Shown here in pieces: positions 1 to 64,000 of a DNA stretch of 64,000 nucleotides. The notes under the pieces are model-generated. The model searched no databases, was not told the DNA's origin, and saw only the letters and a list, made by a program, of their open reading frames with translations. Both the position numbers and the translations under genes were made by a program. Source of the stretch: Saprospiraceae bacterium. Lineage in GTDB: Bacteria; Bacteroidota; Bacteroidia; Chitinophagales; Saprospiraceae. Numbering within the stretch: the first letter of the stretch is position 1; every line of letters starts with the position of its first letter. The stretch lies in contig JAHDHQ010000005.1 of assembly GCA_020631235.1 (NCBI GenBank), forward strand, positions 101,182 through 165,181, given 5' to 3'.

Positions 1-1919
1 GCACTCCCACTTAAACTATAAGTTGATTCATCACCTCCCAAAATCTCAAATGATACTTGGTAATTTTCATTGTCCTCATCGCATATAAGTTCTATGGAGT
101 TAAATACTGGTTGGTCGACCACATTTATGGCTGCTTCACCATCGCTAAAACTAGGGCAAAAAGTATTGCTCCAGCTATTCCCCAAGCTGTATTGTCCAGC
201 TTGCTGAAATCGGATTTCATCAAATTGTTCAAAAAGGAAGGTGTCTACGATATTACCATTAAGTAGCAGTTCCACCCAGCAAGAGTCGGGGCACACATAT
301 TGTGCATTTATGACTGTGGAATCTCCCGAACACAAAGTATAGTTTCCTTCGATTTCTATAAAAGGAGTCTCGGAAATTGTGAGACTAAATGTATCAGTTA
401 CTGGGCATTGAGGGTAGATGTTGGCAGTGTAATAAACGTCATGTGTGCCTGTTCCTAATTCGATAATATTTAATTGACCTAAATGGTTAGAAGCACCACT
501 CCAAAGGCCATCAGCAGGAGAAGCATCCAAAGAAATGATCGTATCAGCAAAGCAATAATTAGATATACCATCTATGCTAATTTCGGGAACTGGTAAGATT
601 TCAAATAATTGATTAATGCTTGTAGCGCAGCCTTGAGCATTTTCTAGGGTATACTCAACGGTGTATTCGCCAGGCTCGAAGCTTGAAGGGTCTATTACTC
701 CGTCGTTATTATTATTGTTCCCAAAGGTATACGTGCCTCCACCAGGAATGGCTACCAACAATCCTAGAGTGTCATTTGCACAGTATGGGCCCCAAAAATC
801 AAAAGTGGGATTAGGTACATTGTAAACAGTAAAAAGCACACATTCTTCATATGAGCAGTCTGTATTTGGGTCGAGATAAGTATAAGTAGCTTTGTATTCT
901 CCCGCGCCTAGCACACTCGGATCAAAACTTCCCGAACCATCCACATCTCCTGACCATAAACCACCTAATGGCATAACATCAATAGTAAAAGCTGGATCAT
1001 CGGTGCAAAAACTAGCGGGTAGGTCTATGATTATTTCTGGTTTATTTAATACTGTGACAAGGACCTCATCTTCTAGCTCGTAATTGCAATTGTAACTTAT
1101 GGTGACATGGTAGGTTGTAGTCTCTTCAGGAGTTGCGGTCGGATTAGCTATATCCGTCTCGGATAATTCCCCATTGGGGTCATCCCATACATAAGTAGTC
1201 CCATTAGGGTCGGCATCTAAAACTACGCTTTCACCTTCACAAATAGTGACATCTTCCATGGGTTCTAAGCTGGGTATAGTCACACATACCTCTTGCAGAT
1301 TATTAGCTCCACCAGTCGATGCGGTAAATCCATAATAAACATTATTTGTTCCAGTATAGTCAGCAGGATTACCTGTCCAACTAATCGCTAAAGATCCATC
1401 GATGTAGGCAGAAATTTCTTGATTGTCGGCATCCCAAACGAAGGTAAAACAATGCGTTTGCCCATCTTCTATGTTGCCTAAACCAACAACAGATCCTAAA
1501 CCATTTGTGATGTGGTTGTTGATTCCAGAATGAACTATCCCCGCATGGTCTTCCACTGGGTCGCTGACATCTCCATTGCGATAGGTGTCAAATTCGATCG
1601 CAAAAGAAGGAGAAATTCCGTAATATCCTATACCTCCTCCTCCAATGCCTACTGGAGTATTTGATGTTGCGAGCACAAAAACAATCCCATCTGCACCTCC
1701 ATCATTATTGCCAAAATAAAGTTCAGATTCTAGGATAAACGAGTTGGCTAAATCAATGGTGTTTACTGAAAAGATACTCCCATTTTGGCTGTTCAATGCA
1801 GCGGTTAATTGATAACAATCAGTCCCAGAATTAAAGGCATTACCATTCGTTATCCACTGACCAAGAATAGGGCATGGTGTGATGATAAGGAGGCTCAGTG
1901 CTATTATCATTATTCTCAT
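1..1919 (-). CDS. Truncated large secreted surface protein: signal peptide, L-type lectin-like N-terminal domain, then PKD/Ig-like repeats; continues beyond the left edge
   Basis: Minus-strand frame open from ATG at 1919 to base 1: MRIMIIALSLLIITPCPILGQWITNGNAFNSGTDCYQLTAALNSQNGSIFSVNTIDLANSFILESELYFGNNDGGADGIVFVLATSNTPVGIGGGGIGYYGISPSFAIEFDTYRNGDVSDPVEDHAGI. Absent from the ORF track because its stop lies outside the window. Confidence 0.9.
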   Translation of the reverse strand, partial: MRIMIIALSLLIITPCPILGQWITNGNAFNSGTDCYQLTAALNSQNGSIFSVNTIDLANSFILESELYFGNNDGGADGIVFVLATSNTPVGIGGGGIGYYGISPSFAIEFDTYRNGDVSDPVEDHAGIVHSGINNHITNGLGSVVGLGNIEDGQTHCFTFVWDADNQEISAYIDGSLAISWTGNPADYTGTNNVYYGFTASTGGANNLQEVCVTIPSLEPMEDVTICEGESVVLDADPNGTTYVWDDPNGELSETDIANPTATPEETTTYHVTISYNCNYELEDEVLVTVLNKPEIIIDLPASFCTDDPAFTIDVMPLGGLWSGDVDGSGSFDPSVLGAGEYKATYTYLDPNTDCSYEECVLFTVYNVPNPTFDFWGPYCANDTLGLLVAIPGGGTYTFGNNNNNDGVIDPSSFEPGEYTVEYTLENAQGCATSINQLFEILPVPEISIDGISNYCFADTIISLDASPADGLWSGASNHLGQLNIIELGTGTHDVYYTANIYPQCPVTDTFSLTISETPFIEIEGNYTLCSGDSTVINAQYVCPDSCWVELLLNGNIVDTFLFEQFDEIRFQQAGQYSLGNSWSNTFCPSFSDGEAAINVVDQPVFNSIELICDEDNENYQVSFEILGGDESTYSLSGS

Positions 1920-2101
1920 CCTCAGTAATATACTGATTTTAGTTGAATGAGTGATTAAGAAAGAAATATTTAATGTCTGCAGCGAAAGTATTCCAAATGA
2001 CATTGTATATAAAGAAGAAAAAAGCAAATAGAAATTTGCTTTGCTCTTTTAAATTATTAAATATCTTTAACGAATTACGCACTTTTAAAACCAATCATTT
2101 T

Positions 2102-5100
2102 ATGTATAAAACTATCTTACTTATACCATTTTTATTGATGACAACTTTTGTTTCTGCTCAGACTAACTTGAGTGAAGCATTAGATATACGGCACAAGCAA
2201 AGTTTACAAGTATTGCCGACTCCAAGCTCGATAGAACAATATCTTGAAAATGCTGTATCTAATTTAGGTTTGGAAAGTCAAGAAGATTTAGCCTTTAAAA
2301 AATCATTCAAAGCACCCAATTTCTGGGAAAGACAGCGATATGAGCAGCAATATAGAGGGCTTCCAGTTTTAGGATCTTCCCATATCCTACATGTAAAGAA
2401 TCAAGAAGTTGTGAAAGTGTCTGGGTCGATTTATCCATACATCGACATTGAAACAAAACCCAAAGTGAGTGAGGCAGTGGCCATTGCGAGTTTAAAAGAA
2501 CAACTTATACAGCATGTGTATGAAGCTAATGGAGACGCAATTGCTGTATTTGAAGATTTAAATATAGTATCCAAAAGACTGTGCGTAGCAGACAAAGCCT
2601 ATCCTGATTTTTCAGGATCGTATCATTTATTATATGAGATTGTTGCCGAGTATTTTACACCTCATCATCATAAAGCTAGATACTTAGTGGACGCAAATAC
2701 TTCGGAAATTGTAGACGAATTCGAAATGATTTGTTCGGTGAGTGTAGAGGGGACGGCTAACACTCGGTACTATGGAGAGCAAACCATCACCACGGATTCC
2801 ATTGCTCCAAATCAATTTGTGATGTACGATGAAGACAGAAGTATATTAACCTTGGATGCCAACAATTATACGGGTGGTCAATATGGTTATGCGCCCTTTG
2901 TGGATGAAGACAACTATTGGGATAATGCCAATGAAAATTTTGATGAAGTGGCAGGCGATGCACATTATTGTACGGCCAAATACCATGATTTTATGGAAGA
3001 ACACTTTGATTGGTCTGGGGTAGATGGAGAAGGAGGAGACTTAGTATCCATAGTACATATTGGAGGCAAATATTTTTTAAACGCCTATTGGGATGGTACA
3101 GCTACTCACTACGGAAATGGACAATGCGTAGATTATGGTCCGCTTACCACATTAGATGTCGTAGGGCATGAATTTGCTCATGGTTTTACCACTTTTACTT
3201 CTGGCTTGATTTACAGAAATGAATCAGGAGCATTAAACGAATCCATAAGCGACATTTTAGGGAAAGCCTTGGAAAATGCTTACGATCAAGAAAACTTTAC
3301 TTGGAACATCGGCGAAAAATTTGTTACTGGAAATGGTATGCCTTTTAGGAATATGGCTAATCCAAAAGAGTTTGAGAGTCCTGATTTTTATAAAGGCGAA
3401 TTTTGGATAACCGGTTTATTTGATAATGGAGGAGTACATTTTAATTCAGGAGTTTACAATTATTGGTACTACATGTTAGTTGAAGGTAAAGCTGGAGTTA
3501 ATGAAGCGGGAAATGCATACGATGTGCCAGCGATTGGTTGGGAAAAAGCAACAGATATAGTGTACGGTACTCAAGTTGGATATTTTACTCCATCCACCAA
3601 TTACGTGGATGCATATAATTATACCCTACAGTATGTTGAGGATGTCTGGGGTGCAGAAAGTCCAGAATATGAGGCTGTAGCCGAGGCGTGGTACGCAGTC
3701 GGATTGTCCAACGATATTGATCAAACGAATATCAGCGGTGCTATAGAAATTCCAGGAGATATTAATACTTTATGTGAAGGAGATGTCTTAGAGATTCCAG
3801 TATTGGTTTTAAATACAGGCTTGGATACAATTTTTGCTCCAGGTGTGATTAATATGAGATATACCTTGGATAACTCGTTGGAAGCTGATGAGCAAATTGT
3901 GCTTTCAGAAGATTTTGCTCCTGGAGATACGATCCAGTTTACCTTCGAGAAACTCATCGAATATGATCCTAATGACAACCAGAAATATCTGCAAGTGTAC
4001 ATGTCTGTTAACAACCTAGACAATTTTGAACAGATTGCTTATGACTTTATCAACTTTACCAGTGGAGAAGGTTCTGATTTGTTTTTAGACAGAGTTCAAC
4101 TAACATCTAGTGTTTGCAATCCAGGAGTGTATACCTTAGTTTATTATTTTGAATTGGAGAGCTGTGACCCTATTCCAGCAGGGGAAGTATTGGAGTTAAC
4201 TTTTGATTTTGATGGCGAAGAATATGTTGTAGAGCGATTTGTAAATACACCTATCCGTCCTAGCATTACTTACATTAACATAACTTCGGTAAGTTTTCCA
4301 TTTCCACTAGAAAAATACAATGACTTTACAGTCGATTTATATCATGAATCTGACGACGATCTAACAAATAACACTTTATCATCCTTCTTATTGACCTATG
4401 ATTTAATGGGCAACAATGATATTGAAGATTATGAAGATTTTTCAGACACGAGTAGTGACTATATTTATTTTGATCCAGGTTTTTCACATGAATATCAGTT
4501 AGATGAATTGAGTGGAGATCGTTGGCTAGCTATCGGCTCAAATAATTCATTTTTTACTCCTTCTCCTTGTCCTGATCCTGAGGATATATTTGATTTGTAT
4601 TATTTCTATGGAACAGATCAGTCACTATGTTATAATACCATTGATATGGAGGAACCGGTATTGAGGTTTGAGATGATCAACTACTATAGTGGATTAGTAG
4701 AAGGCCTGGAGGAAGGATTCTCAAGTATGACTAAAATAAGGTATGATGAAGGTTTGCCTGAACTATCAGAATATCCGATCATACACTCTATTCCGGAAGG
4801 TGAAATGATGGAAATGGAGTTTGATCTGCCTATTGGCAACGGAACCTTGTATATGACTTCCTTATGTATGTTAGGTAATGCTAGTGATTTTTTCGCTGGA
4901 GAATATGAGAACATAGATGCAGTATTGTACAATAATGTGAGGATAGAAGAAAAAACCTTTGTCTCTAATGATGATAAAATAAGTCATGAAAGCATACAAG
5001 TTTATCCGAATCCATCTCATGGAACTGTATATTTTGAGTCAACAATGGATGCCCCATACGACCTCAATATCTATACTATAGATGGGAAAAGAATGCTTTC

Positions 5101-5218
5101 AAAGCAACAAATCCAAGGTGATTTTACTTGGCAAAATTCCGCTGACAGTGGATTGTATTTATATGATATAAAGCATAAAGATGGAACTATCGAACAAGGT
5201 AAGATAGTCATACAATAA
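2102..5218 (+). CDS. M4 family (thermolysin-like) metallopeptidase with FTP-like propeptide and T9SS C-terminal sorting domain
   Basis: VVGHEFAHGFTTFTSGLIYRNESGALNESISDILG (HExxH + downstream E). C-terminus VYPNPSHGTVYFESTMD...SGLYLYDIKHKDGTIEQGKIVIQ is T9SS type A. Start revised from 1973 to the ATG giving signal peptide MYKTILLIPFLLMTTFVSAQ. Confidence 0.93.
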   Translation: MYKTILLIPFLLMTTFVSAQTNLSEALDIRHKQSLQVLPTPSSIEQYLENAVSNLGLESQEDLAFKKSFKAPNFWERQRYEQQYRGLPVLGSSHILHVKNQEVVKVSGSIYPYIDIETKPKVSEAVAIASLKEQLIQHVYEANGDAIAVFEDLNIVSKRLCVADKAYPDFSGSYHLLYEIVAEYFTPHHHKARYLVDANTSEIVDEFEMICSVSVEGTANTRYYGEQTITTDSIAPNQFVMYDEDRSILTLDANNYTGGQYGYAPFVDEDNYWDNANENFDEVAGDAHYCTAKYHDFMEEHFDWSGVDGEGGDLVSIVHIGGKYFLNAYWDGTATHYGNGQCVDYGPLTTLDVVGHEFAHGFTTFTSGLIYRNESGALNESISDILGKALENAYDQENFTWNIGEKFVTGNGMPFRNMANPKEFESPDFYKGEFWITGLFDNGGVHFNSGVYNYWYYMLVEGKAGVNEAGNAYDVPAIGWEKATDIVYGTQVGYFTPSTNYVDAYNYTLQYVEDVWGAESPEYEAVAEAWYAVGLSNDIDQTNISGAIEIPGDINTLCEGDVLEIPVLVLNTGLDTIFAPGVINMRYTLDNSLEADEQIVLSEDFAPGDTIQFTFEKLIEYDPNDNQKYLQVYMSVNNLDNFEQIAYDFINFTSGEGSDLFLDRVQLTSSVCNPGVYTLVYYFELESCDPIPAGEVLELTFDFDGEEYVVERFVNTPIRPSITYINITSVSFPFPLEKYNDFTVDLYHESDDDLTNNTLSSFLLTYDLMGNNDIEDYEDFSDTSSDYIYFDPGFSHEYQLDELSGDRWLAIGSNNSFFTPSPCPDPEDIFDLYYFYGTDQSLCYNTIDMEEPVLRFEMINYYSGLVEGLEEGFSSMTKIRYDEGLPELSEYPIIHSIPEGEMMEMEFDLPIGNGTLYMTSLCMLGNASDFFAGEYENIDAVLYNNVRIEEKTFVSNDDKISHESIQVYPNPSHGTVYFESTMDAPYDLNIYTIDGKRMLSKQQIQGDFTWQNSADSGLYLYDIKHKDGTIEQGKIVIQ

Positions 5219-5232
5219 ATAGTTTACACACC

Positions 5233-5272
5233 AAGAGCCTTTATTTACAAGTTAAGTGAAGGCTCTTTTTTT
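5233..5272 (+). terminator. Intrinsic terminator
   Basis: AAGAGCCTT ... GAAGGCTCTTTTTTT just after the M4 peptidase. Confidence 0.85.
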
Positions 5273-5283
5273 ATAAATGACAG

Positions 5284-6642
5284 ATGAAACACAGTTTTTT
5301 ATTATGTAGTTTTTTGATGATCGCCATGCATGGTTTAGGGCAGGTGCCTCCTTCAAAAGATATAAGGATAGATCAAATTATTAAACAGATTTCGGCGGAC
5401 AGAATTTATGGGGATATTGAGACCTTGGCTAATTTTGGTACAAGGCATACTTTGTCAGATACTACTTCGACGAGTAGAGGAATAGGTGCAGCTAGAAGAT
5501 GGATTAAGAGTGAATTTGAACAAATTTCAAAAGATTGTGGAAATTGTCTTGAAGTTAAATATCATAGAGGATTAGTGAAGAAAGGTGAATCGCCCAGGAT
5601 CCCTGAGGATACGTGGATTGTTAATGTTTTAGCTTTAAAAAAAGGGACGCGCTTTCCTGATCGATATGTGATCATGGCCGGCGATATAGACTCAAGAGTC
5701 AGTGATCCATTAGATTATACGTCAGATTCACCTGGAGCTAATGATAATGCTTCAGGTATGGCAGGTGTGATAGAAGCTGCTCGAGTTTTGTCTCATTATG
5801 ATTTCGAAAGTTCCATCCTATTTGTGGGTCTATCTGGAGAGGAGCAAGGGTTGTTTGGTGGAAAGTTCTTAGCTCAGACCGCTCTTGATGAAGCATGGGA
5901 TATAATCGGGGTGCTAAATAATGATATGATCAGTAATATTTCAGGTATCGATGGTGTTGTTGATAACGTACATTTTAGAGTGTTTTCAGAACCTAATCCT
6001 CCCAAGCAAAACGAACAAGAACAAATCTGGAATAGGTTTTATGGTGGAGAAGTAGATGGTCCATCAAGACAACTGGCTAGGTATGTTGAACGTATGACAA
6101 GCGAGTATATATTTGATGCAAAAGCGGTGATGATATACCGACTGGATCGATTTGGGAGAGGAGGTCACCACAGGCCATTTAATGATGCAGGCTTCGCAGG
6201 AGTCCGTATTATGGAAATGCATGAAAACTACCACAGACAACATCAAGATATTCGATACGAGGATGGCATTGCCTATGGAGATGTGATATCGGGAGTGGAT
6301 AAAGAGTATGCTCGGAAATTGACGGCTGTAAATGCCATCAGCTTAGCAAGCTTAGCTTGGGCACCGAAATCGCCGGAATTAGTAATGATAGGAGGAGCTG
6401 TAAAGCCATCTACAAGGTTAACTTGGGATCCAGTAGAGGACGAATCAATTGTTGGTTACAAAGTGTACTGGCGAGATACTACAGCCCCACAATGGCAATA
6501 TAGCCGATGGGTAGGATTGTCAACAGATGTGACTTTGGAAAACATTATAATAGATAACTACTTATTTGGGGTATGTTCAGTAAATAAGCAAGGAAATGAA
6601 AGCGTAGTAATTTATCCTAAAACGCTCATTCCAAGAAGATAA
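5284..6642 (+). CDS. Secreted M28 family zinc peptidase with a C-terminal FN3-like tail
   Basis: Signal peptide; VIMAGDIDSR...GANDNASGMAGVIEAARVL...SILFVGLSGEEQGLFGGKFLAQ typical of M28; end RLTWDPVEDESIVGYKVYWRDT is FN3-like. Confidence 0.88.
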   Translation: MKHSFLLCSFLMIAMHGLGQVPPSKDIRIDQIIKQISADRIYGDIETLANFGTRHTLSDTTSTSRGIGAARRWIKSEFEQISKDCGNCLEVKYHRGLVKKGESPRIPEDTWIVNVLALKKGTRFPDRYVIMAGDIDSRVSDPLDYTSDSPGANDNASGMAGVIEAARVLSHYDFESSILFVGLSGEEQGLFGGKFLAQTALDEAWDIIGVLNNDMISNISGIDGVVDNVHFRVFSEPNPPKQNEQEQIWNRFYGGEVDGPSRQLARYVERMTSEYIFDAKAVMIYRLDRFGRGGHHRPFNDAGFAGVRIMEMHENYHRQHQDIRYEDGIAYGDVISGVDKEYARKLTAVNAISLASLAWAPKSPELVMIGGAVKPSTRLTWDPVEDESIVGYKVYWRDTTAPQWQYSRWVGLSTDVTLENIIIDNYLFGVCSVNKQGNESVVIYPKTLIPRR

Positions 6643-6645
6643 ATT

Positions 6646-6945
6646 TTAGTGGGCTTTCTTTCCTATCATTCGATTAAAAAACCGCTTTTCGAATGCCCAA
6701 AACCATTTAAATTGGCCAAATAAAAATCCATAAATGAGCAAGACAATGTTGTAAACCGGTAAGATAAGTATATAATAGATTACTGAAAATAAAACTGATT
6801 TATTTCCATCTGGAGCAAAAAAGTTTACAATAGGCTTCTTTAAAAACATAATGGTGAAACCTGTACAAGCAAATACAAGCAGTATAATCAGTACTTGAGT
6901 GCTCGTCACATTCCATCTTTTTTCTAGTTTTCTAAGCCAATTCAT
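6646..6945 (-). CDS. Small membrane protein (DUF6787-like)
   Basis: 99 aa, two hydrophobic segments; MNWLRKLEKRWNVTSTQVLIILLVFACTGFTIMFLKKPI. Confidence 0.65.
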   Translation of the reverse strand: MNWLRKLEKRWNVTSTQVLIILLVFACTGFTIMFLKKPIVNFFAPDGNKSVLFSVIYYILILPVYNIVLLIYGFLFGQFKWFWAFEKRFFNRMIGKKAH

Positions 6946-7026
6946 TGCTGGTTGTTTTTTGCGACTGCAAAGTAAACATCATTTGTGGCTAAATGTTGAT
7001 TCTTATGTAATAGAATTGTAAAAAAA

Positions 7027-7054
7027 AAAGATCGACTTGAGGAAGTCGATCTTT
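7027..7054 (-). terminator. Intrinsic terminator of the OMP gene at 7077
   Basis: AGATCGACTTgaggAAGTCGATCT with an A-run (T-run on the minus strand). Confidence 0.85.
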
Positions 7055-7076
7055 AGAGGAAAACGGGAGTTTATTA

Positions 7077-7718
7077 TTAAAATCCAAAGCCTAAATGTAG
7101 GCTTAAGGCATTAATCTTGTTATTGAAAGCAGATACTTCGTCATTAAAATAGATGTGATTACCAAGTTTTGAAAAATCTCTTTCATAACGAAGGTCAAGG
7201 TGCATTTTGCCAAAATTGTATCCAACTAAACCTTGAAATCCTTGAGTAATGCTCTTTCTTTTCTCTTCATAAAAAGCTAAATCGTCCAAATCTGAACTTA
7301 CATCCAATAAGACATGAAATTTAGGACCTACTCCAAATCGCCAATTATTTTTGTTGATTCCGGCTACAATGTTAATGTCCAAATCTTTGTAATCTTCAGA
7401 AAGCAAATGTCCATCGATATCATCATTGATGTATGATTTTACTTGATACTTAGACGATTGTTGGGTATATAATGCTTCCGATTGGAAAAACAAATAACCC
7501 ATATTTGATTGTGTAAAGATTCCTAGGGATTGTGCAGGAGTCATTTCGACAAAACTTACTTCGTGTGTTATAGATCTGGAGTCAACCGCCACATAGCTAA
7601 TCTCTTCTTTAGTTAAGAAATGAGTGTAACTGGCTTTGAATCCAAATTTTGTTTGTGCATTTGCCTTGTTTGCAAATAAAAAGATAAAAATTGAGCTTAA
7701 TATTAATAAATTCTTCAT
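7077..7718 (-). CDS. Outer-membrane beta-barrel (PorT-like) protein
   Basis: Signal peptide, alternating strands, terminal aromatic LSLHLGFGF. Confidence 0.7.
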   Translation of the reverse strand: MKNLLILSSIFIFLFANKANAQTKFGFKASYTHFLTKEEISYVAVDSRSITHEVSFVEMTPAQSLGIFTQSNMGYLFFQSEALYTQQSSKYQVKSYINDDIDGHLLSEDYKDLDINIVAGINKNNWRFGVGPKFHVLLDVSSDLDDLAFYEEKRKSITQGFQGLVGYNFGKMHLDLRYERDFSKLGNHIYFNDEVSAFNNKINALSLHLGFGF

Positions 7719-7975
7719 TTTAATTTCGTTTCTTGTTGATAAAGACCCATAAGAAACTTGGCGCCCCTATGAAATATTGTTTGGGAATTGTTTTTTCTGC
7801 TTTAGTAAGAAAGTAAAGCTTGACTTAATTCTTTAGCGGACATTTTTGACGCTTTTTTAGGGGTGTGATATAGTGATTAAAAGGTAATAAAAAGGCTTTT
7901 GAGCGAGTATCTTAGAATTAAATTTGGAATGTTAAATATTAGTGAAAATCCTAGGTCAGGACCAATTATATAAAG

Positions 7976-8569
7976 ATGGAGCACAAAAAACAATGGATGG
8001 AGCATTTTTTATCGAACGCTGAGCAAATGTTTAGATATTATAAGACTTTGGGTGATAAATCCTTTGATCAACTGAGCGATGAGGCTTTATATTGGAAGGC
8101 TCATGACAATGACAATTCGATAGCTATAATCATTAAACACATGTGGGGCAACATGATGTCCCGATGGACTCATTTTTTAGATGAAGATGGCGAGAAAGAT
8201 TGGAGGCGAAGGGATGCTGAATTTGAATTAGAAGATCTGCAAGGACGAGAAGCTCTTTTATTACTTTGGGAAGAAGCTTGGAAATGCTTGTTTGATGCTT
8301 TGCACAGCATTGGACCAAAAAATTATGATCAAGTTGTCTATATCCGGAGTAAAGGGCACACCATTGTCGAAGCGATCCAACGCCAATTAGCGCATTATGC
8401 TTATCATATAGGGCAGATTGTATACATGGCTAAAAGCATACAAAAAGATCAATGGAAAAGTTTGTCGATGCCCAAAGGCACATCTGAAGCCTTTACAAAA
8501 GCTAGCCATTCTAAAGGATTGCGCAAGGAACATTTTGTAAAAGAACAATTGGATGATAGACTAAGGTAA
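7976..8569 (+). CDS. DinB/DUF1572 family protein
   Basis: AIIIKHMWGNMMSRWTHFLDEDGEKDWRRRDAEFE ... QRQLAHYAYHIGQIVYMAK, DUF1572-type His pattern. Confidence 0.8.
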   Translation: MEHKKQWMEHFLSNAEQMFRYYKTLGDKSFDQLSDEALYWKAHDNDNSIAIIIKHMWGNMMSRWTHFLDEDGEKDWRRRDAEFELEDLQGREALLLLWEEAWKCLFDALHSIGPKNYDQVVYIRSKGHTIVEAIQRQLAHYAYHIGQIVYMAKSIQKDQWKSLSMPKGTSEAFTKASHSKGLRKEHFVKEQLDDRLR

Positions 8570-8647
8570 GCTTCGAGACAAAAAAATAAAGATTTACTAT
8601 TTAGCAATTAAAATGGTTTTATTTTAGAGACTCATAAAACCACCATC

Positions 8648-10414
8648 ATGAAGTCTTACTTTAGTTCTTTCCTATTTATTTTATTTAGTATAAGTATGTA
8701 TGGCCAGCAAATCCTTCCCAAGGGTTTTGCGCCAGGTGAACGAGAGGCAATGCCTAAATATATAGAGCAGGTTATGCAATCAAATCGCGGTGACTCGAAC
8801 CCGCCAGATGCTCCGGTCAGAACTATTGCTGAGTGGGAAGAACTTGATGGAGTAGTCATTACCTGGGCTTCTTTTCAGCAGATTTTATCAGAAATTGTTC
8901 GACACGTTCGTGAAGAGGCTAATGTTTACATCGTTTGTTCGAATGCTAACAACGTAATGAATTACTTGACAAATGCAGGGGTGGATATTTCCAGTAATGT
9001 GTTTTTTATTGAAGACGAATTTGATAGTATTTGGGTCAGAGACTATGGTCCTAATTCGGGATACTTAAATGATGTGGGAGACTTAGTCATGATTGATTGG
9101 ATATATAATCGCGCCCGATACCGTGATAATGCAGTACCTGATGTGGTTGGAGAGTATTTAGACGTTCCAGTGTATTCCACAAACGAAGCACCTAATGACC
9201 TGGTCAATACAGGTGGTAATTTTATGGTAGATGGATTAGGTAAAGGTTTTTCTTCAAGGTTGGTACTAGATGAAAACGGCCCACAGAATGATTTTGGCAC
9301 AAGTAATCATTCAGAAGAAGATGTAGACAGAATAATGTTTGACTATATGGGAGTCGAAGAATACATTAAAATGGAAGTGCTTCCGTATGACTTGATCCAT
9401 CATATAGATATGCACATGAAGTTGCTCAACGAAAACACCTTATTAGTTGGTGAATATCCAGAAGGTGTAGCTGATGGACCTCAAATAGAAGCTAATATCC
9501 AGTACCTAATACAAAATTTTGAAGCGGCATTTGGTCGTGAGTTCGAAATTGTAAGGATGCCGATGCCTCCTTCCGCCAATGGTAATTTTCCGGATCAATG
9601 GAATGCGGATTACAGAACTTATACTAATTCGCTTATTGCCAACAAAACGATTATAGTGCCAACTTATGAAGAAAAATATGATACCACCGCTTTAAGAATT
9701 TGGGAGGAGATTATGCCTGGATATACCGTTGTAGGTATAGATTGTAACGCGATCATTCCTTTGTCCGGAGCTTTGCATTGCATAACTAAAGAAGTAGGTA
9801 CTAAAGATCCTTTGCAAATATCACATGTGCCTTTAGAAGATGTAAGCCCTGATGCCAATAGTGATTATGAGGTAAATGCTATCATCAGACATCGATCCGG
9901 CATAAGTCAAGCCGATGTATATTATAGAGTAAAAGGAAATACTGAATATGTACTGGCGCCAATGACCTTAGTGGATTCGGAGAGCGATATTTGGCAAGCG
10001 TATATTGCTGAACAAGATTTAGGATTGACCATAGAATATTATATAGAAGCATCAGCCGCGTCAGGAAAAAAGCTTGCTCGACCACTGCCGGCACCGGAAG
10101 GTTACTTTAGCTTTAATGTAGGATCTCTTCCTAGTTCTACTTATAATATTGAAGATGTACAAGTAATGGAGGCTATCTTTCCTAATCCAGCTACTGCCAT
10201 CACAGCGATACCCTTAAACCTTCCTGTCGCCAGCCAAATCAATATTGATCTGGTTGATGAGCTAGGTAGGGTAGTAGATGTTTTGTACAATGACTTCCAT
10301 AAAGCAGGTAAAGATTTTGTGTTTTTTGATGCTAGCCAATTTGCAGCAGGAGTTTACTTTGTCAGACTTGAAATCCAAGGAGAAAAGCACATACAAAAAC
10401 TGGTCATTAAATAA
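8648..10414 (+). CDS. Secreted peptidylarginine/agmatine deiminase family protein with T9SS C-terminal domain
   Basis: Signal peptide; AEWEELDGVVITW, IWVRDYGP, HHIDMHMK, YTNSLIANKTIIVPTY, GALHCITKEVG; C-terminus FPNPATAITAI...AAGVYFVRLEIQGEKHIQKLVIK. Confidence 0.92.
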   Translation: MKSYFSSFLFILFSISMYGQQILPKGFAPGEREAMPKYIEQVMQSNRGDSNPPDAPVRTIAEWEELDGVVITWASFQQILSEIVRHVREEANVYIVCSNANNVMNYLTNAGVDISSNVFFIEDEFDSIWVRDYGPNSGYLNDVGDLVMIDWIYNRARYRDNAVPDVVGEYLDVPVYSTNEAPNDLVNTGGNFMVDGLGKGFSSRLVLDENGPQNDFGTSNHSEEDVDRIMFDYMGVEEYIKMEVLPYDLIHHIDMHMKLLNENTLLVGEYPEGVADGPQIEANIQYLIQNFEAAFGREFEIVRMPMPPSANGNFPDQWNADYRTYTNSLIANKTIIVPTYEEKYDTTALRIWEEIMPGYTVVGIDCNAIIPLSGALHCITKEVGTKDPLQISHVPLEDVSPDANSDYEVNAIIRHRSGISQADVYYRVKGNTEYVLAPMTLVDSESDIWQAYIAEQDLGLTIEYYIEASAASGKKLARPLPAPEGYFSFNVGSLPSSTYNIEDVQVMEAIFPNPATAITAIPLNLPVASQINIDLVDELGRVVDVLYNDFHKAGKDFVFFDASQFAAGVYFVRLEIQGEKHIQKLVIK

Positions 10415-10700
10415 ATTCTGCTCGGAAAATAGGCGATTTATCGCATTAAATCGCATAAAATGAATACTTAGAGCGTATTTGTTACATTTTTTTCCATTTC
10501 GCAAGTTTTGGAAGTTTATTTTTAATGTGCTGATATTGAGAAATATACATATATGGTATTTTTATAAAACAAAAATTACACCTAAAAAATAGGGGCAAAC
10601 ACCTATATAAAAGTGTTAACCCTTGCATTTAAATAAAACTTCCTATATCTTTATTGTATGTAACTGCTGAAAAATATTGTGAACCTTAAAACCTTAAGCT

Positions 10701-11066
10701 ATGAAAAAGTTAATTCTTTCATTTCTTTTAATGTTCACTGTAAGCCTTGGTTTTTCAAACATCCCTACAACCCTAAATTTTGAGGATCTTACAACTGAAG
10801 TTGTAGATTTTACATTGCACGATGCCAATCATTTAAAGTTATTCTCTAGTATAGAATATCGTGAAGAAACTCAAAATATTGTATTAAAAACAGTGGAAAC
10901 GATTGACTTTGTTACGGTTATTAACGCCGAAAAAGAAGTGCAATTTGTGATGCCTGTACAAGCAAAGAATCTACATTTATTTATGCAAGATTTTGAAACA
11001 GGCGAGTACGATGTTTATTTAACCATTGATGAATTCGAAATACAAACAAAAATGGTCATAAAATAA
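10701..11066 (+). CDS. Small secreted protein resembling a stand-alone Ig-like/T9SS CTD-like domain
   Basis: Signal peptide MKKLILSFLLMFTVSLGFS; ends GEYDVYLTIDEFEIQTKMVIK. Confidence 0.65.
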   Translation: MKKLILSFLLMFTVSLGFSNIPTTLNFEDLTTEVVDFTLHDANHLKLFSSIEYREETQNIVLKTVETIDFVTVINAEKEVQFVMPVQAKNLHLFMQDFETGEYDVYLTIDEFEIQTKMVIK

Positions 11067-11086
11067 AACTCTTGATTACTTAATGC

Positions 11087-11122
11087 AAAAAGACTTTCTA
11101 TGGGTGTGGAAAGTCTTTTTTT
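11087..11122 (+). terminator. Intrinsic terminator
   Basis: AAAAGACTTTC tatgggtgtg GAAAGTCTTTTTTT. Confidence 0.88.
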
Positions 11123-11170
11123 ATTAATTATTGGCTTTTACTTCACAACTTAGAGCTAATAGAAAAGAAA

Positions 11171-11191
11171 GAATGCAACAATGTTGCATTC
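11171..11191. promoter_or_regulatory. 21-bp palindromic operator candidate, Fur/Zur-family-like
   Basis: GAATGCAACAATGTTGCATTC, perfect apart from the central base, just upstream of a TAtcTTTG -7 box and merC-like/hupE-like genes. Confidence 0.65.
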
Positions 11192-11198
11192 TTTTTGT

Positions 11199-11206
11199 TA
11201 TCTTTG
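11199..11206 (+). promoter_or_regulatory. Bacteroidota -7 promoter element
   Basis: TATCTTTG matches TAnnTTTG, 7 nt before ATG 11214. Confidence 0.6.
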
Positions 11207-11213
11207 TGTCGAA

Positions 11214-11585
11214 ATGAAAGCAGCATTACAATATCTAAAGCAGTCGGACGTCATGGGGATCTTTGTCTCTGCCTTATGTATTATACATTGTGTTATTACT
11301 CCTTTTATTGTGGTATCATTAGGTTTAACCAGTCATGCGCATCATCCATTGTTCTCTTGGCATGGTCTCTTTCTTATATTGGCTTTAACAGCCTTGTTTT
11401 TTTCCATTAAAGATGCCTCTAAATCAATAAAAATTATACTCTGGTTAAGTTTTGGTTTTATGGCTTTAGGGATGATTTTTGAGCAATCGGGCGTTTTTTT
11501 TAAAGTTTTATTATACCTAGGTTCTATAGGTCTAATCATTGGACATCTAAAAAATTACGCTAATCATCAGAAAACACATCATTGA
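11214..11585 (+). CDS. MerC domain-containing membrane protein
   Basis: MKAALQYLKQSDVMGIFVSALCIIHCVITPFIVVSLG is MerC-like. Start revised from 11181 because that ATG lies inside the palindrome, upstream of the -7 box. Confidence 0.85.
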   Translation: MKAALQYLKQSDVMGIFVSALCIIHCVITPFIVVSLGLTSHAHHPLFSWHGLFLILALTALFFSIKDASKSIKIILWLSFGFMALGMIFEQSGVFFKVLLYLGSIGLIIGHLKNYANHQKTHH

Positions 11586-11593
11586 ACAATGCA

Positions 11594-12160
11594 ATGAGTC
11601 CTTTCGAAACTTTTTTTACACTTGGTTACAAACATATTTTAGATCTTTCGGCATTTGACCATCTTCTTTTTGTTATTGTTTTATGTGCAGCCGCGTCATT
11701 TAAGCGATGGAGGTCTTTGCTAGGACTAGTGACAGCATTTACAATAGGCCATTGCTTGAGTTTAGTAGCTACAGCATATGTCGACATAAGTAGCATACAG
11801 AATCTTGTGGAGATTTGCATTCCTTTAAGCATCATAGCTTCTATTTTATTGGCATTTAAATCTACGGACACAACTCGTTTTGCCACTCATTACTTGCTGA
11901 TTCTTTTTTTTGGCTTGATCCATGGAATGGGTTTCGCTAACTACATAAAAAGCTTACTATTTGACCAGGCAGGCTTTTTGACTCATTTATTTTACTTCAA
12001 CTTAGGAATAGAAGCCGGCCAACTAGTCATTGTTTTATTGGCTTGTATTGTTGCGAGATGCTTAGTCTATTGTTTTCCTCGTTATGAAGCTTTTATCATT
12101 AAAAGCATACTAATTATTGCTTTGATACTTTCCATTTATTTATTGGTTGGACTTTTCTGA
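11594..12160 (+). CDS. HupE/UreJ family membrane protein
   Basis: FDHLLFVIVLCAA...VTAFTIGHCLSLVATAY...FFGLIHGMGFANYI. Confidence 0.88.
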   Translation: MSPFETFFTLGYKHILDLSAFDHLLFVIVLCAAASFKRWRSLLGLVTAFTIGHCLSLVATAYVDISSIQNLVEICIPLSIIASILLAFKSTDTTRFATHYLLILFFGLIHGMGFANYIKSLLFDQAGFLTHLFYFNLGIEAGQLVIVLLACIVARCLVYCFPRYEAFIIKSILIIALILSIYLLVGLF

Positions 12161-12161
12161 G

Positions 12162-12557
12162 CTAATCCATTAATTCGGTGGTGATATGTACCGTCGGACT
12201 AAGTGTTTTATGGACAGGGCACTTGTCTGCAATCTTGAGAATTCGGCTTATTTGTGCTGAATCTAGATTGCTGTTAAACTGGATTTTTCTGTGTAGATGT
12301 AATTTTTCTCCAAACATTTTCTCTTCGATTTTGACAGATAGATTTTGAATGGGCCATCCCTTGCGATCCACGTACATCTTCATGGTTATTGTCGTACAAG
12401 ATGCTAACGAAGCAGCTAAAAGTGCATTAGGAGTAAATCCTTTATCTACTCCTCCCAAGGAAGCTGGTTCGTCTGCAAAGGTTTGATGTTTCCCATCGCT
12501 TATCAAACAGGTATAATTTTGAGACTGTAGCAAGCAAGTAATTGTAGTATTAGACAT
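12162..12557 (-). CDS. OsmC family protein
   Basis: LLAASLASCTTITMKMYVDRKGWPIQNLSVKIE ... ADKCPVHKTLSP. Confidence 0.92.
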   Translation of the reverse strand: MSNTTITCLLQSQNYTCLISDGKHQTFADEPASLGGVDKGFTPNALLAASLASCTTITMKMYVDRKGWPIQNLSVKIEEKMFGEKLHLHRKIQFNSNLDSAQISRILKIADKCPVHKTLSPTVHITTELMD

Positions 12558-12651
12558 ATGATTGAAATTTTAGATTCTTGGAACTAATATTGCATCCAAA
12601 AGGTATTAAAGTAGTAATTAAATTTTTAACCTAAAAAAACTAATTAAAAAC

Positions 12652-13119
12652 ATGGGTTTATTTTCATTTATTAAAGGAGCCGGTAAAAAATTGTTTGGTA
12701 AAAAAGAAGCAGCTCCTGCACCAAGCGCAGCTCCTACACCGACCTTAACTAAGACGGATTTATTAAGAGAAGAAGTAGAGCGTTTAGGTATCCAGGTGGA
12801 TGGTCTAAATGTAGAAATGTCTGAAATGGTAACCATTTCTGGAGAGACAGAAACCAATGCGGATAGAGAAAAAGTAATCTTAGCTATGGGGAACATTGAT
12901 TGTATAGGATGTGTAGAAGATAATATTACAGTAAGAAATCCTGAGCCTGAAGCAACTTTTCACGTAGTGGAAGCAGGTGACTCACTTTCTATGATTTCGA
13001 AAAAAGTGTATGGGGACCCAATGAAGTATAATGCGATATTTGAAGCTAATCGCCCAATGTTGGAACATCCAGATAAAATTTATCCTGGACAAACGTTAAG
13101 AATACCACCACTTGCGTAA
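12652..13119 (+). CDS. BON + LysM domain protein (Kbp/YgaU-like)
   Basis: MGLFSFIKGAGKKLFGKKE, BON-like middle, C-terminal LysM FHVVEAGDSLSMISKKVYGDPMKYNAIFEANRPMLEHPDKIYPGQTLRIP. Confidence 0.9.
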   Translation: MGLFSFIKGAGKKLFGKKEAAPAPSAAPTPTLTKTDLLREEVERLGIQVDGLNVEMSEMVTISGETETNADREKVILAMGNIDCIGCVEDNITVRNPEPEATFHVVEAGDSLSMISKKVYGDPMKYNAIFEANRPMLEHPDKIYPGQTLRIPPLA

Positions 13120-13137
13120 GCATAAACCACATTATAA

Positions 13138-13170
13138 TAAAGGCTCTGATTTTTCAGGGCCTTTTTTTTG
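13138..13170 (+). terminator. Intrinsic terminator
   Basis: AAAGGCtCTGatttttCAGgGCCTTTTTTTT. Confidence 0.8.
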
Positions 13171-13241
13171 TTCAATGTCGTTTATGTGCTTAAGCTTAAA
13201 TCTCTTAAGCATAAGCGCTAAAGTCCATATATATTTGTTTA

Positions 13242-14009
13242 ATGAAGAGTCACTTTATTTGTTATTTCGTTTTCGGTTTATGCTTGATGTTTTCTTGTAC
13301 AAAAGAATCACCAGAAGTAGAAGAAGTGCCTACATCCTTTAATCAACATGTGCTTTTAGAAGGTTTTAGCGGTGAATGGTGCCCACCTTGTGCTACTTCG
13401 TTTGAAGATTTTATAAAACCGACGCTTGACTCTTACCCCAATATTGCACATTACATTAGCTATCATATCGAAGATCCATTTAGCACTTCAGAATCAGAGT
13501 TTCTATCGGATAAATACGGTGTGTTTGGAGTTCCTAACACGATGGTGGATCGATACGACTTCCCAGACGGAGGAGTTTTGTCTAATCAGTTTTTATCCTC
13601 ACGTGTGGAAACCAGATCAACTCATAAAAGCGACATTGGACTAAAACTAAAAACGGATCAAAGCGGATTAGAAGGACAAATTAGGGTCGATTTATGGTTA
13701 CATAATCCATTTAGCGACGAACTATATTTAAATATATATCTATTGCAGAACGAGGTCCAAGCGATTAATCAATTAGGTACTAATGATCCAAACTATAAAC
13801 ACAAGTTTTTATTTAGAGAGTCAGTAACGCCATTTGGAGGAGTTCAAATAGAAGCTAGTACAACTGGTGAAATGCAGTCTTTTAATTTTGATTTGGATTT
13901 ATCACATTATCCAAATCAGGAGATATCCTTTGTAGCTTTTGTAGAAGTACAAAACCAAATTCTACAGTCTCAATATGTTAAGTTGGGAGAAAACACTAGC
14001 TGGGATTAA
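13242..14009 (+). CDS. Omp28-related lipoprotein, thioredoxin-like fold
   Basis: Lipobox LMFSC; HVLLEGFSGEWCPPCATSFEDF with CxxC. Confidence 0.82.
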   Translation: MKSHFICYFVFGLCLMFSCTKESPEVEEVPTSFNQHVLLEGFSGEWCPPCATSFEDFIKPTLDSYPNIAHYISYHIEDPFSTSESEFLSDKYGVFGVPNTMVDRYDFPDGGVLSNQFLSSRVETRSTHKSDIGLKLKTDQSGLEGQIRVDLWLHNPFSDELYLNIYLLQNEVQAINQLGTNDPNYKHKFLFRESVTPFGGVQIEASTTGEMQSFNFDLDLSHYPNQEISFVAFVEVQNQILQSQYVKLGENTSWD

Positions 14010-14111
14010 CTAAATTTATTATTTACTCCTCACATATAGCAATATAAACTTATTTTCGTGGCTTCATTCTAAAATTGTTACGAGTACTCAAATAAGAAAC
14101 TACTTCAGCTT

Positions 14112-15158
14112 ATGAAATCTATACTTATCACTGGCGGTGCGGGATTTATTGGAAATCACGTGGTTAGACAGTTTGTAACCAAATACCCTGACTATACCAT
14201 TGTCAATTTAGACAAACTTACGTATGCAGGTAATTTGGAAACTTTAAGCGATATTGAAAAGTCTGAAAATTATCATTTCGAAAAAGCATGCATCACGGAC
14301 GAACAAGCCATGCACGATATTTTTGCAAAGTATCAAATTACAGATGTTATCCATTTAGCGGCTGAGTCGCACGTAGATCGAAGTATCACTGATCCGCTCA
14401 TATTTTTAAGAACAAATATATTAGGAACAGCTAATCTGTTAAATGCTGCGCGTGCTAGTTGGAAAGATTATAGTAAACATACTTTTTATCATATTTCCAC
14501 AGATGAAGTTTATGGAAGTTTAGGCGATACAGGCCTGTTCGAAGAAACAACTCCCTATGATCCAAGATCTCCATACAGCGCTTCCAAAGCTAGCTCTGAT
14601 CATTTAGTGAGGGCTTATCACCATACTTATGGAATGAAGATAAAAATCAGTAATTGTTCTAACAATTACGGCCCGTTCCAATTTCCAGAAAAACTAATTC
14701 CTTTAATGATAAATAACATTGTACAAAAGAAAAATTTACCAGTTTATGGAGATGGATCAAATGTGCGCGATTGGTTATATGTGCAAGATCATGTGGAAGC
14801 TATAGACCTGATTTTTCACGAAGGTGTGGATGGAGAGACCTATAATATTGGGGGTAATAATGAAATGCGAAACCTCGAACTAGTCCATATTTTATGTGAT
14901 ACAGTAGATCGAATTTTAGGAAGACCTGAAGGAGACGCTAAAAGCAGAATTACCTTTGTTAAAGATAGGCCTGGACATGATCAGCGATATGCCATTGATG
15001 CTTCTAAAATAAAAGACGCACTTGGATGGGAACCGATAACAGATGTGGCTACAGGTGTGGAAAAGACAGTACAGTGGTATCTAGACAATGCGAGCTGGCT
15101 AGAAGGAGTAACAAGTGGAGCATATAAAAGTTATTACGATAAACATTACGGAACATAG
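14112..15158 (+). CDS. rfbB: dTDP-glucose 4,6-dehydratase
   Basis: GGAGFIGNHVVRQF; STDEVYGSLG; SPYSASKASSDHLVRAYHHTYG; NNYGPFQFPEKLIPLMI. Confidence 0.97.
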   Translation: MKSILITGGAGFIGNHVVRQFVTKYPDYTIVNLDKLTYAGNLETLSDIEKSENYHFEKACITDEQAMHDIFAKYQITDVIHLAAESHVDRSITDPLIFLRTNILGTANLLNAARASWKDYSKHTFYHISTDEVYGSLGDTGLFEETTPYDPRSPYSASKASSDHLVRAYHHTYGMKIKISNCSNNYGPFQFPEKLIPLMINNIVQKKNLPVYGDGSNVRDWLYVQDHVEAIDLIFHEGVDGETYNIGGNNEMRNLELVHILCDTVDRILGRPEGDAKSRITFVKDRPGHDQRYAIDASKIKDALGWEPITDVATGVEKTVQWYLDNASWLEGVTSGAYKSYYDKHYGT

Positions 15159-15181
15159 ATCATATTTAAATTAAGGAAAAC

Positions 15182-16042
15182 ATGAAAGGAATAATATTGG
15201 CAGGAGGTATGGGTACACGATTATATCCACTCACTTTATCAGTCAGCAAACAACTTATGCCAGTGTATGATAAGCCTATGATCTATTATCCATTATCTAC
15301 GTTGATGTTAGCTGGGATAAGAGATATTCTTTTAATATCTACGCCAGAGCATATAGCTTTATTCGAACAAGTTTTAGGAGACGGTAAAGATATCGGATGT
15401 AATATATCGTACAAAGTGCAGCATGAGCCTAATGGATTAGCCCAAGCTTTTGTATTAGGTGAATCATTTATTGGAGATGATGATGCAGCCTTAATTTTAG
15501 GAGATAATATTTTCCATGGCAATGGCCTTGCCGAACTGATACAATCTTGCAATAAACCTTCTGGCGGAATTGTCTTTGCCTATCCAGTAAAAGATCCTGA
15601 ACGCTATGGAGTGGTCGAATTTAATGAAGATGGTAAAGTGCTTTCCATTGAGGAAAAGCCGAAAGTGCCTAAGTCAAATTATGCGGTACCAGGTCTTTAC
15701 TTTTATGATAATAGTGTGGTCAAAGTAGCTAAAGAACTGAAGCCAAGTGCACGAGGTGAATATGAGATTACTGATGTGAATAAGCATTATTTAGAACAAG
15801 GCAAACTAGAGGTAAGAGTCATGTCTCGAGGCTATGCTTGGTTAGATACAGGAACTCACGAATCTTTGCTTGAAGCAGGAGAATTTATCAGTGTGATAGA
15901 AAAAAGACAAGGCTTAAAAATAGGTTGCATAGAAGAGGTAGCTTGGCAAATGGGTTTTATTGATGATGAAGGATTGGCTAAGCTAGCAAAGAAATTTGAG
16001 AAAAGCGGTTATGGTGAATATTTGGCTAGTTTACTAGTCTAG
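15182..16042 (+). CDS. rfbA: Glucose-1-phosphate thymidylyltransferase
   Basis: [54 protein letters not shown]. Confidence 0.97.
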
Positions 16043-19000
16043 CGAATGGTAAAATCATCATCTGCTTCGGCAAAATTTTCATTAAATTTCATGAGTGGTA
16101 TGGTGATATAGAAGTTGGAACCAGTCCCGGCTACCGAATCAAAATCAAGTTTAGCATTAAAGCTGTCGAGCATATTAGTGGCGATAGCAAGCCCAAGACC
16201 ACTGCCTGAAGATTTGGTCGTGAAATTAGGGCGGAATATTTTTTCTTTCATATCATCTGTGATTCCGACACCATTATCGCTTACTTGTATGACGGCATCT
16301 GATCCTTGGCGATATAATTCGATGTTTACCCAGCCATTACGATCATTTGGAATGGCTTGTATAGCATTTTTGACAAGGTTGTTCAAAACTCTTATTAAAT
16401 GTGTTTTATCTGCAAAAACACTTAGGTCATTGAGCGGAATGCTCATTTTGACATCGATATCTTCTCGTTTTCTAAATAAATCATGGATTGTTTCGATGAC
16501 TTCGTTCAGGACTACTTTTTCGTTATTAGCTTTTGGTAGTTCGCCAAAGTTGGCAAAAGAATTGGCTATGCCCGATAGATTATCTATTTGTTCGATGAGT
16601 GTATTGGATATTTTTTGCACGAGTTCCTGGCTATTTTCAGGTTGGACTTTTATGGCTCGACTCAAATATTGAATCGATAATTTCATGGGTGTTAGAGGAT
16701 TTTTTATTTCGTGTGCTACTTGTTTTGCCATTTCTCGCCATGCACCATCACGTTCCGTTTTTGCTATTAGTTTTGCACTTTTTTCTAATTCCAATAGCAT
16801 GTCATTGTAGTTGTTTATTAATAGACCTAACTCATCATTCCTTTGCCATTCTAAGGATTGGTTTTCCTTCCCTAATTTGATCTCTTTCATTCGAGTAGCT
16901 AGTGTGCTGATCGGTTCTGTGATAGATCTTGCCATAGCAATGGCGATTGCACCAGCAATAAGAAATAAGAATACATAAACATTAAGCAGTGTGCCTAAAA
17001 AATCAAAGATTCTGATTCGACTATTAATTTGTGTTTGCTTTATTTTCAGGGAAGCATAAGCTACTGCATCGCGATATAAGATAGGGAAGTAAGTATTTCT
17101 GTTTGCTGTATTTATAGTAATGGGTGATTTTTGATTTTTAGTTTTTAAGTGATGATAGGCTAAAAATGGTAAAGCTACTTTGTCATTTGTATAGCTCAGA
17201 GATTCTTCATTTAAAAGTCTTCCTTCTGGATCGAAAAAATCTAGGTGGATGTTATGAATATTTTCTATGGATTTTTTAGAAGCTAACAGCACCTGCAGCG
17301 CCTCATCTGCACTTAGCTGTTCATTGGTTTTCTCTTGAAAACTAAGGTTTAAGGCAGCAATCTTATCCCTTAAAAAAGAGTCTTCAGTTTGCCTGATTTC
17401 TCTACCTAAATACCAACTGGTAATTAATACAATAGAGACAAAGGATAGCACAATGATGCCTATGATGATTACTTGGATTCGGATAGAAAGACTATTCATT
17501 TGGTCAGCCTCAAACCGAAGGGAAACAGGTAGAAAGGGACTGACTCGATCTAAGCTAAAAATGAATGCGACGAGCAAGACGAACAAACAGAAAAATAGAG
17601 AAAATAAACTTATGGGTTTTACAATGCTAGAAAATCCTTTCTTCGTTATTAATTGTACATCATTATCTGGTTGATAGCAAATGTATGCATCGGCACCTTC
17701 ATAGATTACATCAAGACTCAGATGGTCTAGGAGTAGTTCATTCCACTGCCTTGGCAGTAGTTGGGAGTGATTAAGATAAATGCTGTCTTTATATTTTAAG
17801 CTAAAATCATAGCGCTGGTGGTGTGCTAGTTGCTTTTTCCACTGGATTCCTATTTTGGAAGTATAAGAGGCGCTATCTTTTTTAAAGTTGATGTGTCTTA
17901 AGTAGGTGTTGTTTAATGGCGAAAAACTCCATTGGTCATCAATAATACGTTCGATTAGAAACCCTTGTTTCTGTGAAGGAGATGACGAGACATTGCTAAA
18001 AATACTTTGACCTAGAGAATCTTCACCAAGCAAGACAAGATCTATGATGGGATTTGGTGTTTCAATGTAGTTTGCATGTATAAATTGCAAAATATCTTCT
18101 TTATGTATCCGTCCGATAGAAGGATGCGATCTATATTTTTCTAGCACTTCACTTATCAGTGAATCGGTGATGAATCGTTGAGCGTATTCATGGTTTTCTT
18201 TCGAGTACAATGCATATTCGTCTTGGATAAAAGCAATGCGATCTTTTACCGCTTTACTCGTATCAAAGTGAAATAATAAAATCGAAGTAAATGCAGAATA
18301 GACAATGATCCATAAAATCAGCCATGTGAGCGAGCGCAATGTTGCATCGTAGTATAAGTCATGTAGCAGGAAGTAAATAAGTAAGAAAATAGGGAGTATC
18401 CATGCTGGTCTGAGCTCTACAAATTGATAAGCTACAATACAACTTATGGCGACTACTATGAACATGGATGAATATTTCCAAGTAGCATTAAAAGCTTGCG
18501 CAGTTTTCACAAAGAGTTGTGCAGCTATAAATAGAGCTATATTCCATGAAGCTAAACAGATCATGCTGGCTATCTCGATAAAGCTTATGTTAGATAGTTC
18601 TTGAAAATTAAAGCTGAGCTGTTTGTTGTATATAAGAGTTTGAAATTCATTGATAAATAGGCTAAATAAAACGGCATTTAATACGCCATAAACCGCCAAC
18701 TTCCAAACAGCATCATTTGGTCCAGTCTTTTCTTCATTGTACCAATATTCTAAATCAATACATATCGTGATGACGGTAACGCTGAAAAATAGCATATCTA
18801 GCAGAGAAGGAAGCATATAGCTCAGTTGGATACTTCGATCATTGATAATACTTGGTGCTTCTTGAAACCACGCATTTATGAAATAGAATAACAAGAAAGC
18901 AAGAATAGTAAGACTGATTTTGACGATGTAATTTTGATTGATTTTATGGATCCAAGCCACTAATAATAAAAAGGATAAAAGCACAAAGCAAATACCGAAT

Positions 19001-19509
19001 GTATGCCTTTTTTTATGTGCCTTAGTGGTGGGTTTTACCCAAACATCATCATATAACTCAAAGGCTTCTAAAGTTTGGTGACTAACACGTTTATATTGCC
19101 AGTTTAATTTGCATTGCTTGACGATATACTCTGATAGTGCTTGGCCCTCAAAAAGCTTGAAGCTATATTCCCATTGATAAGCTTTATTTGTTTTGCTGAT
19201 ATTCCATCCATCAGGACTTGGTTCTCCTTTCCAAAAGAGTAAATCATCATCTTTATATATACGGAGTGATGCAAATGGCGGCACTTCATTCAGCATTTGC
19301 TGAATTCCTTGAAGATCTATAGACGCTGGCTCAGCTAATGGGTTTAAATATTGGCTAAACTTATTTTGTAAGTCAGATTCTGCTTTCTTTATAAACGTTG
19401 TAATCTTAGTTTTGTCACTTGTAAAACTAGATGATTGCTCGCTTGTAAGATGTATTCCAGTCGAAACACTTAGGCAAAGCAAGGACAATATGATAAGTAT
19501 TCTTGCCAA
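16039..19509 (-). CDS. Large NtrY-like membrane sensor histidine kinase (HAMP + HisKA + HATPase)
   Basis: Multiple TM segments; [77 protein letters not shown]. Confidence 0.9.
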
Positions 19510-19627
19510 GATTATTTATAAGTATATAAAAATAAGTAATTAACATATTATATTATAATTTAATATAATGCACTTTAATTTGATTCTTTCCTTTCGATGG
19601 ATAAATTGTAGTTTTGTTGCATTATAT

Positions 19628-20022
19628 CGAGCTATCGCTGTCCAAGTAAAATTGGAGAGAGGAAAGTCCGGACAACGAAGAGCACCATACCATCTAACGA
19701 ATGGAATTCACGTAAGTGAAGCTAGATAGTGTCGCAGAAAATAACCGCCACTTATACTTTTGTATTTGAGGTAAGGGTGAAAATGTGAGGTAAGAGCTCA
19801 CAACTTGTTTAGGTAACTAAGCAGGTGGATAAACCTTATGGGTTGAAATGTCATGTATATTCAGGTGTGGGGATTTAACCCATATATGACTTGCTCGGTT
19901 AATTTGTGAAAACAAAACCTGAAGGGGTAGGCAGATTGAACTTGTTTTGAGTCCAACTTAAAAGAGGTCTAGATAAATGATAGCTGTCTTATTATTTAAG
20001 AAACAGAATCCGGCTTATAGAT
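19628..20022 (+). ncRNA. rnpB: RNase P RNA (bacterial class A)
   Basis: Conserved blocks GAGAGGAAAGTCCGGACAAC, GGTAAGGGTGAAAATGTGAGGTAAGAGCTCACA, AAACAGAATCCGGCTTAT in the correct order and spacing. Confidence 0.95.
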
Positions 20023-20025
20023 ATA

Positions 20026-20062
20026 ATAAAAAAAAGAGGCTGTTACCATGTATCAGCCTCAC
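20026..20062 (-). terminator. Intrinsic terminator of porV paralog 2 (may also serve rnpB)
   Basis: GAGGCTG...CAGCCTC with an A-run, giving a T-run on the minus strand. Confidence 0.85.
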
Positions 20063-20084
20063 TTTTATTTCATGGCTACAGTTT

Positions 20085-21296
20085 TTATTCGATATCCAAA
20101 GAAATAGTAAACCTTAAAGTTTTATCCAATGGATTGTTTTTATTATTAGCTGGTTTGCGATACGATAAATCTAATTCAACTTGTGAAATTTTAGTCCCTA
20201 TCCCAAAAGCATAAAATTGTTTTGCACCCTTTAGCCTAGCTTGGTAAAAATAACCACACCTCACTGCATACTTTTTTGCATTCCAATATTCTAAACCTGT
20301 TCCTACCATCCATTCTGATAATTCTTCTGAGAAGCCTCCAGGAGCATCTGACCATGATTTTAAAATGCTTGGGAAAACATCCAAATCTCTGATGTCATAA
20401 TAATCTGGGTTTTCTTTTAAAACTCCATTTTCAATTATTTGCCTAGCTTGAAAGGTTGGGACCATGAGTTTATTAAAATCCATAGCAAAGCAAAGTGAAT
20501 GTCTAGTAGCTAATTTTAAGTCTAATCCAAATCCTAGCCCAAACTTAGCTGGCAAGAAAAAACTTGATTGATTCAATGGGAAGTATATTTTTGGTCCTAT
20601 GTTGCTGATTGCAGTTCCAATACGGAGTCTGCTAGCTCCATCGTTGATACCTAATTCAGTTTCATAAGTAAAACTTAAATCGAAAGATAAGGCCTTTGCT
20701 GGGCAATTATCCGGAGAAGCTACAGTTAATTGAACAAAATAAACTTCAGAATAAGTGTATCTAGCAGATACACCAGTTGAAAACTTTTCACTTAATTTTC
20801 GAGCATAAGCACCGATTACTTCAATTTCGGTGGCTCTTCTTGTCTTAAGTGGATTGACATTTATATCAGTCGTGTTTATGAATCCTAATGAAAAGTAACG
20901 CAAACTTGTGGCTACTGTTTGTAATTCGCCTACTTTTCTATAACCAGCCAAATGCATCTGCATTATATCAGACAGCCCCAATATAGGGAGGGGAGGCATA
21001 AAACTCATACTTACGTCAAAATCATAATCTGTGAAAGCTAAGCTGGATGCATTGAAATGCAAACTATTAGGTGTTGCTGAAGTGGCTATGCCGACATCAC
21101 CTAAAGCCTCAGATCGAGCGTCTGGAGTAATTTGGAGGAATGGAACGGCTGTATAGACAATGTTCGGAATACATTCACCATTGTAAACCATACAGCCTTG
21201 GTCAGAATCATATACCTGACAAGTTGTATGGCTGTAAATTAGAAAAATGAATACAAGAACCAACATTGCCTTCATGGCATTAAAAGATTTGTGCAT
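20085..21296 (-). CDS. PorV/LptO family T9SS outer-membrane protein, divergent paralog
   Basis: TAVPFLQITPDARSEALGDVGIATSATPNSLHFNASSLAFTDYDF; end NKNNPLDKTLRFTISLDIE; aligns along its length with the upstream porV. Confidence 0.85.
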   Translation of the reverse strand: MHKSFNAMKAMLVLVFIFLIYSHTTCQVYDSDQGCMVYNGECIPNIVYTAVPFLQITPDARSEALGDVGIATSATPNSLHFNASSLAFTDYDFDVSMSFMPPLPILGLSDIMQMHLAGYRKVGELQTVATSLRYFSLGFINTTDINVNPLKTRRATEIEVIGAYARKLSEKFSTGVSARYTYSEVYFVQLTVASPDNCPAKALSFDLSFTYETELGINDGASRLRIGTAISNIGPKIYFPLNQSSFFLPAKFGLGFGLDLKLATRHSLCFAMDFNKLMVPTFQARQIIENGVLKENPDYYDIRDLDVFPSILKSWSDAPGGFSEELSEWMVGTGLEYWNAKKYAVRCGYFYQARLKGAKQFYAFGIGTKISQVELDLSYRKPANNKNNPLDKTLRFTISLDIE

Positions 21297-21402
21297 TGGA
21301 TAGATGGTTTAAGTCAGTTTTTAGATCGTAAGACCCCATGAGAATCCAACGTAAATTCACTGCTCATTGTTACATCCGATAACAGCAATGCTGAAAGTAA
21401 TC

Positions 21403-21439
21403 AAAAAAAAGAGGCTGACACCATTAGTATCAGCCTCAC
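21403..21439 (-). terminator. Intrinsic terminator of porV paralog 1
   Basis: GAGGCTGA...TCAGCCTC with an A8 run; near-copy of the terminator at 20026. Confidence 0.85.
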
Positions 21440-21462
21440 TTTTATTTCGGGGTTACAGTGTT

Positions 21463-22704
21463 TTATTCTACATCCAAAGAAATGGTAAACCTTAAGGTAT
21501 TATCCAATGGATTGTTTTGATTGCTGGTAGGAGCAAGATATGATAAATCAACTCCAATGACAGAGGCTTTTAAACCTACTCCAAACGTAAGGAATCGACG
21601 ATCTCCTTTTAAAGGATTCTCATAAAAATATCCAGCTCTAACGGCAAATTGTTTTGCATACCAATACTCTAAAGCGGCTCCAATATTCCATTCTGTTAAT
21701 TCTTCTGAGAAGCCACCTGGAGCATCTCCCCACGAATTAATTAATCCTGAGAATAATGCTTGTTCTCTATAGTCCGCAATGCCATTTTCTGGCGCAGAAT
21801 CCCAATCTTCATTAGCTACTGGCACGTCTTCTCCTTCTCTTAAAATTTGTTGAGCTTGTGGAGTAGGCACCATCAGTTTATTGAAATCAACAGCAAATGT
21901 CATCATATTATAACTATCAAACTCAAGATCCAAGGCAGCACCTAAACCAAAATTACCAGGAAGAAAATCTCTCAATAAGTTTTGAGTGTAGGTTACTTTA
22001 GACCCTAAATTGGTGAGTGCAGCACCCACTCTTAAATTTGACCCATACGTGGTTAAATCTAGTTCGCGGTTATAAGTAAAACTTAAGTCTACAGCAAAAG
22101 CATTGGCAGGAGCAATAATAAATTGATCCACTCTTTGACCACTAGCAAGGTTTGAATAAATATATTTAGCTGTCAATCCTGCCGCGAAGTTGTCTCCCAA
22201 TTTCCGCGCATATGCTGCAGCTATTTCTATTTCATTAGGTCTGCCCGTTCCAGCTGGGTTTCCGTCTACATCTGTAAAGTTAATTTCTCCCAGTGAGAAA
22301 TAGCGCAAACTTGCTCCTATGGATTGTAAGTCATCTACATTCTTGTATCCAGATATATATCCTAAAAACACATCAGATAGACCAAGGTTTCTTAACCATG
22401 GTGTGAACGTAGTACTTAATGCAAAATCGTTTTCCGTAAATGCTAAATTTGATGCATTAAAGTGCATAGCATTGCTGGTAGGGGATAAGGCTATGCCTAC
22501 ATCTCCTAAACCTCCAGATCTTGCATCTGGTACAATTCTTAGAAAAGGCATGGCTGATAAAACAGTGTTTGGTACACACTCGCCTCCACTTACAAAACAA
22601 CCTTTCGTCTCGTCAAAGTACACTTGAGCAACCTGAGCCTTTAGAGAACTTATACATACACTACATACCATCGAAATGGCAAATAGTAAAAACGTTTTCT
22701 TCAT
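21463..22704 (-). CDS. porV: PorV/LptO family T9SS outer-membrane shuttle protein
   Basis: SAMPFLRIVPDARSGGLGDVGIALSPTSNAMHFNASNLAFTENDF; directly downstream of porU. Confidence 0.9.
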   Translation of the reverse strand: MKKTFLLFAISMVCSVCISSLKAQVAQVYFDETKGCFVSGGECVPNTVLSAMPFLRIVPDARSGGLGDVGIALSPTSNAMHFNASNLAFTENDFALSTTFTPWLRNLGLSDVFLGYISGYKNVDDLQSIGASLRYFSLGEINFTDVDGNPAGTGRPNEIEIAAAYARKLGDNFAAGLTAKYIYSNLASGQRVDQFIIAPANAFAVDLSFTYNRELDLTTYGSNLRVGAALTNLGSKVTYTQNLLRDFLPGNFGLGAALDLEFDSYNMMTFAVDFNKLMVPTPQAQQILREGEDVPVANEDWDSAPENGIADYREQALFSGLINSWGDAPGGFSEELTEWNIGAALEYWYAKQFAVRAGYFYENPLKGDRRFLTFGVGLKASVIGVDLSYLAPTSNQNNPLDNTLRFTISLDVE

Positions 22705-22749
22705 TAGGTAAATTAATTTTGGTGTAAAGATAAAATATTATAATAAATG

Positions 22750-25700
22750 CTAATTTATTATCACCAGTTTTTCAAAATCACTTTGTCGACTGGTTTCTAG
22801 CATTTGGTCATGTATGCTTACTTGGTATAGATAAACTCCATTCGCTAAACGATTGCCAAAATCATCTCGGCCATCCCACATAATATTGCTTTCACGAAAG
22901 CCTGTTGATTGGGAATATGTATCTATCGTTTTTAATAACTTGCCAGAAAGGGAAAATATTTTAATAAGTATGGAAATATTTGAACCAGCAAGATCATGTT
23001 CGAACATAAATTCAGTGGAAGTGCTAAATGGATTAGGATAATTTAACACGTGCTGCAAACCTTCTCCATCGCCATTGATCACCACAAACTCAAGTATTCC
23101 ACTGTTAGAATTATTTAGATTGTCCCATGCAGTAAGCTCTATATGATGTTTGCCTGGCTCTAATTGGTCCATTGGAAACCGTATACTTCCTGAAGTATAA
23201 TCATCTAATGCTGCCTCGTAGTACTCATTCATGATTAATGGATTTTGCTCATCTCGATCTAAATTGGCCGAGAGATCATGTCCAATGCTGGTGCCACTGA
23301 TATTTATACCATTTTCGTCTGAAAGCTTTGCCAGAAATATGGGTTCGCTGTTGGTAGTCCCCCCATAAACAAATGATTCATCATTCATATATAAGTCTAT
23401 GACAGGACCTTCATTGTCGGAAATCTCATTTTCGGACGAACCTCCTACAATAAAATCGCTAAAACTACCTGCAGCGTCCGTTATTTGATCGGTTGCATAT
23501 AGACTAATCCTGCCTTCTCCATAACTAAAATCTATATCTTTTGGCAACAAGAATGTAAGTTTAAATAAGCCATTTGTGACACTAGCTCTTCCTTTAAATA
23601 ATATATTCTTTCGTTGGTTAAATGTGTAACTCCCACTTCCGATATTGTTTCTAAGTGTGGTAGTCTCAGTTTCTTTATCATAGACAATAGCCGTTAATTC
23701 GCCATTGAAATCTTCCAATAGTTGACCATTGTAATCCTGCACTCTTCCTTCTAGGCTTACGGTTTGTAAAGCCTTTATCGTGTCCGTAAATGACGCTTCG
23801 ATGGGTTTTTCATTAAATTGGGTTAATACAATGTCATGCTTTGGCACATTCAAATACATAAAGGGATCACCTATCAACGAAAACTTCCTTGAGTTTTCAG
23901 AAGATTCTTCATTCTTTGCAGATCTCATGACTTCACCCAAGCGGTTAATTTGACCAGCTTCTTTGACAAATAATCGATCAAATACAGCTTCAGTTAATCG
24001 CTTGTTTCCTGTAGTAAATACGGCTCGGGTAGTAGTTAGTAAGCTTACTGCAGCTCCACTAGGATTTAAGACCGCATGTTCGCCAGCTGAAACAATATGT
24101 GGATCATCGTAGCCTGCAAACGAACAAGTTGCGGTTACCATAAGTGTTAATTTATCAGGGTTGTGTAAATCCTGTATGTGGTTACTTTGAAGCACTCGTT
24201 CTTGAGCCCATCCAGTGGGTCCACCATGACCTAAATAGCATTGGACTAACAAGCCATTTTCTATATTCTTGATCAGATCTTTAGTAACACCAGGATAACG
24301 TTCTCCACCAGGTGTCGTTTCTTGAGGGTAGGCATCGTAGTACACTTTTTTCTGGTTGTATAAAGGAGAATGCACTTCTGTATCTTCAGCAATTGAATTG
24401 GCATCTCCAATGTGTAGAACACCGTCTTCGTCATCCGCAGCAAAACTAATGAAGGTACGCCAAGGTCCTAGAGTGCTTTTCGAACTTTGATAGTGTATGA
24501 GTTTGTCTACTACGGTTGTTGCTTCAGTTATATTGTTAACCGGTAAACGTCCCACAGAAACGTCCAAGAGACCATCTTTTAATACACCTCCTTCATCTTC
24601 ATCCAATAATGCAAAATAGTCATCTGATGGATAAGCGTAAATAGGAGCTAATGATTCATCACTCTCATAAACAGGAATAAAGTTTTTAAAACCTAATTGC
24701 TCATCTAAGTTTCGCTGATCATATGATCCATCTCCAAACAACAGCAAGTAATTAAACTGATCATCACGTTCGTAAATCATTTTAACAAAATCTCGAATAG
24801 CTGTCGGATCTAGTTTGCCAGAACTAAACTCATTAAATATTAAATCTACATCTACAACGGCTATTTCAGCATCTGATCGTTCTCTATAAAAATCAGCTAG
24901 TCGTTCGGCTTGTGGTAAAAAGTCTTTATAACTCACAATAAGATAGTCTAAGCGATCTATTCCATGCAAGTTTTGATTATTGACAGAAGATACAAAAGAA
25001 GGCTGACTGTATTGATTGTTTGGGTCAAAGACGATATATTCTCTTAATTGATTGTTATTATTACTACCAAAACTCACTACGTTATTTTGACTTAAATATC
25101 CGTGATTGATGCATTGAGCTGTGTTTGTAACATCCCAGATTATTAGATCATCTTTATTGCTTTCGATTCTAAAGCCAGTAGATCCGTGATTATACATGCT
25201 CTTTTGTCTAATCATTAAAGGTTTGTTTTCATATACTAATTTATCTTCTGTGCTTAACTCTAGATAATCAATCCAACCTTTAGCTTCCGAATCGTTGTTT
25301 TTTATGTATTCCACCTCCACACTATTGAGCACATTAGGTGATATGTCTTCATCAAAAATGGCTTTTATTGCGTAGGTGTCTGAGACTTCTCCCACATTCG
25401 TGGCATTCATGTTTTTTGATAGTTCAATGTCGCCAATATTGAATTTGACTTTTGTTGTGTTATTGGACCTTCCTGCAAATAAAGCCTTCATTGCAATGGG
25501 CTTATCTAGAAGCGTGTTTGAAAAATCAAATTGATTAGTATAATCATAATTTGTGGTATTAAAATACTGATCGCCAAACCATCTTTTTCCAGAACCTTCA
25601 GTTGAGGCAAAATCACCTAGCAAATTTATTTTATCGATTTCATAGCGCTGGATATTGGTTCCATGACTATAGGTATTAGACGGATCTGTGATGTTGCTTT

Positions 25701-26550
25701 GTTGGTTTAGAGGTGTGTAGTTTTCATCACCTACTTTTAGAAAATAATAGTTGTCTGTAGAGTAAATATTTTTCTGATAAGAATAAGCATTGTCCTCAAT
25801 AAGAATATTATCCGATCCTTCCCCATAAAATAAAATCTCATCCCCTTCATCGAAACTACCATCATTTAAACCTTTCCTAAACGTCCCAATTTCAGTTAGA
25901 TCATCAATCCTGGCTTGATCATTGGCATCTGCTAAATAACCTCCTCCTTGACCAAGAATGATTAATTTATCAGGATTAATGTCGCTTGGATTAATTCCAG
26001 CTTCTTGTAGGAAACTATGGTTTATACTGTAAATGCCATTGGCAGAAATAGAAAATTTTACGATTTCTCCATCAGCTAATTGTGAATTAGTTGTAAATGG
26101 TCCTCGATTAGAATTATTAGAATTATTTTTTATTTCAATGTTGATGTCAAAGGATTTTATGGGAATATATATATCATCAACCAACTGAAAAGGAGAAAAA
26201 CTAATTAAAGCATATCGCTGTCTTTTTTCAGTAGCTAGTTTCACTTGTATATCGTTTAAAAACTGCTTGTCTGAAGTAGCTGGTATTGAAGCATCTTGTA
26301 ATAATTTTATGTTGCTAATTTTTACCTCGATGTCACTAGCTCCATTGGGTACCATGATTTTAGTATCATAGCTTGGATAATTTTGATTTGCGTCGTGATT
26401 AGCGTTTGTAAAGGTAAATTTCGGAGACTTAGCCGCTTCATAATTTTCATTCACCATCCATTGCAGCTGGACTTGATTGGATGTTTGGGCGGTGATCGTA
26501 AAATGAAGAGAAAGTAAGATAAAGTTGATTAGCAAGATTCTCACAGGCAA
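22750..26550 (-). CDS. porU: Type IX secretion system sortase PorU (C25 gingipain-like)
   Basis: C25-like His motif LVQCYLGHGGPTGWAQERVL and Cys motif LMVTATCSFAGYDDP; C-terminal CTD-like NYPNPFSTSTEF; neighbours porV. Confidence 0.92.
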   Translation of the reverse strand: MPVRILLINFILLSLHFTITAQTSNQVQLQWMVNENYEAAKSPKFTFTNANHDANQNYPSYDTKIMVPNGASDIEVKISNIKLLQDASIPATSDKQFLNDIQVKLATEKRQRYALISFSPFQLVDDIYIPIKSFDINIEIKNNSNNSNRGPFTTNSQLADGEIVKFSISANGIYSINHSFLQEAGINPSDINPDKLIILGQGGGYLADANDQARIDDLTEIGTFRKGLNDGSFDEGDEILFYGEGSDNILIEDNAYSYQKNIYSTDNYYFLKVGDENYTPLNQQSNITDPSNTYSHGTNIQRYEIDKINLLGDFASTEGSGKRWFGDQYFNTTNYDYTNQFDFSNTLLDKPIAMKALFAGRSNNTTKVKFNIGDIELSKNMNATNVGEVSDTYAIKAIFDEDISPNVLNSVEVEYIKNNDSEAKGWIDYLELSTEDKLVYENKPLMIRQKSMYNHGSTGFRIESNKDDLIIWDVTNTAQCINHGYLSQNNVVSFGSNNNNQLREYIVFDPNNQYSQPSFVSSVNNQNLHGIDRLDYLIVSYKDFLPQAERLADFYRERSDAEIAVVDVDLIFNEFSSGKLDPTAIRDFVKMIYERDDQFNYLLLFGDGSYDQRNLDEQLGFKNFIPVYESDESLAPIYAYPSDDYFALLDEDEGGVLKDGLLDVSVGRLPVNNITEATTVVDKLIHYQSSKSTLGPWRTFISFAADDEDGVLHIGDANSIAEDTEVHSPLYNQKKVYYDAYPQETTPGGERYPGVTKDLIKNIENGLLVQCYLGHGGPTGWAQERVLQSNHIQDLHNPDKLTLMVTATCSFAGYDDPHIVSAGEHAVLNPSGAAVSLLTTTRAVFTTGNKRLTEAVFDRLFVKEAGQINRLGEVMRSAKNEESSENSRKFSLIGDPFMYLNVPKHDIVLTQFNEKPIEASFTDTIKALQTVSLEGRVQDYNGQLLEDFNGELTAIVYDKETETTTLRNNIGSGSYTFNQRKNILFKGRASVTNGLFKLTFLLPKDIDFSYGEGRISLYATDQITDAAGSFSDFIVGGSSENEISDNEGPVIDLYMNDESFVYGGTTNSEPIFLAKLSDENGINISGTSIGHDLSANLDRDEQNPLIMNEYYEAALDDYTSGSIRFPMDQLEPGKHHIELTAWDNLNNSNSGILEFVVINGDGEGLQHVLNYPNPFSTSTEFMFEHDLAGSNISILIKIFSLSGKLLKTIDTYSQSTGFRESNIMWDGRDDFGNRLANGVYLYQVSIHDQMLETSRQSDFEKLVIIN

Positions 26551-26693
26551 TAATATATTTTGGGGTTTAAACGTTACTTCAATGCTCGTATTGCGACAAA
26601 AATGAAATTAAAAAAGTAATTCCACTAAAAGATATTTAAATTTGTCGTCGCTAGTATAAATAAAATACATTTACTAATCTTAAGCCACTGTTT

Positions 26694-27692
26694 TTGAGAA
26701 AGATCATATTTTTTTCCATCTGTTTATTTTGTTGTGTTTGCAAACAGACTTTTGCTCAAGATTTAGTATTCAGTCAGTACTACAATGCATCATTAAACTT
26801 GAATCCTGCGTTTGCTGGTAATACCGATTATCCACATTTGAACCTCAGTTACCGAAATCAATGGCCTAGTTTTGACAATGCTTTTGTGAGTTACCTTGCC
26901 TCGTATGATCAGTACTTTCACAGGGCAAAAAGTGGAATCGGGCTTATGATTTTGTCGGATAATTTAGGTGATGGTATATTGCTTAATAACAGCGTTAATC
27001 TCACCTATAGCTACAAAATTGAATTTAATCGAGATTGGCAATTAAAAATAGGCTTATCATCGGCATTAGGACAAACGAGAATAGATTGGAATAAATTAAT
27101 TTTTGAAGACCAAATAGATCCTCTGAATGGATACATTCCGGGTACAAATTCAGGTGAGATCCCGAGTACAAGCCCCAACAATGTATACTTTAATGTAAAT
27201 ACAGGTGTTTTGCTGTATAATAAAACATGGTATGCGGGCGTAAGTTTTTTTAATCTAAATAGCCCATATCAAGGATTTTTAGAACAAGGAGCTCTTAACA
27301 GAATTGGTCTTCCTATTCGGTATTCTGTCCATGGAGGATATCAATTTGTGATCGAAGAAGAAAATAAAAACAGTTATGGCACGTTTATAAGTCCAAACTT
27401 GCTTGTGACTGCACAAACAAATTTTGTTCAAATAACACCTGGGGTAGCGCTGCAATATCAGCGACTTTTGGGAGGGCTGTGGTACCGACACGCTTTTACA
27501 AATCCCGATGCATTAATTTTATCTGCAGGTTTTTTATTTGATATTTTTAAAGTAACTTACAGTTACGACCTAACCATTTCGAAACTTTCCGTTAACACAG
27601 GAGGTAGTCATGAGCTATCAATGGTGTTTAATTTGACAAATTTAGCCCCCGAAAGATCTAAACTAAATGACTGTTTAAAATTGTTTAGATAA
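26694..27692 (+). CDS. PorP/SprF family type IX secretion membrane protein
   Basis: QDLVFSQYYNASLNLNPAFAGNTDYPHLNLSYRNQWPSFDNAFVSYLASYDQYF; typical PorP/SprF opening. Confidence 0.9.
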   Translation: MRKIIFFSICLFCCVCKQTFAQDLVFSQYYNASLNLNPAFAGNTDYPHLNLSYRNQWPSFDNAFVSYLASYDQYFHRAKSGIGLMILSDNLGDGILLNNSVNLTYSYKIEFNRDWQLKIGLSSALGQTRIDWNKLIFEDQIDPLNGYIPGTNSGEIPSTSPNNVYFNVNTGVLLYNKTWYAGVSFFNLNSPYQGFLEQGALNRIGLPIRYSVHGGYQFVIEEENKNSYGTFISPNLLVTAQTNFVQITPGVALQYQRLLGGLWYRHAFTNPDALILSAGFLFDIFKVTYSYDLTISKLSVNTGGSHELSMVFNLTNLAPERSKLNDCLKLFR

Positions 27693-27724
27693 AGCGGTAC
27701 GAATATTGAGTGGTTTAAATTAAG

Positions 27725-27755
27725 TTTTGTTCAAAATAATTTTTGTATATATTTG
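27725..27755 (+). promoter_or_regulatory. Promoter of gldJ
   Basis: TTTTG (27725-27729) - N18 - TATATTTG (27748-27755), matching the Bacteroidota -33/-7 consensus. Confidence 0.65.
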
Positions 27756-27771
27756 CGAGCTACATAAATAA

Positions 27772-29289
27772 ATGGAAATGAAAAGGAGTTTCAAATTTTT
27801 ATTTTTTCTTATCTCCGGTGCGGTAATTTTTTCTTCTTGTAATAGAGGAAACACTGGAGGAACATCATCAGCAACTGGTTGGGCTTATAATGACCCAGAT
27901 TCAGGTGGATTCGAAAAATTAGATTACGAAGGACAAATAAATGGTCCTAATTTAGTACTAATAGAAGGTGGTACATTTAACATGGGTTTGACCAATGAAG
28001 ATGTAACATTTGAATGGAACAACATTCCAAGAAGAGTAACTGTATCATCTTTCTACATGGATGAGACAGAAGTTTCAAACATCAACTGGAAAGAATATTT
28101 ATTCTATTTGAAGAGAGTATACAAGTCTTATCCACAAGTTTGGTTAGATGCTTTACCAGATACACTTGTTTGGAGAGAAGAATTATCATTTAATGAACCA
28201 TTGGTTGAGACATACTTACGTCACCCATCATATGATGATTATCCAGTTGTAGGTGTAAATTGGTTACAAGCGCAAGATTTTTGTACTTGGAGGTCAAGTG
28301 CCGTAAATGAACAATTATTGGTAGAGAGAGGGATTCTTAATGCCAATACACTTGAGCAACAAGACAGCGAAACATTTAATACAAAAGCGTATTTATCTGG
28401 ACAATATGAAGGTAGTGTAAATAAAAACCTAGAAAACAAAGCTACAGGTGGAGAAAGATCTGTTCGTTTTGAAGACGGTATTGTATTACCGGAATATAGA
28501 TTACCTACTGAAGCAGAGTGGGAATATGCAGCTTTAGCCCTTATCGGAAATCAAGCAGCATCTGGAGATGAAGTAATCACAGATAGACGTATGTATCCTT
28601 GGGATGGCAATACAGCTAGATACCAAATTAGAAATAATAGTCAAGGAGATATCCTAGCGAACTTTAAACGAAGTCGAGGTGATTATATGGGTATGGCAGG
28701 AAATCTTAATGATAATGCATCAACACCAGGTCCAGTAAGAGCTTATATGCCTAATGATTTTGGTCTTTACAATATGGCTGGAAATGTAAATGAGTGGTGT
28801 GAAGACGTTTTCAGACCTTTAACAAGTCAATCTTTAAGAGATCCGGAAAACCATGATTTGAATCCATTTAGAGGTAATCAGTTCTCAGAATTGATTTTAG
28901 ATGAAGATGGTAGACCAGTAGAGAAAGATTCTTTAGGTAGATTAAGAAGTCAGTTAGTCGAAGATGATACATTAGGAATCAGAGAGAATTATCGTCTAGG
29001 AGATGTAAGAAACTTTAGAGATGGTGATGATGAGTTTGTGAAGTATGGATATGGTGTAACTACATTGATTAGCGATAAATCAAGAGTAATCAAAGGAGGA
29101 TCATGGGGTGATAGATTGTTTTGGTTGTCTCCTGGAGCTAGAAGATATAAAGATGAAGATAAAGCTGATAGAATGTTAGGATTTAGATGTGCTATGATTA
29201 GAGTGGGAGGACCTTCTGGAAATGAAGATACCAGTGGAAATATGTTTAAAGAAGGAGAGCAAAAAGGAGGAAAGAAAAGACGATATTAA
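27772..29289 (+). CDS. gldJ: Gliding motility lipoprotein GldJ (FGE-sulfatase/SUMF1 fold)
   Basis: Lipobox IFSSC; ATGWAYNDPDSGGFEKLDYEGQINGPNLVLIEGGTFNMGL; FYMDETEVSNINWKEYLFYLKRVYKSYPQVW; SRVIKGGSWGDRLFWLSPGARRYKDED; adjacent to murF. Confidence 0.92.
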   Translation: MEMKRSFKFLFFLISGAVIFSSCNRGNTGGTSSATGWAYNDPDSGGFEKLDYEGQINGPNLVLIEGGTFNMGLTNEDVTFEWNNIPRRVTVSSFYMDETEVSNINWKEYLFYLKRVYKSYPQVWLDALPDTLVWREELSFNEPLVETYLRHPSYDDYPVVGVNWLQAQDFCTWRSSAVNEQLLVERGILNANTLEQQDSETFNTKAYLSGQYEGSVNKNLENKATGGERSVRFEDGIVLPEYRLPTEAEWEYAALALIGNQAASGDEVITDRRMYPWDGNTARYQIRNNSQGDILANFKRSRGDYMGMAGNLNDNASTPGPVRAYMPNDFGLYNMAGNVNEWCEDVFRPLTSQSLRDPENHDLNPFRGNQFSELILDEDGRPVEKDSLGRLRSQLVEDDTLGIRENYRLGDVRNFRDGDDEFVKYGYGVTTLISDKSRVIKGGSWGDRLFWLSPGARRYKDEDKADRMLGFRCAMIRVGGPSGNEDTSGNMFKEGEQKGGKKRRY

Positions 29290-29311
29290 TCCGAACTTTT
29301 AAAAATAAATT

Positions 29312-29346
29312 AAAGCCTTTATGTAATTTGCATAGAGGCTTTTTTT
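29312..29346 (+). terminator. Terminator/attenuator-like hairpin between gldJ and murF
   Basis: AAAGCCTtTATGtaatttgCATAgAGGCTTTTTTT; T-run ends at the base before the murF ATG (29347). Confidence 0.8.
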
Positions 29347-30645
29347 ATGGAGATAAAACAACTATATCAATCATTTATTGAGTCAACGGGCGTATCTATT
29401 GATACTAGGACTTTAAAGAAGGATAATATTTTCTTTGCATTATCTGGCCCCAATTTTAACGGAAATGCCTATGCAAAATCGGCTCTGGAGTTAGGAGCAT
29501 CCTTTGTTGTCATAGATGATGAAGAATACCTGGTAAAAGAGCATAAAAACTACCTATTTGTAGACAATACTTTAAGGGCTCTTCAAGATTTAGCCAGACA
29601 TCATAGGAATACATTCGATATACCTATAATTGGCTTAACAGGTTCGAATGGGAAGACAACCACAAAAGAACTGTTAGCAGCTTGCTTAGCATGTAAGCAT
29701 AATACCTTATTTACGCATGGAAATTTAAATAATCATATCGGTGTGCCTCTGACTTTGCTGAACTTAGATGATACGCATGAAATAGCTATTATAGAAATGG
29801 GAGCAAATCATGTAGGAGAAATCGCAGAACTTGCCCACATTGCATTGCCAACGCACGGATTTATAACTAATATAGGGAATGCTCATTTGGAAGGTTTTGG
29901 AAGTCAAGAAAACATCTTGAAGGCGAAGTGCGAACTCTATGATTTCTTAGATGAAAGTGGTGGAGTGATATTTTATAACCCATTAGATGAAATGATCCTA
30001 ACTAATATCACACGATACCATTCGACAAATGCCGTAGAATTAATATCGAGTGAAAGCCTCACTTCAGCAGGATTAAGCTTGACGATTCATGTAAATGGGG
30101 AAAATATACATACGCATTTAGTGGGAAGTTATAACCTAATGAATGTAAACGCTGCATTATCCATCGGTCGGTATTTTGATGTTCCTTTAGATGAAATGCT
30201 AAACGCTATCAAAGCTTATATTCCTTCCATGAATAGATCTCAGTTTGTAGAAAGAGAGGGTTATCATTATGTGCTTGATGCTTATAATGCTAATCCATCA
30301 AGCGTGGGTTTAAGTTTAGAAAGTTTTGCTAAGTTGAAGGATACACATAATAAATGTGTGGTCTTAGGTGATATGTTCGAATTAGGAGAAGCATCTATTC
30401 CTCTGCATTTAGAAGTAGTACAAAAAGCAATCGATTTAGGATTTAAATCTATTTACTTAGTGGGGCCTAATTACGCTTCTGCTTCATCTATGTTGTTAAA
30501 TGATTCCATCACTAATATTTATGCATTTAACAATTTTGATGATGTGTTTATACAGTCATTTAATTCCATGAAATCAAAAGATGACATCTATCTAGTTAAA
30601 GGAAGTAGAAGTATGAAGATGGAACGGCTAATCGAAATAGGCTAA
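29347..30645 (+). CDS. murF: UDP-N-acetylmuramoyl-tripeptide--D-alanyl-D-alanine ligase
   Basis: STGVSIDTRTLKKDNIFFALSGPNFNGN; IIGLTGSNGKTTTKELLAACL; NLNNHIGVPLTLL; DAYNANPSSV; VVLGDMFELG. Confidence 0.97.
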   Translation: MEIKQLYQSFIESTGVSIDTRTLKKDNIFFALSGPNFNGNAYAKSALELGASFVVIDDEEYLVKEHKNYLFVDNTLRALQDLARHHRNTFDIPIIGLTGSNGKTTTKELLAACLACKHNTLFTHGNLNNHIGVPLTLLNLDDTHEIAIIEMGANHVGEIAELAHIALPTHGFITNIGNAHLEGFGSQENILKAKCELYDFLDESGGVIFYNPLDEMILTNITRYHSTNAVELISSESLTSAGLSLTIHVNGENIHTHLVGSYNLMNVNAALSIGRYFDVPLDEMLNAIKAYIPSMNRSQFVEREGYHYVLDAYNANPSSVGLSLESFAKLKDTHNKCVVLGDMFELGEASIPLHLEVVQKAIDLGFKSIYLVGPNYASASSMLLNDSITNIYAFNNFDDVFIQSFNSMKSKDDIYLVKGSRSMKMERLIEIG

Positions 30646-31617
30646 GAACTTATTTGGAATATCATTCTGGCACACAGTCTCATAATCTTCAAAGCTACAT
30701 GGGATATATTCTCCTGATTCGTTTTGTCCAGGATTTTTAAACCACCACTTCCCGGTTTTCTTACCTTGGATAAAGGTTAAATCAGCGTCTAAAGAATCGA
30801 TGTATACGACGTACTCCTTATTGGATTTGTCATACACATCTTCTTGCATAGCTGTTTCTGCGCCTTCTAAGAAGTACCAAGTCAACAATGAGCATAATTC
30901 CGCTATTTCAGGTGCTTTGAACTCATTGGTTTGAATATGTATGGTTTTAGTTGATGTGGATCCAACATATTTAAAAATTTGACAAATTTCATAAATGGAT
31001 AATCCAGTTAGATTTTTAGCTGCTTGAGGCAAGCAAGTATGATCTAAAGCATTTAAATTAAGACTGAGGTGTTGCGCATTTCTAAGCATTGGCTCTACCT
31101 TGGCTGGGTTTGCTTTGATTTGACCTAAGCTTAATGCCATGGTGTCATCTAAGTTTTTTAACGTGGGTAATGCATTTAGATGACGTTGCAAACCCAGATA
31201 AGTATTCTGTTCAGCATCATTATCTGTGACTACATCTGAAATGAGGCAATGACGTTGGGTGGTGGTTTTAGATCGGAAAGTATTGATGATAGCATTCGAT
31301 ACGTTGATATCTCCACCAACAAATACAATTCTATGAGATTGACTTAAGTCTTTTAATAAATTCGTAATGGATTTTATATCCTTGTTTCTTAAGTGGCCAA
31401 GGTCGATAAATTTCGTAGAAAAATGATCGTTTAATTGGTCAAATGCCTTTCTAAAATGAAAATTTAACGGCATATTTTGAAAAATAAAAGCGATAGGGTA
31501 GTCTTCAATATATGGTTTATCTGGAATCGAAGCCATTCGGTGGCCGATTTGCTTATCTGAAACGTTAGTATTGTTGAGAACCGTTCGTTCAATTGTGTGT
31601 AACCAATGGTGAATCAT
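30628..31617 (-). CDS. Arginase/formimidoylglutamase-fold protein, probably catalytically inactive
   Basis: Family framework (FVGGDINVSNAI; LSLNLNALDHTCLP; LSIYEICQIFKYVGSTSTKTIHIQTNEF; YIPCSFEDYETVCQNDIPNKF) but metal-ligand Asp/His motifs degraded. Confidence 0.75.
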   Translation of the reverse strand: MIHHWLHTIERTVLNNTNVSDKQIGHRMASIPDKPYIEDYPIAFIFQNMPLNFHFRKAFDQLNDHFSTKFIDLGHLRNKDIKSITNLLKDLSQSHRIVFVGGDINVSNAIINTFRSKTTTQRHCLISDVVTDNDAEQNTYLGLQRHLNALPTLKNLDDTMALSLGQIKANPAKVEPMLRNAQHLSLNLNALDHTCLPQAAKNLTGLSIYEICQIFKYVGSTSTKTIHIQTNEFKAPEIAELCSLLTWYFLEGAETAMQEDVYDKSNKEYVVYIDSLDADLTFIQGKKTGKWWFKNPGQNESGEYIPCSFEDYETVCQNDIPNKFLAYFD

Positions 31618-32013
31618 ATATTACGAAATTTATTAATGTAAAAATACATGATTATTAATTAATTACAAATAAGTTTTATGTTTAATGTGAAAAAATTAAA
31701 ATAATTTGTAAATAATTGGATGTTGAATAGGGGGTGTTTACAATCTTTGGTGTCATGTGATAGATTAAGTGGTGTTCTTTTCTGACTTACTTCACAAAAC
31801 ATTTATAAGAATACTGAATACTTTTTGTCATTTTAAGTCCCCAAGTGCAGTCTTTCATTGGGTCCTTGATCCTGTCGATTAATTTCATTTTCTCTATTTT
31901 AACAACTAATTTGAAATACTTTTAATATTTAATTCTATCAATGCTAGAGTTTAACACATTAAAAAAAAATGTAATTTTTTAGCAAAAAACTCCATTTTAA
32001 TTAAAAGAAAAAT

Positions 32014-32021
32014 TAATTTTG
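32014..32021 (+). promoter_or_regulatory. -7 promoter element of the ompA-like gene
   Basis: TAATTTTG, 36 nt before ATG 32058. Confidence 0.5.
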
Positions 32022-32057
32022 GTGAGAAATTGCGTAATAACTTCAATTTTAGACCTT

Positions 32058-33983
32058 ATGACTAGTAAATATTTTATTCTGGTTTATTTACTTATTTCCT
32101 TCTGTTTCAGTGCAATTGCACAAGTCGGAGATGAAGAAATAATTCTTTCCCCTTTAGATACCATTGAAGGTAATTCCAATGATGATACTTGGAAGACAGC
32201 AATCATCTCAGACGATATGACTGTGGATGAAGAGCAAAATAAGCAATGGAGGATGGGTGAGTATGGTTATTCAGCAAAACCTAAAAATGCTTGGGAAGCA
32301 GGTTTGTCTCTTGGACATTTCTTTATCGATGGTGATATAGATAGAACCTTACCTGGTGGTTGGGGAGCTGGTGTACATTTACGCAAAGCCATTCATTATG
32401 TTTTTTCCATCAGAGGTACAGTATTTTTTGGTCAAGCAACAGGTTTAGATCCTCAAGCATGGAAGCATAAATCTTTTACTAACTCCAAAGGAGTTGGGGG
32501 AGGACTTGTCGAGGCAGAATATGCTCCATATAGCCAAGCAAATAATCCGATTATAGATGGTCAAGAACCAATTCACTGGTTTCCATCACATAGAACTCGA
32601 TACATGTATTGTAGTTTAGAAGGGATTGTAAACATTGGAAATTTACTTTTTCATAAAGAAAGAAATAAGTGGAATTGGTATGCTTTAGGTGGTGTCGGTT
32701 TGGATAATAACTGGACTCAACTAGATTTATTGGATGCAAATGGCAATCCTTATACAGATCTAAAGGGAAGAGTTAATTGGACAGAAGAAAAGTTTAACAC
32801 TCAAGCAGGTCGTTTAGAAATTAAAAATGATCTTAGAAATATTTATGATGGAGTGTACGAAACAGAAGCACCTAAGAAAAAAGGTATTTACAGAGTAGGA
32901 GATGATATTAATATTCACGTAGTATGGATTGCTGCTATGGGTATTTCAAGAAAAATCACAAAAAGATTTAATGTAGGTTTAGAACACCAAGTGATGGTTA
33001 CTGATAACGATCATTTAGATGGTATTAAGTTTAGAACTTCACTAGATCAAACAAATAATGTCGACATTGGACATTATACAAACGCTAGACTAGGAATTAA
33101 CATCGGTAACTTTGATAAAAGAACAGAGCCGTTGTATTGGTTAAATCCATTAGATAATGCTCTAAACGACATTGCTTCTTTAAAGCAACGCCCGGCCTTA
33201 GATTTAACAGATGCTGATGAAGATGGTGTTATCGATATGATGGATCAAGAATTAGACACTGACCCAGGTTGCCCTGTGGACACAAGAGGTGTTACTTTAG
33301 ATAGTGATGGTGATGGAATCGTTGATTGTAAAGATAAAGAGCCTTACTCACCACCTTGTCCTACTGATGAGTTTGGTGTAGCTAATTGTCCAAAAGACTG
33401 TTGTATCGAAGAGGATGACGTGAGAAGAATTATCAATGAAACAACGCCAGCAATCATTAAATCTACTCCAGTGTCAAGCAGACCAGGAGGAAATAATACG
33501 ACAACTACTGTAGTTAGATCAGGATGTGGAGAATGGTTCCTACCAATGATCCATTATGATTTAAACAAGCATAACATTAAGTCTGAATACTACAGTCATT
33601 TACACCATGTTGCTTACGTAATGAAGAAGTGCCCTGAGCTTTGTATAGCTGTTCAAGGTCATACTGATCAAAGAAGTAACAATGATTACAATACTAAATT
33701 ATCATACAAAAGAGCTCAAGGAGCCATTGACTATTTGGTAGCAAATTACGGTGTAGATAGAAGTAGATTAAAATTAATGTATGGTGGAGAAGAAAATCCA
33801 CTAGTTAGTTCTCCTAACTCAGAATCTCATCACTATATGAATAGAAGAGTTGAGTTTAGAGTTTGCGAAGGAAGTGATTTTGATATGCAAGCACCAGTAG
33901 GTACTTCGACTCAATCTTCTCAAACTAAATCAGGAGAAATTATAAGAGACTATAATAACGGATACAAAAACTCCGGATATTAA
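32058..33983 (+). CDS. OmpA family protein with TSP type-3-like Ca-binding repeats
   Basis: DADEDGVIDMMDQELDT, DSDGDGIVDCKDKEP; OmpA C-terminus CIAVQGHTDQRSNNDYNTKLSYKRAQGAIDYLVANYGVDRSRLKLMYGGEENPL. Start revised from 32019, which overlaps the -7 box. Confidence 0.92.
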   Translation: MTSKYFILVYLLISFCFSAIAQVGDEEIILSPLDTIEGNSNDDTWKTAIISDDMTVDEEQNKQWRMGEYGYSAKPKNAWEAGLSLGHFFIDGDIDRTLPGGWGAGVHLRKAIHYVFSIRGTVFFGQATGLDPQAWKHKSFTNSKGVGGGLVEAEYAPYSQANNPIIDGQEPIHWFPSHRTRYMYCSLEGIVNIGNLLFHKERNKWNWYALGGVGLDNNWTQLDLLDANGNPYTDLKGRVNWTEEKFNTQAGRLEIKNDLRNIYDGVYETEAPKKKGIYRVGDDINIHVVWIAAMGISRKITKRFNVGLEHQVMVTDNDHLDGIKFRTSLDQTNNVDIGHYTNARLGINIGNFDKRTEPLYWLNPLDNALNDIASLKQRPALDLTDADEDGVIDMMDQELDTDPGCPVDTRGVTLDSDGDGIVDCKDKEPYSPPCPTDEFGVANCPKDCCIEEDDVRRIINETTPAIIKSTPVSSRPGGNNTTTTVVRSGCGEWFLPMIHYDLNKHNIKSEYYSHLHHVAYVMKKCPELCIAVQGHTDQRSNNDYNTKLSYKRAQGAIDYLVANYGVDRSRLKLMYGGEENPLVSSPNSESHHYMNRRVEFRVCEGSDFDMQAPVGTSTQSSQTKSGEIIRDYNNGYKNSGY

Positions 33984-34011
33984 TAAGTAGAACGTTTACA
34001 GAATACGAATA

Positions 34012-34050
34012 CAAAAAAGAGCTGGCATTTATGTCGGCTCTTTTTTTTAC
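34012..34050 (+). terminator. Intrinsic terminator of the ompA-like gene
   Basis: AAAAGAGC tggcatttatgtcg GCTCTTTTTTTT. Confidence 0.85.
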
Positions 34051-34206
34051 TCAGAATACTGAACACTAATTTTTGGTTGCCATCATTGAGAATGAATACA
34101 GACAAATAAGCAGCTACCTCCTTTGATGAGCGCTTAAAACTCCATTTTGCCGACAATTTATGAGCCTCAAATCTTATTAAATCTGGCTTGTGATGAACGT
34201 CTCATT

Positions 34207-34249
34207 AAGCATACAAAAATCAATTAGTCATTGATTTTTGTATGCTTTT
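34207..34249 (+). terminator. Long perfect hairpin with T-tract in a gene-free interval
   Basis: AAGCATACAAAAATCAA ttagtca TTGATTTTTGTATGCTTTT: 17-bp uninterrupted stem. Confidence 0.6.
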
Positions 34250-34449
34250 AATAGGAGTAAAAAGTAAATTTGGTCAAGATAAAATCTTATATAGCAATTA
34301 GTTGCTTCATTTGCAACTGTGATGTAGGACTAGCTTATGGAAGCTAATTTGTATAATGTCTCATAACTAAATAAATACCATTCTCTCGGTTTGGTAAAAT
34401 TTCAGTTTTTAATGTCCAATATCGTGCTAATAGACATTGATAAATAGCT

Positions 34450-34484
34450 AAAAAAAAAAGCTCGAATGTTACTTCGAGCTTTTA
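34450..34484 (-). terminator. Intrinsic terminator of the BI-1 gene
   Basis: AAGCTCGAA tgttac TTCGAGCTT with an A-run (T-run on minus). Confidence 0.88.
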
Positions 34485-34504
34485 GTATTTGTTTTAATCT
34501 TTAT

Positions 34505-35254
34505 TTACTCACTAGCTGCAAACTTGCTTAGTAGTCGCAAGAATTCTACATACAACCATACTAAGGTAACTAATAAGCCCATACCAACAAACCATTCCAT
34601 ATACTTTGGTGCTCTGGCTTCTACACCTTTTTCGAAGGCATCAAAATCGATGATTAAATTTAAAGCAGCAACAGCTATAATGGCTAAACTAATTCCAATC
34701 CCTATTAAGCCATTATCATGCAAATAAGGAACATTAAAGCCTACAAAACTTCCGATGATGCTAATTACATACATAAGCATAATGGCTCCAGTAGCCATCA
34801 TAACGCCTAATTTAAATTTGGCTGTTACCTTTATAATACCCGTTTTATAAATCATAAGCATCGTAAATAAGGTGCCGAATGTAAGGCTGACTGCTTGAAA
34901 AACAATGCCATCAAATTGGTAGGCAAAATAGGCAGAGATTGCCCCTACAAATAAACCTTCGAAGGCAGCATAAACTGGTGCTGCCACCGCAGAAGTATGC
35001 GGTTTTATGCTGGCAAAGATGACCGCGGCCAGTCCACCTAGCATGCCCACCCAAAGAAATAGGGTAGAAGGCATAATATAGCTGATTAGCGTCGTTACCA
35101 TCATGATGCCGAACAACATCAAGGTTTTATTGATAGCTCCTTCCATGGTCATAACTTCAGAACTATCTAGTATTAATCGATCGTCGGTATTGATCCTTTT
35201 ATCTAAAGCAGTATCCTTGATTAAGGGATTTTTAGATTCTAAAAAACGTGACAT
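34505..35254 (-). CDS. Bax inhibitor-1/YccA family membrane protein
   Basis: MTMEGAINKTLMLFGIMMVTTLISYIM...YAAFEGLFVGAISAYFA...; seven-TM pattern. Confidence 0.93.
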   Translation of the reverse strand: MSRFLESKNPLIKDTALDKRINTDDRLILDSSEVMTMEGAINKTLMLFGIMMVTTLISYIMPSTLFLWVGMLGGLAAVIFASIKPHTSAVAAPVYAAFEGLFVGAISAYFAYQFDGIVFQAVSLTFGTLFTMLMIYKTGIIKVTAKFKLGVMMATGAIMLMYVISIIGSFVGFNVPYLHDNGLIGIGISLAIIAVAALNLIIDFDAFEKGVEARAPKYMEWFVGMGLLVTLVWLYVEFLRLLSKFAASE

Positions 35255-35278
35255 AATTTGATTTTAGTTGTTAAATAA

Positions 35279-36139
35279 TTATTGTATTCCTCGATTATAT
35301 TTTTCGATTGTTTCCGTGATTTTCTCTCTTCGGTTTGCTGGACTAGGATGTGTGCTCATTAATTCTGGTTGACGGTTGCCTCCAGAAGCTTTCTCCAGAA
35401 TGTCCATGACGCCTAGCATAGCATAAGGATCATAACCAGCTTGGATAGCTAAGACTACGCCTATTTCATCAGACTCTAATTCCTGATCTCTTCCATATTT
35501 CATGTTGACTAAATTGCCTACGTATTGCGCCATCTGAGCCATGGAGGCATCACCAGCTCCGATTACAGCCGCCATAGTTAAGCCTTGGGTAAGTTCCATT
35601 TTTGCCATTCTTTCTGCACCGTGACGATGTATGACATGACCTATTTCATGTCCGATAATTCCAGCTAATTGATCTTCGTTTTCTAGTTTCGAAAACAAAG
35701 CTTCAGTAATAAAAACTTGCCCTCCCGGTAATGCAAAGGCATTGATTACATTAGGATCATACAATAGGTGAAAATCATATTGATAATCAGAGTCGACGGC
35801 TAGATTTGTCCTCAATAATTTTTGACCAATGGTTTTTACATACTGTTGTAGTTGTGGGTCTGGATGTAATCCTCCATGCTGTTGGACCATTTGAGGTGTT
35901 GCTTGAAGTCCTATTGCTATTTCTTCTTCAGTGGTAAGGGATACCCTTTGGACTTCACCAGTTATCGGATTAGTTTGGGTATTAAAATAATATTTAGCTA
36001 CAGCATAACCTCCATATAATAAAGCTATAATGAGCATGATTTTAAATCTTCCTCCAATAAGTCCACCTCCAGAGCCTCTTCTTCTGTTATTACCATAGCC
36101 TCCACCATAAGGGTTTTGTTGGGGTCTTCTTCTGTACAT
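35279..36139 (-). CDS. M48 family metalloprotease
   Basis: NAFALPGGQVFITEALFSKLENEDQLAGIIGHEIGHVIHRHGAERMAK; ELESDEIGVVLAIQAGYDP. Confidence 0.95.
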   Translation of the reverse strand: MYRRRPQQNPYGGGYGNNRRRGSGGGLIGGRFKIMLIIALLYGGYAVAKYYFNTQTNPITGEVQRVSLTTEEEIAIGLQATPQMVQQHGGLHPDPQLQQYVKTIGQKLLRTNLAVDSDYQYDFHLLYDPNVINAFALPGGQVFITEALFSKLENEDQLAGIIGHEIGHVIHRHGAERMAKMELTQGLTMAAVIGAGDASMAQMAQYVGNLVNMKYGRDQELESDEIGVVLAIQAGYDPYAMLGVMDILEKASGGNRQPELMSTHPSPANRREKITETIEKYNRGIQ

Positions 36140-36234
36140 CTTGTTGTTAGTTTATAGGTATAATGATGAATATATAACTAAAGTTTCTATATATCTATTT
36201 TTTTAAATATTTCCAATGTTGATAATCGAAATTA

Positions 36235-37659
36235 TTAAGGAGCTGTCCTAACAGTAGTATTTCTATTTATCCAGCAACCGACTTTAAAAGTGTCCCCTTC
36301 CTGTATGTTTCTCTGAAATATATCTGATTTCTTTGGCATATATTGTTTGTATGTATTAATCCATTTATTAGCCTCGGTAGCTACATTCGCATCGATTTGC
36401 TTGGCTTTATTAAACATATCTATGGCTGGCCATGTCACAATTTGGCTATCCCATCCTGTTCCCGGACCGCAAATTGGGCCAGAAGATGCATAAAGTTTGC
36501 CTATTAGAATATATGGTTCTCCCCAGTTTGGCTTAATGTCCGCAGCTTGCTGAGCATACTTTCTAGCTTTTGGATAATTCTTGATTTCTCCGTAATAGAT
36601 CTTAGCGATTAAAAATAGATATTTAGCTTTTTTTTCAATGTCGTCTTTACTATTTGCAAATTCCTCAAAATATTTAACGGCATTCTGATAATCTCCTGAT
36701 TCATAGGCGTTATAGGCTTGCCTTAAGACGCTTTCTTGAGGAGGGGCTACCTGACAATTTGTTTTTTTAGCTTGTATGACTTGTGCAAACTCTGTTTGGT
36801 TCTCAGCACATTCGGCATATTTGAGTTTTCTGAATACTTTATTGATGGCATCACAATCTTTTGGATTGTCTAAAAATTCTTGAAAATATTTATCCACGTA
36901 ATATTCGCAAGGGTATAAGCCTTTTATTCCTTCTAAATTTTCTAAACGCGGTGGAGCATAATCATTGACAATTTTCCAGGCATCACAATCTTTAACACAA
37001 TTAGCCATGCCTTTTTTCACAGCACTTAAAACAAGCTGTGCGTATTTTCCAGCCTCTTCTTTGCTGATAGCTCCATTGACTGCTTTGTCAAACAAAATCT
37101 TAGCAAATGGATTAACGATAAAATAATCCATATCCTCTCCTTTACTATCTATAGAGGCTTTAAATAATTCATAAATTTCTTCGTCAGAGCTGTGTTCTTT
37201 CATGTAATAATAAAGATCAAATCCTAATCTCCCTTTTACATAATCCTCATCTCCAAAACACTCAATACGTTTATTGTATATTGATTCTACAGAGTCTCTG
37301 TAGCTTTGCTTTAGATTGGGATCATTAGTATTAGCATAAAAATGCTTGTACATTTTCACACCATCATCAAATTGATACTTTATGCGACCATTTGCGGCTG
37401 GAGCTGTATAGTAAGCTTTTTCCCACATTGGAAATGCTTCTTCGAAATTATTCTGTTTGACTAAGTCTTTATATAAAACATAAGCCGTTTCTGTAGCATC
37501 TTTTTGGCTTGCAGGCAATTGGGATAGGGTAGCGCAAGGACCTATATTTTCTGCTGGTACTTCTTCTTTTACGGGTTCTTCGTTGACTTCTGGAGTAATG
37601 ACTTTAGGAGTACAAGCCATCCATGTAACAGAAAGAAGAAGGAATATGTATTTTCTCAT
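36235..37659 (-). CDS. TPR lipoprotein ending in a CWI motif; paralog of 58030-59436
   Basis: Lipobox WMAC; AFPMWEKAYYTAPAANGRIKYQFDDGVKMYKHF; KPNWGEPYILIGKLYASSGPICG; GDTFKVGCWINRNTTVRTAP. Start revised from 37686 to MRKYIFLLL. Confidence 0.8.
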   Translation of the reverse strand: MRKYIFLLLSVTWMACTPKVITPEVNEEPVKEEVPAENIGPCATLSQLPASQKDATETAYVLYKDLVKQNNFEEAFPMWEKAYYTAPAANGRIKYQFDDGVKMYKHFYANTNDPNLKQSYRDSVESIYNKRIECFGDEDYVKGRLGFDLYYYMKEHSSDEEIYELFKASIDSKGEDMDYFIVNPFAKILFDKAVNGAISKEEAGKYAQLVLSAVKKGMANCVKDCDAWKIVNDYAPPRLENLEGIKGLYPCEYYVDKYFQEFLDNPKDCDAINKVFRKLKYAECAENQTEFAQVIQAKKTNCQVAPPQESVLRQAYNAYESGDYQNAVKYFEEFANSKDDIEKKAKYLFLIAKIYYGEIKNYPKARKYAQQAADIKPNWGEPYILIGKLYASSGPICGPGTGWDSQIVTWPAIDMFNKAKQIDANVATEANKWINTYKQYMPKKSDIFQRNIQEGDTFKVGCWINRNTTVRTAP

Positions 37660-37779
37660 GAGTGTGATTGTTTTAAACTTAAACAAAAAAGGGCTTAAGA
37701 TAATCGTTAAAAAGTACTAAAATAGCTGGAAGATTTAGATTCATTCCACCTCAAATTTAATAAAGTGCTTCAAGGCTAA

Positions 37780-39447
<1,668 letters not shown>

Positions 39448-39604
39448 AAAGTCCCATCGACAATGTAATTTATAAGTCTTTTACACAAATAGATTATTTT
39501 TTTCGTAAAAATTCTCGCCTCGATTACTTTGTAGCTCAGTCATTTAATTTTACATTAGATTCAGCTACACCAGTGAGAAATTAACTATTGACAAATAGTA
39601 ATCA

Positions 39605-41929
39605 ATGCTGAGATCCAATTTCCTGTCAAATAAGTCTATCGGCTTAGTTGTACCATTATTAATAGTACTTCATTGTTCTGTTCCTGATTTACTATGCCAA
39701 AAAACTCTTGTCGATTCTTTAAATCAACTCATTTTAATAGAAAAAATTGACTCCGTTAAACTTGATTATTTGGATCAAATAATCACCAACGGAGGCTTGA
39801 AAGATGTGGCTGAGATAAAAACCTATTTCGAAAAAGGCAAGAGAATAAGTGGAAAAATTGGTGACGTTAAAAAAGGTTTGAATTTTCAGCGAAACACTGC
39901 ATATACCTTAATCGGAATAGGCGCTTTTGAGGCAGCAGAGGACATTTACCAAGATTTGTTAAATGAATGTATAGAAACGAATGAATTAGAATGTAAAGTT
40001 GATGCGGAATTAGACAAATGTTCAATATTGTGCAAAAAAGGTAAAGGTGATGAATGCATAAATTGTATGCAAAAAGCTGTAAATGATAGTCATGTCATTG
40101 GGTACAAATACGGTTGCGGATATGGTCATTATAAAATGGCTGCAAGACTAAGAAGTCAAGGTGATTTGGAAAAAGCTATTTTCCATCTAGATTCAGCTGA
40201 AATCATTAACAAACAAGAACCCAATGCTTTTCTTACCATTAATATCAATTTAATACGAGGAAGAATTTACAGAGCGAAAGGAGATTATGCGCTTGCCAAA
40301 GAACAATACCTGGCGACAGAAAAACTTGCTATGGATTTGGACTACCTAGATGACTTGAAAGTAATTTACAATAATTTAGGTACCATTGAACAAACACAAG
40401 GAAACTATGAAAGCAGCATTGAATATTATGTAAAATCAATAAGGATAAAGGAGAAATTAAATGATACTAGAGGTTTAGCTGTAGGCTATTTTAATATTGG
40501 CACTATTCAAAATGACATGGAAGATTATGTGGGTTCTCTGGTCAATTTTGATAAGTCTATGAAGATTGCTAAAGAGATTAAAGATTATAGATTAATCATT
40601 TTAAACCTGTTACGTTACGGGGATGTAGCCAAAGAGCAAAAAGAATTTGATAAAGCAATAGCCTATGAAGAAGAGGCTCTAGCTCTTTCTTTAGAGCATC
40701 AATACAAAAAGGGCCATGTAACATCACTGTACCATCTTGGTATCATTTATCAATGGATGGAGAATTATAAAAAATCGTATGAATATTTTTTCATTCTTCT
40801 ACCCTTAGTACAGGAAATGGGTAGCAAGCCCTATGAAAGTGCTACACTGGCAGCAATAGCTAAAAATTATGTTAGCGAGCGAATGGAAGATAATTTCATG
40901 GAAAGCACTTTGGTTCAGCATGAAATGCTGAACGATGATAATATTCTAAGATTACTTGCAAGAGCTGATGATTTAGCCAATTACATGGAGGCGCCAGAAA
41001 ATAAAATGGATGTATTACAGGCTTTAGGGTTATTCCATAAACAGAAAAAGAATTACAAGCTATCCACCGAAGTACTCACACGATATATGTCATTAAAAGA
41101 CAGTCTTTTTACGGCAAATAGAAATAAATCAGTGGCAGAATGGGAAACTAAATTTAATGTAGCTGATAAAGAAAGAGAAATTGTTAAACTCGAAAGTGAA
41201 ACTAAGATTGCTGAATTAAGGAATCAACGAAATAAATCAATTTTGTTAGGTACTATTTTATTCTTTATCGGATTTATAACCTTTGGTCTTACGTATCTAA
41301 AACAAAGAAACGCCAAAAGGGAAGCAAAGAAGACAGAAGCTTTCAGATCGAAACTTTCTAGTGATCTGCATGATGATGTAGGGTCTATATTGACTGGCTT
41401 AACGATGCAGACAGAGCTACTGGAAATGCATGTGGGAGAATCCAATAGACATCATTTTGAAAAAATTGGAGAAATGAGTCGAAGTGCGATGTCAAGAATG
41501 CGGGATACTGTATGGGCGATAGATTCGAGGAAAGATAAAATCAACGATTTAGTGGATAGAATGCTAGATTTTAGCAATGATGCGCTTGCCCCAGCGGGCA
41601 AACGTTTAATCTTTGAGAATAAGATAAACAACATTGAACAAAAGATTAAACCTTCAGTTCGTCAAGCCTTGTATTTGATTTACAAAGAGGCCCTTACCAA
41701 CAGTATAAAACACAGTCCTGGAAAAGAAGTGAATACCAAGCTGTCTATGGATGGAAACATTATAAAAATGGAGATATCTGACGAAAATCAAGGCCTATCA
41801 AGAGATATTCAAACTTCGGGAACAGGCATTAGTAATATGCAAATGAGGGCTGAAAAATTAGGTGGACATTTTAGCTATCGGATTGATGACGGATTTCATA
41901 TCACAACTTCGATTCCTACCAATGCTTAA
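39605..41929 (+). CDS. TPR-containing sensor histidine kinase (HisKA_3/HATPase)
   Basis: Signal/TM, multiple TPRs (GTIEQTQGNYESSIEYYVKSIRIKEKL), C-terminal SKLSSDLHDDVGSILTGLTMQTELLE, YLIYKEALTNSIKHS, SGTGISNMQMRAEKLGGHF. Confidence 0.93.
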   Translation: MLRSNFLSNKSIGLVVPLLIVLHCSVPDLLCQKTLVDSLNQLILIEKIDSVKLDYLDQIITNGGLKDVAEIKTYFEKGKRISGKIGDVKKGLNFQRNTAYTLIGIGAFEAAEDIYQDLLNECIETNELECKVDAELDKCSILCKKGKGDECINCMQKAVNDSHVIGYKYGCGYGHYKMAARLRSQGDLEKAIFHLDSAEIINKQEPNAFLTININLIRGRIYRAKGDYALAKEQYLATEKLAMDLDYLDDLKVIYNNLGTIEQTQGNYESSIEYYVKSIRIKEKLNDTRGLAVGYFNIGTIQNDMEDYVGSLVNFDKSMKIAKEIKDYRLIILNLLRYGDVAKEQKEFDKAIAYEEEALALSLEHQYKKGHVTSLYHLGIIYQWMENYKKSYEYFFILLPLVQEMGSKPYESATLAAIAKNYVSERMEDNFMESTLVQHEMLNDDNILRLLARADDLANYMEAPENKMDVLQALGLFHKQKKNYKLSTEVLTRYMSLKDSLFTANRNKSVAEWETKFNVADKEREIVKLESETKIAELRNQRNKSILLGTILFFIGFITFGLTYLKQRNAKREAKKTEAFRSKLSSDLHDDVGSILTGLTMQTELLEMHVGESNRHHFEKIGEMSRSAMSRMRDTVWAIDSRKDKINDLVDRMLDFSNDALAPAGKRLIFENKINNIEQKIKPSVRQALYLIYKEALTNSIKHSPGKEVNTKLSMDGNIIKMEISDENQGLSRDIQTSGTGISNMQMRAEKLGGHFSYRIDDGFHITTSIPTNA

Positions 41930-42549
41930 GCATTAAATAATTTTAATAGTTGTCCTTTTGAGTTGATTTGCAATAGCTCATAAATATTTTTTATGTGAGT
42001 TCTCACTGTATTGATAGAAATAAAATGAGTATCTGCAATTTGCTGGTAGGAGAGTCCTTCAGCCATAGACTTAACGATGTCCATTTGGCGTTCTGAAAGT
42101 TTAGATTCCATATCATTCTTTTTGGGTAGAAAATGATTAGCTATTTTTCTGGCGATGGATGGGGACATAAATGACCCACCTCGAGCCACAGTAAAAATGG
42201 ATTCCATAATTACTTTTAAAGAAACTTTTTTAGACAAATACGAGCATGCTCCAGAACATAATGCTTTAAAGATAGTTTCACTTTCATCATACGTTGTGAG
42301 CATAATGATATCTAAGGATGGATATTTCTTTTTCAATATTGGGATACCTTCTAAACCACTCATACCAGGCAGACCGATATCTAATAGTAATATGTCCACT
42401 TCCTTTCCTTTAGCTAGTTCCTCCAAACCATCTTCCACACTAAATGCTGAGAATACCAATTCCATCATCACTTGCATATCAATCGACATCTTTAAACTAT
42501 TATTTATGGTTTTATCGTCTTCTATGATGGCAACTTTGATAGCATTCAT
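41926..42549 (-). CDS. LuxR/NarL family response regulator
   Basis: VAIIEDDKTINNSLKMSI, DILLLDIGLPGMSGLEGIPILKKKYP, C-terminal HTH KLSERQMDIVKSMAEGLSYQQIADTHFISINTVRTHIKNIYELLQI. Confidence 0.96.
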   Translation of the reverse strand: MNAIKVAIIEDDKTINNSLKMSIDMQVMMELVFSAFSVEDGLEELAKGKEVDILLLDIGLPGMSGLEGIPILKKKYPSLDIIMLTTYDESETIFKALCSGACSYLSKKVSLKVIMESIFTVARGGSFMSPSIARKIANHFLPKKNDMESKLSERQMDIVKSMAEGLSYQQIADTHFISINTVRTHIKNIYELLQINSKGQLLKLFNA

Positions 42550-42588
42550 ACCTCTGAGTTATAAGTTTAATAGGAATATTAATCAATA

Positions 42589-42635
42589 TAAAGGTAGTTC
42601 ATCAAATTTTGATGCTTATCACATGAAAATGTGAT
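42589..42635 (-). promoter_or_regulatory. Response-regulator gene promoter: inverted-repeat operator + -7 box
   Basis: Minus strand: ATCACATTTTCATGTGAT (42635-42618) - N21 - TACCTTTA (42596-42589). Confidence 0.75.
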
Positions 42636-42639
42636 TTTA

Positions 42640-42672
42640 AAAAAGCGATAAAGATTAAACCTTTATCGCTTA
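42640..42672 (-). terminator. Intrinsic terminator of the 691-aa FN3 gene/operon
   Basis: AAGCGATAAAG attaaac CTTTATCGCTT with an A-run. Confidence 0.85.
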
Positions 42673-42694
42673 CCAAACAAATCTTAATTAAAGC

Positions 42695-44770
42695 TTAGTA
42701 ACTGACTACAGTACTTAGCTTTGATTCTTTTCCCTTAATAGATTTTACTTTTATGGCGTAACTATAGGTGGTATCTGTTTTTATTCGATCATCAATAAAC
42801 TCAGTGGTATTTTCTACTTTTTTATAGCTGGTCAATTTACCATCATTAGATTTGCGATAAATTAGAAAGTAAATGCCTTCCGTATCTTCATAGTTCCAAT
42901 TCAGTTCGCACGTTTGCTCGTTTTTACTAACAGACAAATTGTCTATACTTTTTAAATAATAGGCCTCCCCCAAGCTCACCATCATAATTGATGAATATTC
43001 ACTCAAGTTATTTGCATCATCTTCTGATTGGAGTTTGTATTTATATACTATGTTTTCGCTTATTTCATTATCTATATAATGAGTTGCATCAGGGGATAAC
43101 TCAGCTAATAGTTCCCATTCTTTATCCGATGTTTTTCTGAATAATTTTTGTTTAACTACATCGTGACTTTTGCTATTATTAAATAGGATTTCGATGGATT
43201 CTTCTGAATTTTTATAATCAATCATCACTGGGGCTGTCGGTGCTACAATATCTGGTTTCATGACCTTTAATATCTCAGATGGATCAGACTCATTAAACTT
43301 AAAGTCGATGGCAGTGACTTTGTAGTAAATCTCTTCAGTAAGTGTTTTAAGGTGCAATGAATCTAAGAAAAGTGTATCACCAAGATACTTAGTAGATCTA
43401 GCGGTAAACACTGATTTATCATCATTGGAAAAATAGACTTTATAATTAGCAACATCTGCTTCGGGTGATTTATTCCATCTAAGTAAAAGATAGCCTGAAC
43501 TATCAACTATTGCATTTAAACCTGTAGGAGAATCAGGAGGAGTAGTGTCAATCAAATTGGCCAAATGTCTCAATGATTGTACTTCGTTACTGGCAGTATC
43601 TATGGCAGAAACAAAGTAATAATTGGCTATTAAATCAGTTTGCTTATGTTGATAGTTTCTTGTATCAGGGCTTAATAATTGGTCATTTAGTTTAGTGAAA
43701 TATCCATTGGCTTTTGTAGAATGATAAATATCGAAGCCTGATAAATCTTCTTCTTTCATTTCTGCTTCCCATTCCCATGAAAGGTTGATGGACATGTTTT
43801 CTTCTTGAGTACTGCTAAGTTTTCTTGGTGGCGAAGTAGAAGTTTTGTCTCTTCCCATTAATTTTAAAGTATCAGAATATGGGCTAAGATGGGCAAAACC
43901 GTCAATTCCAGCAATTCGATAAAAACGTGGAACATAATTTTGTTTAATTGAGTCTGTAAATGAAATGTGATTATAGGGGCCAGACAAATTAGTTTTAGTT
44001 TGGATAAATGGAATGTCATTTAATCTAGTAAAATTTATACCATCGCTAGATTTTTCGATGTAAAAACCCGAATTTGATTGGCCCACATCCTTCCAAGTTA
44101 AAGTTACATTTAGATCATTTTCTTCAGTTGATACAATTTCTGGAGGGTATCTATAAACTGCACTTCTTTTTGAGATTTTATAATATACAGTATCACTGCT
44201 TATTTCTTTGGAAACATTACTTACATAAAGTTTGTAGAAGTATGTATAATCTGCGTCGAAATACTCTTTATGAGAAAGCGCCGAGGCTTCGGCACATTTC
44301 TCGGAAAAATCTGCGGCTAGAAGTGCAAGACCAAATTTATTATTCATCTCCTCTTCGACCTTTAAATAGTTTGAAGAAGATGATTGTTGTTTCCCATAAA
44401 TTGCTTGTGCTGCAACTAAAGGAAGCTTATTTTCATTATCACTAAATATTTTCCAGTCGTCTAAAGGCCAAGGTTTAATAGGAGAAGAACTGACTTTCTT
44501 AAAAAGCACATTGTCTGCATGTCTTAAACTATCATTTTTTACTTTTTTTAGTTCTAACACATAGCCATTGGAATTGGCGATCTCCCATAATGGATAATTA
44601 TTAGGTGCCCACCTAAGGCAAATATTGCCATTATATATTTTGCCAATTAAACTCAATGATCGTTCTACTTTAGTTTGACTAGTTGTATCTGGATAGCTTT
44701 CTTCTTTTTCTTGTCCGTTTAACAATGTAAAGGACCAAAAAAGTAGGCTTATTAATATTGTATGCTTCAT
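42695..44770 (-). CDS. Secreted fibronectin type III repeat protein
   Basis: Signal peptide; FN3-like units such as PPDSPTGLNAIVDSSGYLLLRWNKSPEADVANYKVYFSNDD. Confidence 0.82.
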   Translation of the reverse strand: MKHTILISLLFWSFTLLNGQEKEESYPDTTSQTKVERSLSLIGKIYNGNICLRWAPNNYPLWEIANSNGYVLELKKVKNDSLRHADNVLFKKVSSSPIKPWPLDDWKIFSDNENKLPLVAAQAIYGKQQSSSSNYLKVEEEMNNKFGLALLAADFSEKCAEASALSHKEYFDADYTYFYKLYVSNVSKEISSDTVYYKISKRSAVYRYPPEIVSTEENDLNVTLTWKDVGQSNSGFYIEKSSDGINFTRLNDIPFIQTKTNLSGPYNHISFTDSIKQNYVPRFYRIAGIDGFAHLSPYSDTLKLMGRDKTSTSPPRKLSSTQEENMSINLSWEWEAEMKEEDLSGFDIYHSTKANGYFTKLNDQLLSPDTRNYQHKQTDLIANYYFVSAIDTASNEVQSLRHLANLIDTTPPDSPTGLNAIVDSSGYLLLRWNKSPEADVANYKVYFSNDDKSVFTARSTKYLGDTLFLDSLHLKTLTEEIYYKVTAIDFKFNESDPSEILKVMKPDIVAPTAPVMIDYKNSEESIEILFNNSKSHDVVKQKLFRKTSDKEWELLAELSPDATHYIDNEISENIVYKYKLQSEDDANNLSEYSSIMMVSLGEAYYLKSIDNLSVSKNEQTCELNWNYEDTEGIYFLIYRKSNDGKLTSYKKVENTTEFIDDRIKTDTTYSYAIKVKSIKGKESKLSTVVSY

Positions 44771-44793
44771 GTTAATTTATTTGTGTTTAGCTA

Positions 44794-47700
44794 TTAAAAA
44801 GACACCTTAAATTTTTCTGAATGGAACGATGCACTATGCCAATCTTCGCTAGTATTTGCATTTAACGTAGGAAATCGATAATACATAGTTAAGTCCATAC
44901 GTATATTATTTTCTTTCCTTTTATAGAATTCATAATATTCGAAATCCTCTAACCACATATTTTCTTTGTCAGGATATATTTGCCCAATATTTTCTCCTAA
45001 ACCAATCTCACCTAGACCCTTATTACCTACTAAGTGATTTACAAAAGCAAGATCGGTTTTAATCATTATTGTCGTTTGATCCCAATTTATTGTATTTACA
45101 TTTCCTGAACTGATTTCACTTTCTGTAAGGCTTAGCGTGTTAGTTTCTGCTTTGTTGCCTATGCCAATTTCATCTTGAATTCTATGAGCTTTAAGCAAAG
45201 GATCTCCGGCAGTTTCCCATGGGAATGTTTTGTCATGTTTATCTCTAAATTCTCTCCAAGATTGCTGAACATTACTATTACTCCAACTCTCACCATTTGG
45301 ATTGCCGTGAATAAAATCGTAATAAGCACCACCTGATTCGTTTAAGCTTTTAGCGTATCCATATTTGTATAATTCTTGAAATTCTATTAAAGGTGGGAAT
45401 TGACGTCTACCATTTTTAGTAAAGCCTTCTAAATCAATCTTATCAAATGGCTCACCTTCATCTACTTTTATAGCGTTGCTCCATGGTACTTCAACTAATT
45501 TATAGTCAGGCACCCATGTTCCGGCACCATTTGGTTGCGGATTGTTGTAATCATAGTATCCTCCATTGCTAATGTATCGGTTAGCATATCTTAAAACCCC
45601 AATATGCTCTTTATTAACATCTACTTTTTCTTTGTAGGTGTTAAATTTACTTGTTCCAAAATAGTATTGATACATTACTTTATCTACCGTTTTTACAGTT
45701 GATTCAGAGACCACATCAAATGCTTTTATATTAGCTGTGTCTTGTTCAGTTTCATTTTTGATAACAATTTCTTTTGTTTCACCAGTTTGTGAATTTTCAA
45801 TGGTAGTTCTTCTAATAATTTCAACTAAATAAACCTGCTCATTATTTAAGCTTGGTTTGTTGTAACTTATATATTGATAATTTCCTTTAATGCTATTCAT
45901 AACTGATTCAGTAGAATTTCCGCTTGAGATTTCTGTATATTTTGCGATTAATTGTTGCTTATCATTTGATTTATTTATGACACTTGAATGGAGAGCACTT
46001 TTGAGTTTCATAAACCCTTTATCCCCATGGTTTTTCAGATGATATTTCTGTCCAATGATTGGATAAGTAAGATTTACCACTTGATCATCGATTTTATCTG
46101 GTGCAACACCAATTTTAAACTGATTACTTTTAAACTCTTTCCAAACTTCGGCCTGAAAATTCTTATTGAAGACTTTAAGGTCTTTGTTATTATCGTTAAG
46201 ATCTCTAGCTCTGATTTCTAATTGAACTGTATAGAATGTATTTTCCTTAAATTCATCACTACCATTGGTAATCCAAGTGAATTGTAAGCCATCTTGCTTC
46301 TTTACTTTATAGTATCCATTAATAATGTTGTTAGGTTTTGCTGTCTCGAATACTTTAAATGTATGAATGTAAGGTTCTAGCCTATTCCATTTATTATAAT
46401 TTTCGTGCTCAGGATCTTCCGATTTTCTAAATTTGTATTCTCTCAATTCATTCAAGAGTGTAAGATCAAAATCAGTATAAACACTCACTTCTTTATCGCC
46501 ATTTTTAGGGCTTAGCTCATCTATAAAAGCTATATCTCCAAAAGGACTGTTTCCAGTAGGGTCACACTTACTCCCAAAATCGACAGCGAAACCAATAGAG
46601 CCTTTTACTAATCCGTCTAAGACATTATAATTTAGTCTTCCTTTACCTGCCACCCAAGTTGGATTAGGACCTCCCCCCTTGACGGCTAATGCCGCAGATG
46701 CTTGGAAAATATTAATATATTCATCTACGAACCAAAGATCTACATGAACATCCACTGAGCCCCAAATTCCAGCATAGACTTGGCCTGTTGCATACCAGCC
46801 ATTTATACCGATCGGACTTCCATCACATAGTGTATTTTCGTTATGAACCATGGCGATATCAAAGCCCGCTGTTGCACCAAAGTTTACATGAACAAAATCA
46901 TAGTAAGTTTCATCCATATTATAATAGAATTGAAGCCCAAATGCAACACCTTTACCAACATCATATAGAGTTTGCTTCTTCTCCCTTTCGGCAATGGCTT
47001 TATCTAATCCAGCTGCATTGCCGTTATTGCTTGCCTCTTCTGTTTTATTTTTATATCCAGGATATTCTCCGCTTAGAATTTGATCAATTTCTTCGGGCAT
47101 GGAAGGCAGTTTATTGCTTAAGCCTGGACCAATCATGAAGTAGCCTGCGAGAATGGGTTTAGATTCTGAAGGAATGGCATGTATTCGTAGTTTTCCTCGT
47201 TCATCAACATCTTCTTTTTGAGGTTTCCCCATAAATACATACCAATTCTTAGGGTTTTCTGTTTCAAAATGCATCTCAGCTTCAACCATCAAACCATCAT
47301 TACCTGCTCCTGATATAACACCAGGCATATTTACATAGGTATCAAGCTTACCATGAAATACAAGCTCGGGATCTTTGGCTAAATTCGAAACATTAATATT
47401 TATATCTCCTTTGGCTGTAACCTTCGCATTCGCAGGATCACAACCTTTCCCAGTTAAAAAGTAGGCATTGGTTGATAGAGAAATATCTAAGCCTGTTCCT
47501 TCATTTGTAGTAAATTCTATTCCTAATGTTCCATCAGCAAAAAAGGTTTCCGTTTTCTCATATAGCCCTATAATTACAGATGCACTCAGACCCAAAGTGA
47601 CATCACCTTTATTTTGTGGTGCTTGAGGAGAGAAAGTCAAACCTGACGGATTTGCTGTTTCTTCATTTTCGGTATCATCTTCAGATGGAGTGATGCTAGC

Positions 47701-50700
47701 TAAATCAATTGCTTGGTCATTATCTATAGTCATGTTGTAATAAGCACCACCACCAAAACCATATAGACCTTGACCGGTGGTTCCTATTGGAACTCCTTTA
47801 GCTAGCTTAATTAAACCTTCTGCCTGCCAGTACGAATAATAATTAGACGAACCATAGTCACTAAAACTACTTCCTTCTTCTTTATAAGCTCCAAACTCTG
47901 TAGCTAGTTGAACATCCATACCTGCAGGTGTGCCTACCGCTAGGTTTCCTTTTACACCTTTATAATCATCTTCATTGTAGAAACTTAAATCTCCATCAAA
48001 GCTAAATCCGGATATAGAACCACCTACGGTCATGCTTTCTGGATTGACAGATTGTAATGTATAATATCCATTGTCCATAGAGCTGACAAAGCTTATCTCG
48101 GCGCTAGCTGTTAGCCCATCTTTATCCCCAACTAAACTAAGTTTTGGTTTTATGGTAAATGTTATTCCATTATCATCACCTTCAATGCTTGAGTATTCTG
48201 AGGGGTCAGCGTTTATTGGAATTCCATTAATACTGCCTTGAGCATCCTCATCAGTTGTATCTTCCTCATTTGCATCATTCTCTTGCGCTGCTAAGCTAAA
48301 ATCGGGAGCCGTAATTCCTTCTTTTGTACTTAATAAAAAACCTTCAAATCCTAGACCTGGAATATTAAAATCCATAGTTTCAGCAAGAGAAGCTACATCT
48401 TCTGGAAGTATATTTTCATTGATACTAATCACTCCATTTAGGATTGCTGAAATTGATTTCTCCGTTTTCGAATATTTGAAAGTGATTTTACTGTCACCTC
48501 TAAGTTCAATGTTGGCCACTAAGGCAGGAACTGTTAGTTGTTCATCAGGTTCAACACTAAATGTTATGCCTACAAAATCGTCTGAGACGTTATCATTAGC
48601 TTCTTCATTTATGATTTGGAGAGTACCTTGATAAGCAAGTCCTTCTCCTTTTTCTAATATGGGTAAACCAATTTGTCCGTGAATACTACTTTGTTCAAAA
48701 GTGTTTCGCACAATTTGTAGTTTGAAAGTATCTAAAGACATTGCCCAGCCATCAAAACTACCTTCATCTTTATTTAATATACCTCTTTGTTCGAATCCTG
48801 TTGTCAAACCATCTTCATCGATAATTAAGTGGTTTATTTCAAGGGCTAAACGATCTTCACTTAAGGCCCAATCTGCTGGAGTTTGCATGGTAAATCGTTG
48901 AATGTAAAGACCTTCCCAAGTATTGGCTTGATCCTCGTTTTCAAAATCTAGTACTTCAGATAAAAAGCCAAATTCATCACTATCTGCCATGTTTTCATCA
49001 AAAGGACTTTGTATATCTGATTGGTCAAAAACGGCTTCTTCTACTTCCCAACTAAAACCTGCTAATCCTGGTACTTGGAACGCACTGATACTTCCAGATA
49101 ATACATATTGATTTCCTTTTGAAAGATCTCCTTTTAAGTTGGCAACTACTTGTCCATCACCGATCGATCCATTGGTTCCATCTGGCAAAACTATATCTCT
49201 GGAAAAAGTAAGATCTGCCTGAATTCTACCTGAATCAAATCCATTACAATCCATTAAAATATAACAACCACTGTCTTGTGCAGCACCATCGCCAACGCCT
49301 CGAAATGACATTTGGTTTTCACCATAGCTAAAGTTATAATCACTCATCAGATATAATAAAACTCCTTTGTCAAAACCATTAGGTGAGAAATTAATTTGTG
49401 ATGCGGCAAAACTTGGCAATTCAATCCACTCTGGGTTTTCCATCGAAAACATAGCTTCTAATTCAGCATTAGTAGGTGTAAATAGCATATTAGAAAGGCC
49501 AATAACCATTTCTTGACCATCAATATTTCTATCCCAACCTAAAGGAAGACTTACAGCCTCGTCACCTGTTAATGCAGAAACTAGTTTGCTTGTATTCATA
49601 TAAGCGTCCCTTAGTTCAGCAGAACCATCCACGCCTAAAACTGGGATTTGAGCACCTAGATGTTCCACACCTTCTATCATGGGTGAGATTTCGCCATTAT
49701 CTTGCATGGCAATGGCTTGACCATTAAAAACTTGGTTTGATTTATTTACCTGCAAATCGGAAAATGCTACCTTGATACTTGCACCCGCTAAGAAATTTAC
49801 AGAAATTTCACCTTCTCCTGTATATCCATTTGCTTCATCACCATCACTTATGGTATTTATTTTCATAGCAAATTTTCCTATTTTAACTTCATCCTGTTCT
49901 TCAATTTCAATGTCATTTTGATCCGTTGGAAGTTGTGTGCTTGTAGTGCCGACACATCCTCCTTCATCATTGGCCACAATTTCTTCATCTTCGTCCTCGA
50001 TTTCTTCTTCAGGTAATGTCCCAAAGGTGAAATGAATCACCTCACTATGTCCGCCAAATTGGAAAGCAACTTGATTTTCTGGGTCTATGGCTTTTAATTT
50101 AACAGCATAAGTATGTCCATATTCTAATAGGTCTTCATTATCATTAGTATTAAGTGAATAACCATTGTCTAAGTTCTGTAGATATACCTCAAAAGCATCT
50201 ACATTTGGAGTAAACATGGCTTCTTGTTTTTGGCTTATTGGATAATTATTGGCCGTTAAATCGATCAGCTTTAATTCGTATTCTATCCGATCTTTTAATT
50301 CAAAGTCAGTTAGATTATGTATCCAATTCAGATTGATAATTTCAAAATCTTCAAATATTTGATCATTAAAGGGGAACATGATCTCAGGCCTAGAAGGAAA
50401 TTCTGCAGTAAAGGAAAAACAACTTATCTCACCTGGTTCTGATAATGGTTCACCAAATTCACTAAAGGCATGAACACAAATTTCGTATTCTCCTTCTGGT
50501 AGTTGTCTGTACAATAGTAAGTTATTTCTTTGTTCGTCTGACAAGCCTTGAATATTTGCATCTTGATCCGATAAGCCAGCGAAGGCTTCCTCTATCTCAT
50601 CTTCACCAAGAATCGTTGATCCGGGTCCGAATATTATTGATTGGTTACTGAGTCCATCGAGTTCAATACTGAAGCCACCTGTTTGCTTTAGAGAAGCAGA

Positions 50701-50907
50701 AAATATAGCTTCTACTGGTTCGCTAGTATTATTATTTACGATAAAAATTCCTGTTTCTAAATATTCTGAATAGGCCTCTAAATTGGTAGGGAAAGGAGGC
50801 GTGAGTAAAACACTAATATCCAAGGGGTAAGTATTTTGTCCAATGCTGTTTGTAACACATATTAGAACTGTTAAAAGGATCCATAGGAATTGATGTATTT
50901 TTTTCAT
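44794..50907 (-). CDS. Giant secreted surface protein (2037 aa), possibly TANFOR-type
   Basis: Signal peptide; N-terminal PPFPTNLEAYSEYLETGIFIVNNNTSEPVEAIFSASLKQTGGFSIELDG and FRPEIMFPFND-like segment; acidic linker PEEEIEDEDEEIVANDEGG; no recognisable T9SS CTD. Confidence 0.78.
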   Translation of the reverse strand: MKKIHQFLWILLTVLICVTNSIGQNTYPLDISVLLTPPFPTNLEAYSEYLETGIFIVNNNTSEPVEAIFSASLKQTGGFSIELDGLSNQSIIFGPGSTILGEDEIEEAFAGLSDQDANIQGLSDEQRNNLLLYRQLPEGEYEICVHAFSEFGEPLSEPGEISCFSFTAEFPSRPEIMFPFNDQIFEDFEIINLNWIHNLTDFELKDRIEYELKLIDLTANNYPISQKQEAMFTPNVDAFEVYLQNLDNGYSLNTNDNEDLLEYGHTYAVKLKAIDPENQVAFQFGGHSEVIHFTFGTLPEEEIEDEDEEIVANDEGGCVGTTSTQLPTDQNDIEIEEQDEVKIGKFAMKINTISDGDEANGYTGEGEISVNFLAGASIKVAFSDLQVNKSNQVFNGQAIAMQDNGEISPMIEGVEHLGAQIPVLGVDGSAELRDAYMNTSKLVSALTGDEAVSLPLGWDRNIDGQEMVIGLSNMLFTPTNAELEAMFSMENPEWIELPSFAASQINFSPNGFDKGVLLYLMSDYNFSYGENQMSFRGVGDGAAQDSGCYILMDCNGFDSGRIQADLTFSRDIVLPDGTNGSIGDGQVVANLKGDLSKGNQYVLSGSISAFQVPGLAGFSWEVEEAVFDQSDIQSPFDENMADSDEFGFLSEVLDFENEDQANTWEGLYIQRFTMQTPADWALSEDRLALEINHLIIDEDGLTTGFEQRGILNKDEGSFDGWAMSLDTFKLQIVRNTFEQSSIHGQIGLPILEKGEGLAYQGTLQIINEEANDNVSDDFVGITFSVEPDEQLTVPALVANIELRGDSKITFKYSKTEKSISAILNGVISINENILPEDVASLAETMDFNIPGLGFEGFLLSTKEGITAPDFSLAAQENDANEEDTTDEDAQGSINGIPINADPSEYSSIEGDDNGITFTIKPKLSLVGDKDGLTASAEISFVSSMDNGYYTLQSVNPESMTVGGSISGFSFDGDLSFYNEDDYKGVKGNLAVGTPAGMDVQLATEFGAYKEEGSSFSDYGSSNYYSYWQAEGLIKLAKGVPIGTTGQGLYGFGGGAYYNMTIDNDQAIDLASITPSEDDTENEETANPSGLTFSPQAPQNKGDVTLGLSASVIIGLYEKTETFFADGTLGIEFTTNEGTGLDISLSTNAYFLTGKGCDPANAKVTAKGDININVSNLAKDPELVFHGKLDTYVNMPGVISGAGNDGLMVEAEMHFETENPKNWYVFMGKPQKEDVDERGKLRIHAIPSESKPILAGYFMIGPGLSNKLPSMPEEIDQILSGEYPGYKNKTEEASNNGNAAGLDKAIAEREKKQTLYDVGKGVAFGLQFYYNMDETYYDFVHVNFGATAGFDIAMVHNENTLCDGSPIGINGWYATGQVYAGIWGSVDVHVDLWFVDEYINIFQASAALAVKGGGPNPTWVAGKGRLNYNVLDGLVKGSIGFAVDFGSKCDPTGNSPFGDIAFIDELSPKNGDKEVSVYTDFDLTLLNELREYKFRKSEDPEHENYNKWNRLEPYIHTFKVFETAKPNNIINGYYKVKKQDGLQFTWITNGSDEFKENTFYTVQLEIRARDLNDNNKDLKVFNKNFQAEVWKEFKSNQFKIGVAPDKIDDQVVNLTYPIIGQKYHLKNHGDKGFMKLKSALHSSVINKSNDKQQLIAKYTEISSGNSTESVMNSIKGNYQYISYNKPSLNNEQVYLVEIIRRTTIENSQTGETKEIVIKNETEQDTANIKAFDVVSESTVKTVDKVMYQYYFGTSKFNTYKEKVDVNKEHIGVLRYANRYISNGGYYDYNNPQPNGAGTWVPDYKLVEVPWSNAIKVDEGEPFDKIDLEGFTKNGRRQFPPLIEFQELYKYGYAKSLNESGGAYYDFIHGNPNGESWSNSNVQQSWREFRDKHDKTFPWETAGDPLLKAHRIQDEIGIGNKAETNTLSLTESEISSGNVNTINWDQTTIMIKTDLAFVNHLVGNKGLGEIGLGENIGQIYPDKENMWLEDFEYYEFYKRKENNIRMDLTMYYRFPTLNANTSEDWHSASFHSEKFKVSF

Positions 50908-50931
50908 GTTAGTAGATTGAAATATATTTGA

Positions 50932-52662
50932 TCAATTAGTTTTTTTAGGTTTGGATGTTGACTTGAAATCAGTCAAAAAGCTGTAACCAACTCTGGCTGT
51001 TATTCTTAATTCTTCGAATGGATTTTCAGACCTTGATCTATTTAAATAAGAGACATTTAACTGGCTACTAAAAGCTTTTGAGGGTTTGTAGCTCGTACTT
51101 ACTTTTGTGCTTAAGGTGTTTCCATCTTGATTGAAATCGAGAAAGTTTAAATGATAAGAGCCTCCTAAGTTTATCTTCCATTTATTTTCAAAAAGTTTTT
51201 TACCAAGTTTAAGCGAAAGACCATAGCGCTGAGTATTTCTGTCAGGAAATTGATTTTCAGAATAATTGAGCCCAGTTGAGAGGATGAGTTTTTTTGGTTT
51301 AATGTTTATGTTATAGCTAATATTACCATTGTAATTATCTATGTTTCTTTCTTCATCTAAGACACTTAATACATCAACTAATTGCTGAGCATTAGCGTTT
51401 AGAGTAATGCTAGAAGGGTATGTTTTGCCTAATTTGACACGAATAGTTCCACCTTTTATATTGGTTGTTTGGGCATATCTTAAGGTATCAGACACGTTAA
51501 TAAATCCTGGTGTTCTGTCTGTTTGGAAATTAGAATATCTTGCAGACACAACTAACCATTTTGAAGGAATTAAACTTAAGGTTCCATTGGCAATCTGTCG
51601 TTTATTAGTATAGCTTCTTAAGCTATTTAAATTATTTCTTTGAACACCTCCTGATCCGTTAAAACGAAGTCTATTTTTCCAAGCTGTGAGATTAAACTTG
51701 ATGGTATAATTTTCGAGATCCTCTTGGAAATAATAGATGCCTAAACTTTTATAATGTGGATCCACTCTTTTATAGTTAGCGCTTACACCAAAGTTTTTAA
51801 ATTTTAATCCTACACTTGCATCACCAGCAAATTCTAAGCGGGTGGAAAGATTAACAGTAAATAGTTTATCGAGTTGTTGGAGGCTATTATTTGAACTTGA
51901 ATCTATGAGTTCTATAGCAGAATTTTGATCTAAAGTAATAGCACTTGCAGCGACATTTGCCCCAATAAAGAAAGACTTAAATAGGGTAACTTGGAAAGCG
52001 CTTCCTAAGGCAATATTTTCTTCAGCTTTTACCCATTCATTGAGTTCATCGGGAGATGTGATCAGTGGGTTGTCCTTGGCTCTGAGGAAATTAAATTCAA
52101 TGTAGCTCTTATCATTTCCAAATCCTGTAAGTAGGGTTAATGCTTTTCTTTTATAAGTTTCTAATAATTCTATATTTCCAACCAAAGTATCAATTTGAGC
52201 CAATGGGTTTTCTAAGTTTCCGTAAGCTGCCGAGAATCTAAATTTGCCTGGCGTTAATTCTACACCTCCACCTTTAATAACTTGTCCATTAAAAATGTAA
52301 GGGTTTAGATTAAGTCGTACATTTCCAGCTTGAAGCGAAATCCATTTCCATCTTGGATTAATTGCGTATCTGTTAAATGGGTTGTTTAGTGAGCTCTGCG
52401 AATCTCTGTATGTAAACGACATTGGAACACTAAATCCATAGATAGAAAATGTTGTATTTGCTGAAAGAAAATAGCTAAATGGGCTTCTTCTGGAATCAAT
52501 CCCAAAAGCATCGTAAGCAGAAGAACCAATACTTATGTTTCCATTAATTTTAAATGGATTGTTTTTATCAAAGTTTTCTAAATTTTGGCTTTTTATATTG
52601 TTTAATGCCCCAAAAAAAAGCAACAATGATAGAGTCAATTTAAGAAGATAGGAATTTTTCAT
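50932..52662 (-). CDS. Outer-membrane beta-barrel protein, first gene of the surface operon
   Basis: Signal peptide MKNSYLLKLTLSLLLFFGALNNIKSQ; regular beta-barrel strands. Start revised from 52722, which lies in the operator. Confidence 0.75.
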   Translation of the reverse strand: MKNSYLLKLTLSLLLFFGALNNIKSQNLENFDKNNPFKINGNISIGSSAYDAFGIDSRRSPFSYFLSANTTFSIYGFSVPMSFTYRDSQSSLNNPFNRYAINPRWKWISLQAGNVRLNLNPYIFNGQVIKGGGVELTPGKFRFSAAYGNLENPLAQIDTLVGNIELLETYKRKALTLLTGFGNDKSYIEFNFLRAKDNPLITSPDELNEWVKAEENIALGSAFQVTLFKSFFIGANVAASAITLDQNSAIELIDSSSNNSLQQLDKLFTVNLSTRLEFAGDASVGLKFKNFGVSANYKRVDPHYKSLGIYYFQEDLENYTIKFNLTAWKNRLRFNGSGGVQRNNLNSLRSYTNKRQIANGTLSLIPSKWLVVSARYSNFQTDRTPGFINVSDTLRYAQTTNIKGGTIRVKLGKTYPSSITLNANAQQLVDVLSVLDEERNIDNYNGNISYNINIKPKKLILSTGLNYSENQFPDRNTQRYGLSLKLGKKLFENKWKINLGGSYHLNFLDFNQDGNTLSTKVSTSYKPSKAFSSQLNVSYLNRSRSENPFEELRITARVGYSFLTDFKSTSKPKKTN

Positions 52663-52688
52663 AAAGCCTCTATTTAAAGAATGTACTG

Positions 52689-52735
52689 TAAAATTAAAGA
52701 GCAGCAAAGCTATTTTAATCACATAAAAATGTGAT
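52689..52735 (-). promoter_or_regulatory. Surface-operon promoter: inverted-repeat operator + -7 box
   Basis: Minus strand: ATCACATTTTTATGTGAT (52735-52718) - N21 - TAATTTTA (52696-52689), 34 nt before ATG 52662. Confidence 0.75.
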
Positions 52736-52797
52736 TTAAGAGGGGTTAGTGCTCATTATTTCTAATGCTTGAAGTACAATAATTACCTTGTGAGGAA

Positions 52798-52833
52798 TAA
52801 AAAAAGAGGTGCAAAATAACATTGCACCTCTTA
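52798..52833 (-). terminator. Intrinsic terminator of the 1656-aa cargo gene
   Basis: AAGAGGTGCAA...TTGCACCTCTT with an A-run. Confidence 0.88.
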
Positions 52834-52855
52834 GACTTTTATATATAAACCATCA

Positions 52856-55800
52856 TTACTTAATTATTGATATTTGTTTGCTTGCTTTGATATTTGGGCC
52901 AATTATTTGGAGCAAATAATTACCTGCTGGAATCATAGAAATATCAATAGTTTCTGTAATGGAATCTGTCTGATTAATTGTTTGCTTATGTACCAACTGT
53001 CCTTGATAGTTAAAAACATTCAATGTGCCTTCAAAATATTCTGAAGATTGTAAATCAACAGTTATGTGGTTTGTTGCAGGATTCGGATAAGCCTTGAATG
53101 AGTTTACAATAGTTAAATGTTGATTTGAAGAAATTGTTTCTATAACTGTCTCAAAGGTGCTAGTACAACCGTGCACATCAGTTACATAAACTTCGATTCT
53201 TCCTTCGTTTAATCCTTCGGCAAAGCTTCCTTGTTGACCATCTTCCCACTCAAAATCAAAGGGACCATCACCTTCAATAACTGTAATGTTTGAAGTTCCA
53301 TCGAAACCTGCAGGACTAGCTGGTGTATTTTCAAAACTAACTTCTATGGTAGGTGGATTTTCAAGAAGGGTGCTTTGAGTTGCCTGGCAACCATTAGGAC
53401 CAGTTACTATCACGGTGTAGATTCCAGCTACACCTGCTTGGATGTTTTGATCAAATGATTCAAAGCCCTCAGGCCCATTCCATTCGAAACTTGAACCATT
53501 TGGAGGGTTCGTTAATGTAATATCTCCTAAGTTGTCAAAACAGTCGATTATGCTTGCTTCTAAATCAAATACTGGATCATTAAAATCAGCTAAAACTTCT
53601 ACAGTTGATGTCACACTACAACCGTTTGCTGCAGTAGCTACGACTGTATATTCTCCAGCATTTTGAACCAATGGATTAGGGTCAATAGATATAAATCCAT
53701 TGGGTCCAGTCCACATGACTGATACATCATCATCCGAAGTGACAGATAAATTAATTACTGCATTGTTACAATCTAGTGTGCCGCCTGTTGCAAAAATTTC
53801 GGGCGTTACCACATCACTAAATACTTCGACTGTTGCTACAGAGACACATCCATTTGCACTAGTAGCTTCCACGGTATAAAATCCAGCTTCCACAACTGTT
53901 GGGTTAGGCTCAGATGAAGTAAAACTACTCGGACCGCTCCACAAATAGCTTACTTCAACATCAGCGCTTGCTGAGATGACAATAAATTCATTTTGGCAAT
54001 CTAATGTCCCACCTGTTATTTCTACTTCGGGAAATTCAAAATCTTCTTCTATCGTTAAAGAGGCTACTCCCGAACAACCGTTTTGTCCAGTTACAGTTAA
54101 AACATACATTCCTCCTTCAGAAACTTCTGGCGTTAATTCACTGGATGTAAATCCATTGGGACCAGTCCACATAATATTGATGTTTTCACCTTCCACACTT
54201 CCTTGTAAATTAGTTGTTGGCTGAGCACAATTTATTTGACCGTCGAAAACCACGGGGATTGGTGAATTAAAATCTTCTTCAATTACTATAAATGTGTTAG
54301 CATTACATCCATTGGTACTTGTAACTTCAATGGTGTAAACACCAGGTTCAGCTACTTCTATGTTTTTATCATCTGAAGTAAAGTTATTAGGTCCCGACCA
54401 TGCGTATATTACATCTTCATTATTTATCTCGACATTGATAATAACTGTACTATTATTACAATCAATAACTCCACCGGTTAATGATATAACTGGTAGATCA
54501 TCATCAGCAGTTACTTCTACCGTCATCATACTAGTACAACCATTGGTGCCGGTTGCAACCACAGTATAGCTTCCAGCCGTATTTACTTGAGGATTTGCGA
54601 TTGCTGCTTCGAAATCATCCGGACCAGTCCACATATAATTTACGTTTTCATCTGTTGAATTTGCACTTATGGTAATCACGTTGTTTTCACAATTTAGTAA
54701 ACCACCAGTGGCTGTTAGATCAGGTCCTTCACCATCAAAGCTTACTTGTACCATAACAGAATTCATGCAGCCATTTTGACCTATTGCAGTTGCGGTATAA
54801 TCTCCTGCTTCACTAACAATAGGGCTTGATTCTTCACTAGAAAATCCGTTCGGTCCTTCCCATTCAAAAGTTACTCCTTCATCTGGGGATGAAACTGAAA
54901 TAGTAGTGCTTTCATTGGCACAATTAAGCATTCCACCCTCCGCAATGACAACGGGAATGGTTAAATCTTCTGAAGCAACGGCTAAGCCAGTAGCGACACA
55001 GCCATTAGGTGCCATTATAGTCACTGTGTAAATACCTGCTTCATCAACAGATATTGTAGATTCATCGCTAGTAAACCCGTTAGGCCCAGTCCAAGTATAT
55101 GTGACACCTTCTGTGTCTGAACTGGCTGACAAACTAGTTTCTGCATTATTGCAATCGATTACTCCACCAACGGTGGTTAAGTCTGGAACATTGGTATCGG
55201 TTAACACCTCCACTTGGGCAGAAGCAGTACATCCATCTAATGTTTCAGCAGTTACAGTATAAGTACCAGCTTGGCTTACGATTGGATTTTGTTCGTTCGA
55301 AGAAAAACCACCTGGACCTTGCCAAGAATACGTTACATCCGATGTAGAGTTTGCTGACAAGGTTATTGCTCCCCCTTGACAATCTAAGGTTCCACCTTCA
55401 GCCGTTAAATCAGGAGCTGTTTCAAAATTTACATTGATATTATCTTCAGCGCAACAACCATTTTCTGAGTAAACAACTACAGAGTAATTATCAGTTGTGT
55501 TTACCGTAATGCTTTGGGTTGTTTCTCCAGTGGACCACAAATAACTAGTGCCTGCTTCTGCTGTAATTTCATAATCAGGCACATCGCACAATACTATATC
55601 TTCTCCTAAATCGATAGAGAAATTATTTTCAATGGAAACATTCCAATTGTATGATACGGCGTTTCCACAATAATCAGAAGCCGTATAGGTATAGGTGTAA
55701 ACTTCAACGATATTAGCATCACAATCATCTGTAGAAGAAGTAATAGTAAATTCAATTAAGTCTGAAACATCTCCATTGCAAGCATCCATGCTCATTAATA

Positions 55801-57796
55801 CTGGTGGATCTGGAAATTCGTCACCACATTGAATGACAACATCAGCTATCTGGCCTGATAAAATAGGTGCTTGAGTATCAACTAATTCTATAGATAAAGA
55901 GGTAAACCCTATAACACCGCATGCACTTTCTGCTTGATATTCAATAGTAGTCAAGCCAGATGATGATCCATCACATTCTGCGTCGAAAAAGCTACCTGAC
56001 TCAGATCCAACAACTTCACCATTACAAGTTCCTGCACTCGGAATATAACTATCGATGATCTCTTGTAAATCATCTACTCCACATTCGCCGGTAACCAACA
56101 TTGGTAAATCAAAAGGTGCTAGCCAGACCGGTTGTAATTGGTCTGTAATTATTACTTCATAACTTGCCTCAGCAATATTTCCACAAGCATCTTCGATTAT
56201 GAAGGAGTGTGTTTCAGTCTCAATAATCCCACTTCCATCAGAACAATCATTAGCTACAATTGAAATGGTTTCGATTAATCCAAAGGTAACATCTCCTTCA
56301 CAAGCATCATCTGCGAATATATCTACTCCAATAGCAGGAATATTTGGTAAAAAGTCATCGCCGCAATCATACATAATTGGTTCAGATGGGATACCACTAA
56401 TAATAGGAGCTTGTGTATCTAAAAGCTCTACAGTTATGGATTTATAGCTTGAACTAACTACATCAGGAAAAGGTCCATTTTCATTTCCTGTTTGGTACCA
56501 TTCAGTTAAACTATTTGCTCCGCCACAAATATTTAATTCGTATGCATTATCTAATTTTTCTATCCAATTTTCAAGATTAGGACAATTGTCAGTAACACTT
56601 AAATTTGCTTCTTCATCTAAAATCATTTGGGCTGCATCGTCAACCCCACATTCTCCAATTAATGTTATATTTAAATCTCCTGTAAAAGAAGGTGCAATAC
56701 CATCCATTACACTCACGACGGTTTGACAAGTTGTTTCATTCCCATTTCCATCTTCAATAGACCAATTATAGGTATAATATCCAGGGGTATTACTCCATGA
56801 GTATGGAAATGAACTGCCTGGAATTAAACCGTAAGGACCGAATAAAGTGCCATCAGGGTCAATCAGGGTTACTAGCCCTGATACATCACAATTGTCCATA
56901 AACGTGGGATCAATGATTTCCCATTCTGCTTCACAATTCTCATCAAAGAATACATCAAAACTAGTTGGACATTCCACGAAAACCGGAAATTCAGAATCCG
57001 TAGCTTCGAGTAAAAAATTATAAGCTGGACTTGTACAACCATAATCATCTTCCACAAATATATTGTTCTCACCTGTTTCTATCCATAAATTAATAGCTTC
57101 TACATTTGCTGATGTGGAATTACTTAAATCATTTGCATAAACAGTCGATGCAGCACAAATTCCATCTTCCACCACAATGTCAATTTGTGCTTCAGAGCCA
57201 GGGCATTCTGGCGCTGATCCATTTAAAACGACACTGGTCACAGATGGACAAATATTTCCAAATACAATTTCAGAATAGAATACTTCTGAAAAATAGCTTG
57301 CTTGAAAATTATCATTACAAATTTTTATTTTCCAAATTCCATCAGCATTAATACCATCATCGTTAAGACTGCCAAAATCATCCTCAGGTTGTGATTCCAC
57401 ATAGTATAAACTGCTCCATGTATCTTGAGGTGTAGGGAGTGAAGGACACGGAATGTATCTCACAGCACAAATTCCTCCAGACCATCCGGGAAATGATCCT
57501 GAAGTGGATGCTGCCATTACAAATTCTGAACCATCGGGTGCTTCTAATACTACGTCGACAAAATAGCCGTCAAAGACATCTATATCTATAAAAACTTGAG
57601 TAATGCCTAAATTATCAACGCCTAAATTGCCAATGCCGCTCACACTCACATTAATTTCTTGAGGAGCTCCTACACATTCGTCAAATACAGGACCGGTAAA
57701 GTCTCCAACGAAAGTTTGTGCAAAAGCACTTCCTGTTAAACTTATAAAAAGTAAAATTTTTAAATAATTAATAATGGTAAGTAGATAGGATTTCAT
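52856..57796 (-). CDS. Giant T9SS cargo: P-domain-like N-terminus, HYR-like region, tandem Ig-like repeats, CTD
   Basis: N-terminal GNLGVDNLGITQVFIDIDVFDGYFVDVVLEAPDGSEF; about 9 units of xGGxLDCxN...WTGPNGFTS...AGxYTVxxTxxNGC; CTD AYPNPATNHITVDL...PAGNYLLQIIGPNIKASKQISIIK. Start revised from 57826. Confidence 0.88.
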   Translation of the reverse strand: MKSYLLTIINYLKILLFISLTGSAFAQTFVGDFTGPVFDECVGAPQEINVSVSGIGNLGVDNLGITQVFIDIDVFDGYFVDVVLEAPDGSEFVMAASTSGSFPGWSGGICAVRYIPCPSLPTPQDTWSSLYYVESQPEDDFGSLNDDGINADGIWKIKICNDNFQASYFSEVFYSEIVFGNICPSVTSVVLNGSAPECPGSEAQIDIVVEDGICAASTVYANDLSNSTSANVEAINLWIETGENNIFVEDDYGCTSPAYNFLLEATDSEFPVFVECPTSFDVFFDENCEAEWEIIDPTFMDNCDVSGLVTLIDPDGTLFGPYGLIPGSSFPYSWSNTPGYYTYNWSIEDGNGNETTCQTVVSVMDGIAPSFTGDLNITLIGECGVDDAAQMILDEEANLSVTDNCPNLENWIEKLDNAYELNICGGANSLTEWYQTGNENGPFPDVVSSSYKSITVELLDTQAPIISGIPSEPIMYDCGDDFLPNIPAIGVDIFADDACEGDVTFGLIETISIVANDCSDGSGIIETETHSFIIEDACGNIAEASYEVIITDQLQPVWLAPFDLPMLVTGECGVDDLQEIIDSYIPSAGTCNGEVVGSESGSFFDAECDGSSSGLTTIEYQAESACGVIGFTSLSIELVDTQAPILSGQIADVVIQCGDEFPDPPVLMSMDACNGDVSDLIEFTITSSTDDCDANIVEVYTYTYTASDYCGNAVSYNWNVSIENNFSIDLGEDIVLCDVPDYEITAEAGTSYLWSTGETTQSITVNTTDNYSVVVYSENGCCAEDNINVNFETAPDLTAEGGTLDCQGGAITLSANSTSDVTYSWQGPGGFSSNEQNPIVSQAGTYTVTAETLDGCTASAQVEVLTDTNVPDLTTVGGVIDCNNAETSLSASSDTEGVTYTWTGPNGFTSDESTISVDEAGIYTVTIMAPNGCVATGLAVASEDLTIPVVIAEGGMLNCANESTTISVSSPDEGVTFEWEGPNGFSSEESSPIVSEAGDYTATAIGQNGCMNSVMVQVSFDGEGPDLTATGGLLNCENNVITISANSTDENVNYMWTGPDDFEAAIANPQVNTAGSYTVVATGTNGCTSMMTVEVTADDDLPVISLTGGVIDCNNSTVIINVEINNEDVIYAWSGPNNFTSDDKNIEVAEPGVYTIEVTSTNGCNANTFIVIEEDFNSPIPVVFDGQINCAQPTTNLQGSVEGENINIMWTGPNGFTSSELTPEVSEGGMYVLTVTGQNGCSGVASLTIEEDFEFPEVEITGGTLDCQNEFIVISASADVEVSYLWSGPSSFTSSEPNPTVVEAGFYTVEATSANGCVSVATVEVFSDVVTPEIFATGGTLDCNNAVINLSVTSDDDVSVMWTGPNGFISIDPNPLVQNAGEYTVVATAANGCSVTSTVEVLADFNDPVFDLEASIIDCFDNLGDITLTNPPNGSSFEWNGPEGFESFDQNIQAGVAGIYTVIVTGPNGCQATQSTLLENPPTIEVSFENTPASPAGFDGTSNITVIEGDGPFDFEWEDGQQGSFAEGLNEGRIEVYVTDVHGCTSTFETVIETISSNQHLTIVNSFKAYPNPATNHITVDLQSSEYFEGTLNVFNYQGQLVHKQTINQTDSITETIDISMIPAGNYLLQIIGPNIKASKQISIIK
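53375..55425 (-). repeat. Protein-coding tandem repeat, about 9 units of 228-234 bp
   Basis: Recurring ACAATC(T/A)A...CCACC (reverse of GGxxDC) at near-constant 76-78 codon spacing. Confidence 0.85.
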
Positions 57797-57823
57797 AATT
57801 ACTTGTTTGATTATATAATATCT

Positions 57824-57870
57824 CAAAAGTAATTTGATGATCCATCCTCTCAGTCACATGAAAATGTGAA
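57824..57870 (-). promoter_or_regulatory. Cargo-gene promoter: inverted-repeat operator + -7 box
   Basis: Minus strand: TTCACATTTTCATGTGAC (57870-57853) - N21 - TACTTTTG (57831-57824), 35 nt before ATG 57796. Confidence 0.75.
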
Positions 57871-57978
57871 ATTGCAGGTGTTAAAAGCAAAAAAATAGTG
57901 ATTATGATCTATCTTCCAAAATATAAGCTTATTTAAAATCGCTTCAAATGAGTACCCCAAAGACAGATTATTTGTAAT

Positions 57979-58013
57979 AAAAAAAAGCGCTTCACCAGAA
58001 GCGCTTTTTTTTT
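57979..58013 (-). terminator. Intrinsic terminator, possibly bidirectional
   Basis: AAAAAAAGCGCTTC acca GAAGCGCTTTTTTTTT. Confidence 0.9.
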
Positions 58014-58029
58014 ATGTTTAGTTTAAGTT

Positions 58030-59436
58030 TTATTTAAACCTGACCCTTACTGTTTCACCGATCCAGCAAGGAACTTTCACTGATTGTCCAGCCTTAACTT
58101 TTCTCATAAAGCCTTCTTGTTTTTCCGGTAATGAAGCATAGTATTTGCTTAATCTAGATTGCGCTTCTTCAGCAGCTTCCGGATCAATACTTTTTGCGTA
58201 TTCATATTTTTCCATAGCAGCAATTATAGCTAGTCTAACAGCCCAGTCATCACCACATCCACGAGCAGAACTTCCATACATATCACCTATGGTTATGTAA
58301 GGATCTCCCCAATTCGGTCTTAATTTGGCTGCTTCTCTTGCATTGTTCCTAGCATCACTATACTTCTTGAATTTACTATATTGAATTTTAGCGACAGAAA
58401 GTAAGTAACTTGCTTTTTTTACATTGTCAGTTTCCTTGGCAATGGCTTTTTCGTAGTAAGAAATAGCTCCTTGAAAATCACCCTCTTGTCTAAGTTTTTT
58501 TGCGTATTTCGCCGGATTATTCTCCTTATCGTCAGATAACATTTGAGCATTCGCTGCGGCAGCATAAGTTTTCCATTTGCCGTCTAGTTCCTTAACTAAT
58601 TCGTCATCATCAGCACAACCTTGGGCTTTTAGCTTTGCAAGTACTTTCTTTATAACATCTTTGTCATCAGGGTTAGCATCGTACTCAGGTCTTAATTTGT
58701 TTTTGAAAAATTCACAATCAAATATTTCACTTTCCACCGGCGCATAGTGCACTTTAGATGCTTTCCATGCTTGTTCGAAATAAGTGCCGTAATCTGCATT
58801 GTTTTCTATGTTATGTTGGGCAATTTTTTCTAGAGACTGGTAAATCTCTAAAGCTTGTGCTTTTTCTATTTTACCCTTTTGGTATTGATACACTGCAATT
58901 TTTGCCAGTGGATCGAAAACAATATATTCCACATCATTACCACCTAAGTTCATCGCTTCTTGTAAAACTTCAAAGTTTTTAGAATAGGGAGAATTTAGAG
59001 AATAGTACATATCATATCCTTGTCTACCTCGTAAATAGGAGATACGTTGGTTTACACATTCTTCTGTATCTCCACATTTTAAAGAAATGCTTTTTGCTCT
59101 GTAACATTCTACTGCTTGGTCATATAAGGCTACAACTTTGCTTGCAAATTCTTTTTTCTCAGCATCATCTGTAGAGTTTTGAAATTTGTGAAGATAGATT
59201 TTAGCTCCATCTGTCATATGGTAATCTCTTTTTCCGTCTGCGGCTGGGGCTATATCGTATGCTTTTTGCCAGTTTTCGAAGGCAGTAGAATAATCTTCCG
59301 TCTTTAAGGCTGATCGATAGATAGAGTGTGCATCTGTAGCTTCACTTTCTTTTTCATTTCCAATCCAATTTGCACATTGTGCATTTCCAAATGTAGCTAT
59401 TCCAACAAAGAATAACATGTACATCAATTTACTCAT
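58030..59436 (-). CDS. Secreted TPR protein ending in a CWI motif; paralog of 36235-37659
   Basis: AFENWQKAYDIAPAADGKRDYHMTDGAKIYLHKF; KLRPNWGDPYITIGDMYGSSARGCGDD; GQSVKVPCWIGETVRVRFK. Confidence 0.82.
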   Translation of the reverse strand: MSKLMYMLFFVGIATFGNAQCANWIGNEKESEATDAHSIYRSALKTEDYSTAFENWQKAYDIAPAADGKRDYHMTDGAKIYLHKFQNSTDDAEKKEFASKVVALYDQAVECYRAKSISLKCGDTEECVNQRISYLRGRQGYDMYYSLNSPYSKNFEVLQEAMNLGGNDVEYIVFDPLAKIAVYQYQKGKIEKAQALEIYQSLEKIAQHNIENNADYGTYFEQAWKASKVHYAPVESEIFDCEFFKNKLRPEYDANPDDKDVIKKVLAKLKAQGCADDDELVKELDGKWKTYAAAANAQMLSDDKENNPAKYAKKLRQEGDFQGAISYYEKAIAKETDNVKKASYLLSVAKIQYSKFKKYSDARNNAREAAKLRPNWGDPYITIGDMYGSSARGCGDDWAVRLAIIAAMEKYEYAKSIDPEAAEEAQSRLSKYYASLPEKQEGFMRKVKAGQSVKVPCWIGETVRVRFK

Positions 59437-59531
59437 AGCTTAAGTTTATTTGGTGCTTTTTCAGTGTTTAATAAATACAATGTCAAGATGATATAATTTT
59501 CTATTATGGTGTGTTAAAGGAATTTTAAAGT

Positions 59532-60869
59532 TTAGTTATACTTCCTTTTAAGGAACCACTCATCGTCATTAAATGAGAATCCGAATCTCAATTCCATATA
59601 ATTTTCAACAAGAACTTCAGAGGCCATCTTTCGGCCTAATGCAATATTTATATCCGCAATAGAAGATTTACGTTGGTATATAAATGGCATACCTAAACCA
59701 AAGGTAACTCCCATGTTGCTCACTTGGTTTCCATTAAAACTAGAAGGCTCTGTTCTTGTATAAAAACCTGCTTTATAATTAATTCTTGATAAAAAGTTTG
59801 TGATCGAATTGTATTTTGGTACATAATAAAACCCGACATTGAAAGAGTTAATATCACTTAAAGATCTAGGGTCTACGTCGTTTGTATAACTAGACCATGG
59901 GGAAGTACTATAAGCAACTGAGGCACCCCATTTATTGCCAGCTTTATAACTCAATCCGAAACCTATTGTACCTGGAATAGTCATCATACCTGCACTATCT
60001 TGAACAAAAGTTAAAGTATCAATGATATCGCTTGTGTTGGTGGCATTTAAAAAAGTAAATTCACTACTGGTTTCACTTGTATTCGCATTAGAATTACTTG
60101 AATAGTGGAGACCTGCTGTTAATATATTTTTTGGTATTAGTTTATCTTCATCCAAGGCTTTCTTGTTAAGAATGTGAGAATACATCAAGCCACCATCCAC
60201 TTGGAAGCCTCTGATGGAATAAGCCGTCGTAAAAATGTTATTAAAGGGATTTAGATAGTCCACATAAAAGATGTTTTTCTCATAGTTAATTCTACCAAAA
60301 ATGTAGCCTAGATTTACCCCAGCAGAAAAGCCATCATACTGAAAACTATTACCCCACAATAGTTTAGTTGTTCCACCATAACCCGTATAATTTCTTTCTA
60401 TTTGACCGACTCCTTCGATGGTTTCTGTTGTGGTTAGATTATAACCTACTTTAGAATACTGCTGTAAAGAAAAGCACATACCTAGGTTATACTTTCTTTC
60501 AATGGGACTAAGGGTTCTGTTAATAGAGTTAAACAAAGGAAAGGCGATAGACATATAATCAAAGCCACCTGTCCAATTTCGATAGTTACTGTTATCAGTC
60601 GATAGATCATAATATTTTGCACTCAATCCTAAGTCAAAACTGGTTTTTTTCAAATACCCATAAGAGGCCGGATTCAGAGTGTTTGTTTGTGACTCACTGT
60701 AATAACCTGATGCGGCAAAGCCCATACCGGCAGTCGAAGAAAAGACTTGTGGGTACAAATCACCTATTCCAAATCTTGAGAAAATAGAATTATTCTGAGC
60801 CTGTCCTTGTAAAAGTAAGGGCAGCAATATGAGATTTGATAATATAATTAATCTAGCTACAATATTCAT
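59532..60869 (-). CDS. Outer-membrane beta-barrel protein
   Basis: Signal peptide; QAQNNSIFSRFGIGDLYPQVFSSTAGMGFAASGYYSESQTNTLNPASYGYL; barrel strands. Confidence 0.75.
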   Translation of the reverse strand: MNIVARLIILSNLILLPLLLQGQAQNNSIFSRFGIGDLYPQVFSSTAGMGFAASGYYSESQTNTLNPASYGYLKKTSFDLGLSAKYYDLSTDNSNYRNWTGGFDYMSIAFPLFNSINRTLSPIERKYNLGMCFSLQQYSKVGYNLTTTETIEGVGQIERNYTGYGGTTKLLWGNSFQYDGFSAGVNLGYIFGRINYEKNIFYVDYLNPFNNIFTTAYSIRGFQVDGGLMYSHILNKKALDEDKLIPKNILTAGLHYSSNSNANTSETSSEFTFLNATNTSDIIDTLTFVQDSAGMMTIPGTIGFGLSYKAGNKWGASVAYSTSPWSSYTNDVDPRSLSDINSFNVGFYYVPKYNSITNFLSRINYKAGFYTRTEPSSFNGNQVSNMGVTFGLGMPFIYQRKSSIADINIALGRKMASEVLVENYMELRFGFSFNDDEWFLKRKYN

Positions 60870-61572
60870 TTAAGTAGTTTAATCCATCCAAGATGAGAAA
60901 TGGAAGCACAAATATCTCAGTTTCTAACAACTCTGCAAAATCATTTGCTGCTCCGCCTGTAAAAATCACCTTTAATTCAGGGTATTTGTCCTTCATTAAA
61001 GATATATAACCTTTTAATTCAAATAATATTCCATAAAATGCACCATTTTCCAGTGCCATTGCTGTTGACCTACCCAAAATTTCATCATGTTTTTTAAGAT
61101 GACCTAATGGAAGCTTGGACGTCATTTGATCCATCGCATCTAAGCGCATCTTCCAGCCTGGAGAAATATTGCCTCCTAGAAACCGCTTATCTGCAGTCAG
61201 TATATCAATCGTCAAACAAGTTCCTAAATCAACCACTAAGCAGTGTTGACCAGGAAAATGATTTAATGCTCCTAAGCATGCAGTAATTCTATCAACTCCC
61301 AATGTGGTAGGCGTATCATATTCTAGAGTCAAAGGCATTTGAGAGTCATGCCCCACAATGGTATATTCTTTTGGAATATCTAAGCGATTAAGCAGTTGAT
61401 CAGTGTTTTTTCTAACTGAGCTCACCCATACGTTCTGGATGTTTTGTCTATGTAAGAAAAGGCTTAGTTCTGGATCTTCTTCATTTTTAATTTTAATGAA
61501 GTCAACCATCAAAGAGCCATCATAAAGAGCTAGTTTGATAAAAGTATTTCCTATGTCTATACTTAGGTTCAA
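60853..61572 (-). CDS. coaX: Type III pantothenate kinase
   Basis: MNLSIDIGNTFIKLALYDG; LGVDRITACLGA; CLVVDLGTCLTIDIL; GGNISPGWKMRLDAM; VIFTGGAA. Confidence 0.95.
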   Translation of the reverse strand: MNLSIDIGNTFIKLALYDGSLMVDFIKIKNEEDPELSLFLHRQNIQNVWVSSVRKNTDQLLNRLDIPKEYTIVGHDSQMPLTLEYDTPTTLGVDRITACLGALNHFPGQHCLVVDLGTCLTIDILTADKRFLGGNISPGWKMRLDAMDQMTSKLPLGHLKKHDEILGRSTAMALENGAFYGILFELKGYISLMKDKYPELKVIFTGGAANDFAELLETEIFVLPFLILDGLNYLNEYCS

Positions 61573-61576
61573 GCCA

Positions 61577-63103
61577 TTAGTGTTTAAAATGTCTAACCCC
61601 TGTAAAGACCATGGCGATGTTTAGATCGTTACAAGCATCTATACTCATTTGATCATTAATCGACCCACCGGGCTGAACAATCGCGCTTACTCCTGCCTCA
61701 CCAGCAAGTTTGACACAATCAGGGAAAGGGAAAAAAGCATCCGAGGCCATTACGGAACCAGTGGTGTCGAAACCAAATTTTTCAGCCTTTTCTATAGCTT
61801 GTTTGCAGGCGTCAACTCTCGAAGTTTGGCCACAGCCCATACCGATCAATTGATTGTTTTTCACAAGGACTATAGTATTTGATTTTAAGTGTTTGACACA
61901 TTTATTTGCAAAAGCTAAAGCCATTAATTCTTCTTCCGTAGCTTCCTTGAAGGTCTTATTTTCAAAAGATGATTTATCTTCCACTTGGGCATCAGTATCT
62001 TGGACAATAACTCCGTCTAAAATGGATTTATATTGTTTATCTGAAGAAGGATATCTGTTAAGTTCTAGGAGTACTCTTTTTTTCTTCTTAGTGAGAAGTT
62101 GGATAGCTTCTTCAGAAAAAGAGGGTGCAATGAGCACTTCATAAAAGATTTCATTGATTGCGCTCGCGGTTTCTAAATCGATCTCAGCATTGAAAATAAT
62201 AACTCCTCCGAAGGCCGATGTTGGGTCACCAGCCAGGGCATCTCTCCAAGCGTCTATCATACGTGATCTGGTAGCGACTCCACAGGCGTTTGTATGTTTT
62301 AATACACAGCAAGTAATCGGATTATCCTTAAATTCTTTCATTAATTGGATAGCTGCATCTACGTCTACTAGATTATTAAAGGACACAGCTTTGCCAGAAA
62401 TTTGTCTAAACATCGGCGCTAATTCACCAAAGAAAATACCTTTTTGATGTGGATTTTCTCCGTACCTCAGAGAAGTTGAATGAGCAAAATTGACACTAAA
62501 CTTTTTTTCTTGTGACAAATAACTAGAAATGTGGTTGTCGTAGTTTGATGAGATGTTAAACGCGGCTGCAGCAAGATTTTTTCTTTGTTCAATGCCGCTT
62601 GACGCTTTTTGTTCTAGTATATTTTTTAGTGTAGGGTACTGGTCTTTGGATGGGATAACGACAACATCCTTAAAGTTTTTAGCAGCCGCACGAATTAAAG
62701 CTATACCGCCAATATCGATTTTCTCAATAATCGCCGATTCGTCATTTGTATTTTTTACAGTTTCTTCGAACGGATAAAGATCTACAATAACTAAATCAAA
62801 AGTGGGTATGGCATATTCTGATAATTCTGCAAGATGACCTTCTTCTCTTTTAGCTAAGATACCTCCAAAAACTTTTGGATGTAAGGTTTTTACTCGGCCT
62901 CCAAGAATTGAAGGGTAGCCAGTCAGTTCTTCTACTTTATGGAGGTCTACTTCATAATTTTCTAGAAAAGCATAAGTTCCGCCAGTGGAATAAACTTTGA
63001 CCTGATTAGCAATAAGTCCGGGAATAATATTTTCAAGTCCATCTTTATGAAAAACTGAAATGAGGGCTGATTTTATTTGAATAGGTTCTTGCATCCTTAG
63101 CAA
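61577..63103 (-). CDS. purH: Bifunctional AICAR formyltransferase/IMP cyclohydrolase
   Basis: IKSALISVFHKDGLENIIPGL; STGGTYAFLE; GGRVKTLHPKVFGGILA; LRYGENPHQKG; VLKHTNACGVA; SDAFFPFPDCV. Confidence 0.98.
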   Translation of the reverse strand: MLRMQEPIQIKSALISVFHKDGLENIIPGLIANQVKVYSTGGTYAFLENYEVDLHKVEELTGYPSILGGRVKTLHPKVFGGILAKREEGHLAELSEYAIPTFDLVIVDLYPFEETVKNTNDESAIIEKIDIGGIALIRAAAKNFKDVVVIPSKDQYPTLKNILEQKASSGIEQRKNLAAAAFNISSNYDNHISSYLSQEKKFSVNFAHSTSLRYGENPHQKGIFFGELAPMFRQISGKAVSFNNLVDVDAAIQLMKEFKDNPITCCVLKHTNACGVATRSRMIDAWRDALAGDPTSAFGGVIIFNAEIDLETASAINEIFYEVLIAPSFSEEAIQLLTKKKKRVLLELNRYPSSDKQYKSILDGVIVQDTDAQVEDKSSFENKTFKEATEEELMALAFANKCVKHLKSNTIVLVKNNQLIGMGCGQTSRVDACKQAIEKAEKFGFDTTGSVMASDAFFPFPDCVKLAGEAGVSAIVQPGGSINDQMSIDACNDLNIAMVFTGVRHFKH

Positions 63104-63207
63104 TTGGTTTTAAAATGGGTGGTTTATATTCCATTTAACAAGCCGCAAATATACTATTAAAACCCAGTTTTAAGGATAGCTCAAGTTTAATTATCTGAGT
63201 AAAAAAA

Positions 63208-63792
63208 CTAAGATAAATTTAAGATGTTGCCCATACTGTAACAAACTCTACATCTTGGTTCGTATTTGTCTTTCTCGCCTAATAAAACGGTTTCATTTTC
63301 TTCACTCAGTCTATACGAATGTGTGGCTAGACTTCCACAATGTGGACAAATGGCGTGGACTTTTGTGATGTACTCAGCTACAGCTAAAAGTTGCGGAATT
63401 GGACCAAAGGGATTTCCTCGAAAATCCATATCCAGTCCAGCTATGATCACTCGTATGCCTCGTATTGCTAATTGTTGGCAAACTGCTGTAAGATCTTCAT
63501 CAAAAAACTGGGCTTCATCTATTCCGACCACATTTACATCATGAATGTGTGCCAAAATTTCTCTGCTTTTTTCCAGGGGTAAAGATTGGATAGCGTTATC
63601 GTCATGAGAAACGACTGCTTGCTCATCGTAACGGACGTCTTTGGCTGGTTTAAAGATGGCTACTTTTTGATTTGCTATCTTAGCTCTTTTAAGTCTTCTG
63701 ATTAGTTCCTCAGTTTTGCCCGAAAACATAGAGCCACAAATGACTTCGATCCAGCCGCTGCGCTGGCCTCTAAAACTGGGTTCTAAAAACAT
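63208..63792 (-). CDS. tdk: Thymidine kinase
   Basis: [67 protein letters not shown]. Confidence 0.97.
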
Positions 63793-63929
63793 GAAGGTTA
63801 ATTTTTTATCAAAATTATCAAATTAATACATTTTAGCATATTATTTGATGTATTACAATTAATTATAATATGTTAAAATAGGAATAAAGTAGGCTTAAAA
63901 TCAGTTTATACATACAAATACAGGGAAAT

Positions 63930-64000
63930 ATGGACTTAACATCATTTAAGAAAAAATTTAAAAAAGTAGAAACTTTGCTGACCATGATCGAGGGTGTGGG
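63930..64000 (+). CDS. 5' end of a CDS running off the right edge, unknown product
   Basis: ATG 63930: MDLTSFKKKFKKVETLLTMIEGVG, open to the window end. Confidence 0.45.
   Translation, partial: MDLTSFKKKFKKVETLLTMIEGV

Follow-up and report, generated by a model that had tools for sequence, protein, structure and literature searches.

A conserved barrel-giant-FN3 gene module in Bacteroidota and its candidate regulon in a member of the Saprospiraceae

Does a group of neighbouring genes for a two-component system, a predicted outer-membrane barrel, a giant protein, an FN3-repeat protein and a T9SS cargo protein form a single surface system, and are its parts controlled together? The question is raised by a 64,000-nucleotide stretch of DNA (the window) from a Saprospiraceae bacterium, for which the initial annotation proposed a new surface system under dedicated signal control. 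The source genome (4.19 Mb, 98.8% complete) has a T9SS, as the translocon SprA is encoded. Those of its relatives that have named records are Saprospiraceae metagenome assemblies.

Gene families and transcription units

A check of open reading frames recovered all six genes as they had been described (6/6). A TPR sensor histidine kinase of the HisKA_3 type is encoded on the plus strand (39605..41929; TPR, HisKA_3 and HATPase matches). Its gene converges with, and overlaps by 4 bp, the minus-strand gene for a NarL/LuxR-type response regulator with receiver and GerE domain matches (41926..42549). Also on the minus strand are the genes for the barrel (50932..52662), the giant (44794..50907) and the FN3-repeat protein (42695..44770), followed by an intrinsic terminator that folding places at 42640..42672. 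This stem-loop (-17.6 kcal/mol, z = -5.8) is followed by a T run on the minus strand. The gaps between the three genes are exactly 24 and 23 bp, as first reported, and these short distances together with the common terminator support the view that the genes form a single operon. An Ig/PKD-repeat surface protein, the Ig cargo, is encoded at 52856..57796 on the minus strand, with its start corrected to the ATG at 57796. A terminator at 52804..52832 sets this gene apart from the barrel operon as a transcription unit of its own. A generic promoter scan gave matches at or below chance. Two minus-strand genes without a Pfam match (window 58030-60869; 468 and 445 amino acids) separate the Ig cargo gene from a pantothenate kinase gene. 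The window also contains an ordinary class A RNase P RNA (19619-20033, plus strand).

The barrel is a protein of 576 amino acids with approximately 24-26 predicted strands. Its true start is the ATG at 52662, since orthologues begin at the same methionine, and a longer reading frame that reaches 52722 is an artefact. No family in Pfam or NCBIfam contains this protein. PorP/SprF models match neither the barrel nor 49 orthologues in Pfam, nor the barrel in NCBIfam. Family searches with the barrel also gave no match to POTRA/TpsB or usher families, and its fold similarity to an usher is only TMq ~0.4. The predicted structure is a large barrel (pLDDT 84) for which a fold search returned generic large barrels only (TMq <=0.42). 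This modelled likeness to known barrels is only generic and points to no mechanism. Solved structures searched by sequence with the barrel and with the giant yielded nothing.

The giant is a large Bacteroidota protein of 2037 amino acids with a visible signal-like N-terminus for Sec export. It has no Pfam family. Its core (residues 305-1490; 46438..49995, minus strand) is predicted to form a long run of approximately 50 beta-strands (pLDDT 74), and fold searches of this core against PDB and BFVD returned beta-rich matches with TM ~0.1, none of them usable. Identity to the giant of a same-genus sister falls from 74% in residues 25-160 to 37% and 33% in the core and 18% at the C-terminus. The best-conserved part is the N-domain (residues 25-305; 49993..50835, minus strand), and the C-terminus (residues 1768-2037; 44797..45606, minus strand) is the fast-evolving end, although it remains homologous among relatives.

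The N-domain connects the giant to a published class of proteins. TANFOR has been described as the N-domain of polymorphic toxins, for which T9SS export was hypothesised (Jana, Salomon and Bosis 2020, PMC7073777). The TANFOR model TIGR02542 matches 14 of 22 relatives of the giant with a best E-value of 3.3e-12, all below the curated cut-off of 67 bits, and does not match the giant of the window itself. In searches of genomes the TANFOR matches are located at the N-termini of giants, and no TANFOR protein above the curated cut-off was found in the genomes searched. Judged from these profile matches, the first ~300 residues of the giant belong to the TANFOR superfamily as a diverged relative rather than as a curated member. 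Module giants share with TANFOR proteins a large size, Sec export, occurrence in Bacteroidota, this N-domain and the presence of FN3 and T9SS-cargo genes nearby. They differ in that their matches fall below the cut-off, in the absence of a toxin domain from the giants scanned and in having a dedicated barrel as a near-constant neighbour. The main text of the TANFOR paper does not mention a barrel (PMC7073777).

Only one of the proteins in this group carries a recognisable T9SS signal. The Ig cargo has the Sec signal and the TIGR04183/PF18962 tail of a type A T9SS cargo, and its sorting domain at 52868-53089 matches TIGR04183 with E=1.7e-11. In family searches, neither a type A nor a type B sorting domain was found in the giant, the barrel or the FN3 protein of the window. 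A profile of type A tails, constructed for this analysis, matches 0 of 239 module proteins, and none of the 22 giants matches any curated T9SS tail model. These searches confirm the reported difference between the barrel and giant, which lack a T9SS C-terminal domain, and the neighbouring cargo, which has one. The FN3 protein (691 amino acids) has an N-terminal signal sequence. A second, distant relative of it (23% identity) is encoded elsewhere in the genome (G000 contig C22:2143-3678).

A palindrome common to three promoters

The sequence TCACAT-N4-ATGTGA has exactly three exact copies in the whole 4.19 Mb genome, where 0.48 are expected from composition. All three precede genes considered here: narL (TCACATGAAAATGTGA, 42619..42634), the barrel operon (TCACATAAAAATGTGA, 52719..52734) and the Ig cargo gene (TCACATGAAAATGTGA, 57854..57869). 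Each copy is positioned exactly 22 nt before a -7 box of the form TAnnTTT(G/A). These minus-strand boxes are TACCTTTA for narL (42589-42596), TAATTTTA for the barrel operon (52689-52696) and TACTTTTG for the Ig cargo gene (57824-57831). No such palindrome was found at the kinase gene. The flavobacterial sigma-A box is TAnnTTTG at -12 to -5 (PMC9723704). With the box at this position, the centre of the palindrome would fall near -42.5. This is a common position for activators that contact RNA polymerase. To the extent that these motifs can be read from sequence, the promoters of narL, the barrel operon and the Ig cargo gene have an operator in common, set 22 nt upstream of a sigma-A -7 box.

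The arrangement is also found in relatives. Genome G109, from the same genus, has an exact palindrome ahead of two of the same three genes and a copy with a single mismatch ahead of the third. More distant relatives carry symmetrically altered half-sites, as in CCACAT-N4-ATGTGG and CTACAT-N4-ATGTAG, and the variant TCACCC-N4-GGGTG occurs with a more diverged NarL. A TAnnTTT box begins exactly 22 nt past the palindrome in 10 of 15 promoters and 23 nt past it in two more, against a background of 0.4% per position. Nine of all 162 perfect palindrome/strand cases from six loci show this arrangement, a single one of which is unrelated to the motif. Sites with two mismatches occur at chance level within the window, and genome-wide counts of sites with one mismatch are near those of a reversed control in most genomes. 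The operator signal is carried only by exact or symmetrically changed sites.

The probable binder of the palindrome is NarL, because its gene is linked to the others, a site is present at its own promoter and its recognition helix changes in parallel with the operator. NarL has the receiver and LuxR-type DNA-binding domain expected for a regulon of this type, the symmetric operator lies at the controlled promoters, and the phospho-acceptor aspartate is kept among NarL orthologues. Pairing of the kinase with NarL is putative and follows from their adjacency. The best NCBIfam match of the kinase is FimS (E=3.5e-19). As in the FimS/FimR control of fimbriae in Porphyromonas, a TPR histidine kinase adjoins a LuxR-type regulator whose target is a surface structure, but the kinase scores 68 bits against a cut-off of 600, the target genes are others and the operator is its own. 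The common operator substantiates the proposal of dedicated signal control. In one further locus (L066, 2530-2876), the barrel follows a NarL-type gene, and an imperfect palindrome, ACACAAAA...TTTTGTGT, is present between them; this may represent the same control with another operator.

Distribution and co-divergence of the module

Of the 150 family genomes surveyed, 62 carry the barrel and 65 the giant, with 54 carrying both (Fisher p=4e-21, without correction for phylogeny). Forty loci were picked at places of barrel hits and are a biased sample in this respect; nearly all have barrel, giant and FN3 genes in tandem on one strand, often with overlaps of a few bases. A minority have the order giant, FN3, barrel. 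One reading frame covers part of the giant together with FN3 in locus L036 (genome G090), a partial fusion. The same trio was recovered when an independent TANFOR profile was used to search the wider class.

At the level of the phylum, a barrel profile matches 129 of 396 genomes. Cultured carriers of the barrel, from a scan of a sequence collection with a five-sequence barrel alignment, include Flammeovirga pacifica, Flectobacillus longus and Allomuricauda chongwuensis. By-eye reading of gene maps places a TANFOR-type giant beside the barrel in 22 of 29 strong loci from this phylum search, and approximately one quarter of the strong barrel loci outside Saprospiraceae are without a detected adjoining giant. 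From these sequence comparisons, barrel-giant-FN3 is a conserved tandem module that recurs within the family and in numerous other Bacteroidota families. No description of such an operon was found in the literature, and the three-gene set is widespread yet apparently undescribed. The kinase, NarL and Ig cargo genes adjoin the module only in the clade close to the source genome. Of the five families expected to occur together, barrel, giant and FN3 therefore make up a widespread core that is co-inherited across genomes and not scattered independently, whereas the other genes are clade-local neighbours.

Several loci depart from the common layout. In Allomuricauda and Dokdonia (L138, L139 and L150), barrels of the same family lie ahead of shorter TANFOR-like genes, after which come several small ORFs that resemble toxin/immunity cassettes; no Pfam toxin was found in those loci scanned. 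Giants of the TANFOR type with approximately 4000 amino acids adjoin the barrel, together with an FN3-type gene, in L165, L167, L175, L181 and L187. Weakly related barrels of approximately 800 amino acids (L177, L178 and L179) have a different, conserved neighbourhood of genes for approximately 235 and 740 amino acids without TANFOR. TANFOR-like proteins of approximately 740 to 1270 amino acids from a different branch have no barrel detected nearby (L114, L118, L119 and L120).

Patterns of divergence at 34 loci indicate which parts of the module belong together. Pairwise barrel identity correlates with identity of the giant N-domain (rho 0.67) more strongly than with that of the giant core (0.35), whereas FN3 identity follows the core (0.48) more closely than the N-domain (0.31). 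The barrel contrast is positive in 500 of 500 subsamples and exceeds all 500 label permutations. Because N-domain and core reside in one gene, species history alone cannot account for this contrast, although it could also arise if barrel and N-domain were exchanged jointly without being in contact. The same barrel family accompanies giants that share only the N-domain (L102, L103, L109, L112, L115 and L116). Together, these observations lead to a layout model in which the barrel would be joined to the N-domain, and the N-domain to a core with FN3 and a variable tip. There is good reason to regard the barrel as the outer-membrane partner of the giant, a pairing that had been proposed before and is now backed by co-inheritance of the module and co-divergence with the N-domain.

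Alternative readings and a model of the system

An unlikely explanation takes the giant for a TANFOR-class polymorphic toxin, with the toxin in its variable C-terminus or in FN3 and the barrel aiding delivery to competitors. The N-domain is of the TANFOR type, the published TANFOR proteins are described as polymorphic toxins whose gene neighbourhoods are enriched in FN3 and T9SS cargo genes, identity is lost steeply along the giant, and the Allomuricauda and Dokdonia barrels are followed by short TANFOR-like genes and cassette-like ORFs. However, no toxin family was found in the 22 giants or the short TANFOR-like proteins scanned, and the giant has no recognisable, swappable C-terminal toxin domain. 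Of 53 giant C-termini, 39 fall in one cluster with an invariant residue (E1819); they are homologous, and the tail thus drifts fast but is not replaced. The gene directly 3' of the giant is FN3, followed by the terminator, with no immunity-like gene. Still less probable is an uptake channel for nutrients or polymers, in which the giant and FN3 would bind substrate at the surface in a SusCD-like manner. The barrel is large and two-component control genes adjoin the module. FN3 and Ig folds are also common in glycan-binding proteins. TonB-receptor plug, SusC and SusD families are nevertheless absent from all module proteins, the flanking genes include no degradative enzyme, and co-divergence of barrel and N-domain suggests a structural partnership instead.

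Somewhat less doubtful than either, though still improbable, is the idea that the T9SS exports the giant in the usual way by a signal that has escaped recognition, with the barrel as a PorP/SprF-like shuttle. A cognate barrel is often linked to type B T9SS cargo and needed for its secretion and anchoring (PMC12618676, PMC9143113), T9SS export is the published hypothesis for TANFOR proteins, the genome encodes SprA, and the surroundings of the module are enriched in T9SS cargo genes. As with SprB/SprF and the PorP-like shuttles of type B cargo, a barrel gene adjoins that of a giant surface protein (PMC9143113, PMC12618676). The module barrel may work like these in anchoring or shuttling, an analogy of role and not of descent, but it has no PorP/SprF match, the giant has no type A or B tail, and the pairing signal is at the N-terminus of the giant, whereas T9SS signals are C-terminal. 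Two-partner secretion (TpsB/TpsA) likewise has a barrel gene directly before a giant with a conserved N-domain; the module differs in that its barrel lacks the POTRA/TpsB family and its giant the haemagglutination-activity (TPS) domain. Finally, the kinase, NarL and Ig cargo might be mere neighbours of a barrel-giant-FN3 group that alone belongs together, since most Saprospiraceae modules are without them. This is very improbable, because the common operator is unique in the genome and is retained, at a constant distance from the promoter, in several genera, and because the Ig cargo gene adjoins the barrel in L121, L122, L123, L125 and L126 and follows an FN3-like gene in L034.

A signal-controlled cell-envelope module is the explanation that we favour as a whole, with moderate confidence; there is good support for viewing the genes as a single system with dedicated control. 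In this model, the TPR kinase would phosphorylate NarL, and a NarL dimer would bind the palindrome near -42.5 and activate all three promoters, including its own. Sec would take the barrel, giant and FN3 protein across the inner membrane. The barrel would insert in the outer membrane as the cognate partner of the giant via the TANFOR-like N-domain, and would either hold the giant there or let it through; it may be an anchor, a shuttle or a channel. The long beta core and FN3 would point outward and end in the fast-evolving C-terminal tip, and the Ig-repeat protein would arrive at the same surface through the T9SS. We guess that the cell uses the assembled surface for attachment or for contact with other cells.

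A more far-reaching but rather unlikely possibility is that the barrel acts as a translocon of the outer membrane, dedicated to giants that lack a T9SS tail and recognising them by their TANFOR-like N-domain. If so, Bacteroidota would have an own secretion route into which different bodies are plugged, scaffolds here and toxins elsewhere.

The initial proposal of a new surface system largely holds, except that the giant is not a wholly new type, given the superfamily of its N-domain. The module is accordingly a variant of the TANFOR class, and the shared operator that links the parts of the system is a new result. The published guess for the exit of TANFOR-class proteins is the T9SS, yet the giants scanned here have no T9SS tail. 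As a near-constant neighbour in this branch that co-diverges with the N-domain, the barrel is a direct candidate for their exit or anchor. The genome-unique operator would define a small regulon in which a giant system without T9SS tails is joined to a classic T9SS surface protein, and such a regulon lets expression, export and function be tested together.

Follow-up and report, generated by a model that had tools for sequence, protein, structure and literature searches.

A candidate operator of a NarL/LuxR-type response regulator at a fixed distance from the –7 box in a surface-protein locus of Saprospiraceae

Introduction

Three promoters within a 15-kb locus of a Saprospiraceae bacterium share an inverted repeat at one distance from the –7 box, which raises the question of which protein reads these repeats and whether it switches the genes on or off. 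Two-component regulators that control a small local regulon are already known as a kind of system. FimS/FimR of Porphyromonas gingivalis, another member of Bacteroidota, is likewise a sensor kinase and response regulator (RR) acting on surface-structure genes (fimbriae), and FimR binds directly to the promoter of mfa1 and to the first fim-cluster gene (PMC1974823). We analyzed the stretch of 64,000 nucleotides that contains the locus (hereafter, the window), the genome to which it belongs and the genomes of relatives. We argue that the three palindromes are very probably operators of the neighbouring RR, which would be a class-II-type activator of its own gene, of a barrel–giant–FN3 operon and of a gene encoding a T9SS cargo protein.

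Results

Palindromes and –7 boxes in the window

We re-read the positions of the three minus-strand palindromes and of the –7 boxes predicted to follow at 21 nt, and found them exactly as claimed (Table 1). As the original prediction had also described, palindrome sequence and spacing are alike at all three promoters while the 21-nt spacers bear no sequence relationship to one another, and a clear TTG at –33 is absent from each promoter. The perfect motif TCACAT-N4-ATGTGA occurs three times in the 4,185,856-base genome, compared with approximately 0.5 occurrences expected from base composition, and all three lie within the 15-kb locus; random matches elsewhere, which would have spoken against the prediction, did not appear. 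When a TAnnTTTR box was added and a spacer of 20–22 nt permitted, the genome again yielded three matches, each at 21 nt, and the reversed-motif control for palindrome plus box yielded none in the whole genome. Seven one-mismatch palindromes were found outside the locus across the whole genome, every one within a long stop-free frame and with no TAnnTTTR box on either strand over the following 60 nt. Relaxing the motif to CACATN4ATGTG gave five copies in the genome, including the three at the locus. Because the TAnnTTTR box occupies only approximately 0.5% of positions within 100 bp upstream of other genes in the window, chance does not account for its presence at a single offset in all three promoters.

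Table 1. Features of the locus, with positions in the window
Feature	Positions	Strand	Remarks
TPR histidine kinase, 774 aa	39605..41926	+	TPR, HisKA_3, HATPase_c; convergent with the RR gene
NarL/LuxR-type RR, 207 aa	41929..42549	–	Response_reg and GerE
–7 box TACCTTTA, RR promoter	42589..42596	–	21 nt past operator 1
Operator 1 (candidate), ATCACATTTTCATGTGAT	42618..42635	–	5' of the RR gene
FN3-domain secreted protein, 691 aa	42698..44770	–	Third gene of the barrel operon
Giant secreted protein, 2037 aa	44797..50907	–	Second operon gene
Putative outer-membrane beta-barrel protein, 576 aa	50935..52662	–	First operon gene
–7 box TAATTTTA, barrel–giant–FN3 operon promoter	52689..52696	–	21 nt past operator 2
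Operator 2 (candidate), ATCACATTTTTATGTGAT	52718..52735	–	5' of the barrel–giant–FN3 operon; kept in G001, G002, G019 and G140
Cargo protein, 1646 aa, PKD/Ig-like	52859..57796	–	T9SS C-terminal sorting domain (Por_Secre_tail)
–7 box TACTTTTG, cargo promoter	57824..57831	–	21 nt past operator 3
Operator 3 (candidate), TTCACATTTTCATGTGAC	57853..57870	–	5' of the cargo gene; kept in G002 and G019

Genes of the locus

The RR carries a receiver domain (PF00072, 6.5e-20) in which the acidic pocket (E10, D11 and D12), the phospho-acceptor D57, T85 and K107 are all present, followed by a C-terminal GerE helix-turn-helix (PF00196, 8.4e-13, above the cut-off) with the recognition helix ISINTVRTHIK, which contains N180. 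In the kinase, HisKA_3 (1.2e-9) and HATPase_c (3.1e-6) were detected and the H-box SSDLHDDVG is intact; no operator was found at the kinase gene. This protein is probably the cognate sensor of the RR, as judged from adjacency only, and a kinase 48% identical to it was found near the RR of the same-genus genome G002.

The minus-strand genes are ordered cargo, barrel, giant, FN3 and RR, with the barrel, giant and FN3 genes closely spaced. Direct reading identified a terminator-like hairpin with a T-run ahead of each of the three promoters, which is consistent with three separate transcription units. The sorting domain of the cargo protein was detected by both PF18962 (1.6e-11) and TIGR04183 (1.6e-11) above their cut-offs, and the protein is thus a T9SS substrate. 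No family match was found for the 576-aa protein, whose sequence suggests an outer-membrane barrel, and the giant had no match in Pfam or NCBIfam; these two and the FN3 protein begin with apparent signal peptides. The cargo protein had been described as 1656 aa long, a length that did not hold, as its start was corrected to the ATG at 57796, giving 1646 aa; the barrel start was likewise corrected to the ATG at 52662. Both start codons lie 26–27 nt past their boxes, and the longer mechanical ORFs of these two genes begin within the operator or the box. TPR-repeat proteins of similar build, possibly paralogues, flank the locus (36235–37686 and 58030–59436).

Conservation at orthologous loci

The same locus is held by two genomes of the same genus (G002 and G001, with RRs 83% and 75% identical to the window RR, respectively) and by one of another genus (G019, 55%), and the spacing on which the original prediction relied recurs there. 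The palindrome, separated from the box by 21 nt, is present at each of the three promoters in G002, at the barrel and RR promoters in G001, and at the barrel and cargo promoters in G019. A further operator with a 21-nt spacer stands at a contig end of G001 (G001:C62), where the promoter is truncated and the downstream gene cut off. In G019, the cargo and RR genes diverge from a region with a single palindrome, and the spacing of this palindrome toward the RR gene is less clear, with approximately 18 nt to the box-like TATCTTAG. A more distant genus with a diverged locus (G140) contains a barrel–giant–FN3 operon, approximately 27–30% identical, behind an operator at 22 nt. With respect to the giant itself, the alignment with the G002 orthologue (L041 8783–14047) stops at residue 1774 of the 2037; the remaining ~260 residues are unmatched in G002, though approximately 800 bases remain there before the next gene, which indicates a variable C-terminus.

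This conservation across genera contradicts the idea that the sites reflect chance, a recent duplication of promoter segments or RNA hairpins, an explanation that could appeal to the hairpin-forming capacity of palindromes and to the presence of three similar sites inside 15 kb but that we regard as having almost no probability. A recent duplication was rejected on the unrelated spacers, given that palindrome and spacing are kept. A hairpin or terminator in RNA was rejected as well, because the palindromes are upstream of the –7 box and hence outside a transcript that starts at the box, and because separate terminator-like hairpins precede the promoters.

Covariation of the operator with the recognition helix

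We read the sequences upstream of 196 different homologous RR genes. The operator was found 21–22 nt ahead of the –7 box at orthologous RR genes in many Saprospiraceae, and also at the RR orthologues of Winogradskyella, Psychroserpens and Gelidibacter (Flavobacteriaceae). Before one RR gene in G006 (L046, 15682 and 15722), two operators stand 40 bp apart, approximately four helical turns.

For the covariation analysis, we used 107 RRs, comprising those with 43% identity or more to the window RR together with L131 and L193, and scored the operator as present when it had at most one mismatch or was the CTACAT variant. The operator was present for 38 of the 50 RRs with Asp or Asn at the position aligned with N180, whereas it was present for 0 of the 55 with Glu (Fisher P = 3e-13, from an exact-motif count on a slightly different RR set and with kinship ignored). 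On a tree computed without the N180 column, there were seven supported independent pairs, with an average of 4.8 concordant and 0 discordant; the tree-aware sign test alone was borderline, given the few pairs (median P = 0.06). Some Asp/Asn RRs have no operator, for example, L135 (59% identical), L207 and L209.

In one relative, G111, a Glu-type RR that is 46% identical to the window RR accompanies homologues of the barrel, giant and cargo genes. There, the intergenic region shared by the RR and barrel genes and the cargo promoter each carry CACCCTACAGGGTG, a site of the CACCC-N4-GGGTG type, 22 nt from –7-like boxes (TATATTTG toward the RR gene, TACTTTAG toward the barrel gene and TACCTTGC toward the cargo gene; the latter two, at two of the three promoters, are each one base off TAnnTTTR). 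The CACCCTACAGGGTG 14-mer has only two copies in the G111 genome. The module is thus kept with a different RR type and different operators; in other words, regulator and operators change together, and this switch is the strongest indirect argument for recognition of these sites by the RR.

The assignment of the sites to the LuxR/NarL regulator is accordingly supported by the orthologous RR promoters, by the covariation with the recognition helix and by the G111 switch, and the retention of the operator before the RR gene and its targets in relatives speaks for the predicted autoregulation. That the sites are bound by some different DNA-binding protein, whether a second RR, a CRP/FNR-like protein or a nucleoid protein, with the adjacent RR merely one more target, seems to us quite improbable: the genome does have nine GerE-domain matches, but the window RR is the sole RR of its group there, the three other GerE proteins that we read have different helices (ISDQTVGVH, ISEHTVLTH and ISLKTVESH), and the identity of the operator follows that of the RR helix, changing when the RR changes. 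The CRP site is TGTGA-N6-TCACA. A CRP/FNR-type site was rejected, as the half-sites of the palindromes have the opposite polarity to this consensus and as the RR is the protein indicated by the covariation.

Spacing across the family

We scanned 148 Saprospiraceae genomes with the pattern CACATN4ATGTG-N{21,24}-TAnnTTTR, using the reversed pattern as the control, and obtained 55 matches in 22 genomes versus three for the control. All 55 matches had a gap of 23 or 24, that is, 21 or 22 nt past the 18-bp palindrome. When the gap was opened to 12–38 with the box TAnnTTTG, 35 of the 52 matches fell at gaps 23 and 24 (counted by hand from the list), and the other 17 were distributed over 25 gap values, at approximately 0.7 each versus approximately 0.5 for the control. 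One exception was G172, in which three CACATCATCATGTG operators in one region (G172:C3:45962, 52558 and 59572; L131) all have a gap of 34 and are therefore 10 bases, or one helical turn, further from the box than usual; the first of them stands 5' of a related RR gene (38% identical).

In other genera, the same operator type was found ahead of unrelated genes, indicating that regulon content varies between lineages. In three genera, the operator precedes members of apparently one family of small proteins (L094 1057–1656, L110 1040–1705 and L127 9737–10327; approximately 200 aa, with 'SGLPIP..YL...GIY...LIGG.ILG'), a recurrent non-surface target; in L127, this gene is divergent from the RR gene.

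The TAnnTTTG box is located at –12 to –5 in Flavobacterium psychrophilum (PMC9723704), and on this basis the 18-bp site would occupy approximately –51 to –34, centred at about –42.5 (–43.5 with 22 nt). A fixed spacing of 21 or 22 nt and a palindrome over the –33 region, as expected of a class-II-type site, were both found. The overlap with the –33 position would also suit an RR that binds but represses, so that the palindrome blocks this region, the RR gene is negatively autoregulated and the surface genes are silenced until release. We consider this unlikely. Occlusion tolerates a variable position, yet the spacing to the –7 box is exactly conserved; a gap of 34 at three G172 promoters, one helical turn out, fits contact-dependent activation better; and the clear –33 TTG is absent from all three window promoters. 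The fixed spacing and the one-turn variant together favour contact-dependent activation.

Other palindromes with the same geometry

Among 164 RR promoters lacking the CACAT operator, 14 other 18-bp palindromes were found 21–22 nt before TAnnTTTR, versus one or two at each of the other offsets; these 14 are not all independent, since several of the RRs are related, and that of L200 is a one-mismatch CACAT operator. CACCC-type sites, some with a variant half-site, were found in the Emticicia/Lacihabitans/Runella group and for related RRs of Saprospiraceae, and other RR promoters carry ATCCCAT..ATGGGAT or CCCCAC..GTGGGG sites. A simple code from residue to base was rejected, as no fewer than two operators (CACCC..GGGTG and CCCAT..ATGGG) are used by Glu-class RRs. 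The proposed residue link accordingly concerns only whether the CACAT operator is present, and no base-by-base code is claimed.

These observations lead us to lean, with some reserve, toward a more general proposal: across Bacteroidota, many NarL-type RR genes may have their own cognate palindrome 21–22 nt before a TAnnTTTG box, with a half-site that follows the recognition helix, and surface modules may pass between RR clades with all of their operators re-written. If this is true, the promoter of an RR gene would reveal the DNA target of that RR, from which the regulon could then be predicted genome-wide.

Discussion

The regulon reading of this locus is strongly supported by the comparisons of sequence presented here. 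In the mechanism that we propose, the convergent TPR kinase would pass phosphate to the RR, a dimer of which would bind ATCACAT-N4-ATGTGAT directly. The bound RR would replace the missing –33 contact in a class-II-type activation, and the resulting small local regulon would comprise the RR itself, the barrel–giant–FN3 operon and the T9SS cargo gene. Activation rather than repression, positive autoregulation and dependence on phosphorylation are all inferred.

The targets differ from those of FimS/FimR in that T9SS cargo, barrel, giant and FN3 genes are involved here. Against the FimS equivalog model NF053520, the window kinase scored 68.5 bits (E = 3.5e-19) with a cut-off of 600, and it was thus not assigned to FimS. 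The words 'footprint' and 'inverted repeat' are absent from the text of the FimR study (PMC1974823), and that study thus offers no operator for comparison.

The window RR shares its family (receiver plus GerE) with NarL/NarP of E. coli and with Gram-positive VraR-type regulators, and its matches in the PDB include VraR (3e-27) and NarL (9e-20). Regulators of the NarL/NarP and VraR types use short palindromic operators close to the promoter. The candidate operator of the window RR differs in being CACAT-N4-ATGTG at a single fixed spacing of 21–22 nt to the Bacteroidota –7 box. The RR promoter of one relative, L029, carries ACTACCCATATGGGTAAT, which we take to resemble the NarL heptamer.

TANFOR (TIGR02542) loci adjoin T9SS substrates and FN3/PKD proteins, according to passages of Jana et al. 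(2020, PMC7073777); the neighbourhood in common with the window consists of giant secreted proteins, FN3 proteins and a PKD/Por_Secre_tail T9SS substrate, and the same passages do not discuss regulators of TANFOR loci. The giant homologue of G140 matched TIGR02542 at 5e-10 and 41.7 bits, under the curated cut-off of 67. The window giant was rejected as a TANFOR protein, as this model gives no match to it.

Our searches of the open-access literature, which omits most subscription journals, yielded no description of an operator for Bacteroidota regulators of this type, and the operator, its geometry and the residue covariation appear to be undescribed there. The present case offers an operator that is precisely defined and fixed in its geometry, and a single residue as a handle on specificity, together with an apparent natural re-writing of operators as a gene module passed to a different regulator. 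It thereby provides a route to sequence-based prediction of RR targets, including those of RRs beside T9SS cargo and giant secreted proteins.
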